Origin: Siderastrea radians
Lineage: Eukaryota > Cnidaria > Anthozoa > Scleractinia > Rhizangiidae
Length of the DNA: 64,000 bases
Direction of reading: 5' to 3'
Assembly: GCA_964017195.1 (NCBI GenBank)
Contig: OZ024887.1
Span: 3,462,881 to 3,526,880, forward strand
This document shows positions 1-64,000 of the stretch, piece after piece; the stretch's first letter is position 1; each line of letters starts with the position of its first letter. The notes under the pieces were generated by a model. The model was given only the letters and a program-made list of their open reading frames with translations, was not told the DNA's origin and made no database searches. A program made the position numbers and the translations under genes.

Positions 1-3000
1 GCCTTCGGAACGTGCAACGTTTCTGCCAGGAGCATAATCTTAAGAAAAGAACAAATATATCTGACGAGCAGCTGGATAATGTAGTGGCAGAGGCAGTTGC
101 TGAGGTGGGTGGCTTGGTTTTCATATATATAAAAATAATTCAATTATTTATCTATCGGTTATTTTATTTAGCAATGTGTGCATCTGTAACTGACTAACAT
201 AAGATAAAAGGCCATAAAAGCCTACACATAGAACATAAATCAATTGTGAAAATAAGCCCATCATCTCCCCCTTCCCCCTCCCCCCCCCCCCCGCCAGAAT
301 AGATGTCCCCGGAAAGAAATATAATTTCAAAAAGACCCTCCTTTTAGAAAGCAATCCACCGGTTTTGAGAATATAATGCACTTCAATGCTGTCATTGTAC
401 TTAGACCAAACCATAATGAGACCAGGAGCTAAAGATAAACAATGGGGGCGGAGGGGATGAGATGATGCCAAAAGGCTATTTTAATCAATGTAAGGCTATT
501 AATTAATTATTCATCGACCTGGAGAAATGGAGCCAATTTCGTTTTAGCGTGTGTAGCAGCAACTTTAATTTCTAACGACCTTACACAGACGTTCCCCCAA
601 GCCTACTGCCGGAGTGAAAACATAACATTGGGAAAAAAGATTGGTGTAGCAAAAATTGGCAGGCAATAATTGGTAGCCAAACACCGCTATTTTTTCAACA
701 TTGTTTAAATACTCACTAGGTTGGGCCAGTTTATGGAAGGAAAATGATGAAGGGTTATCTGGATAGCAAAGCTGGTTGCAGTTTGGCTTCACAAAGACGA
801 GTTGGTAATTCCCTTGCTCGCGTGAATCCTATCTATCATTTACACCGACGACGGGGAACAGAGCGCCAAACAAATCCGATGCCATACGTAGCCGAATACT
901 ACGGACACAAACTTCACATTGACCAAAACGAGAAACTGGCAGTGTATGGAGTGACCCACGTCTGTGCAATTGACGGATTTTCTCGGTTTGTTCCAGCATT
1001 TTCCTGTATGCCTGTGAAGAACAATGTGGTAATCTATGAAGAAATCTTCCGGTGAGTTATTTGCTTTTTAACTTTAGTTTGTTGAAACAACCTTCAGTAC
1101 TGTTCAAACAACCTTCAGTACAAAATATGCACACATTTTTGTTTTCCCCATAACGACTACTCAGAATACTTACTACACATTTGTCTATCTGTCAATCTCA
1201 ACTTTAATTACAGGAAAATCGTTCTTGAGGATGGTTTGTTTGATCAGATTAGGGTAGATCACGGTAAAGAATTCTATTTGACCCTGTTTGTCCAGGAACT
1301 GTTGGGGCATCTGCGGACAAATACCCAACGTGACTCACACCTACAGACTCAGTCAAAGAAGGTAAATACTTTATATCATAAAAATCCCCATTCAAACTGG
1401 GGGAAGAATCTGTCGCAATACGTTGAACGTCTACTTCATATTTCATATTATATAAATTGTGGTCTTTTGTGAGGATTGACGCTGAAAATCATAATCGTGC
1501 ATGTCCCGAAAAAGCTCTATTAAGCCCTCCACCCCGCTTTGGAAGCCAGATCTTTTAATAAGCCCTTTCCCCATTCTATTAAGCCTGCCTCAACCACACC
1601 CTTAGTGATTAGATATAAAATGCTGGTTGAAGTGTTACAGAACACATAGGGGATATTACTGTAAAACAGTTAAGAAAGATAGACTGTCAAAGCTCATAAC
1701 TTGATTTCCATTGGGCCATTGTAAGTCAAGGTTCTGTCAGTTTGGTCGGGCATACTCGGCAATTTATGATTTTAACTGAATTAGGGAACATTGTTGGCAT
1801 ATTGTCAAGACATCTTCGGACCTCCCGGGAAATATCCTGTAGCAATTGATGAACATTTTCGGATGACCTTTGCACAGTCCTCAGGATTCTGGTGAGGTGC
1901 TCAGCTCATTGTCAGCCCTTGGCACTGCTCGAGCATACGTCCTGGCAAGCCTGTTCGTAGGCCTCCCCAAAGATACAAAGACTTGTAAGGAAGCCATCTG
2001 CGAATTCGAAGAAGGCGGTTTACTCTCCATATACTGGATGTTTACTATTTATCTCATTTCAACTCCCTCCTTTCGCCCACTGATCACAGAGTGAAATTTT
2101 ACGTTTTAACTGAGTAATTTTCTCAAACAGAACTTGCGCATTGAACGATTCTGGGTAGAGGTAAATGCCCGGGTGAACTACCCAATAAAGAATGCATTGC
2201 GCAATATGGAAGAGGCGGATGAAATAGACATGGACCTCGAAGAGGCGAAGTTTTGTGTGTCTGCTGTAGCGACGAAGTTTGCAAAACTAGGGCTTGGGCA
2301 AGTCGTTCAATCCTGGAACAATCACCCGATAACTGGTGAGTGGTTTGCAAGTACCGAGTTCTCACTTTCTAAGTTCAAAGTGAATGTTAAAAGCAAGAAC
2401 ATAGAATAGCGGTAGGCTCATCTTGATTAATCAGTATCTCTACTGGAGTTATCATCGTCATTCTCTCAAATACAGTATGCCTACTATAAGCTGACATCTT
2501 TGGGAATGAGAATAGCTGTCCGTTTAGTGGAGGTGTCCGCTTGCTTACGGAAGTTTGTAAGTTGCAAAATACCATAAGGGGTGCCACCACTCCAATTAAT
2601 CAACATTTCAGGTTCACGCCCGTAAAAGTCCGCGTTAATGAACAAAAATGTAATCACGGTAAAATTGTTTTTAATGGTTCAAAAATGTTACGTAAAAGCT
2701 TCTGCTTTGGCACAAAGTTGTTTTTATCTTAAATAGACAGCAAGTAATCGTTTCAACAAGATAACGGCCTGATGCTAAGGGCCTATGAGGTAGTTAAATA
2801 CCATTTAATCGTACCTTTACTTTTAATAACATATCTCCCACTGAAAACGACTAGTACCAGCAGATCAAAGGGACAGAAACCGTTGGAAGGCGGTAAAGGG
2901 TGATACCCACCTCCCCTCCCCTACTCTCCCTATAGTTACTTCCACGCTCAACTGTCCTGAACATTTAAATTTCTATTTTTATCATGCATGCAGGCGTTGG

Positions 3001-3310
3001 CAAACCGACGGATCTTCGTCATTCCAACTTTCAGTGTAGCCGCATATCCATGTCCCAAGTCCCTACAGCCCAGGAAGCGGTGCAAGCGTACGAAGAACAA
3101 GGTGGTCGACTAACCATGTTTCCCCAATTTGGGACTGACCCTCTTGCTAACGACAGTGTAAATCAAGCGGAGAGAGAAAGACGATTCCATGCGTCAGCTG
3201 ATGTAGAGCAAGCATACGGAGAGTTGGTTAACGGCCAAGACGCTTTGTTTCGCCAAGCATTTGTGACCTACGAGGATATCAATAGAATTTTATCTGGCAC
3301 CCAAGAATAA
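1..3310 (+). CDS. DDE integrase-like transposase, left copy (5' partial, 5 exons)
   Basis: Exons deduced from frame and GT-AG signals are 1-104 (partial), 720-1051, 1214-1361, 2131-2335 and 2994-3310, with intron phases 0, 2, 0 and 1. The first visible residues are the end of an N-terminal helix-turn-helix-like region (QRFCQEHNLKKR). The catalytic core has HIDQNEKL (first Asp), VDHGKEF (second Asp) and RIERFWVE (Glu), spaced like the D,D-35-E triad of retroviral-type integrases. A C-terminal segment of about 105 residues (SRISMSQVPTAQEAV ... DINRILSGTQE) has no recognised domain. The protein should cut and join the element's ends in the nucleus. No stop or frameshift is seen in the exons present. 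Spliced transposase genes of this kind are annotated as 'integrase core' proteins in cnidarians and fish; that is recollection, not a search. Confidence 0.85.
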
Positions 3311-3456
3311 GGACGTAGTATCCCCAGTGCTTCCTGGGTATTAAAGAGCTGATCAAAGAATAGGGTGAACTGTTCTGTGGACTTAATGCGTTGAAATTGA
3401 ACACTCGTTATTTTAAGTTGTTTCGTTACAATTATCCTTTTTAAATGCTTTGATTC

Positions 3457-4393
3457 TGTTAGTTAGCGTACGCATGTTTCTTTTTGATCTATTGTTTTAT
3501 ACGCTTTGCCTGACAAGAGGGTCTCAATGGGGTGGTGACGTTTACAGTTAACGGTTAAATTTTTTGCCGTTTTACGGCAAACAGTTAACCCCATTGAGGC
3601 CCTCTGACAAGTAGCAAGTCACTTTAGTTCTTATGAAATGAATTGAACTGGTTTTGAAATCAACATGGCCTCACTTGTAGACGTCTTCCATTGGCATTTT
3701 TATTGTATTTGACCAGAATTTCCGTGTTAATTTGTAGATTAGTTGATATTTTTTTAAAAAATAAATGTTTATCATTACAGTTACATATCTTTACAATAAC
3801 TTGTCGTATACGATATTTCCATGAGCCTGCGCGCAAAAATATTGTTTGCTTGTTTAGTCATTCTATCTGAGTGAGCGGCGCGCGATGACCCAGCAGCCAT
3901 TGCCCTTAATATTTTTCTTGATCATTTTGTTGGACTTCTCTTTGACAAAATAACACTTTAGCCCGAGAACAGAGGGAAATAGAGCGAAAAAAAAAAAAAA
4001 CAAGAAAGCACTGCCTGGGTAGGGCAAATTGGGTAAGTTCCCCCCCGGAAACCTCTGCTGTTTTCAGTGTTTTGATTTATTGTTTTGAGATTAAAAAATG
4101 GAATCAATACGAAATTTAACTTTCTGAAATAAAATAAAAAGTTCAAAAATCGTCATTTTTCTACTTTCAATCGGCTCAAGAGAAATGAAAAAAGGAAAAT
4201 TGAAAATTGAAATTTTCTGAAAAAAGTGAATTTTCAATATTACATTTTCCGTAACGAAAAGAAAGCTGAAAAATCAGAAAAAATGGATGATTTTCAATTT
4301 TCAATTTGTATTTGAAAATCGAAAAACACAAAAATTCTGATTTTGTATTTCAATTTAAAATCAAAAATCGATTGGCGCGAAGGTACACGGATT
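3457..4393 (+). repeat. Long terminal inverted repeat, integrase side, left copy
   Basis: This sequence begins near TTAGCGTACGCATG and runs to ACGGATT. It matches 12676-13517 in the same orientation, and 4899-5823 and 22438-23340 in reverse complement. Without the 86-bp insertion it is about 840 bp. Its outer half is extremely AT-rich, made of short GAAAATTGAAAATTG-type motifs. It starts about 150 bp after the integrase stop codon. Confidence 0.85.
3510..3611. mobile_element. 86-bp hAT-like MITE with 8-bp target duplication
   Basis: The insertion 3518-3603 has imperfect inverted ends (AGGGTCTCAATGGGG / CCCCATTGAGGCCCT). It is flanked by direct repeats CTGACAAG at 3510-3517 and 3604-3611. The equivalent site in the RING-side repeat (about 12725) is empty and reads GTGACAAGTAGC. 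Target duplications of 8 bp are typical of hAT elements. Confidence 0.8.
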
Positions 4394-4898
4394 TTTTTGA
4401 TATGTTTTTCATCTTTCTGTTTTTCGACACAAATTGGAGAAATGAAACAATGAGGTAACATCAGTTGGTTGCATCATTTTTCCATTTTTCTATTTTCGAG
4501 AAAAAAATAGAAAAATGAATTCTTTGTTTTGTCCTGTCCATTGTTTCATTTTTCTATTTTTCTACTTGAATTAGAAAAATGGAAATGTCTATCAATTTTT
4601 CATTTTTCTATTTTTCGACTTAAATCAGAAAAATGAAAAAATGGTTTTGACGTGTATCAATTTTTCATTTTTCCATTTTTCGACTAAAATTAGAAAAATG
4701 AAAAAATAGCTTTGATGTTTGTCAATTTTTCATTTTTCTACTTTTCGACTTAAATTAGAAAAATGGAAAAAATGGCTTTGATTCGTGTCATCCCAAAAAA
4801 TGGTGTTTTAAGGTTATCACATGACCCAAGGCACAGTTTTCCCGCCAAGTTGTAACAGGAGTGTAGTCTCTGTCTCATGTGAAAAAATTTCAAATACA
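4394..4898. repeat. Palindrome spacer: AT-rich array of short hairpins
   Basis: This is the unpaired centre of the giant inverted repeat. From about 4540 to 4780 it has three to four units of about 66 bp, each a small hairpin (CATTTTTCTATTTTTCGAC facing AGAAAAATGAAAAAAT). The segment 4395-4466 reappears in reverse complement at 24116-24175. No gene is seen. Confidence 0.7.
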
Positions 4899-5823
4899 AA
4901 TCGATTTTTGATTTTAAATTGAAATACAAAATCAGAATTTTTGTGTTTTTCGATTTTCAAATACAAATTGAAAATTGAAAATCATCCATTTTTTCTGATT
5001 TTCGATTTTTCAGCTTTCTTTTCGTTACGGAAAATGTAATATTGAAAATTCACTTTTTTCAGAAAATTTCAATTTTCAATTTTCCTTTTTTCATTTCTCT
5101 TGAGCCGATTGAAAGTAGAAAAATGACGATTTTTGAACTTTTTATTTTATTTCAGAAAGTTAAATTTCGTATTGATTCCATTTTTTAATCTCAAAACAAT
5201 AAATCAAAACACTGAAAACAGCAGAGGTTTCCGGGGGGGGAACTTACCCAATTTGCCCTACCCAGGCAGTGCTTTCTTGTTTTTTTTTTTTTTCGCTCTA
5301 TTTCCCTCTGTTCTCGGGCTAAAGTGTTATTTTGTCAAAGAGAAGTCCAACAAAATGATCAAGAAAAATATTAAGGGCAATGGCTGCTGGGTCATCGCGC
5401 GCCGCTCACTCAGATAGAATGACTAAACAAGCAAACAATATTTTTGCGCGCAGGCTCATGGAAATATCGTATACGACAAGTTATTGTAAAGATATGTAAC
5501 TGTAATGATAAACATTTATTTTTTAAAAAAATATCAACTAATCTACAAATTAACACGGAAATTCTGGTCAAATACAATAAAAATGCCAATGGAAGACGTC
5601 TACAAGTGAGGCCATGTTGATTTCAAAACCAGTTCAATTCATTTCATAAGAACTAAAGTGACTTGCTACTTGTCAGAGGGCCTCAATGGGGTTAACTGTT
5701 TGCCGTAAAACGGCAAAAAATTTAACCGTTAACTGTAAACGTCACCACCCCATTGAGACCCTCTTGTCAGGCAAAGCGTATAAAACAATAGATCAAAAAG
5801 AAACATGCGTACGCTAACTAACA
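4899..5823 (-). repeat. Terminal inverted repeat, integrase side, right copy (terminus truncated)
   Basis: This is the reverse complement of 3457-4373. The homology stops at AATCGATTTTTGATTTT near 4899, so the outermost bases through AATCCGTGTACC are missing. It carries the same MITE insertion as the left copy. Confidence 0.85.
5669..5770. mobile_element. 86-bp hAT-like MITE, mirror copy
   Basis: This is the mirror of the MITE at 3510-3611 with the same CTGACAAG flanks, in reverse orientation. Its presence in both arms shows it was inserted before the two arms separated. Confidence 0.8.
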
Positions 5824-5969
5824 GAATCAAAGCATTTAAAAAGGATAATTGTAACGAAACAACTTAAAATAACGAGTGTTCAATTTCAACGCATTAAGTC
5901 CACAGAACAGTTCACCCTATTCTTTGATCAGCTCTTTAATACCCAGGAAGCACTGGGGATACTACGTCC

Positions 5970-8900
5970 TTATTCTTGGGTGCCAGATAAAATTCTATTG
6001 ATATCCTCGTAGGTCACAAATGCTTGGCGAAACAAAGCGTCTTGGCCGTTAACCAACTCTCCGTATGCTTGCTCTACATCAGCTGACGCATGGAATCGTC
6101 TTTCTCTCTCCGCTTGATTTACACTGTCGTTAGCAAGAGGGTCAGTCCCAAATTGGGGAAACATGGTTAGTCGACCACCTTGTTCTTCGTACGCTTGCAC
6201 CGCTTCCTGGGCTGTAGGGACTTGGGACATGGATATGCGGCTACACTGAAAGTTGGAATGACGAAGATCCGTCGGTTTGCCAACGCCTGCATGCATGATA
6301 AAAATAGAAATTTAAATGTTCAGGACAGTTGAGCGTGGAAGTAACTATAGGGAGAGTAGGGGAGGGGAGGTGGGTATCACCCTTAACCGCCTTCCAACGG
6401 TTTCTGTCCCTTTGATCTGCTGGTACTAGTCGTTTTCAGTGGGAGATATGTTATTAAAAGTAAAGGTACGATTAAATGGTATTTAACTACCTCATAGGCC
6501 CTTAGCATCAGGCCGTTATCTTGTTGAAACGATTACTTGCTGTCTATTTAAGATAAAAACAACTTTGTGCCAAAGCAGAAGCTTTTACGTAACATTTTTG
6601 AACCATTAAAAACAATTTTACCGTGATTACATTTTTGTTCATTAACGCGGACTTTTACGGGCGTGAACCTGAAATGTTGATTAATTGGAGTGGTGGCACC
6701 CCTTATGGTATTTTGCAACTTACAAACTTCCGTAAGCAAGCGGACACCTCCACTAAACGGACAGCTATTCTCATTCCCAAAGATGTCAGCTTATAGTAGG
6801 CATACTGTATTTGAGAGAATGACGATGATAACTCCAGTAGAGATACTGATTAATCAAGATGAGCCTACCGCTATTCTATGTTCTTGCTTTTAACATTCAC
6901 TTTGAACTTAGAAAGTGAGAACTCGGTACTTGCAAACCACTCACCAGTTATCGGGTGATTGTTCCAGGATTGAACGACTTGCCCAAGCCCTAGTTTTGCA
7001 AACTTCGTCGCTACAGCAGACACACAAAACTTCGCCTCTTCGAGGTCCATGTCTATTTCATCCACCTCTTCCATATTGCGCAATGCATTCTTTATTGGGT
7101 AGTTCACCCGGGCATTTACCTCTACCCAGAATCGTTCAATGCGCAAGTTCTGTTTGAGAAAATTACTCAGTTAAAACGTAAAATTTCACTCTGTGATCAG
7201 TGGGCGAAAGGAGGGAGTTGAAATGAGATAAATAGTAAACATCCAGTATATGGAGAGTAAACCGCCTTCTTCGAATTCGCAGATGGCTTCCTTACAAGTC
7301 TTTGTATCTTTGGGGAGGCCTACGAACAGGCTTGCCAGGACGTATGCTCGAGCAGTGCCAAGGGCTGACAATGAGCTGAGCACCTCACCAGAATCCTGAG
7401 GACTGTGCAAAGGTCATCCGAAAATGTTCATCAATTGCTACAGGATATTTCCCGGGAGGTCCGAAGATGTCTTGACAATATGCCAACAATGTTCCCTAAT
7501 TCAGTTAAAATCATAAATTGCCGAGTATGCCCGACCAAACTGACAGAACCTTGACTTACAATGGCCCAATGGAAATCAAGTTATGAGCTTTGACAGTCTA
7601 TCTTTCTTAACTGTTTTACAGTAATATCCCCTATGTGTTCTGTAACACTTCAACCAGCATTTTATATCTAATCACTAAGGGTGTGGTTGAGGCAGGCTTA
7701 ATAGAATGGGGAAAGGGCTTATTAAAAGATCTGGCTTCCAAAGCGGGGTGGAGGGCTTAATAGAGCTTTTTCGGGACATGCACGATTATGATTTTCAGCG
7801 TCAATCCTCACAAAAGACCACAATTTATATAATATGAAATATGAAGTAGACGTTCAACGTATTGCGACAGATTCTTCCCCCAGTTTGAATGGGGATTTTT
7901 ATGATATAAAGTATTTACCTTCTTTGACTGAGTCTGTAGGTGTGAGTCACGTTGGGTATTTGTCCGCAGATGCCCCAACAGTTCCTGGACAAACAGGGTC
8001 AAATAGAATTCTTTACCGTGATCTACCCTAATCTGATCAAACAAACCATCCTCAAGAACGATTTTCCTGTAATTAAAGTTGAGATTGACAGATAGACAAA
8101 TGTGTAGTAAGTATTCTGAGTAGTCGTTATGGGGAAAACAAAAATGTGTGCATATTTTGTACTGAAGGTTGTTTGAACAGTACTGAAGGTTGTTTCAACA
8201 AACTAAAGTTAAAAAGCAAATAACTCACCGGAAGATTTCTTCATAGATTACCACATTGTTCTTCACAGGCATACAGGAAAATGCTGGAACAAACCGAGAA
8301 AATCCGTCAATTGCACAGACGTGGGTCACTCCATACATTGCCAGTTTCTCGTTTTGGTCAATGTGAAGTTTGTGTCCGTAGTATTCGGCTACGTATGGCA
8401 TCGGATTTGTTTGGTGCTCTGTTCCCCGTCGTCGGTGTAAATGATAGATAGGATTCACGCGAGCAAGGGAATTACCAACTCGTCTTTGTGAAGCCAAACT
8501 GCAACCAGCTTTGCTATCCAGATAACCCTTCATCATTTTCCTTCCATAAACTGGCCCAACCTAGTGAGTATTTAAACAATGTTGAAAAAATAGCGGTGTT
8601 TGGCTACCAATTATTGCCTGCCAATTTTTGCTACACCAATCTTTTTTCCCAATGTTATGTTTTCACTCCGGCAGTAGGCTTGGGGGAACGTCTGTGTAAG
8701 GTCGTTAGAAATTAAAGTTGCTGCTACACACGCTAAAACGAAATTGGCTCCATTTCTCCAGGTCGATGAATAATTAATTAATAGCCTTACATTGATTAAA
8801 ATAGCCTTTTGGCATCATCTCATCCCCTCCGCCCCCATTGTTTATCTTTAGCTCCTGGTCTCATTATGGTTTGGTCTAAGTACAATGACAGCATTGAAGT

Positions 8901-9403
8901 GCATTATATTCTCAAAACCGGTGGATTGCTTTCTAAAAGGAGGGTCTTTTTGAAATTATATTTCTTTCCGGGGACATCTATTCTGGCGGGGGGGGGGGGG
9001 AGGGGGAAGGGGGAGATGATGGGCTTATTTTCACAATTGATTTATGTTCTATGTGTAGGCTTTTATGGCCTTTTATCTTATGTTAGTCAGTTACAGATGC
9101 ACACATTGCTAAATAAAATAACCGATAGATAAATAATTGAATTATTTTTATATATATGAAAACCAAGCCACCCACCTCAGCAACTGCCTCTGCCACTACA
9201 TTATCCAGCTGCTCGTCAGATATATTTGTTCTTTTCTTAAGATTATGCTCCTGGCAGAAACGTTGCACGTTCCGAAGGCTACAACCTCTGACACCAGGGA
9301 AGTTTTCTTGAAGCAACTTCGCAAGCTCTTCCATTGTGTAATTCTGGTCTTGCAACAAATTTCTCACCCATTCTGCATCCACCAAATCTCCAAGAGCAGC
9401 CAT
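5970..9403 (-). CDS. DDE integrase-like transposase, right copy (complete, 5 exons)
   Basis: Exons are 9403-9176, 8560-8229, 8066-7919, 7149-6945 and 6286-5970, giving 409 residues with intron phases 0, 2, 0 and 1. Residues 1-60 form a helix-turn-helix-like DNA-binding region (MEELAKLLQENFPG ... LRNVQRFCQEHN). A retroviral-integrase-like core follows, with the acidic triad D144 (HIDQNEKL), D202 (VDHGKEF) and E241 (RIERFWVE). The spacings are 57 and 38 residues. SWNNHPITG closes the core, and an uncharacterised tail of about 105 residues follows. The start ATG at 9403 matches the 76-residue first exon of the paralogue at 14077. The protein presumably acts as transposase on the AATCCGTGTACC ends. 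It shares a divergent upstream region with the RING gene at 11329. All exons are open, so it may be functional. Confidence 0.87.
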
Positions 9404-11328
9404 AGCTAGTTATTTCACCAGTACACACGCAAGAATTGTAACGTGACTGGGAGATGCGTGACGTGTGTCAAGAATACTTTAGATGCTTACGTGACATTTT
9501 AACGAAGTGAAGAGTAATATGGTAGTTCGTGTGATAATTTACGTTTTAATCAAGCAGAAATACATAGCTTAATTACCATCGATTTTAGCATTTTCTTATG
9601 CAATCCTTTCAGTTCTTGTACATGCGTACATTTACTTATGGTTTTTAGTAACTAGGCTTAATCAAACATGGGACGTGCAAACATCATGAAAGGGGTCTAG
9701 ACCGAAAATAGGTGGTGTGTTTTTTAATATCATGTTAAAAAAACAGTGTTGTATCAGCACTAGTATTCAAAGAACTGAATGAAATCATTTTCCGTCGTTC
9801 TACAAAGCTGTTCCAACGCACTACTGTACATGTCTTTCCGAATGATAAATGTCCTATGGGAAAACCCTTAAAGGTAGTCTCATTAAATGCAGCCGAATGG
9901 TCGTAAATATCAACCTTCCCTTTGAATTATGTTTGATAGAAACAGTAAGCCTCATAAACCTTGGGATCGATCATGAACTTAGCAAAGCAACAATTCATAA
10001 GTGTCCCCACACACGTTGTATTTTCACAAAAACGTTTTTTCTTTCAACTTAACCAAATTCCAAGGTAGAAGACATTTTCAAAATTTAAAGTTGTAGGCAG
10101 ATACAGTTCAAATCAGTGATTTGGACTGAGAAATCATGTATATAATTTCTACACAAAACATTTCCCACGCAGTAGAAGTCTTCCAACACGATAGGGAAAC
10201 CCTTTAAATTATGTTAACGGGAGGGCAGTGCCAAGGTAGCAGCGTTTCATTGCAAAGGTGCCTGAACACATGAATGATATATTTTTCTCAAGGAAAGGAT
10301 GAAAAAAAAAACCCTTTAAATCACTTAGTTTCCCCGTTTTCATGTTTAGTTTCAGGGGACAGGGTGACCAGTGCAAAGGTAGCGGCCTTAAATGCAAAGG
10401 TCCGGGAAAGGTGTCCCAACACGAGTAGTGTCACGGTTTTTCCGTGAGAAAAATATATCATTCATGTGTTCAGGCACCTTTGCAATGAAACGCTGCTAGC
10501 TTGGCACTGCCCTCCCGTTAACATAATTTAAAGGGTTTTCCTATCGTGTTGGAAGACTTCTACTCCGTGGGAAATGTTCCACAAGTCACAAAACATTTGC
10601 CAGATGAAGGGTGCAGATGTGTACAGTGCAGTCAAAATCAACTTGCCTTGGACTGAGAAATCATGTTCATATTTCTACACGAAACATTTCCCATGCCATA
10701 GAAGTGTTTCAACACTGCAGGAAAACCATTTAAGGACGGTACATTTCCCAAGTGATAATGATAGGGCGTAACATAGCAGAGGAGTCCGAACATGCGTCAA
10801 TTTTTTCCCATAAAAAAATAAAGAACAGGACAAAAATTGGTTTGAAAAGAATTTTCAATTTGGAGTTATTATGTTTTTTTTCCTTAATGACACATTGATA
10901 ATTTTTTTCTTGTGTTAGAGAACAGATATGAAACGTGGTTTTGGTAATGAGCACGTGTTCGTCTTTAATTCAGTGACCATTAGGATCCATTAGTATCATC
11001 ATGTATATTCCAAGAAATGTGTTATCACAAAGCAAGGTCAATGAAACATGGCTCTAATGGATTTTTGTGATAGTCCAACCATTTTTTGTGAAATTCTAAG
11101 CAAGTTTGAATAAGTTTTACACACACTTGCTTAATGTATCATGGTACCCCAAAATTGGCCACTTTAAGGGAATCGCAAACAGTTCCCGTGGGAAAGTTGA
11201 TTGTTACTCTGTCTGCAGTATATAAACTGCGGAATAACCTTGGACCAAACCAGTTTAACAAACTAAGCCACATCACGCGGAGAGCTCCAGTCTCTTTCAC
11301 TTTATGCTCTGTGAAAAAAAATTGAAAA
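9404..11328. promoter_or_regulatory. Shared divergent 5' region of the integrase and RING genes
   Basis: This region of about 1.9 kb separates two start codons facing away from each other, so both promoters must lie here unless 5' exons exist elsewhere. No coding sequence is convincing. It contains a strong hairpin and direct repeats (10121-10720). I cannot point to a definite TATA box or initiator. Confidence 0.5.
10121..10720. repeat. Long imperfect hairpin nested in direct repeats
   Basis: Arms at about 10158-10297 and 10437-10579 are inverted copies of roughly 140 bp; shared words include GGCACTGCCCTCCCGTTAAC and CATTCATGTGTTCAGGCACC on opposite strands. In addition, the words GACTGAGAAATCATGT and ACATTTCCCA plus GAAGT recur in direct orientation about 530 bp apart (10125 and 10655). 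This may be a small inserted element or a structured control region. Confidence 0.7.
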
Positions 11329-12524
11329 ATGTTCACTTTTTTCCGTCAAACGAATGGCGAAAGACGAGAAGTTCAAATCAGGTCATCTGATCTTACAGTT
11401 CAGAGACTTGCCACAGTTTTTAAGTTGAGCACACAGGCGCTATATCTTGAAGAAGAGTTTAGCGGACGGGCGGAGTTTCCTAGTGAGAGAGGCACGTTCA
11501 ACACCACCGCCTGGGAGCAGAACGCGACGTTTCGAGTGGAAGGTGAAACTTCAAGTGCATCCTTCAATACTGAAGTGGCTTCAACTAGTAGCGCTAGCGC
11601 TTCAGGATCGTTAAACAGAACATTTCCAACAAGTAGCCAGTTCCGGTCGGTCATCCCTGTCGGCCGGTCGAATAGTCGCACTCCATCTCCCGGTGTCACG
11701 CAGCAGTACGCGACTCCAACAACAGCTAAGAAAAGTATAAGGAAATCAGTGGCCCTCTGCAAACCAAAGATTCTCCGCGGGAAAATTGTTCTGGACGAAG
11801 TAATCAGTACCCACTTTGTGTCATTTACTGAAGAGCAGGCCAGCACCGCGGAAATTGCCGAAATGGTATCATCACAAGTAGAAAATGAGGCAGCGGTGAC
11901 CCTAGTGGACAGCAAATTTTTGGAAGTACCAGAAACAGCGACAGGTTAGTATTATCCTTCATTCGTTTAATTCTCAACTCCAGAGCATCGTAAAAGTTTC
12001 CACGAAGACTGAAAAACCTTGACTAATTTACTATCGTCTAAATTTTATTTTCCCTTTATTTTGCAGTTGACTACTTCAGACCTCATAGCAGGAATATCTA
12101 CGCTGTGCTGACCTCAGAACTAGACGCAATCAAACAAAGGATTCACTCCCAAAAGCGCAAGCGGACGGACAGTAGTGAACACTTGCCGGAGGAGATCAGC
12201 GAAAGGCTGGATGCAGTGGAAGAGAAAGTTGCCCGAGTTTCGGAACTTTGTGCAGAAATTAACAACAAGATTGGGGAACAGCAAAGAAGGGAACTAGCGA
12301 CATTCAAAGAACAGGTGACTTCAAATCTCACCTGCACAATTTGCAGAGACATATGGAGCCCCCCGGTGCGTATGGCGCAGTGCTGCGACAGCATTTTGGG
12401 ATGCGATCCGTGTGTTCGCCAGTGGATGGCGGACAACACTACATGCCCACATTGCAATACGGATGATGCAACCACCTTGATAGTGCGGGGATTGGATGGA
12501 CTTATTGATTTGATAAAAGAATAG
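11329..12524 (+). CDS. RING-finger protein of the transposon (2 exons)
   Basis: Exons 11329-11944 and 12067-12524 join in phase 1 to give about 357 residues. Residues 1-70 (REVQIRSSDLTVQRLATVFK, then ALYLEEEF) look like a small beta-grasp or ubiquitin-like fold; that is inference from pattern only. A serine/threonine-rich linker follows, then a second conserved block, a coiled-coil-like stretch (AVEEKVARVSELCAEINNKI), and a C-terminal RING. The RING has CTIC, QCC, GCDPC and CPHC as likely zinc ligands. RING domains of this kind usually give E3 ubiquitin ligase activity; the substrate is unknown. A paralogue at 18591-21661 keeps the same order and the same phase-1 intron before the YAV motif. 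The gene ends about 150 bp before the terminal repeat. Confidence 0.82.
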
Positions 12525-12675
12525 AATGAACCGTGGAATTGAACTACCGTGACTACCGTCAGATAAACTTGAAGTATTCGTTGAAGTTGAACACACTCAT
12601 GGATAACACCCGAATGTATATGTGAAGTTTGTTTTTTTACAATTTTCATCTGGAAAATTGTCTTTATTCTGTTTG

Positions 12676-13517
12676 TTAGCGTACGCAAGTTTCGTTGTGA
12701 TCCAATGGTTTATACGTTTTGCGTGACAAGTAGCAAGTCACTTTCGTTCTTATGAAATGAATTGAACTGGTTTTGAAATCAACATAGCCTCACTTGTTGA
12801 CGTCTTCCATTGGCTTTTTTATTGTATTTGACCAGAATTTCCGTGTTAATTTGTAGATTAGTTGATATTTTTTTTGAAAAATAAATGTTAATCGTTACAG
12901 TTGCATATCTTTACAATTACTTGTCGTATACAATATTTCCATGAACCGGCGCGCAAAAATATTGATTGCTTGTTTAGTCATTCTATCTGAGTGAGTGGCA
13001 CGCGATGACCCAGCAGGCATATGCCCTTAATAGTTTTCTTGATCATTTTGTTGGACTTTTCTTTGACAAAATAACACTTTAGCCTGAGAACAGAGGGAAA
13101 TAGAGCGAAAAAAAAGCAAGAAAGCACTGCCTGGGGAGGGCAAATTGGGTAAGTTCCCCCCCGGAAACCTCTGCTGTTTTTAGTTTTTTGACTTATTGTT
13201 TTGCGATAAAAAATGGAATCAATACGAAATTTGACTTTCTGAAATAAAATAAAAAGTTCAAAAATCTTCATTTTTCTACTTTCAATCGGTACAAGAGAAA
13301 TGAAAAAAGGAAAATTGAAAATTGAAATTTTCTGAAAAAAGTGAATTTTCAATATTACATTTTCCGTAACAAAAAGAGAGCTGAAAAATCGAAAATCAGA
13401 AAAAAATGGATGATTTTCAATTTTCAATTTGTATTTGAAAATCGAAAAACACAAAAATTCTGATTTTGTATTTTCAATTTGAAATCAAAAATCGATTGGC
13501 ACGAAGGTACACGGATT
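12676..13517 (+). repeat. Terminal inverted repeat, RING side
   Basis: About 842 bp from TTAGCGTACGCAAG to the terminus ACGGATT. It matches the integrase-side repeats at 3457-4393 and 4899-5823 and the derivative element at 22438-23340. It lacks the 86-bp MITE found on the integrase side, so the two ends of the element are distinguishable. Confidence 0.85.
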
Positions 13518-13960
13518 GGTGTATCGATAGTTCATTTCGTTTTTCATTGTTGAGGGCTTAATCGAAACATACAAATTACGTCCATTTCTTACTCATTTTT
13601 TTAATTTTTGACTAAAATTAGAAAAATGGAAAAATACAAATTATGTCCACTGTTTATTCATTTTTTTAATTTTTGACTAAAATCAGAAAAATGGAAAAAT
13701 ACAGATTATGCCATTGTTCATTCATTTTTTTAAATTTTCGACTTAAATTAGAAAAATGGAAAAATACAATTATGTCTATTATTTATTCTTTATTTTTGAC
13801 TTAAATAAAAAAAAAAGAAAAAATAGACGTTGTTTTTATTTTCAATTTTCTATTTTTTGAGTAGATCAGAAAATGGAAAAACGGAGGCTGCTTCTTTTGT
13901 TTATTTTTTAATTTTCTAAGCTTAAGTGAAGACAATAGACAATATAAATTTCCAAATCGT
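13518..13960. repeat. AT-rich tandem hairpin array next to a transposon end
   Basis: Four to five units of about 65 bp start near 13571, 13637, 13702 and 13767. Each combines an ATTATGTCC-like word with a hairpin (TTTTTGACTAAAATTAG, AAAAATGGAAAAATAC). The units resemble those at 4540-4780 and 21945-22437. No gene is seen. Confidence 0.7.
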
Positions 13961-14076
13961 TTTAGTTGACTACGCAAATAATAGCAACCAAACTACACCA
14001 TGCCATGATCACATGTCTGGGTGTTTGTGTAGGAGCTCACAAGCCGAACGGTGTCCTTTCTGATGTTTTGTACTGC

Positions 14077-17000
14077 ATGATGCGTTTAGAATCACTTGTT
14101 ACCGTGGGTTTTGTCAAAGACTTGGTGGATAAGAGATACTCTCACAGGCAAGTAAGTGAACACCTAAGAACACTGTTTCCAGAACAAAGTGGAATTTCAC
14201 CTCGCAGTGTAGAGAGGTATTGTTCCCGCCATAACATACACTACAGAAACAAGAACCTCCCAGATGACATTGTGGACAATATTTTGTCAACTGCTGTGAA
14301 AGAGGTGTGTAGTTCGAACAACTGCGTATATTTTGTTTTCAAGTGAATAATCTGAATCACTCAGCCGTGGAGTGCGTTATTATGCATATCTCTATCGGAT
14401 TCCGGTAACGCAATCGTGGTCGGTGCTGTTTTCGTACTTTCGTTTCTGTTTGGAAATATTATCATTCCTTATACTTACTTCAAAACTAGCGTATGCAAAA
14501 GGCAGGAGTATTGACAATCTTTTGGCATCTTGCCCAAAAAGAGAAACGCCCGAAAACAGCACCGACTACAATTGCGTTACACGGTCTAGAAATGCACCCC
14601 AGGGATGTGCACCTGATAAACTCCCCAACGGCTGAGTGATTTTCGTGATAGAAGTTGATCATGTTTTAAGCGGAACGCTTCTGCCATTTTCACTCTAAAG
14701 GGAAATTTTCTTATTACTTCAGGTTGGTCCTACATTTGGTCGAAAATTTATGGCAGGTCATTTACGTCACACGAGAGGCATACGCATTGGGGTAAATCGT
14801 GTAGCAGCATCTCTTAAGCGGGTTTCTGGTAACTACCACCGCCAGAGACAAGTGAGCACCGCACGACTGCTCAATCCAATCCCTTACTTCGCTCAGTATT
14901 TCGGACATAAGATCCACCTGGATCAAAATGAAAAACTGGCAAGATATGGCGTGACGGAAGTAGTTGCCGTTGATGGATACAGTGCATATATCACCGCTTT
15001 CTCGGTTATGCCGATAAAGAACAACGTTACAATCTATGAGGAAGTTTACAGGTAAGTAACCTGTTATCGTGTGACATGAGAGAGTTCTCATAAAAACGTT
15101 TCGATTGGCCGCGGCAAAATTTAGGTGATTTTGCAACCTGCCAGGTGTGAAACTGTCAGCTATGTTGCAAAACCTTGCTTGCTCCAGCTTTTAATTTGCA
15201 CATGCTGTTCATTACTTGTTAGGAGGACTGTTGAAAAACACGGTGTATGGGATCAGGTTCGTGTTGATCATGGGACAGAGTTTTTCCTGACTTTATACAT
15301 CCAGGACGTGTTAAAAGACTATAGTACAAATCACACGCGGCCACCCTATCTACAGACACAATCCAAGCAGGTATGCAGTATTAATTGCACTTTTTACTAG
15401 TAATACTGACAGCTTATGGATTTTTTCATCATCAGCAACTCTTCACCTTCAAAACTCTTCACCAAATGTAGATTTTTAAATATCCTGTTATAAACAGTAT
15501 TATATACATATATGAATTATCGCTAAATTTCATATAGTGGCCTATAGGTTCCAGGGAAGTTCCCTTTCCGCTGACATTTTGGAGATAAAAGAGAACTCAA
15601 CACCGATAGCCCTAAGTCTTTCGGCACCCTTAGATTTCGAAAGGTTGTTGTCTTCAAGTCCCGGCGGAGCTAAGCCACCTTTAAAACCTTGGAACAAAAT
15701 AATAAGTGTTTTTTTCCGTTAGATAGTCTTTAATGACCAGACGGAACAGCCAACATGTCGCTACAAGTGTATCATGTAATGTTCATTGCAGAACCACACA
15801 GTAGAGAGATTTTGGGTGGAGGCTAACTCGAGGGTAAATTATCCTGTTAAAACTGCTCTGGTCCAGTTGGAAAATGATGGACAGATCGATATGGGAATTG
15901 AAACGACGAAAGGCTGTGTGTCAACATTTACTGGAAAAGTTATTCAAATTGGTCTTCAGTATACTGTTGGAGCATGGAATTGCCGCCCAATTCCCGGTAA
16001 GAGACAATGGCACCAGTCACATTAGTTTACTGACACCTCAAATTGTGTTCACTCATTTCTGTCACGCCTATAGGTCACATGTCGGATATGACCCGAAAAA
16101 TGAAAAAATTCGCCAAAAATTTGCGTTACTTCCGTTTTCCTCTAAATTGGGAGTACAGGAAGTTGATAGATTTAGCCAATCACCCAGCGATTTTGGTCTA
16201 AGACTCTTAAATGTGTCCTACATGACGAATTTTTTAGAGTCACGCTCTGCGTGTTGAAAATGGCGTCCGCTCCGAAGAGATTTTGAGCAGAATTTATCGA
16301 TCCAGGAGACATTCCCGACACGATTTAGAATTCCTATGAGGAGCCCGAAGGTTTTTCAAGTGATAAAGAGAGTATTTTGGGCCGGCAGCTCGAAAATCAG
16401 AGCGAAGAATGAAAGTAAGCGATCAATAACCTTTCCAACACGAGGTTTCGCAATAGTGACGCAGTTGAAATTATGTTCTTGAAATGCGAAGATATGCTCT
16501 TCGGGTCGTCCTCCTGCTTCAGAATTCTTGCCTATTTCATGAAATATGTCTATAAATTCATATTTGAGAGTGAACAGCGCGATAATTTTGAAGGGAACCT
16601 TTTTTTGAGCGATTTTGGTCGAGCGAAGAGGGACGCGTAATTCAATCCCACGCTAAGAGGATTATATGGTTGCTATGGAGAAATGCTAATAGGTCAAATC
16701 CTAGAATGGGTGAGATAAAAAATCATAACTAATTTCAGTTTTGTTCTTTTTCAGCCAAATTTTCAGGACGTTTTGCTGATATGATATAGAACATTTTTCT
16801 TTTTAATATCTAAATACAATTATATCATCATTTTGGAAGAATTTACTTTTTTCCTCAAATATATGAATAATTTATCCTGTTTTATGTTAAGTAAGATTTT
16901 TTTTCAGAAATAGTTTGTGTTTTTATGATGAGATATATTTTTTTCTGAGAAGCCCATTTTATCCCCTTTCAAATGAGATATTGTAGACCACATTGCTGTT

Positions 17001-18254
17001 AATACCTGTCGAGATATGGATTACCTAAATTTTTGATAGATCGCCTACAAAATGTCCAGAATGCTGCGGCTCGCGTTGTTACTCGTACAAGGAAGTATGA
17101 TCACATCAAACCTGTCTTAAAGCAGCTACACTGGCTCCCAGTTAGCCAGAGAAAAAATACAAGATCTTACTTTTGACCTACAAAGCGCTCAACGGCCAGG
17201 CCCCTAGTTACATTACTGAACTGCTAGAGCCTTACGTACCAACCAGGAATCTGCGATCCTCCTCCAAAAACTTACTGAAAGTACCATCTGTCAAGTTAGT
17301 AAGTTATGGTCATAGGTGCTTCTCTTTTGTAGCACCTAGCCTTTGGAACTCTCTTCCGAATAATATAAGAGAGAGCGGCTCGCTATCAGATTTTAAGACT
17401 TGTATAAAGACATACCTTTTTAACAAATTTTATAATTAGACTATTGGTTAGTCAGTTAATTAGTTATTCAGATAGTTTAGCTAGTCAGTTAGTTACTTAT
17501 TAATTAGTTAAGTTAGTTAACTAGTTAGTTTCATTTAAAGGTTCTATTGATTCTTAGTTTTTTCCATTTTTACAGCTTAGTTATTTTATTAGTTAGTTTA
17601 TTTTTCTTATTATTGGTGACATTTTTAAAATTATTGTAAAGCGCTATTGAATAGCACTAGAAATAGCGCTCTATAAATTCATTATTATTATTATTATTAT
17701 TATCTCAGATCTCAGGTTACTTCTCTTCCGTTGAAGCAGTTTTGAATGAATTTCTGAATGCATGTCAATCAACTTGTTTTTCGCAGGCGTAACCATAGTA
17801 ACCGACCTTATAATGTAGCCGCCGTCTCTATGGTTCAGAAGAAATCTTGGCAGACTTTAGTTACAACTTTCGGAGATCATTACTTGTCATCCAGTAATGT
17901 TGTAAAATATGTTTTCTTTTTGTTTATTTTTACACAGGAAAAGGTGCCCCAGAGGACAGAGCCAAAGTTAACGTAAATACGGGGGCTATTTCTTCCGACT
18001 GTATCCCCTCCTCCAATGGCGCGGTTGAAATGTACCATTCTTCAGGCGGGCACTTGCAACTCGAAAACTCATTTGCAGCTGATCCCCTAGCACAGCTACA
18101 GCATAAGGCTCTGAAACGAGACCGCGAATTCGCGAAGTACTTTCCAAGTTTACACGAGATATTTCATAAAGTATCCAATGGAGACTACGAACCATTTAAG
18201 AATGCCCTGTTGTATTACATAAGATTGACTAATTCTCTGTTAGAACAAAATTAG
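14077..18254 (+). CDS. Second-family DDE integrase-like transposase (5 exons)
   Basis: Exons are 14077-14304, 14723-15051, 15223-15370, 15792-15996 and 17938-18254, giving 408 residues with intron phases 0, 2, 0 and 1. Exons 1, 3, 4 and 5 have exactly the same lengths as in the first-family gene (228, 148, 205, 317), although the proteins are strongly diverged. The triad is HLDQNEKL, VDHGTEF and TVERFWVE. The N-terminal helix-turn-helix-like part reads VSEHLRTLF ... SVERYCSRHN. The tail includes FAKYFPSLHEIF. I chose the ATG at 14077 because it gives the 76-residue first exon of the paralogue. Intron 1 holds a MITE and intron 4 a LINE fragment. All exons are open. It converges on the RING gene at 18591-21661. 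Confidence 0.85.
14355..14641. mobile_element. 287-bp MITE in integrase intron 1
   Basis: The ends are inverted copies (AATCACTCAGCCGT at 14355-14368, ACGGCTGAGTGATT at 14628-14641). A second inner pair contains GGTCGGTGCTGTTTTCG and its complement. The insertion does not touch splice sites. The target duplication is unclear. Confidence 0.7.
15997..17030. other. Intron 4 of second integrase, left part
   Basis: This intronic sequence of about 1 kb lies between the exon 4 donor and the LINE fragment. It has low-complexity AT stretches (16740-16960) and no coding frame or repeat that I recognise. Confidence 0.5.
17030..17705 (+). mobile_element. 5'-truncated LINE (CR1/Jockey-like) 3' end with TTA tail
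   Basis: Translation gives the C-terminal tail typical of CR1/Jockey-type reverse transcriptase ORFs. The words are LQNVQNAAARVVTRT, LKQLHWLPVSQR, YKALNGQAPSYI and APSLWNSLPNNIRES, with a frameshift near 17160. It ends in (ATT)n at 17683-17703, the usual microsatellite tail of such elements. It lies inside intron 4 of the integrase gene in the same orientation. Confidence 0.85.
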
Positions 18255-18590
18255 GAAGTAGAACTGAAGGGCAAATACACTTCTAATTTTACGTCAGTAA
18301 AAGGAACTTTAATAGTTTCACCATCGTATTACAGTTAGATCCATGAATTTAAAGAACGCTATGCGTATTACACTATTGTCACCAACACCCGAAGACTTCA
18401 ACGAAAATACTCCTAACAGTCTTCATTTAAAACCGTGCTGTAAGTTTCAAAGTAAGAGTATCCTTCGACAGTACAAAAGCAAATTTCAACCAAAAAAATG
18501 CTACGTTCATAAAGTTCTCTAAGATGTCCCGATTGTAGCTGCAAGCCTTACTGATAGACCTTCAGAGCATCGAGGGTTACAACGTTTACA
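18255..18590. other. Convergent intergenic gap
   Basis: 336 bp between the stop codons of the second integrase and second RING genes. It should contain both 3' UTRs. No repeat or other feature is seen. Confidence 0.5.
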
Positions 18591-21500
18591 TCAGTTGTCT
18601 TCCAGCTTGGAGATTACAGCATCGAAGTCGTCGAATCCTTTAAGCAGAAATTGCTTCTCACGACCCTCCTCATTCTTGCATATTGGGCATCGCGAATTCC
18701 CTCCAAACCATGTTTCAAGGCATGAACCGCAGCCCAAAAGCCTTTGGCAGCACTTCGACACTGTCAATCGCCTCGCGACCTTGAAGCAAATACAACATTT
18801 GAACGCCTCTTTCAAGCTTTTAACCAAGATTTCATTCACCTCGGAGACGTGTTAATTTGTCTATCGTCTCAGCCATATCCTCTAAGATGCCCTCATCCAT
18901 CCCTTCCGATTTACGTTTCTTCTTGGCTGCAGACTTTCCTCTTTTCTCTTGGCGTTTCTTTTTTTCATAATCACCCAATGTCACGGCATACACTTTTCTC
19001 GCTGGAACATTCCAGAAGTCTTCTCCTACGATAAAGAATCAATGGAACATGACTTTTTAAGGTTTAAATATTTTGCGTTTTGCATCAATAGTGAAGTAGT
19101 AAGGTGTTGACATTTGTAAATAAATAAAAATATATAACCTGTTTATTTTTGCTCGAGTTGCAAGTGAAGAGTTAAAATCTAACTGTTTGGTACTTGGGTT
19201 ATGAAAAGTTTGAATGTTGACTGTTCAGGGTAAAACAATATCTGTTTTTTATTATGAAATATATATATTTTATTACTTTGAAACAACTGATTCAATGGAT
19301 AAATAAAGATGACTTGTGAATAAACTGAGTTGAAATGTCTCACACGTTACACAGTGCAACAAACGCTTACTTGAAATTGGAATTTTGGAGCACTGTTTTA
19401 CCCCAAAGGCGTTAAAATAGATTCAATAAAATTTGTAAGCTAATTAAAAGAGGCAATAAGAGAGGGCTCAAAAGACGACTTAAAAAGTACTCAAATCTAC
19501 ATAAACGATATTTTTGATTTGGTATAAATAATGGGCATTACTTTGCTTCTTTGTTAGTAGCTAGTAGCAATTGGCAATTGTAACTTACCCCTTGTTGATT
19601 CACCATCCATTATTTCATAGCCATGGACATCAACAATTACAAGATCTTCATCAAGGTTGAGATAGTCCTTAACCAGTCTGCTTACATCATGGACATTGCA
19701 ATCCTCCTTTTTAAGTTTCAGATGGGCAGTATGTGACTTGACTAATTCGGTGTCGCTGTCAAAATGTGCCAGGAAGACAACTCTTTTAAAAGCACTCTTC
19801 TCTTTTGGCTTACCAAAAGTAGAGTTGAGCTGTGCATAGCTCTTCTGTGGTTTCACGGTTTGGTTTGTTGAGGTTCCCGGTCGACACACTCCTAATTGCT
19901 GTGGAGATGGCAAAGTGACACTATCGTCTCCAGCATTTGGCAAGCTCTCTCCCATTACTTGCATTGTGACACGGTCATGCCAAAAGGTTGAGTCAAAGCC
20001 ACCGGTTACCTCACTTGGAAACCTTGCCACCCGTGTAAAGTCGTCCTCCAGATATAATGTCTCAGGAGCCACCTATAATATTATTAGAGGCAGACAAATA
20101 ATGTTGGACTTACACTATATCCTACAGGGACTTCTTTCCTTTGAAAGGCTCAGGATGCCTTTCCAGTTACATTTACTCTCCTCCCTCACATGTCTAACTT
20201 CTGAAGCCTTGCACCCCACTTCCTATGCTAAGCCACCCCAAAAAAACATGTACACCACAACCCACCCACCCCACACCCCATCCAGACCCCCTCCCCCCCC
20301 CACCCCCGCTGACTCCTAGTTGGTTAGTTATTTAAAAAATCCCTGGACATAACAAAAATAATGCTTAATGAGCATTATGGAACCTGGAGGAAAAATAACA
20401 TTTTGCACAATCTCCGGATGGAAAAATGACAACAGTGAAAGATACACCGCATCAGATAAATAGGATAAAATTGATCCCACGCGCGACTGTTTACATAGTT
20501 GCGGAAGAATTTTTACACGGTCGTTGGTTGGCATTTACATCGGTGCAAATTATACATCTACCCGTAACGACGAAAAACTTGATTGAATGATGGAAAAAGG
20601 TGAAATAACACGATAACAATAACAGATAAAGGATAAAATAGCGCCAGCTTAGCCAGCAGTTGCGGAATAAATAATACCGACAAACGAGTGAAACTTGAAA
20701 CCTGTTTGATTTGCAATGCATGACAGATGGAAACAGAAAATTCTTCCTGATTCGCACTTCAAAGGGAAAAAAATCCAACGCATTAATTTTCAGTAAGATT
20801 TTCAAAAATTTCAACATTACATCAATTTAAATATTTTTTTTTTCAGTGAAGTTTCATTTCCGGGAGAAGTCAATATTGGTATCGAAACTACATGTCACGA
20901 AATCTTAACCGGTTCGTTTTTGGATAACTCGCTAGTAAATCGTTGCCCTTAAGTACATGAATTTAAATTATGAAACACTTCACACAATATCTAAGCTCAA
21001 TAATTATATATTAAATAGAGCGCTAAGGTAAGATGACTTTAACATTTTCAGGAAACTACATCTGTAGAAATGCAATCAAAAAATAAATCAAATCAAATTT
21101 GCAGTTCCACAAAGTTACAATTTACAGATCGGCGGAGGTAATAACATTAGAACGTCAAATAAGGGCTCCAGGAATTGACTTGTTAGCATGTTCAGATTGC
21201 AGAAGTATAGCTATGTGGCAGGAGTGTAACTGTTAAACATATTTTCTCACGGAACTATTTTTAATAATAGTTTTTACGATTTGCGAGTCATCCATGTGCT
21301 CGCGGTTAAATTTCACAATTTTCATTGACTTAGTTATTTACTTCTACCGAGATGATTCGGAATTGCAATTATAACAGATAATTGCCTTCAAACATCGTGC
21401 CTTGTCTGTCCAGGTCGGTAATATATTAGTTTTTGTTTTCGTTGTAGAGGTCTGCCATTGCGTTGTATACATGCGAACACACATGAGATCACATGCGAAC

Positions 21501-21661
21501 TTGATCGTTCGCTCTTCGTATACAAAAAATTATATTAGCTGACTCACCTTAAAGACTGAAGAGGTCTTTGAGGTTTGCAGGTCGTCTTCGCCGACAACAA
21601 TTCTTTTCGCTCCCCTCCAAAGCACAAACTGTTTAAGGCCGAACCCACCGTCCATCTCCAT
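18591..21661 (-). CDS. Second-family RING-finger protein (3 exons, apparent frameshift)
   Basis: Exons are 21661-21548, 20072-19589 and 19025-18591, with phases 0 and 1. The predicted protein starts MEMDGGFGLKQF. Its conserved N-terminal block (AKRIVVGEDDL, ETLYLEDDF) matches the first-family protein, as do the middle block (DVSRLVKDYLNLDEDLVIVD) and the YAV motif. A lysine-rich stretch (EKKKRQEKRGK) precedes the C-terminal RING (CCIC, KCC, GCGSC, CPIC). Within exon 3, near 18845, the frame carrying DKLTRLRGE runs into a stop. The RING continues in another frame, so one base is out of register there. This could be a real inactivating indel or a sequence error. Exon 1 is separate here but fused to exon 2 in the first-family gene. 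Intron 1 (20073-21547) is about 1.5 kb. Confidence 0.75.
20073..21547 (-). other. Intron 1 of second RING gene
   Basis: About 1.5 kb. It contains a C-rich low-complexity patch (about 20250-20310) near the acceptor side and otherwise AT-rich unique-looking sequence. No open frame of interest. Confidence 0.5.
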
Positions 21662-21899
21662 CTTTGACACAGTAAACGCGAAGCCTTCAATTTGGCGGGA
21701 AATGGACCCACGTTTGGTCCACGTGACCTGAATCGTGCTGTTTTTACTTTTTTTCTGGCATATTTTAAGCAGGAAAGTTATTCATCTCCTGCGTGTTATT
21801 TTATGCTTGAGATATTGCAAAGGACAAAGTTCTTTACTGCCGAGGTCTTTTAGTTAGTCTTTTTTCTCGCTAAGGTAAAATAATGTAAAACTAGATATT

Positions 21900-22437
21900 G
21901 AAATCAAGCTGAAGATTTCGAAATTTAATCATATTTTTCCTTCTAGCTGAAAATGGAAAAATAAAAATAAAACCAAGCAATTATTTTCATTTTTCTCATT
22001 AGAATCAAATTGGGAAAATAAAATATCGAACTTAAAATAATTTGACTTTGTATTTTTTTGTTTTGCATTGCAAAATAAAACAATAAAAGAATACCAAATA
22101 ACATCAAGTATTCTCCACTTTTTTCACTTGTGCCCAAAAACAAAAAAATTAAACAAACAATGGACACAACTTCCATTTTTCCATTTTTCTAACGTAAGAC
22201 CGAAATGGGGAAAATGGAGTATATTTCAATTTGCTTTTTTTCATTTTTGTATTAAAAATGGAAAATAGAAAAAATTGATAACTACACCATGAATATTACA
22301 TTTTTTCATTTTTTCACTTGACTTAGAGTAATAGACAAAGACAAAAATTGACAAAATTCGCTTTTTAAACGTAAGCAATATTTTTTATATTTTAAAGTCA
22401 ACTTGAAATTAGAAAAATGAAAAAATGCTTCATTTTC
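21900..22437. repeat. AT-rich hairpin array left of the derivative element
   Basis: Degenerate units such as CCATTTTTCTAACG facing AAATGGGGAAAATGG, and TGAAATTAGAAAAATG, resemble the arrays at 4540-4780 and 13518-13960. The array ends exactly where the next terminus AATCCGTGTACC begins. Confidence 0.65.
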
Positions 22438-23972
22438 AATCCGTGTACCTTCGCGCCAATCGATTTTTGATTTTAAATTGAAAATACAAAATCAGAATTT
22501 TTGTGTTTTTCGATTTTCAAATACAAATTGAAAATTGAAAATCATCCATTTTTTTTCTGATTTTCGATTTTTCAGCTTTCTTTTCGTTACGGAAAGTGTA
22601 ATATTGAAAATTAACTTTTTTGAGAAAATTTTTATTTTCAATTGTCCTTTTCTCATTTCTCTTGTACCGATTGAAAGTAGAAAAATGAAGATATTTGAAC
22701 CTTTGATTTTAATTTAGAAAGTCAAATTTGCCATTGATTCCACCTTTTATCTCAGAACACTGAATCAAAACACTAAAAACACCACAGTTTTCAGGGGGTA
22801 CTCCCCCCTAGCCCTCCCCAGACAGTGCTTTTCTTGTTCTTTTCGCTCTATTTACCTCTGTTTTCGGGCTTAAGTATTATTTTTTCATAGAAAAGTCCTA
22901 AAAAATGATCAAGAAAAATGTTAAGAGCATATCCTTGACTGGAGCGAAGTTTTTTTTGTGCTAAATCTGTCACATATTTTGATCATCGCGCGCCGCTCAC
23001 TTGGATAGAATGACTGAACAAGCAAACTATAATTTTGCGCGCAGGTTCATGGAAATATTGTATTCGACAAGCAATATTGTAAAGATAATTATGTAATTGT
23101 AATGATTAACATTTCTTTTTCAAAAAAAATATCAACTAATCTACAAATTAACACGGAAATTCTGGTCAAATACAATCAAAAAGCTAATAGTAGATGCTAA
23201 CAAGTGAGCCCATGTTGATTTCAAAATCGAGTACAATTCATTTCATCAGAACTAAAGTGACTTGCCACTTGTGACACTTGTCACGCAAAACGTATAAACC
23301 ATTGGATCAAAATGAAACATGCGTACGCTAACAAACAGAATAAGGGCATTTTCAAATGAAAATTGTAACAAAACAAGCCTAACATACATTCGGGTGTTAT
23401 CAATGAGTGTACAACTTCAACGAATGCTTAAAGTTTATCTCACGGTAGTCACGGTAGTTTAAGTCCACGGTTCAGTCCATTCTTTTATCAAATCAATAAG
23501 TGCATCCAATCCCCGAAAAATCAAAGTGGTTGCATGATCAGTATTGCAATGTGGGCATGTAGTGTTGTCCGCCATCCACTGGCGCACACACGGATCACAT
23601 CCCAAAATGCTGTTGCAACACTGGGCCATGCGCACCTGCAGGCTCCATATGTCTCTCCAAATTGTGCAGGTGAGATTTGAATGTCGTTAGTTCTAAATTA
23701 AAATCAAACGTTCAAAAATCTTTATTTTTCAACTTTCAATCGGTACAAGAGAAATGAAAAAAGGAAAATTGAAAATTGAAATTTTCTGAAGAAAAGTTAA
23801 TTTTCAATATTACATTTTCCGTAACAAAAAGAAAGCTGGAAAATCGGAAATCAGAAAAAAATGGATGATTTTCAATTTTCAATTTGTATTTGAAAATCGA
23901 AAAACACAAAAATTCTGATTTTGTATTTTCAATTTAAAATCAAAAATCGATTGGCGCGAAGGTACACGGATT
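22438..23972 (-). mobile_element. Non-autonomous deletion derivative of the first-family transposon (1535 bp)
   Basis: It starts AATCCGTGTACCTTCGCGCC at 22438 and ends with the exact inverse at 23972. From 22438 to 23697 it corresponds to the RING end of the full element: terminal repeat, 3' flank and the last part of the RING exon. A junction near 23698 then joins directly to about 270 bp of outer terminal repeat. The integrase and most of the RING gene are therefore deleted. It fixes the true ends of the family. Confidence 0.82.
23470..23697 (-). pseudogene. RING-gene 3' fragment inside the derivative element
   Basis: Translation of the minus strand follows the first-family RING from LTCTI to LIDLIKE. 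The second zinc ligand of CTIC is changed to Trp, and the stop codon is changed to TGG, extending into KEWTEPW. A 16-17 bp deletion lies just upstream, between GACATTC and AAATCTCACC. It is non-functional. Confidence 0.8.
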
Positions 23973-24399
23973 AAATTTTCCCCTACCTTTTTGCAATTTT
24001 ATATTTTTCCTCTTTAATTTAAAATGAAAAGATACTGTATAGTTGAATAAAAATTGGCTTTTCCATTTTTTGAGAAAAATAGAAAAACGGTTTGGCGGAA
24101 TCGTGCCCGGACCTTTGATGTTACCTCATTGTTTCATTTCTCCAATTTGTGTCGTAAAACAGAAAAATGAAAAAAAATACCAAAAAGTTGCTTTTTTGGT
24201 ATAACCTCATTTTTTCAATACTTTAAATTAATTTAAAATTGAAAAAATTAAAAACCATTGTAAATTTCGTGCTTTAATTCATGTTAAATATTTTTCGCTA
24301 TTTTGAAATAAACATCAAACAGTTAAGATAAACAAAATTTGATTTTTCTATTTCAGTGAAAAAAATGAAAAATTGAATTGGCCGAACCGTGCACGGACC
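23973..24399 (+). repeat. AT-rich DNA with two further transposon-like termini
   Basis: Two plus-strand right-hand ends follow the same pattern as ACGGATT but differ in sequence: TTTGGCGGAATCGTGCCCGG then ACC at 24113, and ATTGGCCGAACCGTGCACGG then ACC at 24399. After the first end, 24116-24175 is the reverse complement of 4395-4466. No gene. Confidence 0.55.
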
Positions 24400-25600
24400 G
24401 TTAACATCAGTGTGAATCATTAACCTGGGAGCAGTTTAATGAATTTACATAGCAATAAAAGATAAAAATACATTAAATGTATGTAAATAATTGAATCATT
24501 CAAGAGATCTTACGGATAAGAATTTCTGAAGGCTATATTTTATACAATTCATTTTCGTTGTCATCTTTTATCTTTGAATATAAAAAGAGGACACACGAAT
24601 TATGCCATTAAAATAGCTTCTGAACTAAGTGGTTTATATGACGCAAATGATGTTTCTTGTTACCACATCAACGCGACTAAAGCAGATGTAAAACGTTATT
24701 ATAATACAACTGTACGTGTCTTTTTAAATAACGACAAAACGTTTAGTTAAAGATATCAAACTCAGTTGAATCATCCCATCTGCCATTCATCTTAATTTTT
24801 ACTCAGTTCAAGTAAGCCTTGATTTTAATTCTTTGATACACAATGACCAGTCTCTTTGAACTAACTTTAAATTATTAATAAGATATTAAGAAAATAGCTG
24901 TTAATACTTAAGTAGCGATATTGAACGCAAAGGTTCCATATAATGTTGCTTCCTTTCAAACGCAGAAAACTTTCGGCGCTTGAACTTTCAACTCTTAGTA
25001 GAAGTCACCTCACGCATCTCTTTGTTTACGTGCAAGTTTTGGTACAAATAAATTTTCGCCTTAAAAGAATATGGCACAAGGAAGCCTAGCATATCAGTTT
25101 CATGGGCCGTAAAGTGAGATATTTTGTCTGTGATTGAGCCACAGTTCACATTAGCTTGGGAGTTTTGGGAGTTTTAGTGGAGTTCTAGTGGAGCGCAAAA
25201 GCTGTTTGAGGATCCTTGAATACGTGTGCAAAATAACCTCTATCGTCTTTTGCATTTTACTCTTTGTTTCAAAATACTTGAAAATATAGAATAAACAATT
25301 TATAAAGGTACGAAATATATGGTCTTGCTCGTAAAAATAAAAAAGTAGTTATTACTCTATGTACGTTCAAAGTCGCGATGAGTTTCTAGCCACTAAGTGG
25401 CTTTTGTACGCCTCCCTGCACAACTAGCGTATTTTCGCGCATAAACGCCCATGGCATTTATTACAATTGATCTCCTTCGAAGGGGCGTTCATTCATCAAG
25501 CGGAGAATAAAATGTGCATGACTCAGGCAAGCTGTTTGCTGTAAAAAAAAGTGCTCAGTGATCGTAGAGATTGCAGCAATCATAGGAAGTAGAAGTCACC
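24400..25600. repeat. Segmental duplication, copy A (receptor 5' flank)
   Basis: Starting at GTTAACATCAGTGTGAATC, this stretch is a diverged copy of 55570-56800, and more loosely of 49930-50600. Shared words include CAAGTTTTGGTACAAATAAA and CAATTGATCTCCTTCGAAGG. In copy B this DNA is the 5' flank of a GPCR, but here no receptor is present. No gene is seen in copy A. Confidence 0.75.
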
Positions 25601-25705
25601 TCACGCATCTCTTTGTTTACGTGCAAGTTTTGGTACAAGCAAATTTTCGCATTAAAAGAATATGGCACAAGGAAGCCTAGCATATCACTTTCATGGGCTG
25701 GTACG
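25585..25705. repeat. Second local copy of a 115-bp piece of copy A
   Basis: GAAGTCACCTCACGCATCTC through CTTTCATGGGCTG repeats 24997-25110. Copy B at 56185-56300 has the sequence only once. This repeat sits at the left edge of the block of about 5 kb that interrupts copy A. Confidence 0.7.
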
Positions 25706-26280
25706 GAAGGGAAATTAAAAATAACCAAAATTGACATCGCCTGGTTACCAAGCCGAAATGGAAAAATGCGTTTTTCGGCAAAAGAATCAATGAAACCTTA
25801 CCAAAACTACCTAAACTCAATAAAAATAAGTCAAACAGCTTTGAAGCCACATTTAATCTTTATTTATAATAAAAAGTAATTCCCATGATGCTTTGCAAGC
25901 CTGGTCAGGAGCCGTTTTCTAATCACCGAGTTACCTTAGGCTTAAGCAATACATTTTTTTAGCATGCTCGCGAGCTCTTCTTTTTTCACTGTCTGGATAA
26001 CTCTAATTCTAGCAAATGAAAATATTCAACATGTTTACCATACGTAACCTTCAAGTACTGGTCGTGCTAGAACTATTTCCTGAAGGAAAAAAGAGCTTAT
26101 TTCTGGAACATACCTACACTTGATGTTAATGTTCATAAACTGTTCCTAATTAATGTGCACTAAGTTGAACACCAAAATAATCAGAACCTAAGACTTACAG
26201 TTATACAAAAAGTTCTGTAGCACGTCGCCTCTTGAAATTTGGTGATATATAAGATTTATATCACCGGAAGCCTAAATAGG
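25706..26280. other. Stretch without recognised gene
   Basis: No supported coding frame. A small hairpin, GGTGATATATAAG facing TTATATCACC, lies at 26240-26263, just 3' of the pseudogene on the minus strand. Confidence 0.4.
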
Positions 26281-26287
26281 CCATATT

Positions 26288-29152
26288 TCATGTAGGTTTT
26301 GACTTAGTCAACATCACTACTGGCATTACGTTTGCATTTGCAAAGCGGTGTGCACTCCAAGCCATACTTGACACATTACATCGGGTGCATTCTTGCTTGC
26401 ATGAACACTTGACCAGCTCTTGACGAGACTTTGAGACCTCTGGAATGGTCATCCAAACTGGTTTCCACGTATCTTCAATCTTCTGCCACCCAAATCGATC
26501 TGGAGAAGGAATATCCTGGTTACTCACATCGCTTGTTGCCTAGATGCCTGCCTGAAGAATAGCCCTCTCAACGTGTTTTAGAAGAGAATTCTTTATAAAA
26601 TTAATTTCTTAATTTTACCTGAGTAGGAGGGAGATTTTCCAATGCTCTTTTGTGTTTGCAAAACAGATCCATTCTGGCCTCGTTGACGGAATCCATGGGG
26701 CTTGACTTGTCATACATGATGATAACAAGCCGTTCTAGTTTGCGAAAATGGATAGAATCCTCCTTAAGCTCCTAAAGTAGATTAACAGAAAGGAACTCTA
26801 AGGTCGGTGTCACAGCATTGCTGCAAAGCTCCCACGCTTGCCAGGCCGACCGCTTGCCTTTACCGTTGAATGCAGACGTTGTGTCGCACCCACAGAAAGC
26901 ATGGAAGACGGGGAGGGAACGTGACTTCTGCTCACCAAGGGAAGCACAAATTTTGTTGATGCTGATAAATTTGAAACTTCTACCCACCCCAAATGCAACC
27001 CATATGTTAACATCAGCATTGACTGCTTTCAGATCATAGAACTTTCCCACAAGAATTACCACCACGTCCGTATCAACAGTTCTGACAAGAACCGTGACTG
27101 TACCTTCGGTGAGCAGGGCATGACGCAGATGAACAACAATTCTGGTGTCTGCGTCCTCGGGATTACAGTCGGGCATCGAACTTGCTGATCCACGGTTTAT
27201 CACCTATTGCCCTATAATATAAATAAAAGTATATTTATATGGTGGCATGATCATGATTATTTGAACAAAGATACTTAACACTTTGTAAAACTGTGTACCT
27301 GAGGTTATGCTGAGGCTCTTTTCTGTTGGGAACCCAAAGCGTGACACCTTTTGGGAAAGAAACTTTACCATAGCAGGCGTCGCAGCTTTCTCATATTAGA
27401 GAGGTAGAAGCGCTGATAAAGCTGGAGGGTTTTTCTCAACTTGCTGCTTGCTGGAATGATATGCTGCCCATATTATGCAATCTTCCGATGTTAGGCCGTC
27501 TTTGTTCAACTTCTGCAGCGCATGTTCCACCCAGCCTTTTTCTTGAAATTTGAAATCTTCTACTGTGCTATTGACCTCATGCATTTCACGTTCTGGGACT
27601 AATGTAGCTGTTGTCTTAAGTACAGTTGGTGGGACAATTGCGTAGCTGTCAGGAATTGAATGCTGTACCAGAAGGAGGTACTGTGATTGGCTGACGTCCC
27701 TGACCAGGATTACCCTCTGTAGGAAACTGGAAGACGGATATCCTTGTTCCATGAAATGATGATGTAGCTGTTGTCGAGCTAGGGTTGTGGTCCAGATTAT
27801 CAAGAGCTCCAACTGAAAATAAGCCTTTCTTGAGGCAGACAGGCGATACACAACCATCCTCTTCAAACCGCTTAGCAACTGCAGTGGCTAACCAATCGTC
27901 AATCTCCATTAAACGATCATATGACACGCTTAAACTTAACTGATACAGCTCAGTTATCGGCTTCTTGCATCGAGTCAAGGAATGAACGCCAAGACTGATG
28001 TAAATCGGCAGTGGTGGCTCTCGCAATGCAGAATGCCGCAAAGAGCTGGATGATCATTTCTTGGCATTAAATAGCACCGTTTGGCAAACTGTAAGGCATG
28101 CTTGTGACTCCTTATTTTCTTGATCCTTTACATTCAGACCATTCATTATCATTGAAATAAGGGATTTCAAGCTTGCAGACAAAGAAATCTCCTGGAATCC
28201 GAGAGGAAAAGTACCAGAGAACGAGAAGCCTTTGTGGGAGAACATATCTCTTCTTACAATCTTTGCAGCTTTTGCTAAAACAGCAGTATCATCAGAGAAG
28301 TCGCGCTCTTGTAAAGCTTCCTTTACAGTGTTCTGTAACCCATTTCTAAAAATTAACACGGTTTGCTTTCCATCGTCTTGTTCGTGCGCTTCCTGGAAGT
28401 GATCCAAAATTTTATTCTTAAGCCTAAATCGATTAACTGATTTGGGGTATCCTGGGTCACTAAGACGATTTTCAAACAGCGAGTGTAGCTCTGGAAATGG
28501 AAAAAACAGGGTTCCATTTTCCACAGAGTCCTCGATGTATTCAACTAGTTCTACAAATGCCCTTGCTTCTTTTAATCTCTCTTCTTCTTCAGCATCCAAC
28601 AATTCGGCCCTTTTCATTTTGCTTTGGAAGGACCTGTGCATGTTTCTTAAATTGGTCAAGCAATTCATATGGTACTTAGCTTCGATGGCGATTAAATCTC
28701 CACCAGAAATTTTTGCTAGCAGTTCGAAGTCCTGCAAATCAGTTACAATTCGACGAAGGTTCCTGTCCTCCTCAATTGTTGAGAAGCTATGAAGCACACC
28801 AACTTTTTCATCACAAAATACACACTTTTCGTCACTCCCTGTCACTTAACGGCGTTTACTGGATTTCGATAGGCTGTCACCGTCATCAGATGTTGGTTTT
28901 TTTTTCTCTTTTGTGCTTTTTTCAGCTTTGATAGACTGAATTTTAAGTGGCAGGACTGATGCCATTTTGCGTTAGTGCTTAGAAGATCTTCAGTTGTTGT
29001 AGTATCAATACTGAACTTCAGTTCCACTGGCAGCGAATTCAGATCTTTAAAGTGAGCTACATTGGTAAGAAAGGTGTTGTAAATGCTGCTGTCGAATGAG
29101 TGGGCGTTCATGCGACATCTTAGGGGTTCACGAGTATTGTCTTGGCAGATAA
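26288..29152 (-). pseudogene. Decayed gene with PIN/FEN-nuclease-like motifs (cnidarian/fish family)
   Basis: Read on the minus strand, the order is as follows. An N-terminal segment runs from 29152 (IICQDNTREP). A zinc-binding-like segment follows at 28845-28700 (CVFCDEK ... YHMNCLTNLRN). Then come a helical part (ARAFVELVEYIEDSVENGT), the motif GALDNLDHNPSSTTA, a core with DADTRIVVHL, VRTVDTDVVVILVG and FHAFCGCDTTSAF, and a Cys-rich end (VKCSCKQECTRC). The spaced aspartates and GCDTTS resemble 5'-nuclease/PIN folds; this is inference. At least four in-frame stops (near 28055, 27396, 26770 and 26545) and frameshifts near 28850 and 27665 break it. The span between 27300 and 27214 lacks exons expected from relatives. 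Similar proteins are common in cnidarian and fish annotations, from memory. Confidence 0.8.
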
Positions 29153-29443
29153 TCTGAAAACGAATTTACGAAGGGAAATCTTATTATTGATAAAAAATAG
29201 CGCTCAAAGACAGCTGGATATAAGCGGTGGTAGTTTACAAAGACAATAAAAAACCTAAACTATTAAAATGTTTCAAAAGTTACGTTTCTCTGAATACTTA
29301 CAGTTCGTGTAGTGATACATGGAGGCTGCCATCTTGGATGACCGAGTGGAGACTGGCTACTAGTCAAACTAAAATCTTAAGAAACTGGTCTTTATTGAAA
29401 CGGGTTGTGTCCAATTTTTGCTGATAATGATTACAGAAGGCAG

Positions 29444-30484
29444 TTAAAGAGCCAGTGTCACCCAAAGTGCTTTGCGCGCTTGTGTTTTTGTTTTGAAACA
29501 GCTTTTTGCGTTTGGCTGGAGCGTTTGCCGGACTTTTCGTAAATTATACCGTGCAAACTGGCCTTTCAGGGAGCTGATATGTACAATAGTAACCTCTGAA
29601 AATAGAAATATCTTCATCGCTAGATGTTACTGGAGAAAACAACTCAAGATCTGAATTTGTAGTCAACGCGTATGGTGCAATTATAACAACCGATCGATCT
29701 CGATGTACGTAAGACCAGAGCAGCCACTTCCACTCGATATAAAAATAAAACAAAAACAAGTAGTAAGAATATTGACGTCTTCATCGCTAGTTGTCACTGG
29801 AGAAAACTACTCAAGATCTGACGTCCCAGTCAATGCGCGCACATGAATATATTACAGTCCGATCGATTGATCGCGTGATCGATCGCGTCGATCGCAAAAC
29901 CAGAATAGTTACTTACACTTTTTGTAAACATAAAACATTAACAGAGAGTGCAACAAGGAACAATTAAGCAAAACACCATAAGCTCATGATCATAAGCATT
30001 ATTTTGGAGCAGGCCCGTAGCTACTGTTATTTTGTGGTAAATTAACGTTCCTTCTGTTTTCATCCGGCAACGAACATAGCACTATTTCGGCGAACGCAGT
30101 GTCAGTACTGTTGCTGAAACCCATAATTAGATGTTTTTCTTTCTCTCCGCTACTGATAGACGGACTCCTTCAGCCGTACAACTTTGGCAGAGCGCGGAAG
30201 ACTCGGCCTTCGCCTCAGCTTTCCTGAACCGTACGAAGCATCCAGTTTAAAGATCTCCTTCTCCACCGCGAAAACACTTCAGAATTCGGAAATATGCAAC
30301 GAAATCGATACAGCGGCACTTAAATGTCAAGTCAAAATTCACACTAGTGATTTCGGATCGCTAACGGCGGCGATGGAAGAAGATACAAATCAGACTTCAC
30401 AACAATCAAGAAAATGGCGGATTTTTCATATATGAAAAATGTACCTCGGGACGCAAAGCACTTTGGGTGACACTGGCTCTTTAA
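29444..30484. mobile_element. TTAA-flanked MITE of about 1.03 kb
   Basis: Inverted ends AGAGCCAGTGTCACCCAAAG (29448-29476 and the complement at 30452-30480) are flanked directly by TTAA on both sides, as in Kolobok or piggyBac superfamilies. The interior has two diverged direct copies of a segment containing ACTCAAGATCTGA (29622 and 29787) and no transposase. Confidence 0.85.
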
Positions 30485-30720
30485 GTGTTTTCCGAAGTAT
30501 GTGTATCAGTTTTCTGGATAAGTTGGGCTTAATTTGTAGCGGTTCCATTATTAACCGCAGGGTACCCACCGCAGTGGTTTTCTTGGGTAACTATTAGCTC
30601 AATTACTACAAACCCAGAAGAGATCCAACTGGGCACCGGTCTTAATATTAACTTGCATGCCCTAACCTACATTCACACAAAGTTTGGTGCTTTTGTCCGC
30701 TCTGTATAGATCTGGCCACT
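30485..30720. other. Stretch without recognised gene
   Basis: No open frame or repeat recognised. It ends where copy A of the segmental duplication resumes at about 30730 (GATCAGTTAACCTTC). Confidence 0.4.
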
Positions 30721-30729
30721 TAGCCACCT

Positions 30730-32960
30730 GACTAGATCAGTTAACCTTCATTTAGCGACCGCAGCCATGGTAAAGATGGAAATGTTCAAATTACAAAAAA
30801 AAAAAACAGTGACGAAGATTTGGGAATTACTACCAACTTAAAAGGGTCGTAAATTGTGCTGAAAGATGTACAAGATATATAAGATATAAATGAGAATGTT
30901 TAGCAGGCATCAAATCAAAGACGAAATAATAGTCACGCAATCGGCAAACAATTCCACCCTGGGCTTGTCATCCTGTCTTGGTGGTGAGACCTTTGGTCCT
31001 GATGATCCCAAAAGCTATGCGGTGGGAGCTTTGCCCCCTGGTGGGTTCACCCACGCCGGATATGGCCTAGCGTGAGAGGATCGACAATGGACAGCTCCTG
31101 TACCTCCAGGTTGGGGGTGGGTTTGCCCTGGGGTTAAACACACCATCCCGGGAAAAAAATTGCTGATTACGGAAACGGAAAAATTCTTAAAGTCAGCTAC
31201 ACTGAGCGCAGCCCAACGACCCGCTGTGTTCCAGAGGACGATTTCATCACGTGGGAGGGCAGCAGTATGAAGAATACTGGCCGGAGCCGGAAGGAAGCAG
31301 GTACAGGGATGCGTTCCTTGGCTGACTCCAAACGGAGGGTTAAAATTGGGGGCTGGAAGATAGGAACCCTATACAGTATAGGAAAGACTGCCCAGTTGGT
31401 GGCAGAGGTCAAAAACTACAGAATCGTGGTCCTCAGAGTAGGTAAGTAGTCTGGGTTTGGAAGGGTTAGGACACAAACAGGGGAGGTTATCATCTTTTCA
31501 GGAAGAGATGATGACATCTAGCAGAGCGAAGTGGCAATCCTCACGTCAAGAGAAGTGGCAAACTGCATGGAGTGCTGGACACTAGTAAGCGATCGTTTAA
31601 TCACGGCCAGGTTCTACTCCAGATTCATTAATACGTTGGTAATCCGTGCTGACGAGGAAGCGAAAGACGATTTCTATGAGCTATTTCAGAAGGCGATGGA
31701 CGGTGTACTAAGGAATGATATGGCGATCGTAATGGGTGACTGGAACGCAAAGGTGGGTGGAAAAAAGGAAGGTGAGAATGGAATTGTTGGAGGCCGTGTA
31801 TTACGGGGAGAGAGAAACGACAACGGAGAAAGGTTCGTGACATTCTGCGCAACCAACAGTCTCTTTATAACCTCAACAATGTATCCGCACAAAGACATCC
31901 ACAAACATAGTTGGACATCACCCGATGGCAGGTACCGCAGCCAAATCGACCACACAGCGGTAAATGCAACTTTTAGAAAATCTGTGAGTGACAGCAGAGT
32001 TTACCAGGGTGTAGACATTGCCAGTGATCATAACCTTACGGTTAATGTGACTCAAGTGAGGTTATGCAGGCCAGGCAAAAAGAAAGCCGTCTTGAAGAAA
32101 TACATGGTGGTCAAGGGAAAATTATTATCCAAAGGATAAGTGTCATAGCAGACGAACGATTTAGAAGAGAACAGGCTGGTTTTGAAGGGGTAGAAGCACA
32201 ACCGAGCAGATCTTCGTTTCAAGGAACATCATTGAGCAGGTTAAGAATGGAATGCAAGCTTGTGTGTATGCTTTGTTGACTTCGAGGAGGCATTTGACAG
32301 CGTCCACCGAGATACTCTTCGGAAACCAAAGGAATCCCACCAAAATTAGCGACGATGGTGAAGGCATTTTGCAACACTAAATGCACCGGTCGACGGTTCA
32401 GAGTCATCTGAGTAGTTCGAGGTGAAGACTAAGGTTATGTGATTAAAAGATAGAATTCTTCTCCCTTGGAGAGGAAATTTTGGAAGACATGGACAACTTT
32501 TTGTACTCGTGGCTATTGTCAGTACAACAAGTGAATCAGAACAAGACATCAGAGCAAGACTTGCCAAGGCCAGAGAAGCTGAGTTGAACAACACCTGGCG
32601 GAACCATCTCATTTTGAAATCCATCGTGATTGCTCCATTTCTGTATGGCTCGAAGACCTCGCACATGACTAAGGCTGACGAAACACCACAAATACCTTCG
32701 GAGAATTTTTAAGAAATACTAGCCGGTGAAAGTGAGTAACGAGGAGGTGCGACGGAAAGCGAAGACAAAGCTCGTCAGCGCTAAAGTGAAAAACAGGGGA
32801 TGGCAAACGACTGAACAAGTGTGAAGGAAAAGATGATGGAGAAGGAAGAGAAATTCGCGCACCGCCCTCACTTGGGCACCAGAGGTCAAGAGAAAGGAGA
32901 CGTGGAGGTGCACAGTGGAAAAAGAACTGCAGGAGCTGAACTGAAGCAGATTTCCACGTG
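30730..32960 (+). mobile_element. Degenerate non-LTR retrotransposon (RTE / CFDP2-like)
   Basis: The 5' part up to about 31560 is shared with 56890-57690. Downstream, frames give an APE-type endonuclease (VMGDWNAKVGG, NGERFVTFCATNSLFITST, SQIDHTAVNATFR, ASDHN) at about 31720-32040. Pieces of reverse transcriptase follow (RREQAGF, then VDFEEAFDSVHRDTLR at 32275-32325), then the C-terminal region (LTWAPEVKRKETWRCTVEKE) near 32870-32930. Stops, frameshifts and internal deletions make it inactive. It lies just upstream of the orphan fibrinogen-like exon at 33028. Confidence 0.8.
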
Positions 32961-33027
32961 GGAAGAATTGTGAGTAAATCTCAGTATGTATATGATAATC
33001 TATATTATACAACGTTTGTTATTTTAG

Positions 33028-33578
33028 GTGGGTGGACATTGCTGAAGCGTACAACTATTCCAGCAAACCTGAGTGACTTCTCGACAAAGAAGCGGACAAT
33101 GTCGACTGATTACACATCTATTTCAAATTATTTGGATACCTTCCTGTTTGTTTCGAAAGGGGGCATCGAAGACCTGAGGCAAGCTATCCAGTTTCATCAG
33201 CTACGCTGGTACTGCTACAAGAAAAAACAGGGCAGCGTTTTTCACGTGATGACAGAGAACAACTCTGCTGGTCACAGCGTGCTTGATTTCTTCTTGAAAG
33301 ACCAGAATAATCCTGCCGCGGCGTGCGACTCATTTGACACACTCCCGAATGACAACTCGACTCTATCTCAAATCTGCGCTGAGTGGGGGGGACGACAGGA
33401 AAAATAAATGGGTCATTCTTCGTATCATGGAAAGTGGCGGCTTTATCGCAGTGTTTCGACATGGATTGCTAAAAGGAAATTGTTTCCGCTTCGTTCTCCA
33501 TCAGAGTTGTGGCGTGACGATAAAGGAAATTCGGCAGCGATATCACAAGGCGATACATGGGAGATATACGCACGTTAG
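33028..33578 (+). pseudogene. Orphan fibrinogen-like exon (duplicate of 40949-41483)
   Basis: It begins at an acceptor TATTTTAG with the split glycine of GGWTLLKRTTIPANL. It continues through LRQAIQFHQLRWYCYKKKQG and AEWG, and ends SQGDTWEIYAR followed by TAG at 33576. The frame is interrupted by TAA after EWGGRQEK. The Cys of the WCDD motif in the paralogue is Arg here. No upstream exons are visible, as the LINE relic occupies that side. It is most likely a dead duplicate of the secreted gene at 36782-41483. Confidence 0.75.
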
Positions 33579-34340
33579 CTTCTGTAGACATTGAAAGAGA
33601 AGGCAAGGAGAAGCAAACTCCATATAGACCGAAAATGGCGACGGTTTTGAAAATGGCAAAAACAGTGAGGAAATTTAACTGAAAATTTCTTGAACTGTTC
33701 TGATTAGTTCACTGAATGTGAAACACTAATGTACACAAATGTGACAAGAGAATAGATCAGAAAACCACGAGAACAGTGAAACTCGCATGGTTTAGGAGTA
33801 GACCTGTCAATTTTGTGTTAAAGCCATTTACCAATAGAATCTGCTTTTTAATTTCAGTAATCATAATAAAATATGTGCTGTAAATTCGTTTGCAAATACT
33901 TACTGATTTGGCTGATCAAGGAAAAAATAGTCTATCGTTTCTCCCATTATATTCTTCCCTTTGCTCCAAACAATGTAAACGATGTTGGGACAGGCTTCAA
34001 TTCAGGTTAGCTTTGTCATTAGTACATACACTGTCGAATTTGTAAATAGTTGGTCAATAACGAAATAAACAAAAATAAGAGGTCTGTAAAATTTTACTCG
34101 GACGACTTTTTTTCCCCGATAGGACAAGTATGTAGTCCTGTAACTCGCTAAGTACTTGATAGCGTGTAGATTGCTGGTTAATCTGAAGAAATCAATGAGA
34201 ATTTTCAGTCCAAAATCCCTTGACTGAAACTGGAATGGAAACAACCAATGGTACACAGAAATATAAGTTGAATTGCTGATAAGTCAAGAAGGACCGTGAA
34301 ACAAAGTATAGCAGTCATTGCTTTGCAGGGGACGTTGAAA
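33579..34340. repeat. 3' flank of orphan exon, duplicated at 41484-42590
   Basis: Long words recur in the same order in both places, for example CGCTCCAAACAAT or a close variant, GGTCAATAACGAAATAAAC, and GTGAAACAAAGTATAGCAGT. The right copy contains an additional pogo-like MITE. This defines a segmental duplication of about 1.3 kb including the exon. Confidence 0.75.
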
Positions 34341-36289
34341 GACAAATACAGCATTTAGTGCTGCAAGCATGAAGCAACACACGTTAACAGGCGGTACGCA
34401 GCTCTTACAAGGTCTTCTCTGATTTGCTGAGAAAACAACAGAACAAACAACAGAACAATGGACTCTAGCCCTGAAAACAGTGGAGCTGCGTGATACCAAG
34501 GTCCAGTGAAATTAGAGGTTGTTAAGAGCTGCGTGGTATCCACGTTAACAGTTTTCTGGTTGCCAGATTGCCAACTGTCTATCGCACGGTTTATAGCTCA
34601 CTTTTTACTTTTTGAAAACCTAGCTTTGATTTTTTCTTATGCGTTAGTTGTTTAATATATTTTGTATATTGTTCTATACGTCATTTTTTTATTTTCTAAA
34701 TAGCGTCTTAAAAATTTCCTTGTTGTTTTCGTGCTGTTGGCAAGCATTTTCGCCCCTTTTTTCTTGGTATTTTGGGTCAGCACAGACTAAGGCATGTGCA
34801 TTTTCTGACCCCAGTCTTTCCGAGTCTTACAATGAACCTTTGATCAAATTTATTTAATTCTTTACCTCCTATTCAACAATTGAATTAGAATTTCTAGCAT
34901 TGTCGTCGATTGTCGGCACTCAGGTTATCAGCGAAAATTCTGCTTTTGGCCGTGTAAGGAAACTGGATGCCATGTCAAGTAAAGTGCCGTCATGAATATC
35001 GAAGTTGAGAATTTAATAACTGTTGTCATCACCAAAATTCGAGGACCACTGCAAAGAAATAAGTTGTGCGTGCATTTAAGACGTAAGCCTGGATACATTT
35101 CACGTCGAAAAATGGCATGTCGAAGAAAATGGAGCTAATTTCGGTTGAAACAGTTGAAAACGATGGGTAGCGTCCTCTGTTGTGTTAGCAAGCACAAGCT
35201 TGCTAACATTAACGACGGCCAAGTTTTTGGACCAAGCACGAACTGAAGCTCTTCCTCCTTTTCCTATGTTTCCTGGGATTAATTCAGGGCGGTCTCCCTA
35301 AGATTCTATCAGCCACAGAAACGTATTTAAACACGTTTCCTGGTAAATTGAGGACAACATTCTTAAAATAGCTATAGCCTGATGAGAGAGTGGCACGTGT
35401 CCTCTCTGTTTCTAAAAACATGCTAGATATTCTAATTCATCGTCCGATTCACAATGTGCCTGGCGGAACCTGACTTCTTCGAGCAGGGCTTGGAAGACGC
35501 CCGAAGGAACGAGTCGGCTTTTGGCCATCTTACGAACCTTTGCAGAAGAAGTTAAGGAAGTCTGGAAATGACTTTGCCCAGAGCTAACCGCGTGTTAACC
35601 ACAACCTTGACTGTTTCAACCAAAACCGGTTTTGATTGGAACGGTTAATCCCAATAGCGCACAACCAATGTAAAACCTCATCATAACTCAGAACAACAAT
35701 TTTTTTTAATTCAAGAGGTTAATTAACACACCTGGAAATGGAAAAGTTTGAATCTTGTAGCTTGCAAACTTTTAAATTTAGTTGTGTTAGCAACTAATTG
35801 ATTTGAATAGGACATCACAAGGCCATTACGATATTGCCATTAATGAACGTGTAAATCGTTTACCTCTACTACCCAATTAAAAATAAGTACCTGAGTGCTA
35901 AAAGTATTTCTTTTACCACTTGAATACTAAAAGTACTTCTATTTGGTCTTTTTTGTACTTCATTTAGTACCAGTTAACCTTTATTACTTCTTTGAAATTT
36001 GTTACTACAGGCAATTAACCGATTCGCACGTTCATTTCGTCAAACTATTACAGAACTACACAGCACATAGCAAAGCGCTACTTAATAACCTTCAGTTGTT
36101 CGGTGACACTGTAAGGTTTGGTTTCTATCAATCGAGCTCAAACCAGTTTTATTGAAACGAGGGTTGACTGCTCAGTCCCCCAAAACTATTAAATTGTTAA
36201 TGAAAACACATTCGCAAAAACGTAAAATTATAACACCCATGACTGTTGTAAATAACAAAACAAGTATAGAATAGGTGGATTTGACAAAA
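34341..36289. other. Intergenic stretch with no supported gene
   Basis: AT-rich sequence with only short frames. A few short inverted words occur, such as CAACCTTGACTGTT with AACCGGTTTTGATTGG near 35600. I see no domain or splice structure worth calling. Confidence 0.4.
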
Positions 36290-36781
36290 CTAATCATGAA
36301 ACTCATCAAATGATACGTGGAGAGAAATATTATTGTTTTGAGAAGTCAACTGCTTCATCAATAAAAAATCTATTGCCATCGAACTTAAGACAGACATGCA
36401 AGTGTTATAACAACGTCGAACAACATCCCATCGAGAGTTAACAAGACTGAGTTTAAATTTGTACACTGAATCAACATTCCTAAAAAAATGAGTTATTGTA
36501 TTAGTGAGCATTTTATTCTACAAAAAACGAAATCACGCACCTTTATTTAGGAGATAGAAATAACCATGGCAATAATTGGGTCTCAAAAGGCGCAAACGAA
36601 GCCTTTTCATATTTTGTTGAAAAATACCACCTGCTCTCAAAAGAAAGAATTGATGCCATCGAATTTGTGGCGACAGAAGTGCAGGTGAGATAGCAATGTC
36701 AAACAACATCCATCGACAGATAAACAAGAGTGACTTTTAATTTTTTCAGTCAGTCAACACTCCACTCGAGCGCTTTAAATA
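36290..36781. repeat. Local duplication including a partial PAN exon copy
   Basis: 36565-36650 repeats the exon sequence at 36870-36950 (TGGGTCTCAAAAGGCGCAAA, GAAGCCTTT). 36400-36480 and 36660-36770 share CATCGA, AACAACATCC and ACAAGAGTGA-like words about 250 bp apart. It marks tandem duplication at the 5' end of the secreted gene. Confidence 0.55.
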
Positions 36782-37949
36782 ATGACCCTTCTTCAAGTTA
36801 TTGTACCAGTTTGCCTTTTGTTCTACAATATGCGGAATCACACAACTTTGGGAGAGGAGAAGGACCTTGGCCATATCTGGGTCTCAAAAGGCGCAAATGA
36901 AGCCTTTGCACATTTCGTTGAATACAAGAACCATATTCTGGACGCGGGTAGGATAGGATCTTTCCTCGTTGGCTTTGTAACTGAGTGTGCCCTTAGATGT
37001 CTTCGCCATGCTTCATGTATATCGTTTAATATCGAGGACCCAACGACAAAAGACAGAGAAATAACATGTGAACTTTTGCGCCAACACTTGTTTAATGTCT
37101 CTGACAAATTTCAGCCAAGTGAAGAATTTCGTCATTGGAGCACTTTGGTAAGTAAACTATACGAAACGCTTGCATATAAATACATTTTTTAGTGTATCAT
37201 GTTTTTTCATGAAATAGTGATCAGTGTTGTATGAAATACATCGTAATCAAAATTAAATCAAATCAAGTTTATATACTTAAATTGAATTTCACGTTAAAAA
37301 TTGTCTGGCACCCATAAGCCGTAAGTAGGGCAACAGTCTCAACAGTCTGACCAGTATAACGGTAAAATTTTTTTGGTAGGAGTTTTCCAAGAGCTAAATT
37401 GTGAAGGGTCTTTTTCTGGCCAAATGTGGAGGGTACATGCCGGGGAATTGCGTGCATTGCATTTGCAGGAAGAAAGACGTTGCTGGGCTGAAAATGTCTG
37501 GCGTTATTTAAAATCGGTTCACGTTCAAGTATTGTAAGTAAAAGGTTGAACAGAAAATGAATACTGACTTGCTTGTAGATCTTATTGTCTTGTCATCTCG
37601 CCACGACGGGTTCAGTGATCCTGTGGATGCAATATCGAAGAAAAATATCGCAGCTGTCCAGTTTTTAGTGACGAGCCTGAAAATCTCGGAAAACCTAGTA
37701 AGCTCTGTCTACAAGGTCATAACGGCCCAAGACATTTAAGAAGGATTATATTTAAATCACCCGTAAATCTTGTTGGTATATAGGATACAAGTGAATCGTG
37801 TTTCTGCGCTCTGATTGGCTACTCAAACTAAGAAAGAGCATTTGCTTTTCACCTCTTAGCGAAGCAGCGGTCGACTAAGCGCCGGTCTTTGCCCATATAT
37901 TACCAAACAAATTAACTTTTAGGAATTAACTGGCTGTTCACATTTACCC

Positions 37950-38222
37950 TTCCCCTGGTGCTGTGCCTTGTTGTGGCGGGGAGGCTTACGTGCCCTTACG
38001 ACCCCTAGAGCTATGTCAGCTGGAGCTTATGCTCCTGGAAGGTTCAACCATGCTGAATTGGTCTACGGGAGAGGGGCCAGACTAAACAGCGCCCTGGCCC
38101 TCCAGGTTGGGGTTAAGCGCAGGGCTAACAACCCTGCCTTGTAAAACAACCCATGTTACTGAAACCTGAGGCCTTATGTGCCACTCGGCACGAAGAGGTT
38201 GAGTGAGTGAGTGAGTCACATT
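37950..38222 (+). mobile_element. LINE-head or SINE-like fragment in intron 1
   Basis: Words such as GAGCTATG, GGTTCAACCATGCTGAATTG and CCCTCCAGGTTGGGG match, with divergence, the 5' parts of the RTE-like relics at 57090-57270 and 30960-31140. It ends with a short (GAGT)n tail. Confidence 0.65.
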
Positions 38223-38963
38223 TACCACCACCATTCATCCCCAGTTTGGTGAATAATTGTCCAGTATTTTTCAACTTCGTTAATTAGAATCAACAATTCT
38301 CCATATTTGTTCAGTTCTAAAAATCGTGAAAGAAGAGTTATAGGACTTAGCACTACAAAGCCGAAACTGCTACTTTTGGATTGTTGGAAACCTCGTGGAG
38401 AAAAAAAAATTAGTTGGAAAACTGCTTTTTTAACAATGAATTAATATTTCATTAATGTTTTGATTATGCCGTTTAAGAAGATAAGGCGGTTTTCAACTGA
38501 GTGAGATATCGGTATCATGCGTGGGGCGTGGAAAGAATTACGTGAAACATGAAACACGCCCGCATGTGAGCGTGCATGGCAATACAGAACCAAAGCAAAC
38601 GTGATGTATTTTGCACTCTATTGAAAACCGCTCAAAACAAGACTGATTGCTAGGATATAACACCTGAATCTTATGTTAATGTCCTTCTCCCTAGCCTCCT
38701 TGTTTACACTTTCCATGCGTAAACGGAGGAACATGTGTTGCTGATTACAAGCGAGGACACTATGAATGCCTGTGCACCAGTGGTTATGAAGGAGAGAACT
38801 GTCAACAAAGAGGCAACCTAAGTGATTAACAGAATTTCCTTCTGAAATTAAATCCATCGAAAATTTCACGAGTGGCAAAGAAAATAACTTAATTGCTATC
38901 AGGTTTAGTGACCACCGATTTCAATTGACGATAAGTTCATCCTGACGTCGCTTAAAAGTTACC

Positions 38964-39885
38964 CCGGAAGCAGTGTTCGACACTAACTTTCATACTAATT
39001 TGCCCTTTGGGCAACCAGGTCTCTAGTTTTAGTTGCCCATGTGTTTGTTTTGATTGCTCGCCACCTAGTAAGCATCCCAGTTGCATCCATTGCCTAATAA
39101 CTCATACGATACTCAGAAAAATGTTCAAATTCTATTTCGTTAACTCAGTCAGGTTTTAACATACATTTTATTTAGAAAATTTAAAGAGTATGATACTGAA
39201 TTTTCTTACTGGTACACGAATAAAGAGCACATAAAACCTTTTATTCCCGTTCACTCGCCTCTTTCTTTTATAACCAAAACACAACAGACTACAGGTAGGT
39301 TACAGGTAGGCATTTAAACAAGAAATAATACATCTTGTTTTCCTCCTTCTCAAATTCGAGCCACGAGGTTTGGTATCTTCGTCGCTTGCTTTCGCTTTTC
39401 CCAGGCTTTTCTGTAGCGCTTCCTCCAACCTTTTCTCTTTAGCTTTTCTTTCGTGTTTTCCTTGAAAACCCGAATTGAAACAGACTCATTTTCAGAACGA
39501 ACGCCACATTTGATTGCAATGCAAAGACGAAGCATATTTGGCCGCGCGTGGAAACTGGGCTTAGAAATTTACCCATCATTCCTTGCGCGCGCTGAAGCAG
39601 GCAACAAACAAGACGATCGAACGTTTCATTTTATCTTGTTCAGAATGACCCTTTTTCAACCTTTTGCTGTGAAAATGCTCCAAAAGATTGCATTCTTATT
39701 AACAAGTAAATACTATTCACAACAAAGACTTTTCAATAAAAATTTATTGAGTTTAATTCTTGCCAGACAAGAACAAAAACTACTTGCCCGATCAGGCAAG
39801 TTGTGCCGGAATTTTACTTGCCCAACGCGTTATTTTTGTTGCCCTGGGCAAGTGGGCAAGCGTTAGTGTCGAACACTGCCGGAAG
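38964..39885. mobile_element. hAT-like non-autonomous element, about 0.9 kb
   Basis: Inverted ends CAGTGTTCGACACTAAC (from 38971) and GTTAGTGTCGAACACTG (to 39878) enclose repeated TTGCCC/GGGCAA words. Perfect 7-bp direct repeats CCGGAAG flank the element. The CAGTG start fits hAT. No transposase is visible. It lies in intron 2 of the secreted gene. Confidence 0.8.
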
Positions 39886-40302
39886 GCAAAGGTAGTGAAA
39901 AGTAGCAGAGCTCAATCTGTGAGAGTCTATTTCAGTCGTTTTAGGATGCTTGTGTTTTCCGATAAATCTAAGAAAAAGCTGAGGCTACCTTTTCCTATTT
40001 CAGTCAATTGTTATCAGTTGACAGACGACTACCCCTTCCTAAGTGGACCATTTCACATTGAATGGCTGTTAATTAATATTGTGGTCAGAATTCAAATGTC
40101 ATATCTTGAAGTGCTTATTGAACTTATGTTTTGGTACACTTAGCTCTTGGACGATCCATTGACAATCCGGGAGGCTCCTGTAAGGATATCGTGGACAAGA
40201 CAGGGCCACCCACTAGGGGACGGTGAGTACTGGATTGCACCTGGTGGCACCAACAAATCTTTCACTGTGGTTTGCGATATGACAACTGACGGAGGTAAGA
40301 TA

Positions 40303-40402
40303 ATGATGATGATGATGATGATGATGATGAGGACGACGACGACAACGGTGATGATAATAACGATGATGACGATTATGACGACTATGACGATGATGATGAT
40401 AC
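40303..40402 (+). repeat. ATG/ACG-type trinucleotide microsatellite
   Basis: A (GATGAT)n-like run with interspersed GACGAC starts immediately after the exon 3 donor. It creates a spurious methionine-rich frame. Confidence 0.85.
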
Positions 40403-40700
40403 TTTATTATGCCTTTCTCCAGTTTCTGCTGTATAAGTGAACTCGAAGCAGGACTACTACAGCCGATTGAGATACTGGGCCATTCCTCATAACATTTTTG
40501 CTTTGTTTACCCTCCTTTACCCGCTCAAAAAGAAAAATAATACTGTTACCCATATTAACACTTAGTTGAACAAAGGTACCATGGTCATAAAGTAGCTTAC
40601 ACTTCTCCAGTATCACGATACAAGAGCACTGACCTGCTTGCGTCCAGAATGTCATGCCATCCGGCAGGCCGTCTGACTTTCCATCTAACTATTATGCGGT

Positions 40701-40820
40701 GAAATAGTTGAAAAGTTGACACTGGCTGTTAAAAACTATATAAGGACGTTTCTGGATTGCAGCAACCAAAACTTCCTTATTCAGTTTTTAACAGCCAGTG
40801 TCCATTTTTTAACTATTTCG
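40701..40820. mobile_element. Small MITE with 35-bp inverted ends
   Basis: GAAATAGTTGAAAAGTTGAC... and its imperfect complement ...TTTTTTAACTATTTC enclose 50 bp. The inner words ACACTGGCTGTTAAAAAC pair perfectly. It lies in intron 3 of the secreted gene. Confidence 0.7.
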
Positions 40821-41706
40821 ATTTTTAGTTTTGCCTGGCTACGAACAAAAGATATTAATCGGTTTTTTAACTTAGTACACATATTAAAAAACATTGTACG
40901 CGGAGTTAATCAGTTAAAGTGCCGTCATTGTATGGTTTGTTATTTTAGGTGGGTGGACATTGCTGAAGCGTACAACTATTCCAGCAAACCTGAGTGATTT
41001 CTGGACAAAGACGGACACATTGTCGACTGATTACACATCTATTTCAAACTATTTGGACAACTTCCTGTTTATTTCGATAAAAGCCATTGAAGACCTGAGG
41101 CAAGCCATCCAGTTTCATCAGCTACGCTGGTACTGCTACAAGAAAAAACATGGCAGTGTTTTTCACGTGATGACAAAGAACAGCTCTGCTGGTCACAGCG
41201 TGGTTGATTACTTCTTGAAAAACCCGACACACTCCCGAAAGACAACTCCCGAAAGACAACTCGACTCTATCTCAAAACTGCGCTGAGCGGGGGGACGAGA
41301 GCACAAATAAATGGGGGTCATTCTTCACATCATGGAAAATGGCGGCTTTATCGCAGTGTTTCGACGTGGAGTGCTGAAAGGAAATTGTTTTCGCTTCGTC
41401 CGCCATCAGAGTTGTGGTGTGACGATAAAGGAAATTTGGCATCGATATCACAAGGCGATACATGGGAGATATACGCGCGTTAGCATCTGTAGACATTGAA
41501 GGAGAAAGACAAGGGGAAATGAACTCTACGTAGACTGAAAATGGCAAAAAACGGTATGGAAATCGTAACACGTATTTACAGTATTCTTTATATATAGTTC
41601 CTAGTTTCTTTGGAATGTGCAGTTTATTCTACTTTTTAATTTCAGTAGTCATAAAAATATATTCTCTCCATCATACTTGGCTGAGAGGTTGTGGACAATA
41701 TTATCG

Positions 41707-41847
41707 AAATTTCGTGGCGGTAAGATAGAAATAAAACATTTTAAAATTACAACACAGCGTTTGAGTTTGGAAACACGTTTTCCAAACTCAAACGCTGTGT
41801 CATGTTTTTTAATTGTTATATTTCGATCTTACTGCTACGAAGATTTG
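41707..41847. repeat. Near-perfect hairpin of 65-bp arms
   Basis: The arms meet at TTTGGAAACACGTTTTCCAA around 41776. ACAGCGTTTGAGTTTGGAAA pairs with its complement, and the outer arms (TTTCGTGGCGGTAAGATAG) are imperfect. It is a fold-back MITE absent from the left duplicate. Confidence 0.75.
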
Positions 41848-42263
41848 GTAATAAAATATATTCGCTGTAATTTGTTCCGTTAAAATGTGATGCGAAATGT
41901 AGCAAACGTCAACGAACGGGACAACGAGACACTTCACAAAACAACACGAGTTTCACAATTTGTACTCTGTGCACAACCCAATGGTGACTCGATTCCAGAC
42001 GTTTACAAATACACCAACCTGTTTATCGGCAAATTGCAAATACGTATTTCCCATCTTTCTCTTCGCTCCAAACAATCTGAACTATATAGGAACAAGCTGC
42101 AATTCAGGTTAACGTTAAGTACATATACTACGACCTTACACTGTCAAATTTGGAAATAGTTGGTCGAGAACGAAATAAACAAAACTAAGAGGGCTGTTAC
42201 ATTTTAATCGGGCGACTTTTTCCCAATTGAACAAGTACGGATTCCTGTATCGCGTTATATAAG

Positions 42264-42529
42264 TACAGTGGAACCTCGATTTAACGAACCTCTATATAAC
42301 GAAGTCCTGGGTATAACGAACCATATTTTTCAGCCCAGTTATGGCAAATTGCATGCAAACCTGATATAACGAACCAATTTCTCCAGTCCCCTGGCACTTC
42401 ATTAAATCCAGGTTCCACTGTACCGAGGTTCTGTTCCATACATTTTTACTAACGCCAGGCTGAAGAATATCGTTCGTTATACCGAGGACTTCGTTATATA
42501 GAGGTTCGTTAAGTCGAGGTTCCACTTTA
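42264..42529. mobile_element. Pogo/Tigger-like MITE
   Basis: The ends CAGTGGAACCTCGATTTAAC and its near-complement are flanked by TA. The inner words ACCTCTATATAACGAAGTCC are repeated inverted. This is the familiar TIR style of pogo/Tigger elements. Confidence 0.82.
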
Positions 42530-43007
42530 TTAGTTGACTTGCTGATAAGTCAAGAAGGCTGTGAAACAAAGTATAGCAGTCATTGCCTGTTTTTAAAAAT
42601 CCAGATGAACAACGAAAGATTTGCCTATGTTGGTTAGACAGTAGAACAGTTTGGTGCAAGTGATATTCTTAAGTTGATGCACATACAAGCTATTCGAGAC
42701 TGGAGAAAGAGTGCATTACGGGAATACACATATCAGCCAAAGACAAACTGATCGTGGTAAAAACAAGTAGAGTGATAACCTTGGAAAGGGAGTGCAGGCC
42801 TTCAATAAATTTAAAACACGCAACAAATGAATTTGTAGACATTTAGAGACGTACTGTATTTTGTGATGTGTTAAGGTAACGTGTTAAGGTAAATTTTACG
42901 TAAACGGCGAGGGAAAATACGTGGAAAAACGACTTGCAAAAAATTAACAACTGACTTATTTGCTTGTTTCTCATATTGTTATCTTATTGTTTAAAAGTAA
43001 TTAGAAG

Positions 43008-44545
43008 AGGGCCCTATTTAAACTACAGAGTTCTTCTGTCGAAGGCACTATCGTGTGATAGGTTGCCCGAGGAAATTTGATGTACACAACAAATATTAGG
43101 CTTATATGAAGTTTGAACATCAAATTTGCGAGGGGTCCTATCTCACATGGGGCCTGAGGCAGAAGGACTCTATTGTTTTTACGGTACAACGCTGAATTTG
43201 GAGCAAAGAAATGCTGACAATTGCAATGCGATTATTATGTCAAGAAAAATGGAGTGGGAAAGCCCCCAAGGTGATTGACGTGTACACGGAAGCCATTTTA
43301 ATGCACGTTCTTCATTTCTAATAATTTACACTAGAAATGGTTAAGAAGCTAGCAAGTTTTTCACCAATGACCAAATTTGGAATTGCACTGCAGATTTTCT
43401 TTCATTGCTTGTTTGGCGGCCATTTTGAAAAGCGAGGCAGTTTTAGCAGTGCTCTCCGGATTTAACTCCCTGGAAGAAACTTTCCACGATTAAATGCTCT
43501 CAAAAAGTCAACAAGTATTTGCTTCAGCTCACAAAGATATCCAGAGGTTGACTTGGAATTTTCATAGTGAGAACTCAACCAAGAAAATGCTATTGCGAAC
43601 GAAGCAGCAGACTTGCTCACGGAAAGTTGTAAAGCTGAAAAGATTTTAATTCACAGGAAGAGGACTTACTCTCGGTAAGGAAGCAATATTTTTTTTTACT
43701 TTGTCTTGTCATTTCCAAACATGAGTTTGTAACTAAGTCTTTTTTAAGTGAACGGTAGTAAACTTCAATTTCTTGAAGTTCTGCTTTGATTTTTATTATG
43801 TGTCGCTAGCTTCACAGAACCATAGTTTTTCTCGTCCTGAAAATGGTAGTCGATGAGAATTTGTTGAATAATAAAACTATTATCCTGCTCAATCTTGCGA
43901 AATATCCCCTGATTTAGCCAACTCGGCCTACGGCCTCGTCGGCTAAGTATCAGGTGATATTCGGGGCGATTTCGCAGGATACTTGTTAACTATGCGCTGA
44001 TAGGTGCCCGCTGAGGAGAGACACTATTCGGTCACGTGATCTATTTCGACCAATGGAGGCACCCCTGAAAAGTTAGCGTTGTACCATAATTAAATTTAGC
44101 TTAGCAAAACGTAAGGTGTGTGTGTGTTATGTAGGTGTATTATCGTATGCAAATAAAATGCAAGGAGCAGCAGAAATTTACCAATTATTGTGTTGTAGGG
44201 GTATTGTTTAAACAATAGAGTTCCTCTGTCGAAGGCACTACCGTGTGATAGGTTGCCCGACGAAATTTGACGTTCATAAACAAACATTACCCTGAGAACG
44301 TAGTTCGAAGGCTCATATGAAGTTTGAACATCAGATTTTCGGGGGATCCTATCACACATAAGGCCTGAGACAGAAGGACTCTATTGTTTTTATTGTACAA
44401 CGCTAAATTTTGAGCGAAATGCTAAATTTTGAGCGGGCACTATGCGCTGATAGGCGCCCGCTGAGGAGAGACACTATCGCGTCATGTGATCGATTTCCAG
44501 TATTGGGAGCACGCCAAAATTTAGCATTGTATACTATAAAAGTAT
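43008..44545. repeat. Cluster of DNA-transposon-like repeats
   Basis: 43010-43205 and 44203-44415 are diverged copies sharing TGTCGAAGGCACTA, GTGTGATAGGTTGCCCGA and AGAAGGACTCTATTGTTTTT. Each has internal inverted symmetry. 43995-44090 and 44448-44540 are direct copies (CACTATGCGCTGATAGG, CCCGCTGAGGAGAGACACTA). No protein is encoded. Confidence 0.65.
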
Positions 44546-45923
44546 ATAATATTATGCAATAAATGTAGAGCGGTAGTGTTATGTTAGAAAAAACAATAAA
44601 ACTAGATTTCTTTGCATGAATATTTCACCGTTCTTGGGCATAATGCCCACTACCCTCCATTAAACGTGCCTGTATTAAATCATGGGAGTTGTGTTCAAAA
44701 TGACTTTAGTTCGGTCATTTTCTGTTCAAATGGAGTATTTCAGGGTAAAAGATCTTGAAAAAAAAAAAAGCATCTGAACAATCTTGCTGGCAAACTCATT
44801 ACGGACTTGTTACGTTCAACACCATTAACATAATACAATTCTCTTTCTCCGCGGCCTGAATTTTATCAATGAAATTGGCTTTAGCCGGGAGTGATTGTTT
44901 CACCTTTTTTGGTGTATATTATTTTCGTGTATTAAAACGTCAATTGTTGCTGCTTGTGGCCAATAAAATTACGCAACATCAAGCACAATTCAAATGTATT
45001 TTTAGAACACACTATAATTATTGCTGTTAAGGGTTAGTTAAATTACGACTGTTCTTTCATTATCGGTGCAAATAACGTTTGCATATCGTCTTGTCTGTAT
45101 TATGATGTTTTGATGTTCGCATCCAACTCATTGTTCCTAGATCGATAAATGGGCGCTCGAACATCAACTAATTTTGACTCTTTGTGGCTGAAATAAACCG
45201 AATCGATCGCGGGCACTGCTAATGGAAAACAAGAACGTGTTATACGTTATTATTGTCTGTAAATTATGATTAACACTTGCTAACTGCTTTTAGAAGTGGA
45301 GTGTTTAATTATATATGATCATTAGCCAACGGAAAGTCCTTGTCAGTCTTTAGGCGTCAATTGTCGAGCTTATCGTACAGGTGATTCTCACTATGTCCAC
45401 ATTCTTAAAAGTTACAGTTTAGGAAAGACAGAAAAAAAGCAATTATATCGAGCAAATAAGTGGGTTTCGATAAACGGCCTATATTTCTTCCTTTTTTGCT
45501 CTGTTTTACTTGGAATAGATTTCGTCTTTGTCATTCTTGCTGTCGAGTATCATACGATGTCCAATTTCTGTTGACAAAATTAAAGGATGTTTTCTATACA
45601 AACAAAGGGCAAAATTCAAATTAGTACAGGTAGATCCTACAGAGGAACTAAGAACACTTCCTTGGATACATTATGTTCATCGATTATGCAAACCCTGGGA
45701 AGTGTATCTGTGCTCGGTCCACAAAAAGGATTGCGTTCGGAAAAAATAAAATCCTGTTAATTTTTTATGTGTTTGTCGGAAAGTCTGCCCCGGAAGTCTA
45801 CCCCCTCACGGGAGAGAACGAAATTAAGAGGAAAACGCCATCGAAATCCATTTGCTCAACTGAATGAGAGCGTTCCTGATTACATGACTGAGAAACAGGG
45901 CGCTCTTAACTCGCGAGTAGCCG
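44546..45923. other. 5' flank of the first receptor gene
   Basis: No repeat that I recognise. Two short frames near 45528-45860 have no domain. It presumably contains the promoter and 5' UTR of the GPCR that starts at 45924. Confidence 0.45.
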
Positions 45924-47003
45924 ATGACAGAAATGCAGGAAAACGCAACTGTGCCCAGTTCCTACTCCAGCGATTCGTCTGTGGAAAAAGTTTTCAAGTT
46001 GCTGGCTTATGGCTTCGTCGTTATATTTTCTGTGATCGGTAATTCTCTGGTTATCGCTGCGTTCAAACTTAATCCTAATGGAAAACTTCGCGCTGCCAAC
46101 AATATGTTCATCGTGAGCATGGCCGCCGGGGACTTGCTGCTAACATTGGGAAGCATTCCAGAAAGAATCACAAGGATCCTGGTCAGTGATCAATGGATTA
46201 TTGAAGGAAACGTAGCAATATTCTTGTGCAAAATGACGAACTATGTCGAGAAACTTTGTATGAACGTGGCAATTCTTCACCTTTCAATGATTGCTATAGA
46301 TCGTTTCTTGGTCGTGTTTTACCCTCGCAGGAAAGTCATCACAAAGGAAAGAGCTCTTCGGATCATAATAATCGCCTGGCTGGTATCGGCTGGCTACTGT
46401 GTGCCTTTGTTTTATTATGCCAACCTGCTGGAGAAAAACGGACAGACCTTTTGCAAAACGCGGAATTTTTTCGACAAGTGGCGTGTTTGGTATTCGGTGT
46501 TTTTGTCCTTGCTTGTGATAACCCTGCTTCTAGTAGTTGTGTTATACGCTGCAATAGCCATCCGACTTTATCGAAGCAAAACACCCGGGGTGCGTATTTC
46601 GTTCAGAAGCCGCATAGGTGCGCGATTAAACAGTCGAGTTCTCAAAATGGTGGCAACGATTGTATTTGCGTTTTATTGCTGTTTTCTCCCATATTGGGTT
46701 GGCTGGGTATTTTGTTCATATTATCATAACAACTTTATCTGCAGTGATACCTATGTATTTGTTTCAGTTTTTCTCCTTTATGCTAACAGTGCAGTAAATC
46801 CTGTAATCTACTCGTGTTTCAACAATAATTTTCGGGAAGCATTTAGATTTACTTTAAGCAAGCTGTCTAACTGTTGTTTCACAAAGAAAGGGTTGTTTTA
46901 TCGGCGTGCGACACAAGAGAGCTATGTCATTGCGAAAGGCTTGCGTAAGATAGACATTCGTGACGGCGAAGTCCTATGCAAAGTTATAAAAATAGTCGAC
47001 TAA
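45924..47003 (+). CDS. Rhodopsin-class (class A) GPCR, intronless
   Basis: A 359-residue plasma-membrane receptor with seven hydrophobic segments in one exon. The extracellular N-terminus has an N-glycosylation site (NAT). TM1 has GN40, TM2 has D70, and C102 at the top of TM3 can pair with the C of TFCKTRNFF in loop 2. TM3 ends in DRF (126-128) where DRY is usual. TM6 has FYCCFLPYW and TM7 has NPVIY. The C-terminus has a Cys pair suited to palmitoylation. The family resembles neuropeptide-type receptors; the ligand is unknown. A second in-frame ATG lies 9 bp downstream of the first. It is a close paralogue of the receptor at 52854-53882. A possible poly(A) signal AATAAA lies about 130 bp after the stop. 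Confidence 0.92.
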   Translation: MTEMQENATVPSSYSSDSSVEKVFKLLAYGFVVIFSVIGNSLVIAAFKLNPNGKLRAANNMFIVSMAAGDLLLTLGSIPERITRILVSDQWIIEGNVAIFLCKMTNYVEKLCMNVAILHLSMIAIDRFLVVFYPRRKVITKERALRIIIIAWLVSAGYCVPLFYYANLLEKNGQTFCKTRNFFDKWRVWYSVFLSLLVITLLLVVVLYAAIAIRLYRSKTPGVRISFRSRIGARLNSRVLKMVATIVFAFYCCFLPYWVGWVFCSYYHNNFICSDTYVFVSVFLLYANSAVNPVIYSCFNNNFREAFRFTLSKLSNCCFTKKGLFYRRATQESYVIAKGLRKIDIRDGEVLCKVIKIVD

Positions 47004-47430
47004 TAAGGTAACATCAAACTTGCGTGCAGGTATAAAACATTGAAGACTGTTTACCCTAAGCGAAGAGTTTGGAAACTAAGTCAGTTGACTTATTCAATCT
47101 TCATGGCCCTTATTATAGGTTCCAAGTTAAAAATAAATCTTGTAAAACTATCTGAAATAATAAGAAATAACCAGCAAAAGATAATGTTTATTGCGGTCAG
47201 TGATTTCATATGATTTTTTATAATAAATTTTCGATATAACGCGCGCTCTGATTGGTTGAAACAGCGTGCCTTATCAGAGTACAGATGCACGGAGTAGCCT
47301 GTGACGCCATTCTGCGCGCGCTGGCAAGCTGAAATCCTTTCTTGCGCGCGCTTGCAAGCTGTGAAAAAAAACTTGATTTCTTGCAATTAAAAGCCAGTTT
47401 CTTTACAAATGTGAGCAAAGCCTTATTATA
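47004..47430. other. 3' flank of the first receptor
   Basis: It contains a likely AATAAA near 47131. The GCGCGC-containing words at 47240-47360 (GCGCGCTCTGATTGGTTGAA) look like repetitive DNA. No gene. Confidence 0.45.
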
Positions 47431-47623
47431 AAACAAATAAAAAAGCCAAAACCGTGCTTTGTTCTGTGATAAAGCACTTAAGGAAGTGACGAGAGCACTC
47501 AAGAAGTGGGGAGAAGCACTCGCCTGCGGCTCGTGTTCACCCTACACTTCTTTCGTGCTCTCGTCACTTCCTTGCGTGCTTTATCACAGAACAAAGCACG
47601 GTTTTGGCTTTTTTATTTGTTAA
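47431..47623. repeat. Hairpin with arms of about 75 bp
   Basis: AGCCAAAACCGTGCTTTGTT...GGAAGTGACGAGAGCAC is inverted as GTGCTCTCGTCACTTCC...AACAAAGCACGGTTTTGGCT, with a loop of about 38 bp. This is typical of a fold-back MITE. Confidence 0.8.
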
Positions 47624-47642
47624 ATAAAACCACCTGGAACAG

Positions 47643-47960
47643 AACCACGGGAAAGCAATGCTCAATAGATTTCATTTACCCGGACTCAAAAGTGAGCGAA
47701 TCACCTTGTAGAGCATAATAAACAGCACCACAGGAAAGTACTGCTCAATAGCTTTCATTTGATTATTCACTCTCTGATTTCATCCACAGACTTTAATGTT
47801 AGAGACACTTTGTACAGGATAACATAGAGCACCGCAGGAAAGAGTGCTCAGTAATTTCGGATTGATTGGTCAACTTTTATTGTTTTATAGACTGTCTTAG
47901 ACTCAAATGTCAAAACCGCACCACAGGATGATCGATAGATTTTCATTTAACAAGTCCGAC
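47643..47960 (+). repeat. Four diverged tandem copies of an 85-105 bp unit
   Basis: Units begin near 47644, 47727, 47831 and 47920 with ACCACAGGAAAGTACTGCTC or variants, usually followed by AATAGATTTCATTT. They directly follow the hairpin at 47431-47623 and may be part of one composite repeat. Confidence 0.65.
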
Positions 47961-48373
47961 ATGTAGGCTTTGTCTTCAGTCTCATTGGTGAGAAGAGCAA
48001 ATGGCTCATGCTTTGATCCTTGGTGAAAAAGAGTTTTGAATGAAGGTTTTCAAAAATGCTTAATGCATTTGACAAATTCTGTAAATATAGATTGCATTTA
48101 ATGTAATCACGTTTTGTAATTTTGCGATGGTAGACCTTTAACAAATCATATTACCTAAACTCGAAAGGACTACATGATAAAACGTCCGTGAATCTAACTA
48201 GGACGTATTACTGTTTATAAAAAGAGTAAATATTAGAAGGCCTGATGAAACAAGATCTTTGTCAATTTATGAGTATATGACATAAAGTGACATAACATTA
48301 AAACTGCTAATACCAAAACGAATGCAAATATGACAGTGCAGTGCACTTGCCTCAGTCCCCCTAACCGTGCTCT

Positions 48374-48581
48374 AAGAAAAACATTGTTTTTTTTTTTTTA
48401 ATACTTTATTAACAATTAAGCACACTGAACATTACATAAATTGATTAGAAGGCAATATTGCTTAGTTAACAAATAATACATAAATTATATTGATACATTG
48501 ATTACATTAAACTGATAACTTATTTTAGAAATTTTGGGACCCGGGGGCACTCAACGTTACAAGGCAAAGAAAAACATTGTT
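48374..48581 (-). mobile_element. Short retrotransposed insertion with poly(A) and 15-bp target duplication
   Basis: AAGAAAAACATTGTT occurs at 48374-48388 and 48567-48581. The insert between them starts with poly(T) on the plus strand, so the insert has a poly(A) tail on the minus strand. It is about 178 bp and shows no coding. The pre-insertion site is itself inside an inverted pair CCCCCTAACCG / CGGTTAGGGGG. Confidence 0.8.
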
Positions 48582-49071
48582 AACAGTCCCTGCGGTTAGG
48601 GGGAAAGAAAAAGTTGTCTATTCAGAAGCAGGTTGCATAACTACGAATACCAATGTTAAGATAGATTGTCCAGCCGTAAAACGTTTGGCCTGTGGCGGAG
48701 AGAAATGACAGCCGGAAATACGTCTGCGTTCGCAGGTTATAAAACGTTAAAGGCTTCCGCTTGAATGAGAAACACAAGAGCGCAATTGAGTATACACATA
48801 GAAAAGGGTTAACATGACCTCTAAAGAGTGGGGTTAATTTGACTCCTGGCAGTAGAGGTACTATATTTGGAGTTATTTTAATTCCCAAAAACAAGTCATT
48901 TGAGGTGGCTGTACAGTTGACCCTATTCAGCCCGTGGAGGAGGGAGGGGGGGGGGGGGGGTAGGGAAGCGGAACGGACCACCGATTGGAACGTTTAGAAC
49001 TTTTTCCATGCGCCAAAGCTATCAATCTTTGTGAATTTTCCTGAACATTTATCTGGCAACACTTAAGTTTT
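48582..49071. other. Stretch without supported gene
   Basis: It has a G-rich homopolymer near 48945-48960 and no recognised domain or repeat unit. Confidence 0.4.
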
Positions 49072-49315
49072 CCTTTCTGGAATGCTTCCCAATGGTAGCA
49101 GCAGGTCCCCGGCGGCCATGCTCACAATGAACATGTTGTTGACAGTGCGGAGTTTTCCATTTGAACGCCGCGATAATCAGAGAATTACTATCGGCGATTA
49201 ACCCCTAAGCCAGCAACTTGAAACCTTTTCCCACAGACGAATCGCTGGAAACGAAACTGTGGGAATTTACGTTGTTCTCATAAGAGATATTACCAAAAAA
49301 GGCTTTTCCCTTCAT
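49072..49315 (-). pseudogene. Truncated GPCR pseudogene (N-terminus to TM2)
   Basis: Starting at ATG 49315 it reads MKGKAFFGNISYENN, then SSDSSVGKGFKLLA, matching MSEKAFFGNIS...GFKLLAYG of the receptor at 53882. TM1 carries a TAG and a deletion, and the frame shifts after AAFK. Homology ends in the intracellular or extracellular loop before TM3 (GSIPERI region). Its 5' flank also matches that of the intact receptor. It is a dead tandem duplicate. Confidence 0.88.
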
Positions 49316-50600
49316 ATTTGCGCTCTACGCGATGAGCTGGTTTGAAATGAACTGGTTCTAAAGAGCACTAAAGAGTTCCTGTTCTATCGCCAATTCGTTT
49401 GAACCAGGGATTTATATCAAGAGAAGTCCTGTATGGTTAATTGAATTGTCGTAATTCATCTGAACATACAAATTCCTCCTACACTAACCTGCAACGCAGA
49501 TGACCTGTTATCTATACTGGTAAAATAGTCTGGCGACGAGTATCCATTAGACTGTTTTGAATGCATGATTACGTACTTCCCGTTAGCGCAAAAATCAATG
49601 TTTTTACCGCCAGTGCCCACGAACGTTTTTTGTATAACCGACACCGCGGTCTTTATCGTATCGTGGTACAAAAAAAAAAACGGAACGCTAGAAATAATAA
49701 TCAGGAACGAAAAAAAGAGAGGGAGAAAGAACTGTATTGGCATATCCACATGATGGCTCATCATCCATTGTTTCCAGATCGAATTGGACTCTTCGTGGCA
49801 TGTCGCACACATCTGTTTGAATTCAGTCATTTTAAAAAATCTTGAATACATACTGAAACAGATGTCAAGAAATTATTATTAATGCAACTGGTCGTGTCGT
49901 TTTATATTTCGGCAAAATATTCAGATTAAATATCAAACTCACTTTATACAGGCCATCTGCCATTTACGTTCACTTTGGCCAACTCTTCTGAACTAAAAAA
50001 TCTCTGAATTACTAATTAACAGCAAATAGCTATTAATAATTCAAACTTAAAAGCAAAGTTTTATCATAACGTTGCTTCTGTCAGTCGCATTAAACTTTCG
50101 GAGGTGGAACTTTCCACTCTAACTCATGCATCTGTTTGTTCCAAAATAGAAATTTCACTGCGAAATATTGTCTGCCTGTACACAATTTTATCAAATAAAT
50201 AAAAATCCTCAGGCTACATAAATAATATCATACATAGTGTTAACAAAAGTAAACCACAAAGAAGCCTCACAATATCGTTGGGAGATAAAACAGATATTTA
50301 AATACAACTCAGCTGCTGCAAACAAATTGGATGTTTAAGCTAATGTAGGGGAAAGGTAATTTGAGAGTTAATAATTTATTAAAAGACGCAAAACAGCACT
50401 TTGCTCTAAACAATAACCGTATTACTTACAAAAAAGAAGTTATTATTCTATGCACGTTTTAAGCCGGCTCTGAGTGTCTCCCCACTAAGTGGGATTTGTA
50501 CGACTGCCCACACAAGTAACTTATTTGCGCACATTAACACCTGTTGCAAGGGGCGCTTTTGCAAAAAGTAGACTAAAATGTTACTCATTCAGATGACCAC
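49316..50600. repeat. Receptor 5' flank duplication, copy C
   Basis: 49330-49480 matches 54035-54165 (AAGAGTTCCTGT, CTATCGCCA, GAGAAGTC). 49620-49690 matches 55060-55100 (CTTTATCGTATCGTGG). 49930-50560 loosely matches 55900-56720 (TTTAAGCCG, CACTAAGTGG). The order is conserved and the divergence is higher than between copies A and B. No gene. Confidence 0.65.
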
Positions 50601-51179
50601 AAGAATATAGGGACGAAGGCTTTGGAATTGATTCTAACTCAAGTGTCGTTAAGGTTGCAGTATGATATACAAATCGTACGCACATTTCTTTACCATCCAG
50701 CACTAAGAACTACGGTGCTTGGAGAGACGTTGGAAATTATGAATCCATCTTATAAAAGAAAAAGAAAAAAAACAGCATTTGCAGGACTCGATCCAATGAC
50801 ATTTGCAATACATACGAAAATATCCTTATGTTATTTCAAATCTCATATGTATATTCAAACGTTCTCTGTAATTCGACTGAGAATTGAGATCGGACGTTAG
50901 GATTACTGAGGCGTCCATCATTATACGCAGCCACTATAGATCCATCCCTGGCCTCATTCCACCCATATGCACCCACCCCTTTAATGAAGGTGTAAAGGCC
51001 AGACCACAGCACCAGATACTATTTGAGTTACTTGGGACAACTGGATCACTTGAGCCAATCGGCTCACCTAGTTTTGGGAGGCTAGTTGGCTTTTGTTAGG
51101 CCAGTTGGGTCGCTAGTGCCAGGTGGGAAAAAACGTTGGTCGAAAAAACAAAACCACTACCACAGCCACAACCCCGCTG

Positions 51180-51180
<1 letters not shown>
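50601..51180. other. Low-information stretch
   Basis: It contains short direct words of the TTGGG/GTTGGC type (51020-51120), which continue after the microsatellite at 51240-51320. No supported gene. Confidence 0.4.
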
Positions 51181-51234
<54 letters not shown>

Positions 51235-51235
51235 T
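51181..51235 (+). repeat. (CAT)n microsatellite
   Basis: About 18 uninterrupted CAT repeats. Spurious poly-Ile and poly-His frames arise here. Confidence 0.95.
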
Positions 51236-51880
51236 GTTGGTCCACTCGGACAACTTGGAATAGGTTGGCCGCTTGGATCACGGGGCCAAGTGACAGCTTG
51301 GGAGCTTGGGAGAGTTTGGGAGAGCGTAATTTGGCTGATGGAAATTTTTACCTCTCAGTGTCATTTTGTAAGCTTTTGTTGTCAATCATTTCAACCGACG
51401 TCAAGGAAGCAAAGAACTTTAACTAGTTCAACAGCAATTGCTTTGAAAATGCACAGGAAAAAAAAACAACAACACTTACAACCCGGAGCAAGGACGAGAA
51501 CCAACATCCGCTCAGCCAACAAAGGGCACCCAATGGATAGTTTCGGTGGAATATTTGGTCGAATATTTGAAAGGTGGGCTTGAATATCAAGCTTGCGAAA
51601 TCAGAAGCCGTGTTCATAGGTAAATGGAAAAATAGAGAGGAAAAACTCCTTTGTTTTGAAATGCAACAATGAAGCTGTTTTTCTTGTATGAATCCACTTT
51701 TCTAACAATGAAAAGATTAATGACTCGGATAACCTTGATTTATGCAAAACCCTAGAGGTGTTACAAAACATGTGAAATAGCTGAAAATAAGAAACTTACC
51801 TTATCAGATAAGAAACGAAAATTTGTATTTACCAACTGAATTGATAACGTAAATTAGCTACCGTAAAGAAATTGAAAAGC

Positions 51881-51917
51881 TGATGTTTCGAGCGTTTGCC
51901 CTTCGTCAGAGCGAACC
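51881..51917 (-). ncRNA. Candidate hammerhead ribozyme core (Penelope-like element remnant)
   Basis: The minus strand reads CTGACGA (51909-51903), then AGGGCAAACGCTC, which can form a short stem-loop (GGGC with GCTC), then GAAAC (51889-51885). This is the conserved hammerhead order CUGANGA - helix II - GAAA. Hammerheads are known in Penelope-like retroelements. The next bases are AT-C rather than the self-complementary ACGU seen in active dimeric forms, so this copy may be decayed. Stem III cannot be shown from the sequence alone. Confidence 0.5.
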
Positions 51918-52122
51918 TTAGGAAAGATTAGTTAAAACTTTTAAAACGTTAGGTTTTCCTTGTCCCAAATAGTTTCTGTGAAACAGAAATTAAATACTGA
52001 TCGACTCTGTACTATAGGTGAAACGATTCCTGAACACAAGTAAACCAACACAGCAAACTGAAGGCGGAGAAAAGACAGAGACAAGAAGAACAAAATAAAC
52101 TATAGAGTTGATTTATTTTTTT

Positions 52123-52162
52123 GCCCGATATTTCGGTTTCAAACACAAACCTTCGTCGGGGC
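52123..52162 (-). ncRNA. Hammerhead-like degenerate motif
   Basis: The minus strand reads CCGACGAAGGTTTGTGTTTG followed by AAACCG and a flanking complement (GCCCCGA / TATCGGGC). It follows the same layout as the motif 240 bp to the left, with one change in the CUGANGA core (U to C). It may be a second copy in a Penelope-like terminal repeat. Confidence 0.35.
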
Positions 52163-52853
52163 ATAAAACAAAAGGTGAGTATACAGCCAAGGATCGTAAC
52201 ATATTAGAATTACAAAAACCTGAAACGTACCTGGCGTGAGTTTCTTGAAAACCCAACAACTTTTCAGGCCGGTTTCGGCCACGATAACTCACACTGTATC
52301 TTTTAAACAAAGATGTTTCTAAGTATGAAACTTTGCTAAAGATCTGGTAAAATAACAGCTTTGTAGAATGAGCTATTCATATTTTTAGAAATGCTTTTCG
52401 GGATAGGCGCCCCCTGGTAACTAATTAACGGGCTATATAAGAGGACACCAAACTAGTACCAAATAACAAGCTATAGAATGTAAAAAAATAAAAAAGGTTA
52501 AAAATATAGAAATGATTAGGCAACTAACTACATTGGCAAGTATTTAATTAGTAACTGAAATTACAATCGAAAAATAGTGAACCGATAAATACGAAAGGAA
52601 CCTACTATGACAATCAGAGACGAGGAACGAACGTTCTAGAGTGGCAGCCTTATCGATTAGGTGTGCTTCACGCGCCTTTCTAACTGTTTTCTGTTCTTTG
52701 TTTCAGTGAATGGCCGTTAAGTGTTCTTAGATTGGCGTAGGAGTTTAGTCTCACCAATACATTATTTATGATATTTTGTACACTCAATCCTTGATATGCC
52801 TTACTTCATTTTACAAACTGTAGTTTTTGCTGTGTGTTTTCTTCATCAGTGGC
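52163..52853. other. 3' flank of the second receptor
   Basis: AT-rich sequence with no gene. It should hold the 3' UTR of the minus-strand receptor ending at 52854. Confidence 0.4.
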
Positions 52854-53882
52854 TCAAACCTGAGTTTCACGTAGACTGAGATCCCGTTCTTTCTTAGTAC
52901 AGCCACAGCATTTACACAGCTTGTTAAAAATAGACCGAAAACCGAGCTGAAAGTTGTCGTTGAAAAACGAATATATTACTGGATTAACCGCACTGTTAGC
53001 ATATAAGAGAAAAATTGAAATAAATGCATAAGTATCGTTACAGATGAGATCGCTAAAATAATACACACAAAAAACCCATCCAATCCAATATGGAAGAAAA
53101 CAGCAGTAAAATGCAGTTACAATCATGGCCACCATTTTGAGAATCCGACTGTTTAAACGCGCTTTTCTGCGCCTTCTGATGGACGAGCGCGCCCCGGGTG
53201 TTTTATTGCGGCCAAGCCGGATGGCTATTGCAGCGTACAACACGATTACAAGAAGCAGAGTTATCACAAGCAAGGACAAAAACACTGAATACCAAACACG
53301 CCATTTGTGGAAAAAACGTCTCGTTTTGCAAACGATCTGTCCGTTTTTCTGTAGCAAGTTGGCGTAGTAAAACAAAGGCACACAGTAGCCAGCCGATGTC
53401 AACCAAGCAATAATTATAATTCCAAGAGCTATTTTCTCTGTGAAGATTTTCTTGACAGGGTAAAACACGACCAAGAAACGATCTATAGCAATCATTGAAA
53501 GGTGAAGAATTGCCACGTTCATACAAAGCTTCTCGACATAGTTCGTCGTTTTGCACAAGAATATTCCTAAGTTTCCTTCAATAATCCATTGATCACTGAC
53601 CAGGATCCTTGTGATTCTTTCTGGAATGCTTCCCAATGTTAGCAGCAAGTCTCCGGCGGCCATGCTCACAATGAACATGTTGTTGACAGTGCGGAGTTTT
53701 CCATTAGGATTAAGTCTGAACGCAGCAATAACCAGAGAATTACCGATCACAGAAAATACGGCGATTAACCCATAAGCCAGCAACTTGAAACCTTTTTCCA
53801 CAAACGAATCGCTGGAGTAGAAACTTTGGAAAGTTGCGTTGTTCTCATGAGAGATATTACCAAAGAAGGCTTTCTCCGACAT
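52854..53882 (-). CDS. Rhodopsin-class (class A) GPCR, intronless, paralogue of 45924-47003
   Basis: I chose the ATG at 53882 (MSEKAFFGNIS, 342 residues), because the neighbouring pseudogene starts at the same place. An upstream in-frame ATG at 54002 would add 40 residues without signal character. N-glycosylation sites NIS and NAT lie in the N-terminus. Motifs are GNSLVI (TM1), AAGDLLLTLGSIPERITR (TM2), AIDRF (TM3, DRF instead of DRY), AFYCCFLPYW (TM6) and NPVIYS (TM7). A Cys pair (KCCGC) follows helix 8. It is nearly identical to the first receptor across TM2 and diverged at both ends. The ligand is unknown; the pattern suggests a peptide or other small-ligand receptor. Confidence 0.92.
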   Translation of the reverse strand: MSEKAFFGNISHENNATFQSFYSSDSFVEKGFKLLAYGLIAVFSVIGNSLVIAAFRLNPNGKLRTVNNMFIVSMAAGDLLLTLGSIPERITRILVSDQWIIEGNLGIFLCKTTNYVEKLCMNVAILHLSMIAIDRFLVVFYPVKKIFTEKIALGIIIIAWLTSAGYCVPLFYYANLLQKNGQIVCKTRRFFHKWRVWYSVFLSLLVITLLLVIVLYAAIAIRLGRNKTPGARSSIRRRRKARLNSRILKMVAMIVTAFYCCFLPYWIGWVFCVYYFSDLICNDTYAFISIFLLYANSAVNPVIYSFFNDNFQLGFRSIFNKLCKCCGCTKKERDLSLRETQV

Positions 53883-55569
53883 TTCACGATTTACGCGGAT
53901 GAAAGAGTTCCGTTTTCCAATGTAGTCTTTTGTATTAAAACTTTCGATGGGGATTCTTGCCGGAAGAGGCAACGTATAGTACGGCACACCTTTGAATTCC
54001 AATTTTCTCAGGCAAAATAAATTTTGCCGAACTAGTACTTAAGAGTTCCTGTCCTATCGCCATTTATTTAGATCTATTTTAACCAGCGATTAAATTGAAG
54101 AGAAGTCTTGTGTGCGTAGTATCAATTTCCGTTAATTATCCGAATATAGAAATTTCTCCCACTCAACACGCAATACAAGAATTACTTTTCACACATTTAT
54201 ATTCGTTGCCAAGCATAATAAACATTTTGTGGTTAAACAGCCTTAAAATAGCAGAAAAGAAAGCTCAGAAATTTCCATATGATTATCAATTTGTAAAATT
54301 TAATTCTCTTTTTTTATTCCGTATCGACTTAGTAGAGTTTATACAGAAAATAGTTGTTTTCCATTAACACCGATTTTTTTGTTAGTTGTTTTGAAATAGA
54401 CAACTGTACTGGTAAAATATTTTCCATTAACACGAGTTTTGTCTTTGTTGGTTTTAAAACTGACGCCTTTACCGGCGAAAAAGACTGGCAAAAAAATCCA
54501 TCATGTTTTGACTACAAACGACAGTGATAATTACGTAGTTCTCGTGAAGATAAAAATCAATTTACCGGTGTTGTCCACGAACGTTACGTTTTCTTATAAA
54601 GAACGGGGCACAGAGCGAGAAAATTTAAGCAAACTGTGTATTATGTCTTTGCCGTTTCTCTTTTTCCCACTACGTTGCGTGACCTTAAAAAGCGATATTT
54701 GAGAAAGCGAATACAATTTGGTCAGTTTGTGTTCTTAAGATGAATATTTTGGTCGCACACAATTTTAGGGAACTGAAAGCTTAACACCCCAATTGTCGAC
54801 CCGAGTGCTCTATCCGGAAAAGACCAGTTTATTTTTCACTATAAGGCAACATATTTCACGCTACGAAGTCTGAGTTGATAAGTCTCGTCAAAGAAAATTT
54901 AAGTTTTTCATCGCAATTAAAACTGAATTTCTGAGGCGATTAACTGGGCCGGCCAAACGACGTTACCTCTTTTAAGAAAGCAGTGACAATGAACTAGTTT
55001 TTTTTTTTCAATAAATCAAGCGGTGGTGCACACGGACTTTTTAATAAATAAACAGGACACAGAAACTGTGGTCTTTTTCGTATCGTGGGGAAAAAGAACC
55101 GTAACGGGTTTGCAACATTCAGAAACCACACGGAATCCGTCTCCACCTTTAATGGCATGACGATTTAAGCATATCCCTGTTTGACTATCATTTGTTAAAA
55201 TGCTGAATTCCTTTTTCTGTCGTTTAGCAAGTCAGTGGGATGTTCTAGTACCAACAGCACGCAAGTCTATTTGCACGTTTTTTAGTCATTTTGTTTTGCT
55301 TTGTTTTTGTTTTACTTTTCATTGAAGATAATACGCGTGTTCCCCCAATGCTCCAATAGAGCCATAACCGGCCGGCTGGATGATAATTATTTTCCTGTAT
55401 GCCACAGCCAAAAGATCGCCATAAATATATTGTGCTTCAATGTTCTCTATTTTTGCTACTTTCATACCCCGTGAACGATAATGACGTTTTTAAAGTTAAG
55501 GGAAAAGACAATTTTTTCTTACAAGAATGCACGATTAATTTTGCTTTTAAAAATTTGCTACCTGATATT
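53883..55569. other. 5' flank of the second receptor
   Basis: Partly shared with the 5' flank of the pseudogene at 49315 (54035-54165, 55060-55100). It contains the presumed promoter. Short frames have no domain. Confidence 0.5.
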
Positions 55570-56800
55570 GTTAACGTCAGTGTGAATCATTAACCTGAGA
55601 GCAGTTTAGTGAATCTACATAGCAATAAAAGATAAAATACATTAAAATGTATGTAAATAATTGAATCAATCAAGAGTTCTTACGGATGAGAATTTCTGAA
55701 GGCTATATTTTATAGAATTCATTTTCGTTGTCATCTTTCATCTTTGAATATAAAAAGAGGACACGCTTATTATCCCAGCTTAATAGCTTCTGAACTAAGT
55801 GGTTTAAATGACGCAAATGATGTTTCTTGTTACCGCATCAACGGCGACTAAAGCAGATGTAAAAATTATAATAATACAACTGTACTTGCCTATTTAAATA
55901 ACGACAAAACGTTTAGTTAAAGATATTAAACTCAGTTGAATTATTCCATCCGCCATTCATCTTAACTTTTACTCAGTTCAAGTAAGACTTGATTTTAATT
56001 CCTTGATACGCAATGACCAGTTTCTTTGAACTAACTTTAAATTATTAATAAGCTGTTAAGAAAATAGCTATTAATAATTAAGTACCGATATTAAACGCAA
56101 AGGTTCCATATAATGCCGCTTCCTTTCAAACGCACAAAATTAAAGCTTTCGGTGCTTGAACACGGTGCTTCCAACTCTTAGTAGAAGTCACCTCACGCAT
56201 TTCTTTGTTTACGTGCAAGTTTTGGTACAAATAAATTTTCGCCTTTAAGAATATGGCACTAAAGTACACCACAAGGAAGCCTAGCATATCAATTTCATGG
56301 GCTGTAAAGTAAGATAATTTGTCTGTGACCGAGCCACAGCTCACATTAGCTTGTGAGTTTTATTGATTCACTTCCACTTACACTTGTGGAGCGGAAACGT
56401 TGTTTGACGATCCTAATTGAATACGTGTGCAAAATAACCTCGATCGTCTTTTGCATTTTACTCTTTGTTTCAAAATACTTAAAAATATAGAATAAACAAT
56501 TTATAAAGGTACGAAATATATGGTCTTGCTCGTAAAAATAAACAAAATATTTACTAAAAAGTAGTTATTAGCCTATACACGTTTTAAGTTGCAATGAGTT
56601 TTTAGCCACTAAGTGGGTATTGAACACCTGCCTGGACAACTAACGCCCATGGACAACTAACGCTGCATTAACGCCCATGGAATTTATTACAATTGATCTC
56701 CTTCGAAGGGGCGTTCATTCGTCAAGCGCAGAATAAAATGTGCATGACGCAGGCAAGCTGTTCGCTGTAAAAAAGCTCAGTGATCGTAGAGATTGTAACA
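55570..56800. repeat. Segmental duplication, copy B
   Basis: Collinear with copy A (24400-25600) from GTTAACGTCAGTGTGAATC onward, including CAAGTTTTGGTACAAATAAA and CAATTGATCTCCTTCGAAGG. Here it continues without interruption into 56880-57690. No gene. Confidence 0.75.
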
Positions 56801-56889
56801 ATCATAACAAAAACAGTTCGTGTATAGATCGATTATGTGATCGCTTAAATTACTAAGATCTCTGCTTGCCATGTTCCACATGATCTCCA

Positions 56890-57690
56890 CGATCAGTTAA
56901 CCTTCGTTTAGCTACCACAGCCATGGTAAAGATGGAAATGTTCAAATTAAAAGAAAAACAATGCCAAAGATTTGGGAATTAATACTAACTTAAAAGTGTC
57001 GTAAAGTGTGCTGGAAGATGTGTAAGATATATAAGATATATATGAGAATGTTAAAGACGAAATCATAGTCCCACAATCCCCAAACAATTTCACCCTGGGC
57101 TTGTTGTCCTGTCGTGGTGGTGAGACGTACGTGTCTTGATGATCCCAAGAGCTATGCGGTGGAAGATTTGCCCCTGGTGGGATCAACCATGCCGAATTGG
57201 TCGAGAGTGAGAGGTTTGACAAAGGACAGCTCTTTCTTCTCCAGGTTGGGGGTGGGTTTGCCATGGGGCTAATCACCCTATCCTGTAAAAAAAAAAACAA
57301 CAACTGATAACGGAAACGGAAAAATTCTTAAAGTCAGCTACACTGAGAGCAGCTCAACGACCCGCCTTGCTCCAGAGGACGATTTCATCACGTGGGAGCC
57401 GGGCAATAGTATGAAGAGTACTGGCCCAAGCCGAAAGGAAGCAGTTACACTAATGCGGACGTTGGCTGACTCCAAACGGAGGGTTAAAAATTGGGTGCTG
57501 GAATATAGGAACCCTACACAGTGTGGGAAAGACTGCCCATGGTGGCAGAGGTCAAGAACTAAGGATTCGCGGTCCTCGGAGTAAGTAAGTGGTTTGGGTT
57601 TAGAAGGGTTAAGATACAAACAGGGAGGTCATCATCTTCTCGGGAAGAGATGATGACATCTACCAGGGCGAAGTGCGTAGACAGAATTGT
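56890..57690 (+). mobile_element. 5' fragment of RTE/CFDP2-like LINE, shared with 30730-31560
   Basis: GCCATGGTAAAGATGGAAAT, CTATGCGGTGGAAG-like words and AAATTCTTAAAGTCAGCTAC recur in both places. So do AGAGGACGATTTCATCACGT and AGAGATGATGACATCTA. Translation fragments (GRDDDIYQGEV) match the start of the endonuclease region. The copy stops at about 57690. Confidence 0.75.
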
Positions 57691-59980
57691 GATGGGTGAC
57701 CAAATGGACTCGCAAGGAGACGGATGTAAGTTGCAAGTTGCAAGTTGCAAAAAAAGTCATTTTATTGCAGCCTTCCGGGAGCGCAAGTACCAAAGAAAAC
57801 AATACTGAGACCACTTGCGTCAACTTGCGTTGTGCGGCCACACGGATAAAAACGTGCGTTCAATTGCGTGCAAATTTGAGCTCGATCTAATTGAACGCAA
57901 GTTATCGCAAGTCAACATATCGAGATGGCCAAACGGGGGTGCGAGTTATGGCTAGTTTTCGCCGGGGCCTAAAAATATAAAAGTATCGATCATCAATTAA
58001 AGATACATTCAGTTAGAAAGACTTCGGAAGGAAAAAAAAACTGTCATGTTTTCCGGCTGATGTAATTCAAGTCAACCAGTGACAAGCTATGACTTCATTT
58101 CATGCAAATTACTTTTTACGGCCGTTTTCTCCGTTTCTCATTACAGTTTTATATTTCTCAAAGAAACTTTCTTAACACCTCATCTTGTATATATTAACTA
58201 ATCTATATTTTATTTTCTCCACTTGATAATGATGTCATGGAGACATCGAAACGTTGTGTTAAACTCTTGTCGCTAATTTTTATCCTAAAATATGAATTTG
58301 TCAGAAAAATGACAAAAAAGTAAACGTTTTCAAGAGAGTATGATCTTACGTTTTCCTCTGCTAAAAGGTAATTTTCATACAGTTTGGTTGAACAAATCAA
58401 TGTTTTTTTTTTGCAAGGACTGTTATATTAAGAGAGCGAAACACACTGAATTTTGAACATGTAAACCGGAAAAAAGACTGTTCTATGAAAAACGTGTGGT
58501 AAATATAAGCACCGTGACTTACCTCATGGCTCGACTGGGGCTTATCGATCGCTTGCATGTGTTACACAAATAAATGTACCCCAAGGGCAAGCTTAATGGA
58601 CCACTCCGATTAAATCCTTCATGCGGTATATATAAACTGCCCTTTATCCTATCCTATCAGATATTAAATCCCTATCAATAACAAAGATGACAATGTTGAC
58701 GAGGCCGTGTTTTTTCCTAAATGACTATCCCTTGGAGGAAAAGCTTTACAGAAAACGATTGGATCCAGCTGAGTTGGTATATCACAATGAACTGAAGCAT
58801 TCTATATTGCATTTTTCATTGTAGTACAATAAAAGCAAGATTGGACTATTCCATTCGCTTTCATTGATATAACATCCACAATGATAGTTTTCTATTAATT
58901 CCGTCAAAACGTTCGTGTTTGTCAGTTTTGATTTGTTACAAAATTCAAAACAAGACAAAACGTGTCAATCGTGACACTAACTCAACTCTCGTCCTTTACA
59001 AGCACAACCAATAAATGGAATCAGATGCCATTTGTCGGCACTTAAAACAGAATTAAGCAGCTGTAACCACAGAATCCTTTCTCTTGAGAAATGCAATGCA
59101 TTTTCATCTTTTCAGTCTTTGGATTAATATCTTGATAGACTACAAAAGACAATTAAATCAACGTATTGCGGAGCAGTACTCTCCTGTGGTGCTGTCTATT
59201 CTTAAGTTAATTTTGGCCGAAAGATGACCTTAAACAAATTTCAGTTTGAATTTGGTAACTTTAGGAAGTGAAAGAAATGACCCTCGCAATGGCAGACAAT
59301 ATTGAGAAATAAAAAAGGCTCCCTTTAATGATTGTTACACTGATAAAAAAGATAACCGGATGAAACATTTAACACCTCCTCATAAACGTTTAATTCAAAA
59401 CCCTGGTCAAATCAGTGCGAATGATGATCTTTGGACGACCTCTAATTTATTTGTTAGCTTGGAAATCAAAAGATATATCTTGGGCAACATTTAAAACCTT
59501 TTATCTCATCCAACGTTTTTCAACTTTAATACCAGTGTCAGTAGATCACCATTGTTGTCACTCAGACCGCCTGCGGCGTACACGCTGGAAAACGTATTTC
59601 CAGGATTAAATTGCCTTGCATACTACGAAAGATTATCATAAAATCTGCGTTTTGCAAGAGGCTTCCTTGACCTTGAAAGACAAAGATGATGGCCATGACC
59701 ATACACAACATCCCCAGGACACGAGAGACGTCATGGAGAGAACAGGCTAGAATTAAGGTAGGTTGTCCGAATTATCAGCGGAAACTGGCAATAATTTTCT
59801 TCTATGCAGATAAGGTGTAAGCGGCTGGCTTAGATTCAGGGGTTAATTTGCAAACATTTTGCATATCAGTACCTGACGTGAGGCAAGAAGCTTGTTTCCA
59901 AAACTTACTTTTAAACGTTTTCAATCATTTTGTATAACTGTGCGTCTGTAAAAATACTCAGTTTGGATATTCTGTTGAAG
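57691..59980. other. 5' flank of the third receptor
   Basis: 57725-57930 is rich in TTGCAAGTTGCAAGTTGCAA and ACTTGCGT/ACGCAAGT words, suggesting repetitive DNA. At 58228-58258 the sequence GATGTCATGGAGACATCGAA followed by ACGTT resembles a degraded hammerhead-like motif. The rest is AT-rich with no supported gene. Confidence 0.45.
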
Positions 59981-61159
59981 ATGGCGGGAAACGAAACTAA
60001 ACTTCTCAATTTTGTCCACACAAATAAAACAGTATACGATTCATCTGGAGATTTTCAAGTCTCAGCAGCACAGATCATCAAAGCTGTTGCATACGTAGTC
60101 ATTATGGCGCTGTCTTTATGTGGAAACACACTTGTACTCACGGTAGTAAAGAAGAACATTGGACAACAGATGCGATCAGTTCGCATCTATCTTCTCACGA
60201 GCATGGCCGTCGCAGACTTGATTATCACTGTGGGTAGTATGCCCGAGCGACTAACAAGAGCTTTGACAAAAGATGAGTGGCTTATTGATAGTGCTTTAGG
60301 AACAGCTCTATGCAAAGCGACTAACTTTTTCGAAAAACTCTCTCTCAGCGTTTCTATCCTTAATCTTGTTCTTGTAGCCATGGATCGATTTTTGGCGGTA
60401 TTCTTCCCGCACAAAAGGTATTTTACAAGCTGCAGGGCTTTTACAGCTATTGGTTTGGTGTGGTTTCTCTCCGCGCTTTATTGTTCTCCAATACTTTACT
60501 ATGCTGGACTGTTGAAAGAACACGGGAAAACTTTGTGTCAAGTTCGACGATTCTTCCCAAACTGGAAGACCTGGTATCTAATTTTTCTTGTACAGCTTCC
60601 GCTAACTCTTGTTCTAGTAGTATTCCTCTACACTTCAATTCTCTGCAAACTTTGGCGACGCCAATCTCGATACCGAATCGGACTGGCAAGAGAGGATTCT
60701 CTTGCCACAAACCGTGCCGCTCGAGAGGCCAAAATCAACCGAAAAGTTCTTAGAATGGTGGCGGTGATTTTAATCGCGTTCTATATTTGTTTTCTCCCGT
60801 ACTGGATTGGCTGGGTCTTTTGTTCATATCATTTTTCGGAGCTTACTTGTAATGACACCTATATCTATATTTCCATTTATCTTTCTTATGCAAACAGTAG
60901 CTTGAATCCGTTCATTTACTGCGCGTTCAGCGAGAGTTTCCGCCACGCTTTTAAATTGCTTATCAATGAAACGTACCTAAGGATCAGCACGTGTTCCAGA
61001 GGGACTGGAATTCCCCGACGCGTGACACCTCAAAGTTCCGCTCCCAACATTCTCGCCAAATTGTCACCAGACTCCACCGTGAAGATTCAACGTGAAGTAA
61101 AAGCAAGAGAAGACAAAGAAAGAGCGAAAAGAATGGGCAGTGATGATCAGCATGTTTGA
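59981..61159 (+). CDS. Rhodopsin-class (class A) GPCR, intronless, divergent third member
   Basis: The preferred start at 59981 (AAGATGG, a good Kozak context) gives 392 residues beginning MAGNETKLL; an upstream in-frame ATG at 59930 adds 17. Glycosylation sites NET and NKT lie in the N-terminus. Motifs are CGNTLVL (TM1), SMAVADLIITVGSMPERLTR (TM2), AMDRFLAVFF (TM3, DRF), FYICFLPYWIGWVF (TM6) and NPFIY (TM7). The intracellular tail is long and highly charged (about residues 330-392). It is clearly homologous to the two receptors to the left but more diverged, so it is an older member of the cluster. The ligand is unknown. Confidence 0.92.
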   Translation: MAGNETKLLNFVHTNKTVYDSSGDFQVSAAQIIKAVAYVVIMALSLCGNTLVLTVVKKNIGQQMRSVRIYLLTSMAVADLIITVGSMPERLTRALTKDEWLIDSALGTALCKATNFFEKLSLSVSILNLVLVAMDRFLAVFFPHKRYFTSCRAFTAIGLVWFLSALYCSPILYYAGLLKEHGKTLCQVRRFFPNWKTWYLIFLVQLPLTLVLVVFLYTSILCKLWRRQSRYRIGLAREDSLATNRAAREAKINRKVLRMVAVILIAFYICFLPYWIGWVFCSYHFSELTCNDTYIYISIYLSYANSSLNPFIYCAFSESFRHAFKLLINETYLRISTCSRGTGIPRRVTPQSSAPNILAKLSPDSTVKIQREVKAREDKERAKRMGSDDQHV

Positions 61160-62106
61160 ACAGAATTGTGGCTCTTACTACGCTTCACGTGACAAGACAA
61201 CAGCTCGCTTTGACGCTTTTAGAACGCCTGTCCTTCGATTAAGATTCACTCGAACCTCTCTGAATGTGGACACCGAAGGGACAGGACTAAGTACCCGTTT
61301 TGTGGAGATGTCCCTCTTTCTTCACTTTGCTGGCTTTTGCACCAAGTGAACTTTCCGTAACAGAGAAGTGTCCGTGTTATAGACGTGTCCGTAAGGAGAG
61401 TTTCGACTGTAATACGGTCATACAGAGGAGCGTACAGCGCCCCATCTATGTGGAGAGCGAGAAAAAACAAGCATAAAGCCGGGGTGATATTTAGAACTTA
61501 GTGGTATTAACTTGTATGAGTATAGGTGTCATGCTTAGTGGCCATGACTTTTGAAATCAGTATGTAACTGGGTTTAAACATGTTAAAGCTAGAGTGGGAG
61601 GGGATAAGAGGGTTGCATCTTTAATAAAAATATAAAAATACCTATTCAAAGTTTTTGTTTTTTGTTTTATTTCAGGTTAGGGTCTGCTTCTAGACAGCGA
61701 GCCATTTTTGAGTCAATTGCCAATGAGTGCATGATCCCCCTTAAAAGTCCCTCAAATCACCAGAAAATCTCCAAACTAAACGGTTACAGATTGGTGTATT
61801 TGATTCTTTACACAAGATAGTCTTGGGTTGTTTTTTGTTGCAGGAAGAAAATGAAAGTAACCACAAGTGAAAAAGAGGTAGCAAACACGTGATAAAACAG
61901 CACAGATAGCTCAACATAAAACCGTAAAAAGCTAAAATGATCGTAACATTATGAGGGGTGTTTTTCTTATTTTCTCTCTTGTCCGGAGATGACTTCACCG
62001 GTATTTTCGTTGTTTTTGCTCCTTTTTTGGTTTATTTGATGCTTTCTGGAACAAGGATTAGAATAACGGATTGATTCTTTAACAACTCATACGTAGATAC
62101 TAATGT
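61160..62106. other. 3' flank of the third receptor
   Basis: 61380-61480 and nearby GTGTCCGT words look repetitive. No gene recognised. Poly(A) signals AATAAA occur near 61623. Confidence 0.4.
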
Positions 62107-62552
62107 CAGGGGCACCCAACGAGAAAGTTTTAGCAATATACTTAAAATGTCATTTTCTGGTTTCTTAGATTGTTTCCGAGCTTTTTAAAGGCATATGTGT
62201 ACAGCTAACACGGGTTGATCTGTTCGGCGGTTTAAGGTGAAAATTAAAGGCGCAGAAAATTTTAGGAAACGGAATCCTGTCCGCTGAATTTCCGAGCTGC
62301 TAATGTCTTTCCGAAAATCCTAGCTGTCATTGCTTTTACACTCTATTTTACACTCTAGCTGTCATTGCTTTTACACTCTAAACAACATATTTGTTTATTT
62401 GTAATAATAGGAATTAATCAGTTACCTTTTTGCGAAAATTTGAGGCGATGTTTCGCCAAAGAAATCTCTAGTCTTCACTGCAATTAAATCCGAAAATCTG
62501 GTGCGATTTAGGTCTGCCGAACAGAAATTGAAAGAACCGTTGGGTGCCCCTG
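62107..62552. mobile_element. hAT-like MITE, about 446 bp
   Basis: The ends CAGGGGCACCCAACG and CGTTGGGTGCCCCTG are perfect 15-bp inverted repeats. Inner CTGTTCGGC / GCCGAACAG words also pair. A 33-bp interior segment (TCTAGCTGTCATTGC, TTTTACACTCTA) is tandemly repeated near 62320-62385. The target duplication is not clear. Confidence 0.75.
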
Positions 62553-62814
62553 TTTAAAGGATGTCAGGTGAATAATAGAAAAACTTCAAAAGCCAGATGT
62601 TGTCTATAAAGAATCACAGACTATTGGCTAACTGAAGGCGTTAAAAATTTTAATAAAAATGCGGCCAATTAAACACCTTATTAAATCTGACGAATTGTTA
62701 TTTACCACAGAGTACTTGCATGTGCTTCACGAGCGTAACGAATTGAGGCCGAAGTAGAAAAACTAAACCATGTGGGATTGTATAATTCCTTACAAAGACC
62801 TTACAATAAATTTT

Positions 62815-63030
62815 GATTTTTACCCCGCCGTCAGTCAGGACAGGGTCTAATAATACCGATTTTATTCAGTCTTTCGTTTTCTTTTTCATTTTTTACCTCG
62901 CTGTCAGGACGTGGTCTAGGAATACCTTTTTTTTTTTCTTTCGTGTTCTTCGTCATTACCCCGCCATCAGGACGGGGTATGATAACAACCCTTTTTTCTT
63001 CGTATTCTTGTCGGTCACTTACCCCGCAGA
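62815..63030 (+). repeat. Tandem repeat of 65-75 bp units
   Basis: Three units begin near 62822, 62896 and 62960 with ACCCCGCCGTCAGGAC-like words, GGTCTAATAATACC and a T-rich tract ending CTTTCGTTTTC or similar. Confidence 0.7.
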
Positions 63031-63520
63031 CTTCTGGTTTTCGCTAGGCCAAAATATACTCGTCGGTAAACGTAGGCATTGTCTTCGGCCGGCCATTAAG
63101 CGTCGATTCCCCAAAATTTTCAAGTCGGTGTAGAACTGAAATTACTAGAGATGCGATGGCATAACAATCCCTCCGAGGAGAGTGAGGACGAAGATGCCAG
63201 CAAGCTTTGAAAGTCACCGATTCGATGTTGTTCATTTCTATTTTTGTTAGTTACTCGACCCGAGTGAAACAAGGTTAAACATTTAACAGTGAAATGCAAG
63301 CATTTTTTGACAGTTTTGCTTTGCTTCGTCGAAATCTTTAAGAAAAGTTTTGTGAAAAAGTATAAGGAATTCAATGGAATTAACTTCTCTTCGACGAGAG
63401 CAAGGACGTATGCCGGCTAGCGAGCTGGCACGGAAAGAAGGGGGCGGAGAAGACGTAGCGGGGAATGGTAACAAACATGTCAAAGGTATGATAGGTCACC
63501 AGCTTCAAAATTTACACCAC
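63031..63520. other. Stretch without supported gene
   Basis: Short open stretches with acidic residues (EESEDEDASKL near 63165) occur, but there is no domain, start context or splice support. Confidence 0.35.
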
Positions 63521-63800
63521 TTAGGCTTGTATTTTGAGTGACCGTTGGGTAATATATTTTGCACCCTGAGGGGAGAGAGATCAACGGCGGGGTCTAATGA
63601 CCCCTGGGGCTTTTCTTGTTTTTTGTTGGTCACTTATTCAGACTTCAGGTTTTCGCTAAGCCAAACAAATATTCGTTGCAAACTTCCGCTACACCACTTG
63701 GGCTCGTATCTTGAGTGAACGCAATATACCTTGCACCCTGAGGGGAGGGAGAACAACGGGGGTTTTAATGCCCCTGGGGCTTTTCTTGTTTACAACGGAA
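63520..63800 (+). repeat. Two tandem copies of a unit of about 190 bp
   Basis: TTGCACCCTGAGGGGAG, AACGG, CCCCTGGGGCTTTTCTTGTT and CACTT-GGCT-GTAT-TTGAGTGA words recur at 63515-63630 and 63700-63795. Confidence 0.75.
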
Positions 63801-64000
63801 TAACGGTCCTTTGTTGGTTCTTTTTGAGACAAAATTTCTGCCCAACTGTTTCTCTCACAAACAACAAAGCGCCCCTCAAATGCAAACGACTGTCGTCAGA
63901 ACATCAAACCCATCACATCTGCCTCAAAATACTAAATGAGATTGATTTCTTCTCGAGGCTGTTTCAATTCCAACATGGGTTTTCCTCAATTTATTGAGCG

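Follow-up and report, generated by a model that had tools for sequence, protein, structure and literature searches.

Does the second gene of an integrase-bearing DNA transposon belong to the transposon, or is it cargo? The question is raised by element B, an 8.6 kb two-gene copy at positions 4899..13517 of the window (the whole 64,000-nucleotide stretch of Siderastrea radians DNA analysed here). We think it likely that B represents a DNA transposon regularly made of two genes, an integrase-like DDE transposase and a separate RING protein, the latter being a predicted E3 ligase that the element needs. Regulated protein turnover in transposition is exemplified by ClpX in phage Mu, and the RING of RAG1 is a further hint. 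If transposons bring their own ubiquitin ligase, the need of animal cut-and-paste transposition for regulated turnover becomes directly testable. A single capture would be less surprising than a pairing that recurs in diverged subfamilies. No description of an integrase and RING pairing was found in the literature searched.

Elements in the window

Element B is near-complete. Its right terminus, ..GGTACACGGATT, lies at 13517, and the outermost 20 bp are absent from its left end. The terminal inverted repeats are about 0.8-0.9 kb each, the left one (4899..5871, plus strand) being truncated at 4899 and the right one occupying 12619..13517 (minus strand). Positions 4899-5675 and 12724-13497 are 94.5% identical over 781 columns; the inner part is weaker (5763-5871 versus 12619-12730, about 80%). 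The last 500 bp of the right repeat have at least 53 matches in the genome, with 40 of 129 candidates scored. A set of 65-bp tandem repeats was considered as the real termini of B and rejected, because on the RING side all eight copies terminate at an identical base.

As the first-pass annotation had described, the repeats enclose both genes, which are divergent and have open exons. The introns are of the GT-AG type. The integrase gene (5970..9403, minus strand) is intact and has five exons (9176-9403, 8229-8560, 7919-8066, 6945-7149, 5970-6286) encoding 409 aa; the protein matches Pfam PF24764 (rva_4) with E 1.1e-21. The RING-finger gene (11329..12524, plus strand) is also intact, its two exons (11329-11944, 12067-12524) encoding 357 aa. 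The RING finger is at the end of this protein, which is separate from the transposase.

The window starts within a second copy, element A, whose right (integrase-side) part covers positions 1..4393. The whole element (C1:3458642-3467273; loci are given by contig) is a complete copy of 8632 bp, 99.8% identical to B, in the opposite orientation and 505 bp away. Such near-identical inverted arms could be misassembled, and the two genes could then be unrelated chance neighbours. However, six further B-type pairs are present on six other large contigs with different flanking bases, and these copies refute this reading of the pairing, which we regard as extremely improbable.

The first-pass annotation had also noted a second, diverged integrase/RING pair in the window. 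This pair is real and belongs to element C (13519..24113), a diverged relative of B, but its gene order is convergent and its RING gene is frameshifted. The bounds of C were set by comparison with the copies C8:43208257-43218592 and C12:4706650-4715088. Its left end is missing at the junction with B, and an examination of 82 kb did not reveal it; its right terminus, ..GTGCCCGGACC, lies at 24113. The integrase gene of C (14077..18254, plus strand; five exons, 408 aa) is intact and its product is alignable along its length, with exon lengths of 228/329/148/205/317 versus 228/332/148/205/317 in B. The RING gene (18594..21661, minus strand) consists of the pieces 21548-21661, 19589-20072, 18847-19025 and 18594-18843, with one frameshift between the last two. 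The right part of element C is interrupted by element N (22438..23972), a short non-autonomous relative of B with 286-bp terminal repeats, which retains a remnant of RING exon 2 (23462-23686, minus strand).

Homologous RING genes are found in the C subfamily and in the intronless 444 subfamily. The order is convergent in both, the divergent order being special to B. Circular permutation, considered as the reason why gene order is reversed between B and C, was rejected because both genes lie inside the ends of the C-type copies on C8 and C12.

Terminus positions were defined by target duplications and comparison of copies. The termini are AATCCG..CGGATT in B, GGTCCG..CGGACC in C and AATAAA..CTAATC in 444, and both genes lie within matching, related termini (AATCCGTGTACC; GGTCCGTGCACG; AATAAAAGTACC/GATTAGTGTACC). 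The genome contains several copies of the entire unit. Six-bp target duplications are known from all three subfamilies. They are exact at the B-type copies on C2 and C3, at both 444-type copies examined and at the C-type copy on C12 (AAAAAA), the single exact case in the C subfamily. The duplication is 5 bp long at A and imperfect at the C-type copy on C8; none was seen at the B-type copies on C9 and C10. The integrase-side terminus is present in four of the six stretches examined outside C1 (C2, C3, C9, C10) and was not found in the other two (C5, C7). The shared termini and 6-bp duplications fit one mobile unit, and the transposase would cut at these termini.

Pairing across the genome

In the 805-Mb genome, all eight B-type integrase loci among the matches listed are accompanied by a full-length B-type RING gene. 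The pairs are divergent in every case, with the genes of one pair 24 kb apart. Together with the shared termini and target duplications, this supports the earlier suggestion that the two genes travel together. That the RING gene might be a single-copy host gene is rejected, as the genome contains at least eight full-length B-type RING exon matches.

The pairing extends beyond the B type. Among the matches listed, a RING relative occurs within 25 kb of 33 of the 38 near-full integrase exon matches and within 10 kb of 32, against a chance level of about 0.13% per locus, which is the genome fraction near the 60 RING rows used and not a tested null. Integrases mostly lacking a RING neighbour, which would have counted against the pairing, are not what is seen in the genome of origin. 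For five loci (C193, C79, C14:25569260, C7:13791563 and C3:6671137) the rows used contain no RING relative inside the 25-kb limit; at C193 a RING fragment lies 1.2 kb away once partial matches are admitted. At C6:17106082, counted among the 33, the sole match is on the same strand and is also the partner of C6:17114986. Of 179 RING rows (135+15+29), 60 were chosen for the counts; partial N-type fragments were set aside, as were additional pieces of a gene already represented. Of 84 integrase rows 79 entered, the five dropped being second pieces of listed loci. The C193 fragment comes from a separate count over 87 RING rows, drawn without the set of 29. They are not a census, the searches having scored 150 of 155 integrase candidates and 150 of 159 for the B RING.

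Pairing is less frequent among shorter integrase matches of 40-62% identity, only 8 of 28 having a RING relative within 10 kb. A lineage of 474-aa integrases (37% identity), used as a control, has none within 10 kb in 12 loci, where more divergent RINGs could be missed. A match on C12 at 38% identity has no RING within 10 kb and one at about 23 kb. The contig L001 (4.4 kb) of a sponge-symbiont record contains an integrase fragment, and no RING was recognised in its six-frame reading. In protein databases, the B RING alone yields four matches. A three-row RING profile yields 15 rows at E <= 10, of which 14 are below 1e-11; two of these are encoded by the window itself, and the matches are exon-size. 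Viral contigs contain pattern matches and no confirmed relative.

Could the RING gene be a captured host gene or a passenger with no role in transposition? Pick-up of genes by transposons is known, and fungal TET/JBP dioxygenase genes move between superfamilies (excerpts of PMC12730594). Derivatives lacking an intact integrase exist, namely N and the C12 copy of C, which has lost integrase exons, and three of the eight B-type RING copies are damaged (C9 by a stop, C3 and C7 by gaps). However, homologous RING genes adjoin integrases that are only 54% (B versus C) and 47% (B versus 444) identical over exon 2, and one intron position and its phase are common to the RING genes of B and C. Moreover, purifying selection acts on the RING exon between groups at saturated silent divergence, whereas one would expect a mere passenger to degenerate or to be exchanged for another gene. 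A passenger is thus quite improbable. Because the pair stays intact even in distantly related branches, the RING gene is probably a standard component of the element and not a stowaway.

Possible roles of the RING protein

By eye, the zinc-ligand pattern CxxC..CC-x5-CxxC..CPxC is present in B and C, with wider spacing in 444. The B protein was aligned to RBBP6 (E 2.3e-4) and RNF8 (E 2.8e-4), and Pfam RING models match with scores below the curated cut-offs. The residues that we take to be required for E2 activation appear, again by eye, to be kept in B and C (CxxC..CC-x5-CxxCxxxW..CPxC), and the basic residue after the last cysteine, presumably expected for the same activity, is seen in C and 444. 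The predicted model of the N-terminal half is poor (pLDDT 48); an ubiquitin-like fold of this half is unsupported, given this value and the lack of a Pfam match for the 444 exon. The charged stretch preceding the RING resembles a coiled coil on visual inspection.

The RING protein would act as an E3 ubiquitin ligase needed by the element. As a first guess, its target may be the transposase or the transpososome, which would be turned over or disassembled once strand transfer is complete; a close alternative target is a host factor involved in silencing or restriction. In the latter case the ligase would degrade the host factor and not act on the transpososome, a possibility that we take seriously without favouring it. 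TET/JBP proteins of fungal elements including IS3EU are thought to oppose host silencing (excerpts of PMC12730594), and a similar role is suggested for transposon deubiquitinases (excerpts of PMC9741609). In part of the family RING exon 2 outpaces integrase exon 2, amino acid identity between element C and its relatives on C2/C3/C14 being 43% versus 68%. However, the gap is small between C and the relatives on C8/C10 (60-61% versus 65%), and retention beside most integrases also fits a cis-acting role.

Alternatively, the RING protein may be a transpososome subunit involved in end binding or target choice, without ubiquitination. Some DDE transposases have a dedicated partner protein, as IS21 has its ATPase (excerpts of PMC11208146). 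The fold of a sponge relative of the integrase matches the cores of IstA, TnsB and retroviral integrases, with IstA among the top structural matches, and the coiled-coil-like stretch would suit assembly. However, the apparent retention of the residues presumed to activate E2 argues against a purely structural role, which we consider unlikely.

Relation to known transposons

The transposase is predicted to be of the retroviral integrase-like DDE type, with an N-terminal helical region, an RNase-H-fold core and C-terminal helices. The B and 444 integrases both have the PF24764 integrase core, and neither has a Pfam match to the integrase zinc-binding domain. Compared by described features, the lineage resembles IS3EU/GingerRoot without the TA..TA termini reported there. 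According to excerpts of PMC10045372, IS3EU/GingerRoot elements encode an integrase-like DDE transposase related to IS3/IS481 with no HHCC finger; IS3EU target duplications are usually 6 bp, and GingerRoot termini are mostly TA..TA and occasionally TG..CA. The IS3/IS481-like DDE core without an N-terminal HHCC finger and the 6-bp duplications are thus shared, whereas the termini of B, C and 444 are not TA..TA and the second gene encodes a RING protein. The same excerpts set Ginger1/Ginger2 apart from IS3EU/GingerRoot and assign an HHCC domain to Ginger1. Both Gingers are likewise eukaryotic transposons with an integrase-like transposase; the B and 444 integrases differ from Ginger1 in lacking a zinc-binding match.

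Additional genes beside the transposase are also carried by fungal TET-bearing IS3EU elements, where excerpts of PMC12730594 describe an alpha-kinase gene in opposite orientation and a TET/JBP gene. In Chapaev/Transib and in RAG1/RAG2 a RING finger accompanies a DDE transposase and is fused to it; RAG1/RAG2 derive from a two-gene transposon, and the RAG1 RING has ubiquitin-ligase activity (excerpts of PMC4411706). In contrast, the RING considered here is a separate gene on the opposite strand, beside a transposase of the integrase type. Helitron deubiquitinases are ubiquitin-pathway enzymes encoded by transposons, as is predicted here, but they form a domain inside the ORF of rolling-circle elements (excerpts of PMC9741609), whereas here a separate RING protein accompanies a DDE integrase.

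More tentatively, an obligate pair of transposase and RING E3 ligase might be the basis of an ancient group of integrase-type transposons that extends across animals (cnidarians, sponges, fish, molluscs, brachiopods). The pairing predicts what may adjoin uncharacterized relatives of the integrase, and it marks related RING genes as candidate transposon genes. Integrase relatives in fish, sponge and cnidarian genomes carry the labels uncharacterized or hypothetical protein.

Structure of the elements in the window

The window spans C1:3462881-3526880 in a genome of 805 Mb and 439 contigs. Element B (4899-13517) is bounded by terminal inverted repeats of about 780 bp (94.5% identity), continued by a weaker inner part. 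They enclose the gene of a retroviral-integrase-like DDE transposase (integrase; minus strand, five exons, 409 aa) and a separate RING gene (plus strand, two exons, 357 aa), both open from ATG to stop. The inverted repeats and two open divergent genes of the first-pass annotation are thereby retained. The element is not complete, its left end lacking the terminal 20 bp. A complete, inverted copy, A, lies 505 bp to the left; it measures 8632 bp, has the termini AATCCG and CGGATT, and is 99.8% identical to B across 8620 columns.

The second integrase/RING pair reported in the same annotation was also found. It belongs to an element, C (13519-24113), with copies at C8:43208257-43218592 (10.3 kb) and C12:4706650-4715088 (8.4 kb, a deletion taking out integrase exons). 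The left end of C is absent where B begins and was not found within the 82 kb examined. The right part of C carries N, a 1.5-kb non-autonomous relative of B (22438-23972). N-free sequence is seen in the copies of C on contigs C8 and C12, and the flanks of N are consistent with a duplicated ATTTTC plus two additional bases. At C8:43218597-43224752, three N elements and a spacer are arrayed in tandem with a period of about 2191 bp. A nearly palindromic tandem repeat of about 65 bp is present in the subterminal parts of C and in one spacer (4396-4781, 13560-13880, 21940-22430); this spacer has relatives in regions of C8, C10 and C12. A fragment that by eye resembles the end of a LINE reverse transcriptase (17003-17436) lies in the final intron of C's integrase gene.

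Integrase/RING pairs across the genome

Among the matches listed for the 805-Mb genome, B-type integrase exon 2 (97-100% identity) and the full-length B-type RING exon occur at eight loci each. They form one-to-one pairs, every one of them divergent. C1 carries two (A and B), and C2, C3, C5, C7, C9 and C10 carry a single pair each. The genes are 3.5-6.3 kb apart in seven of the eight; on C3 they are separated by 24.4 kb, yet lie within one 30.7-kb unit with GACTTC on both sides. The RING-side end terminates at the same position in all eight copies, and the flanking bases vary; on C5 and C7 the flanks continue into another related end. The integrase-side terminal sequence is present in four of the six stretches examined outside C1 (C2, C3, C9, C10) and was not found in the other two (C5, C7); C7 has a terminal-repeat piece in the opposite orientation. 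Elements frequently lie within or adjoin ends of related elements (B-type ends on C2, C7, C5 and C9), those on C5, C7 and C9 adjoining another element's end. By eye, the duplication ACGGAC on C2 is similar to the tail of the C-type terminus.

The eight C-like integrases ranked next after B are located on C10, C8 (two), C1, C193, C2, C3 and C14. Seven have a convergent C-type RING gene within 10 kb; none was found within this distance of the C193 integrase among the RING matches used. The third subfamily, type 444, is represented by a 6.5-kb element on C8 and a 7.3-kb copy on C1, both with exact 6-bp duplications (ATCTAC and CTCGAA). Inside the C8 element lie an integrase without introns (open frame of 444 aa) and, on the other strand, RING-gene frames. 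Eight integrases (43-47% identity to B), on C8, C1, C2, C4, C11, C6 and C7 (two), each have a convergent 95-100% match to the first RING exon of type 444 at a distance of 4.5-5.4 kb. Weaker matches adjoin further integrase relatives; no listed integrase is near the matches on C298 and at C2:24325136.

Overall, a RING-gene relative lies within 25 kb of 33 of the 38 near-full integrase matches listed (32 within 10 kb). The likely partners are convergent in 24 cases, divergent in 8 (all B) and on the same strand in 1. Among the 41 shorter or weaker matches listed, such a relative was observed within 10 kb at 8 of 28 with 40-62% identity and at none of 13 with 37-38%. No RING gene was found within 10 kb in a family of single-ORF (474 aa) PF24764 integrases with at least 12 genomic matches of similar score; two members, C1:44940000-44943999 and C4:7596500-7600499, are 99.9% identical.

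Relationships, selection and age

The B integrase best matches a sequence of the octocoral Dendronephthya (59%). A tree of 37 integrases places B in a cluster with Dendronephthya, Paramuricea and Actinostola (support 99/100), and this cluster joins a group of hydrozoan and unnamed sequences (94/90). C clusters weakly with a Porites sequence (96/29) and 444 is isolated; fish, sponge, Lingula and Mytilus integrases fall in between, the backbone being poorly resolved. Given these positions of B, C and 444 among animal integrases, the paired lineages of this genome are not one young clade. If the homologous RING partners have been passed down by descent, they are predicted in many animal relatives of the integrase as well.

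Comparison of RING exon 2 of C with six sequences (two sets, each of three nearly identical members) gave saturated pS of 0.77-0.84 and pN of 0.27-0.41; for integrase exon 2 of C and five sequences, pS was 0.81-0.90 and pN 0.23-0.24. Of the codon variants among the eight B-type RING copies (A and B being identical), 24 change the amino acid, 14 are silent and 1 is a stop. Relative to B, dN/dS is 0-0.20 for C3, C10, C5 and C2, 0.45 for C9 and 1.39 for C7. The C9 copy has a stop and those on C3 and C7 have gaps; the other five of eight have neither. The pair has spread recently, with some copies decaying, and the RING protein has been kept between groups.

Predicted functions and other features

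The likely catalytic residues of the B integrase, by alignment, are D144, D202 and E241, invariant in 17 sequences; in a set of 56 the first is invariant and the others are conserved in at least 90%. In the structure model of a Dysidea relative (pLDDT 92), the RNase-H core matches those of IstA, TnsB and retroviral intasomes. These residues and the modelled core support strand transfer by a DDE enzyme as the predicted mechanism.

The solved sequences closest to the RING protein are the E3 ligases RBBP6 and RNF8; profile search gave TRIM37 and RING2. RING contacts with E2 involve the W of CxxCxxxW in the second loop, CPxC, and a basic residue following the final Cys. By eye, the W is kept in B and C, CPxC is kept, and the basic residue is present in C and 444. 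The protein is probably an E3 ligase. It may, tentatively, act directly in the transposition cycle; a role against host silencing is an almost equally likely alternative.

The available text on IS3EU/GingerRoot elements gives 6-bp duplications and TA..TA termini (PMC10045372), and that on TET-bearing fungal IS3EU elements places alpha-kinase and TET/JBP genes aboard (PMC12730594). No paper with both "IS3EU" and "RING finger" was found in the literature searched, and the pair is undescribed in titles and abstract beginnings among the matches listed. An earlier description is possible elsewhere, Repbase reports and subscription journals being outside the search.

The window also contains three long single-exon frames resembling, by eye, rhodopsin-type GPCR genes (45921-47003, 52854-54038 on the minus strand, 59915-61159), the first two with 86% DNA identity, and a dispersed 1.2-kb repeat (24400-25584 and 55570-56806, 87% identity).
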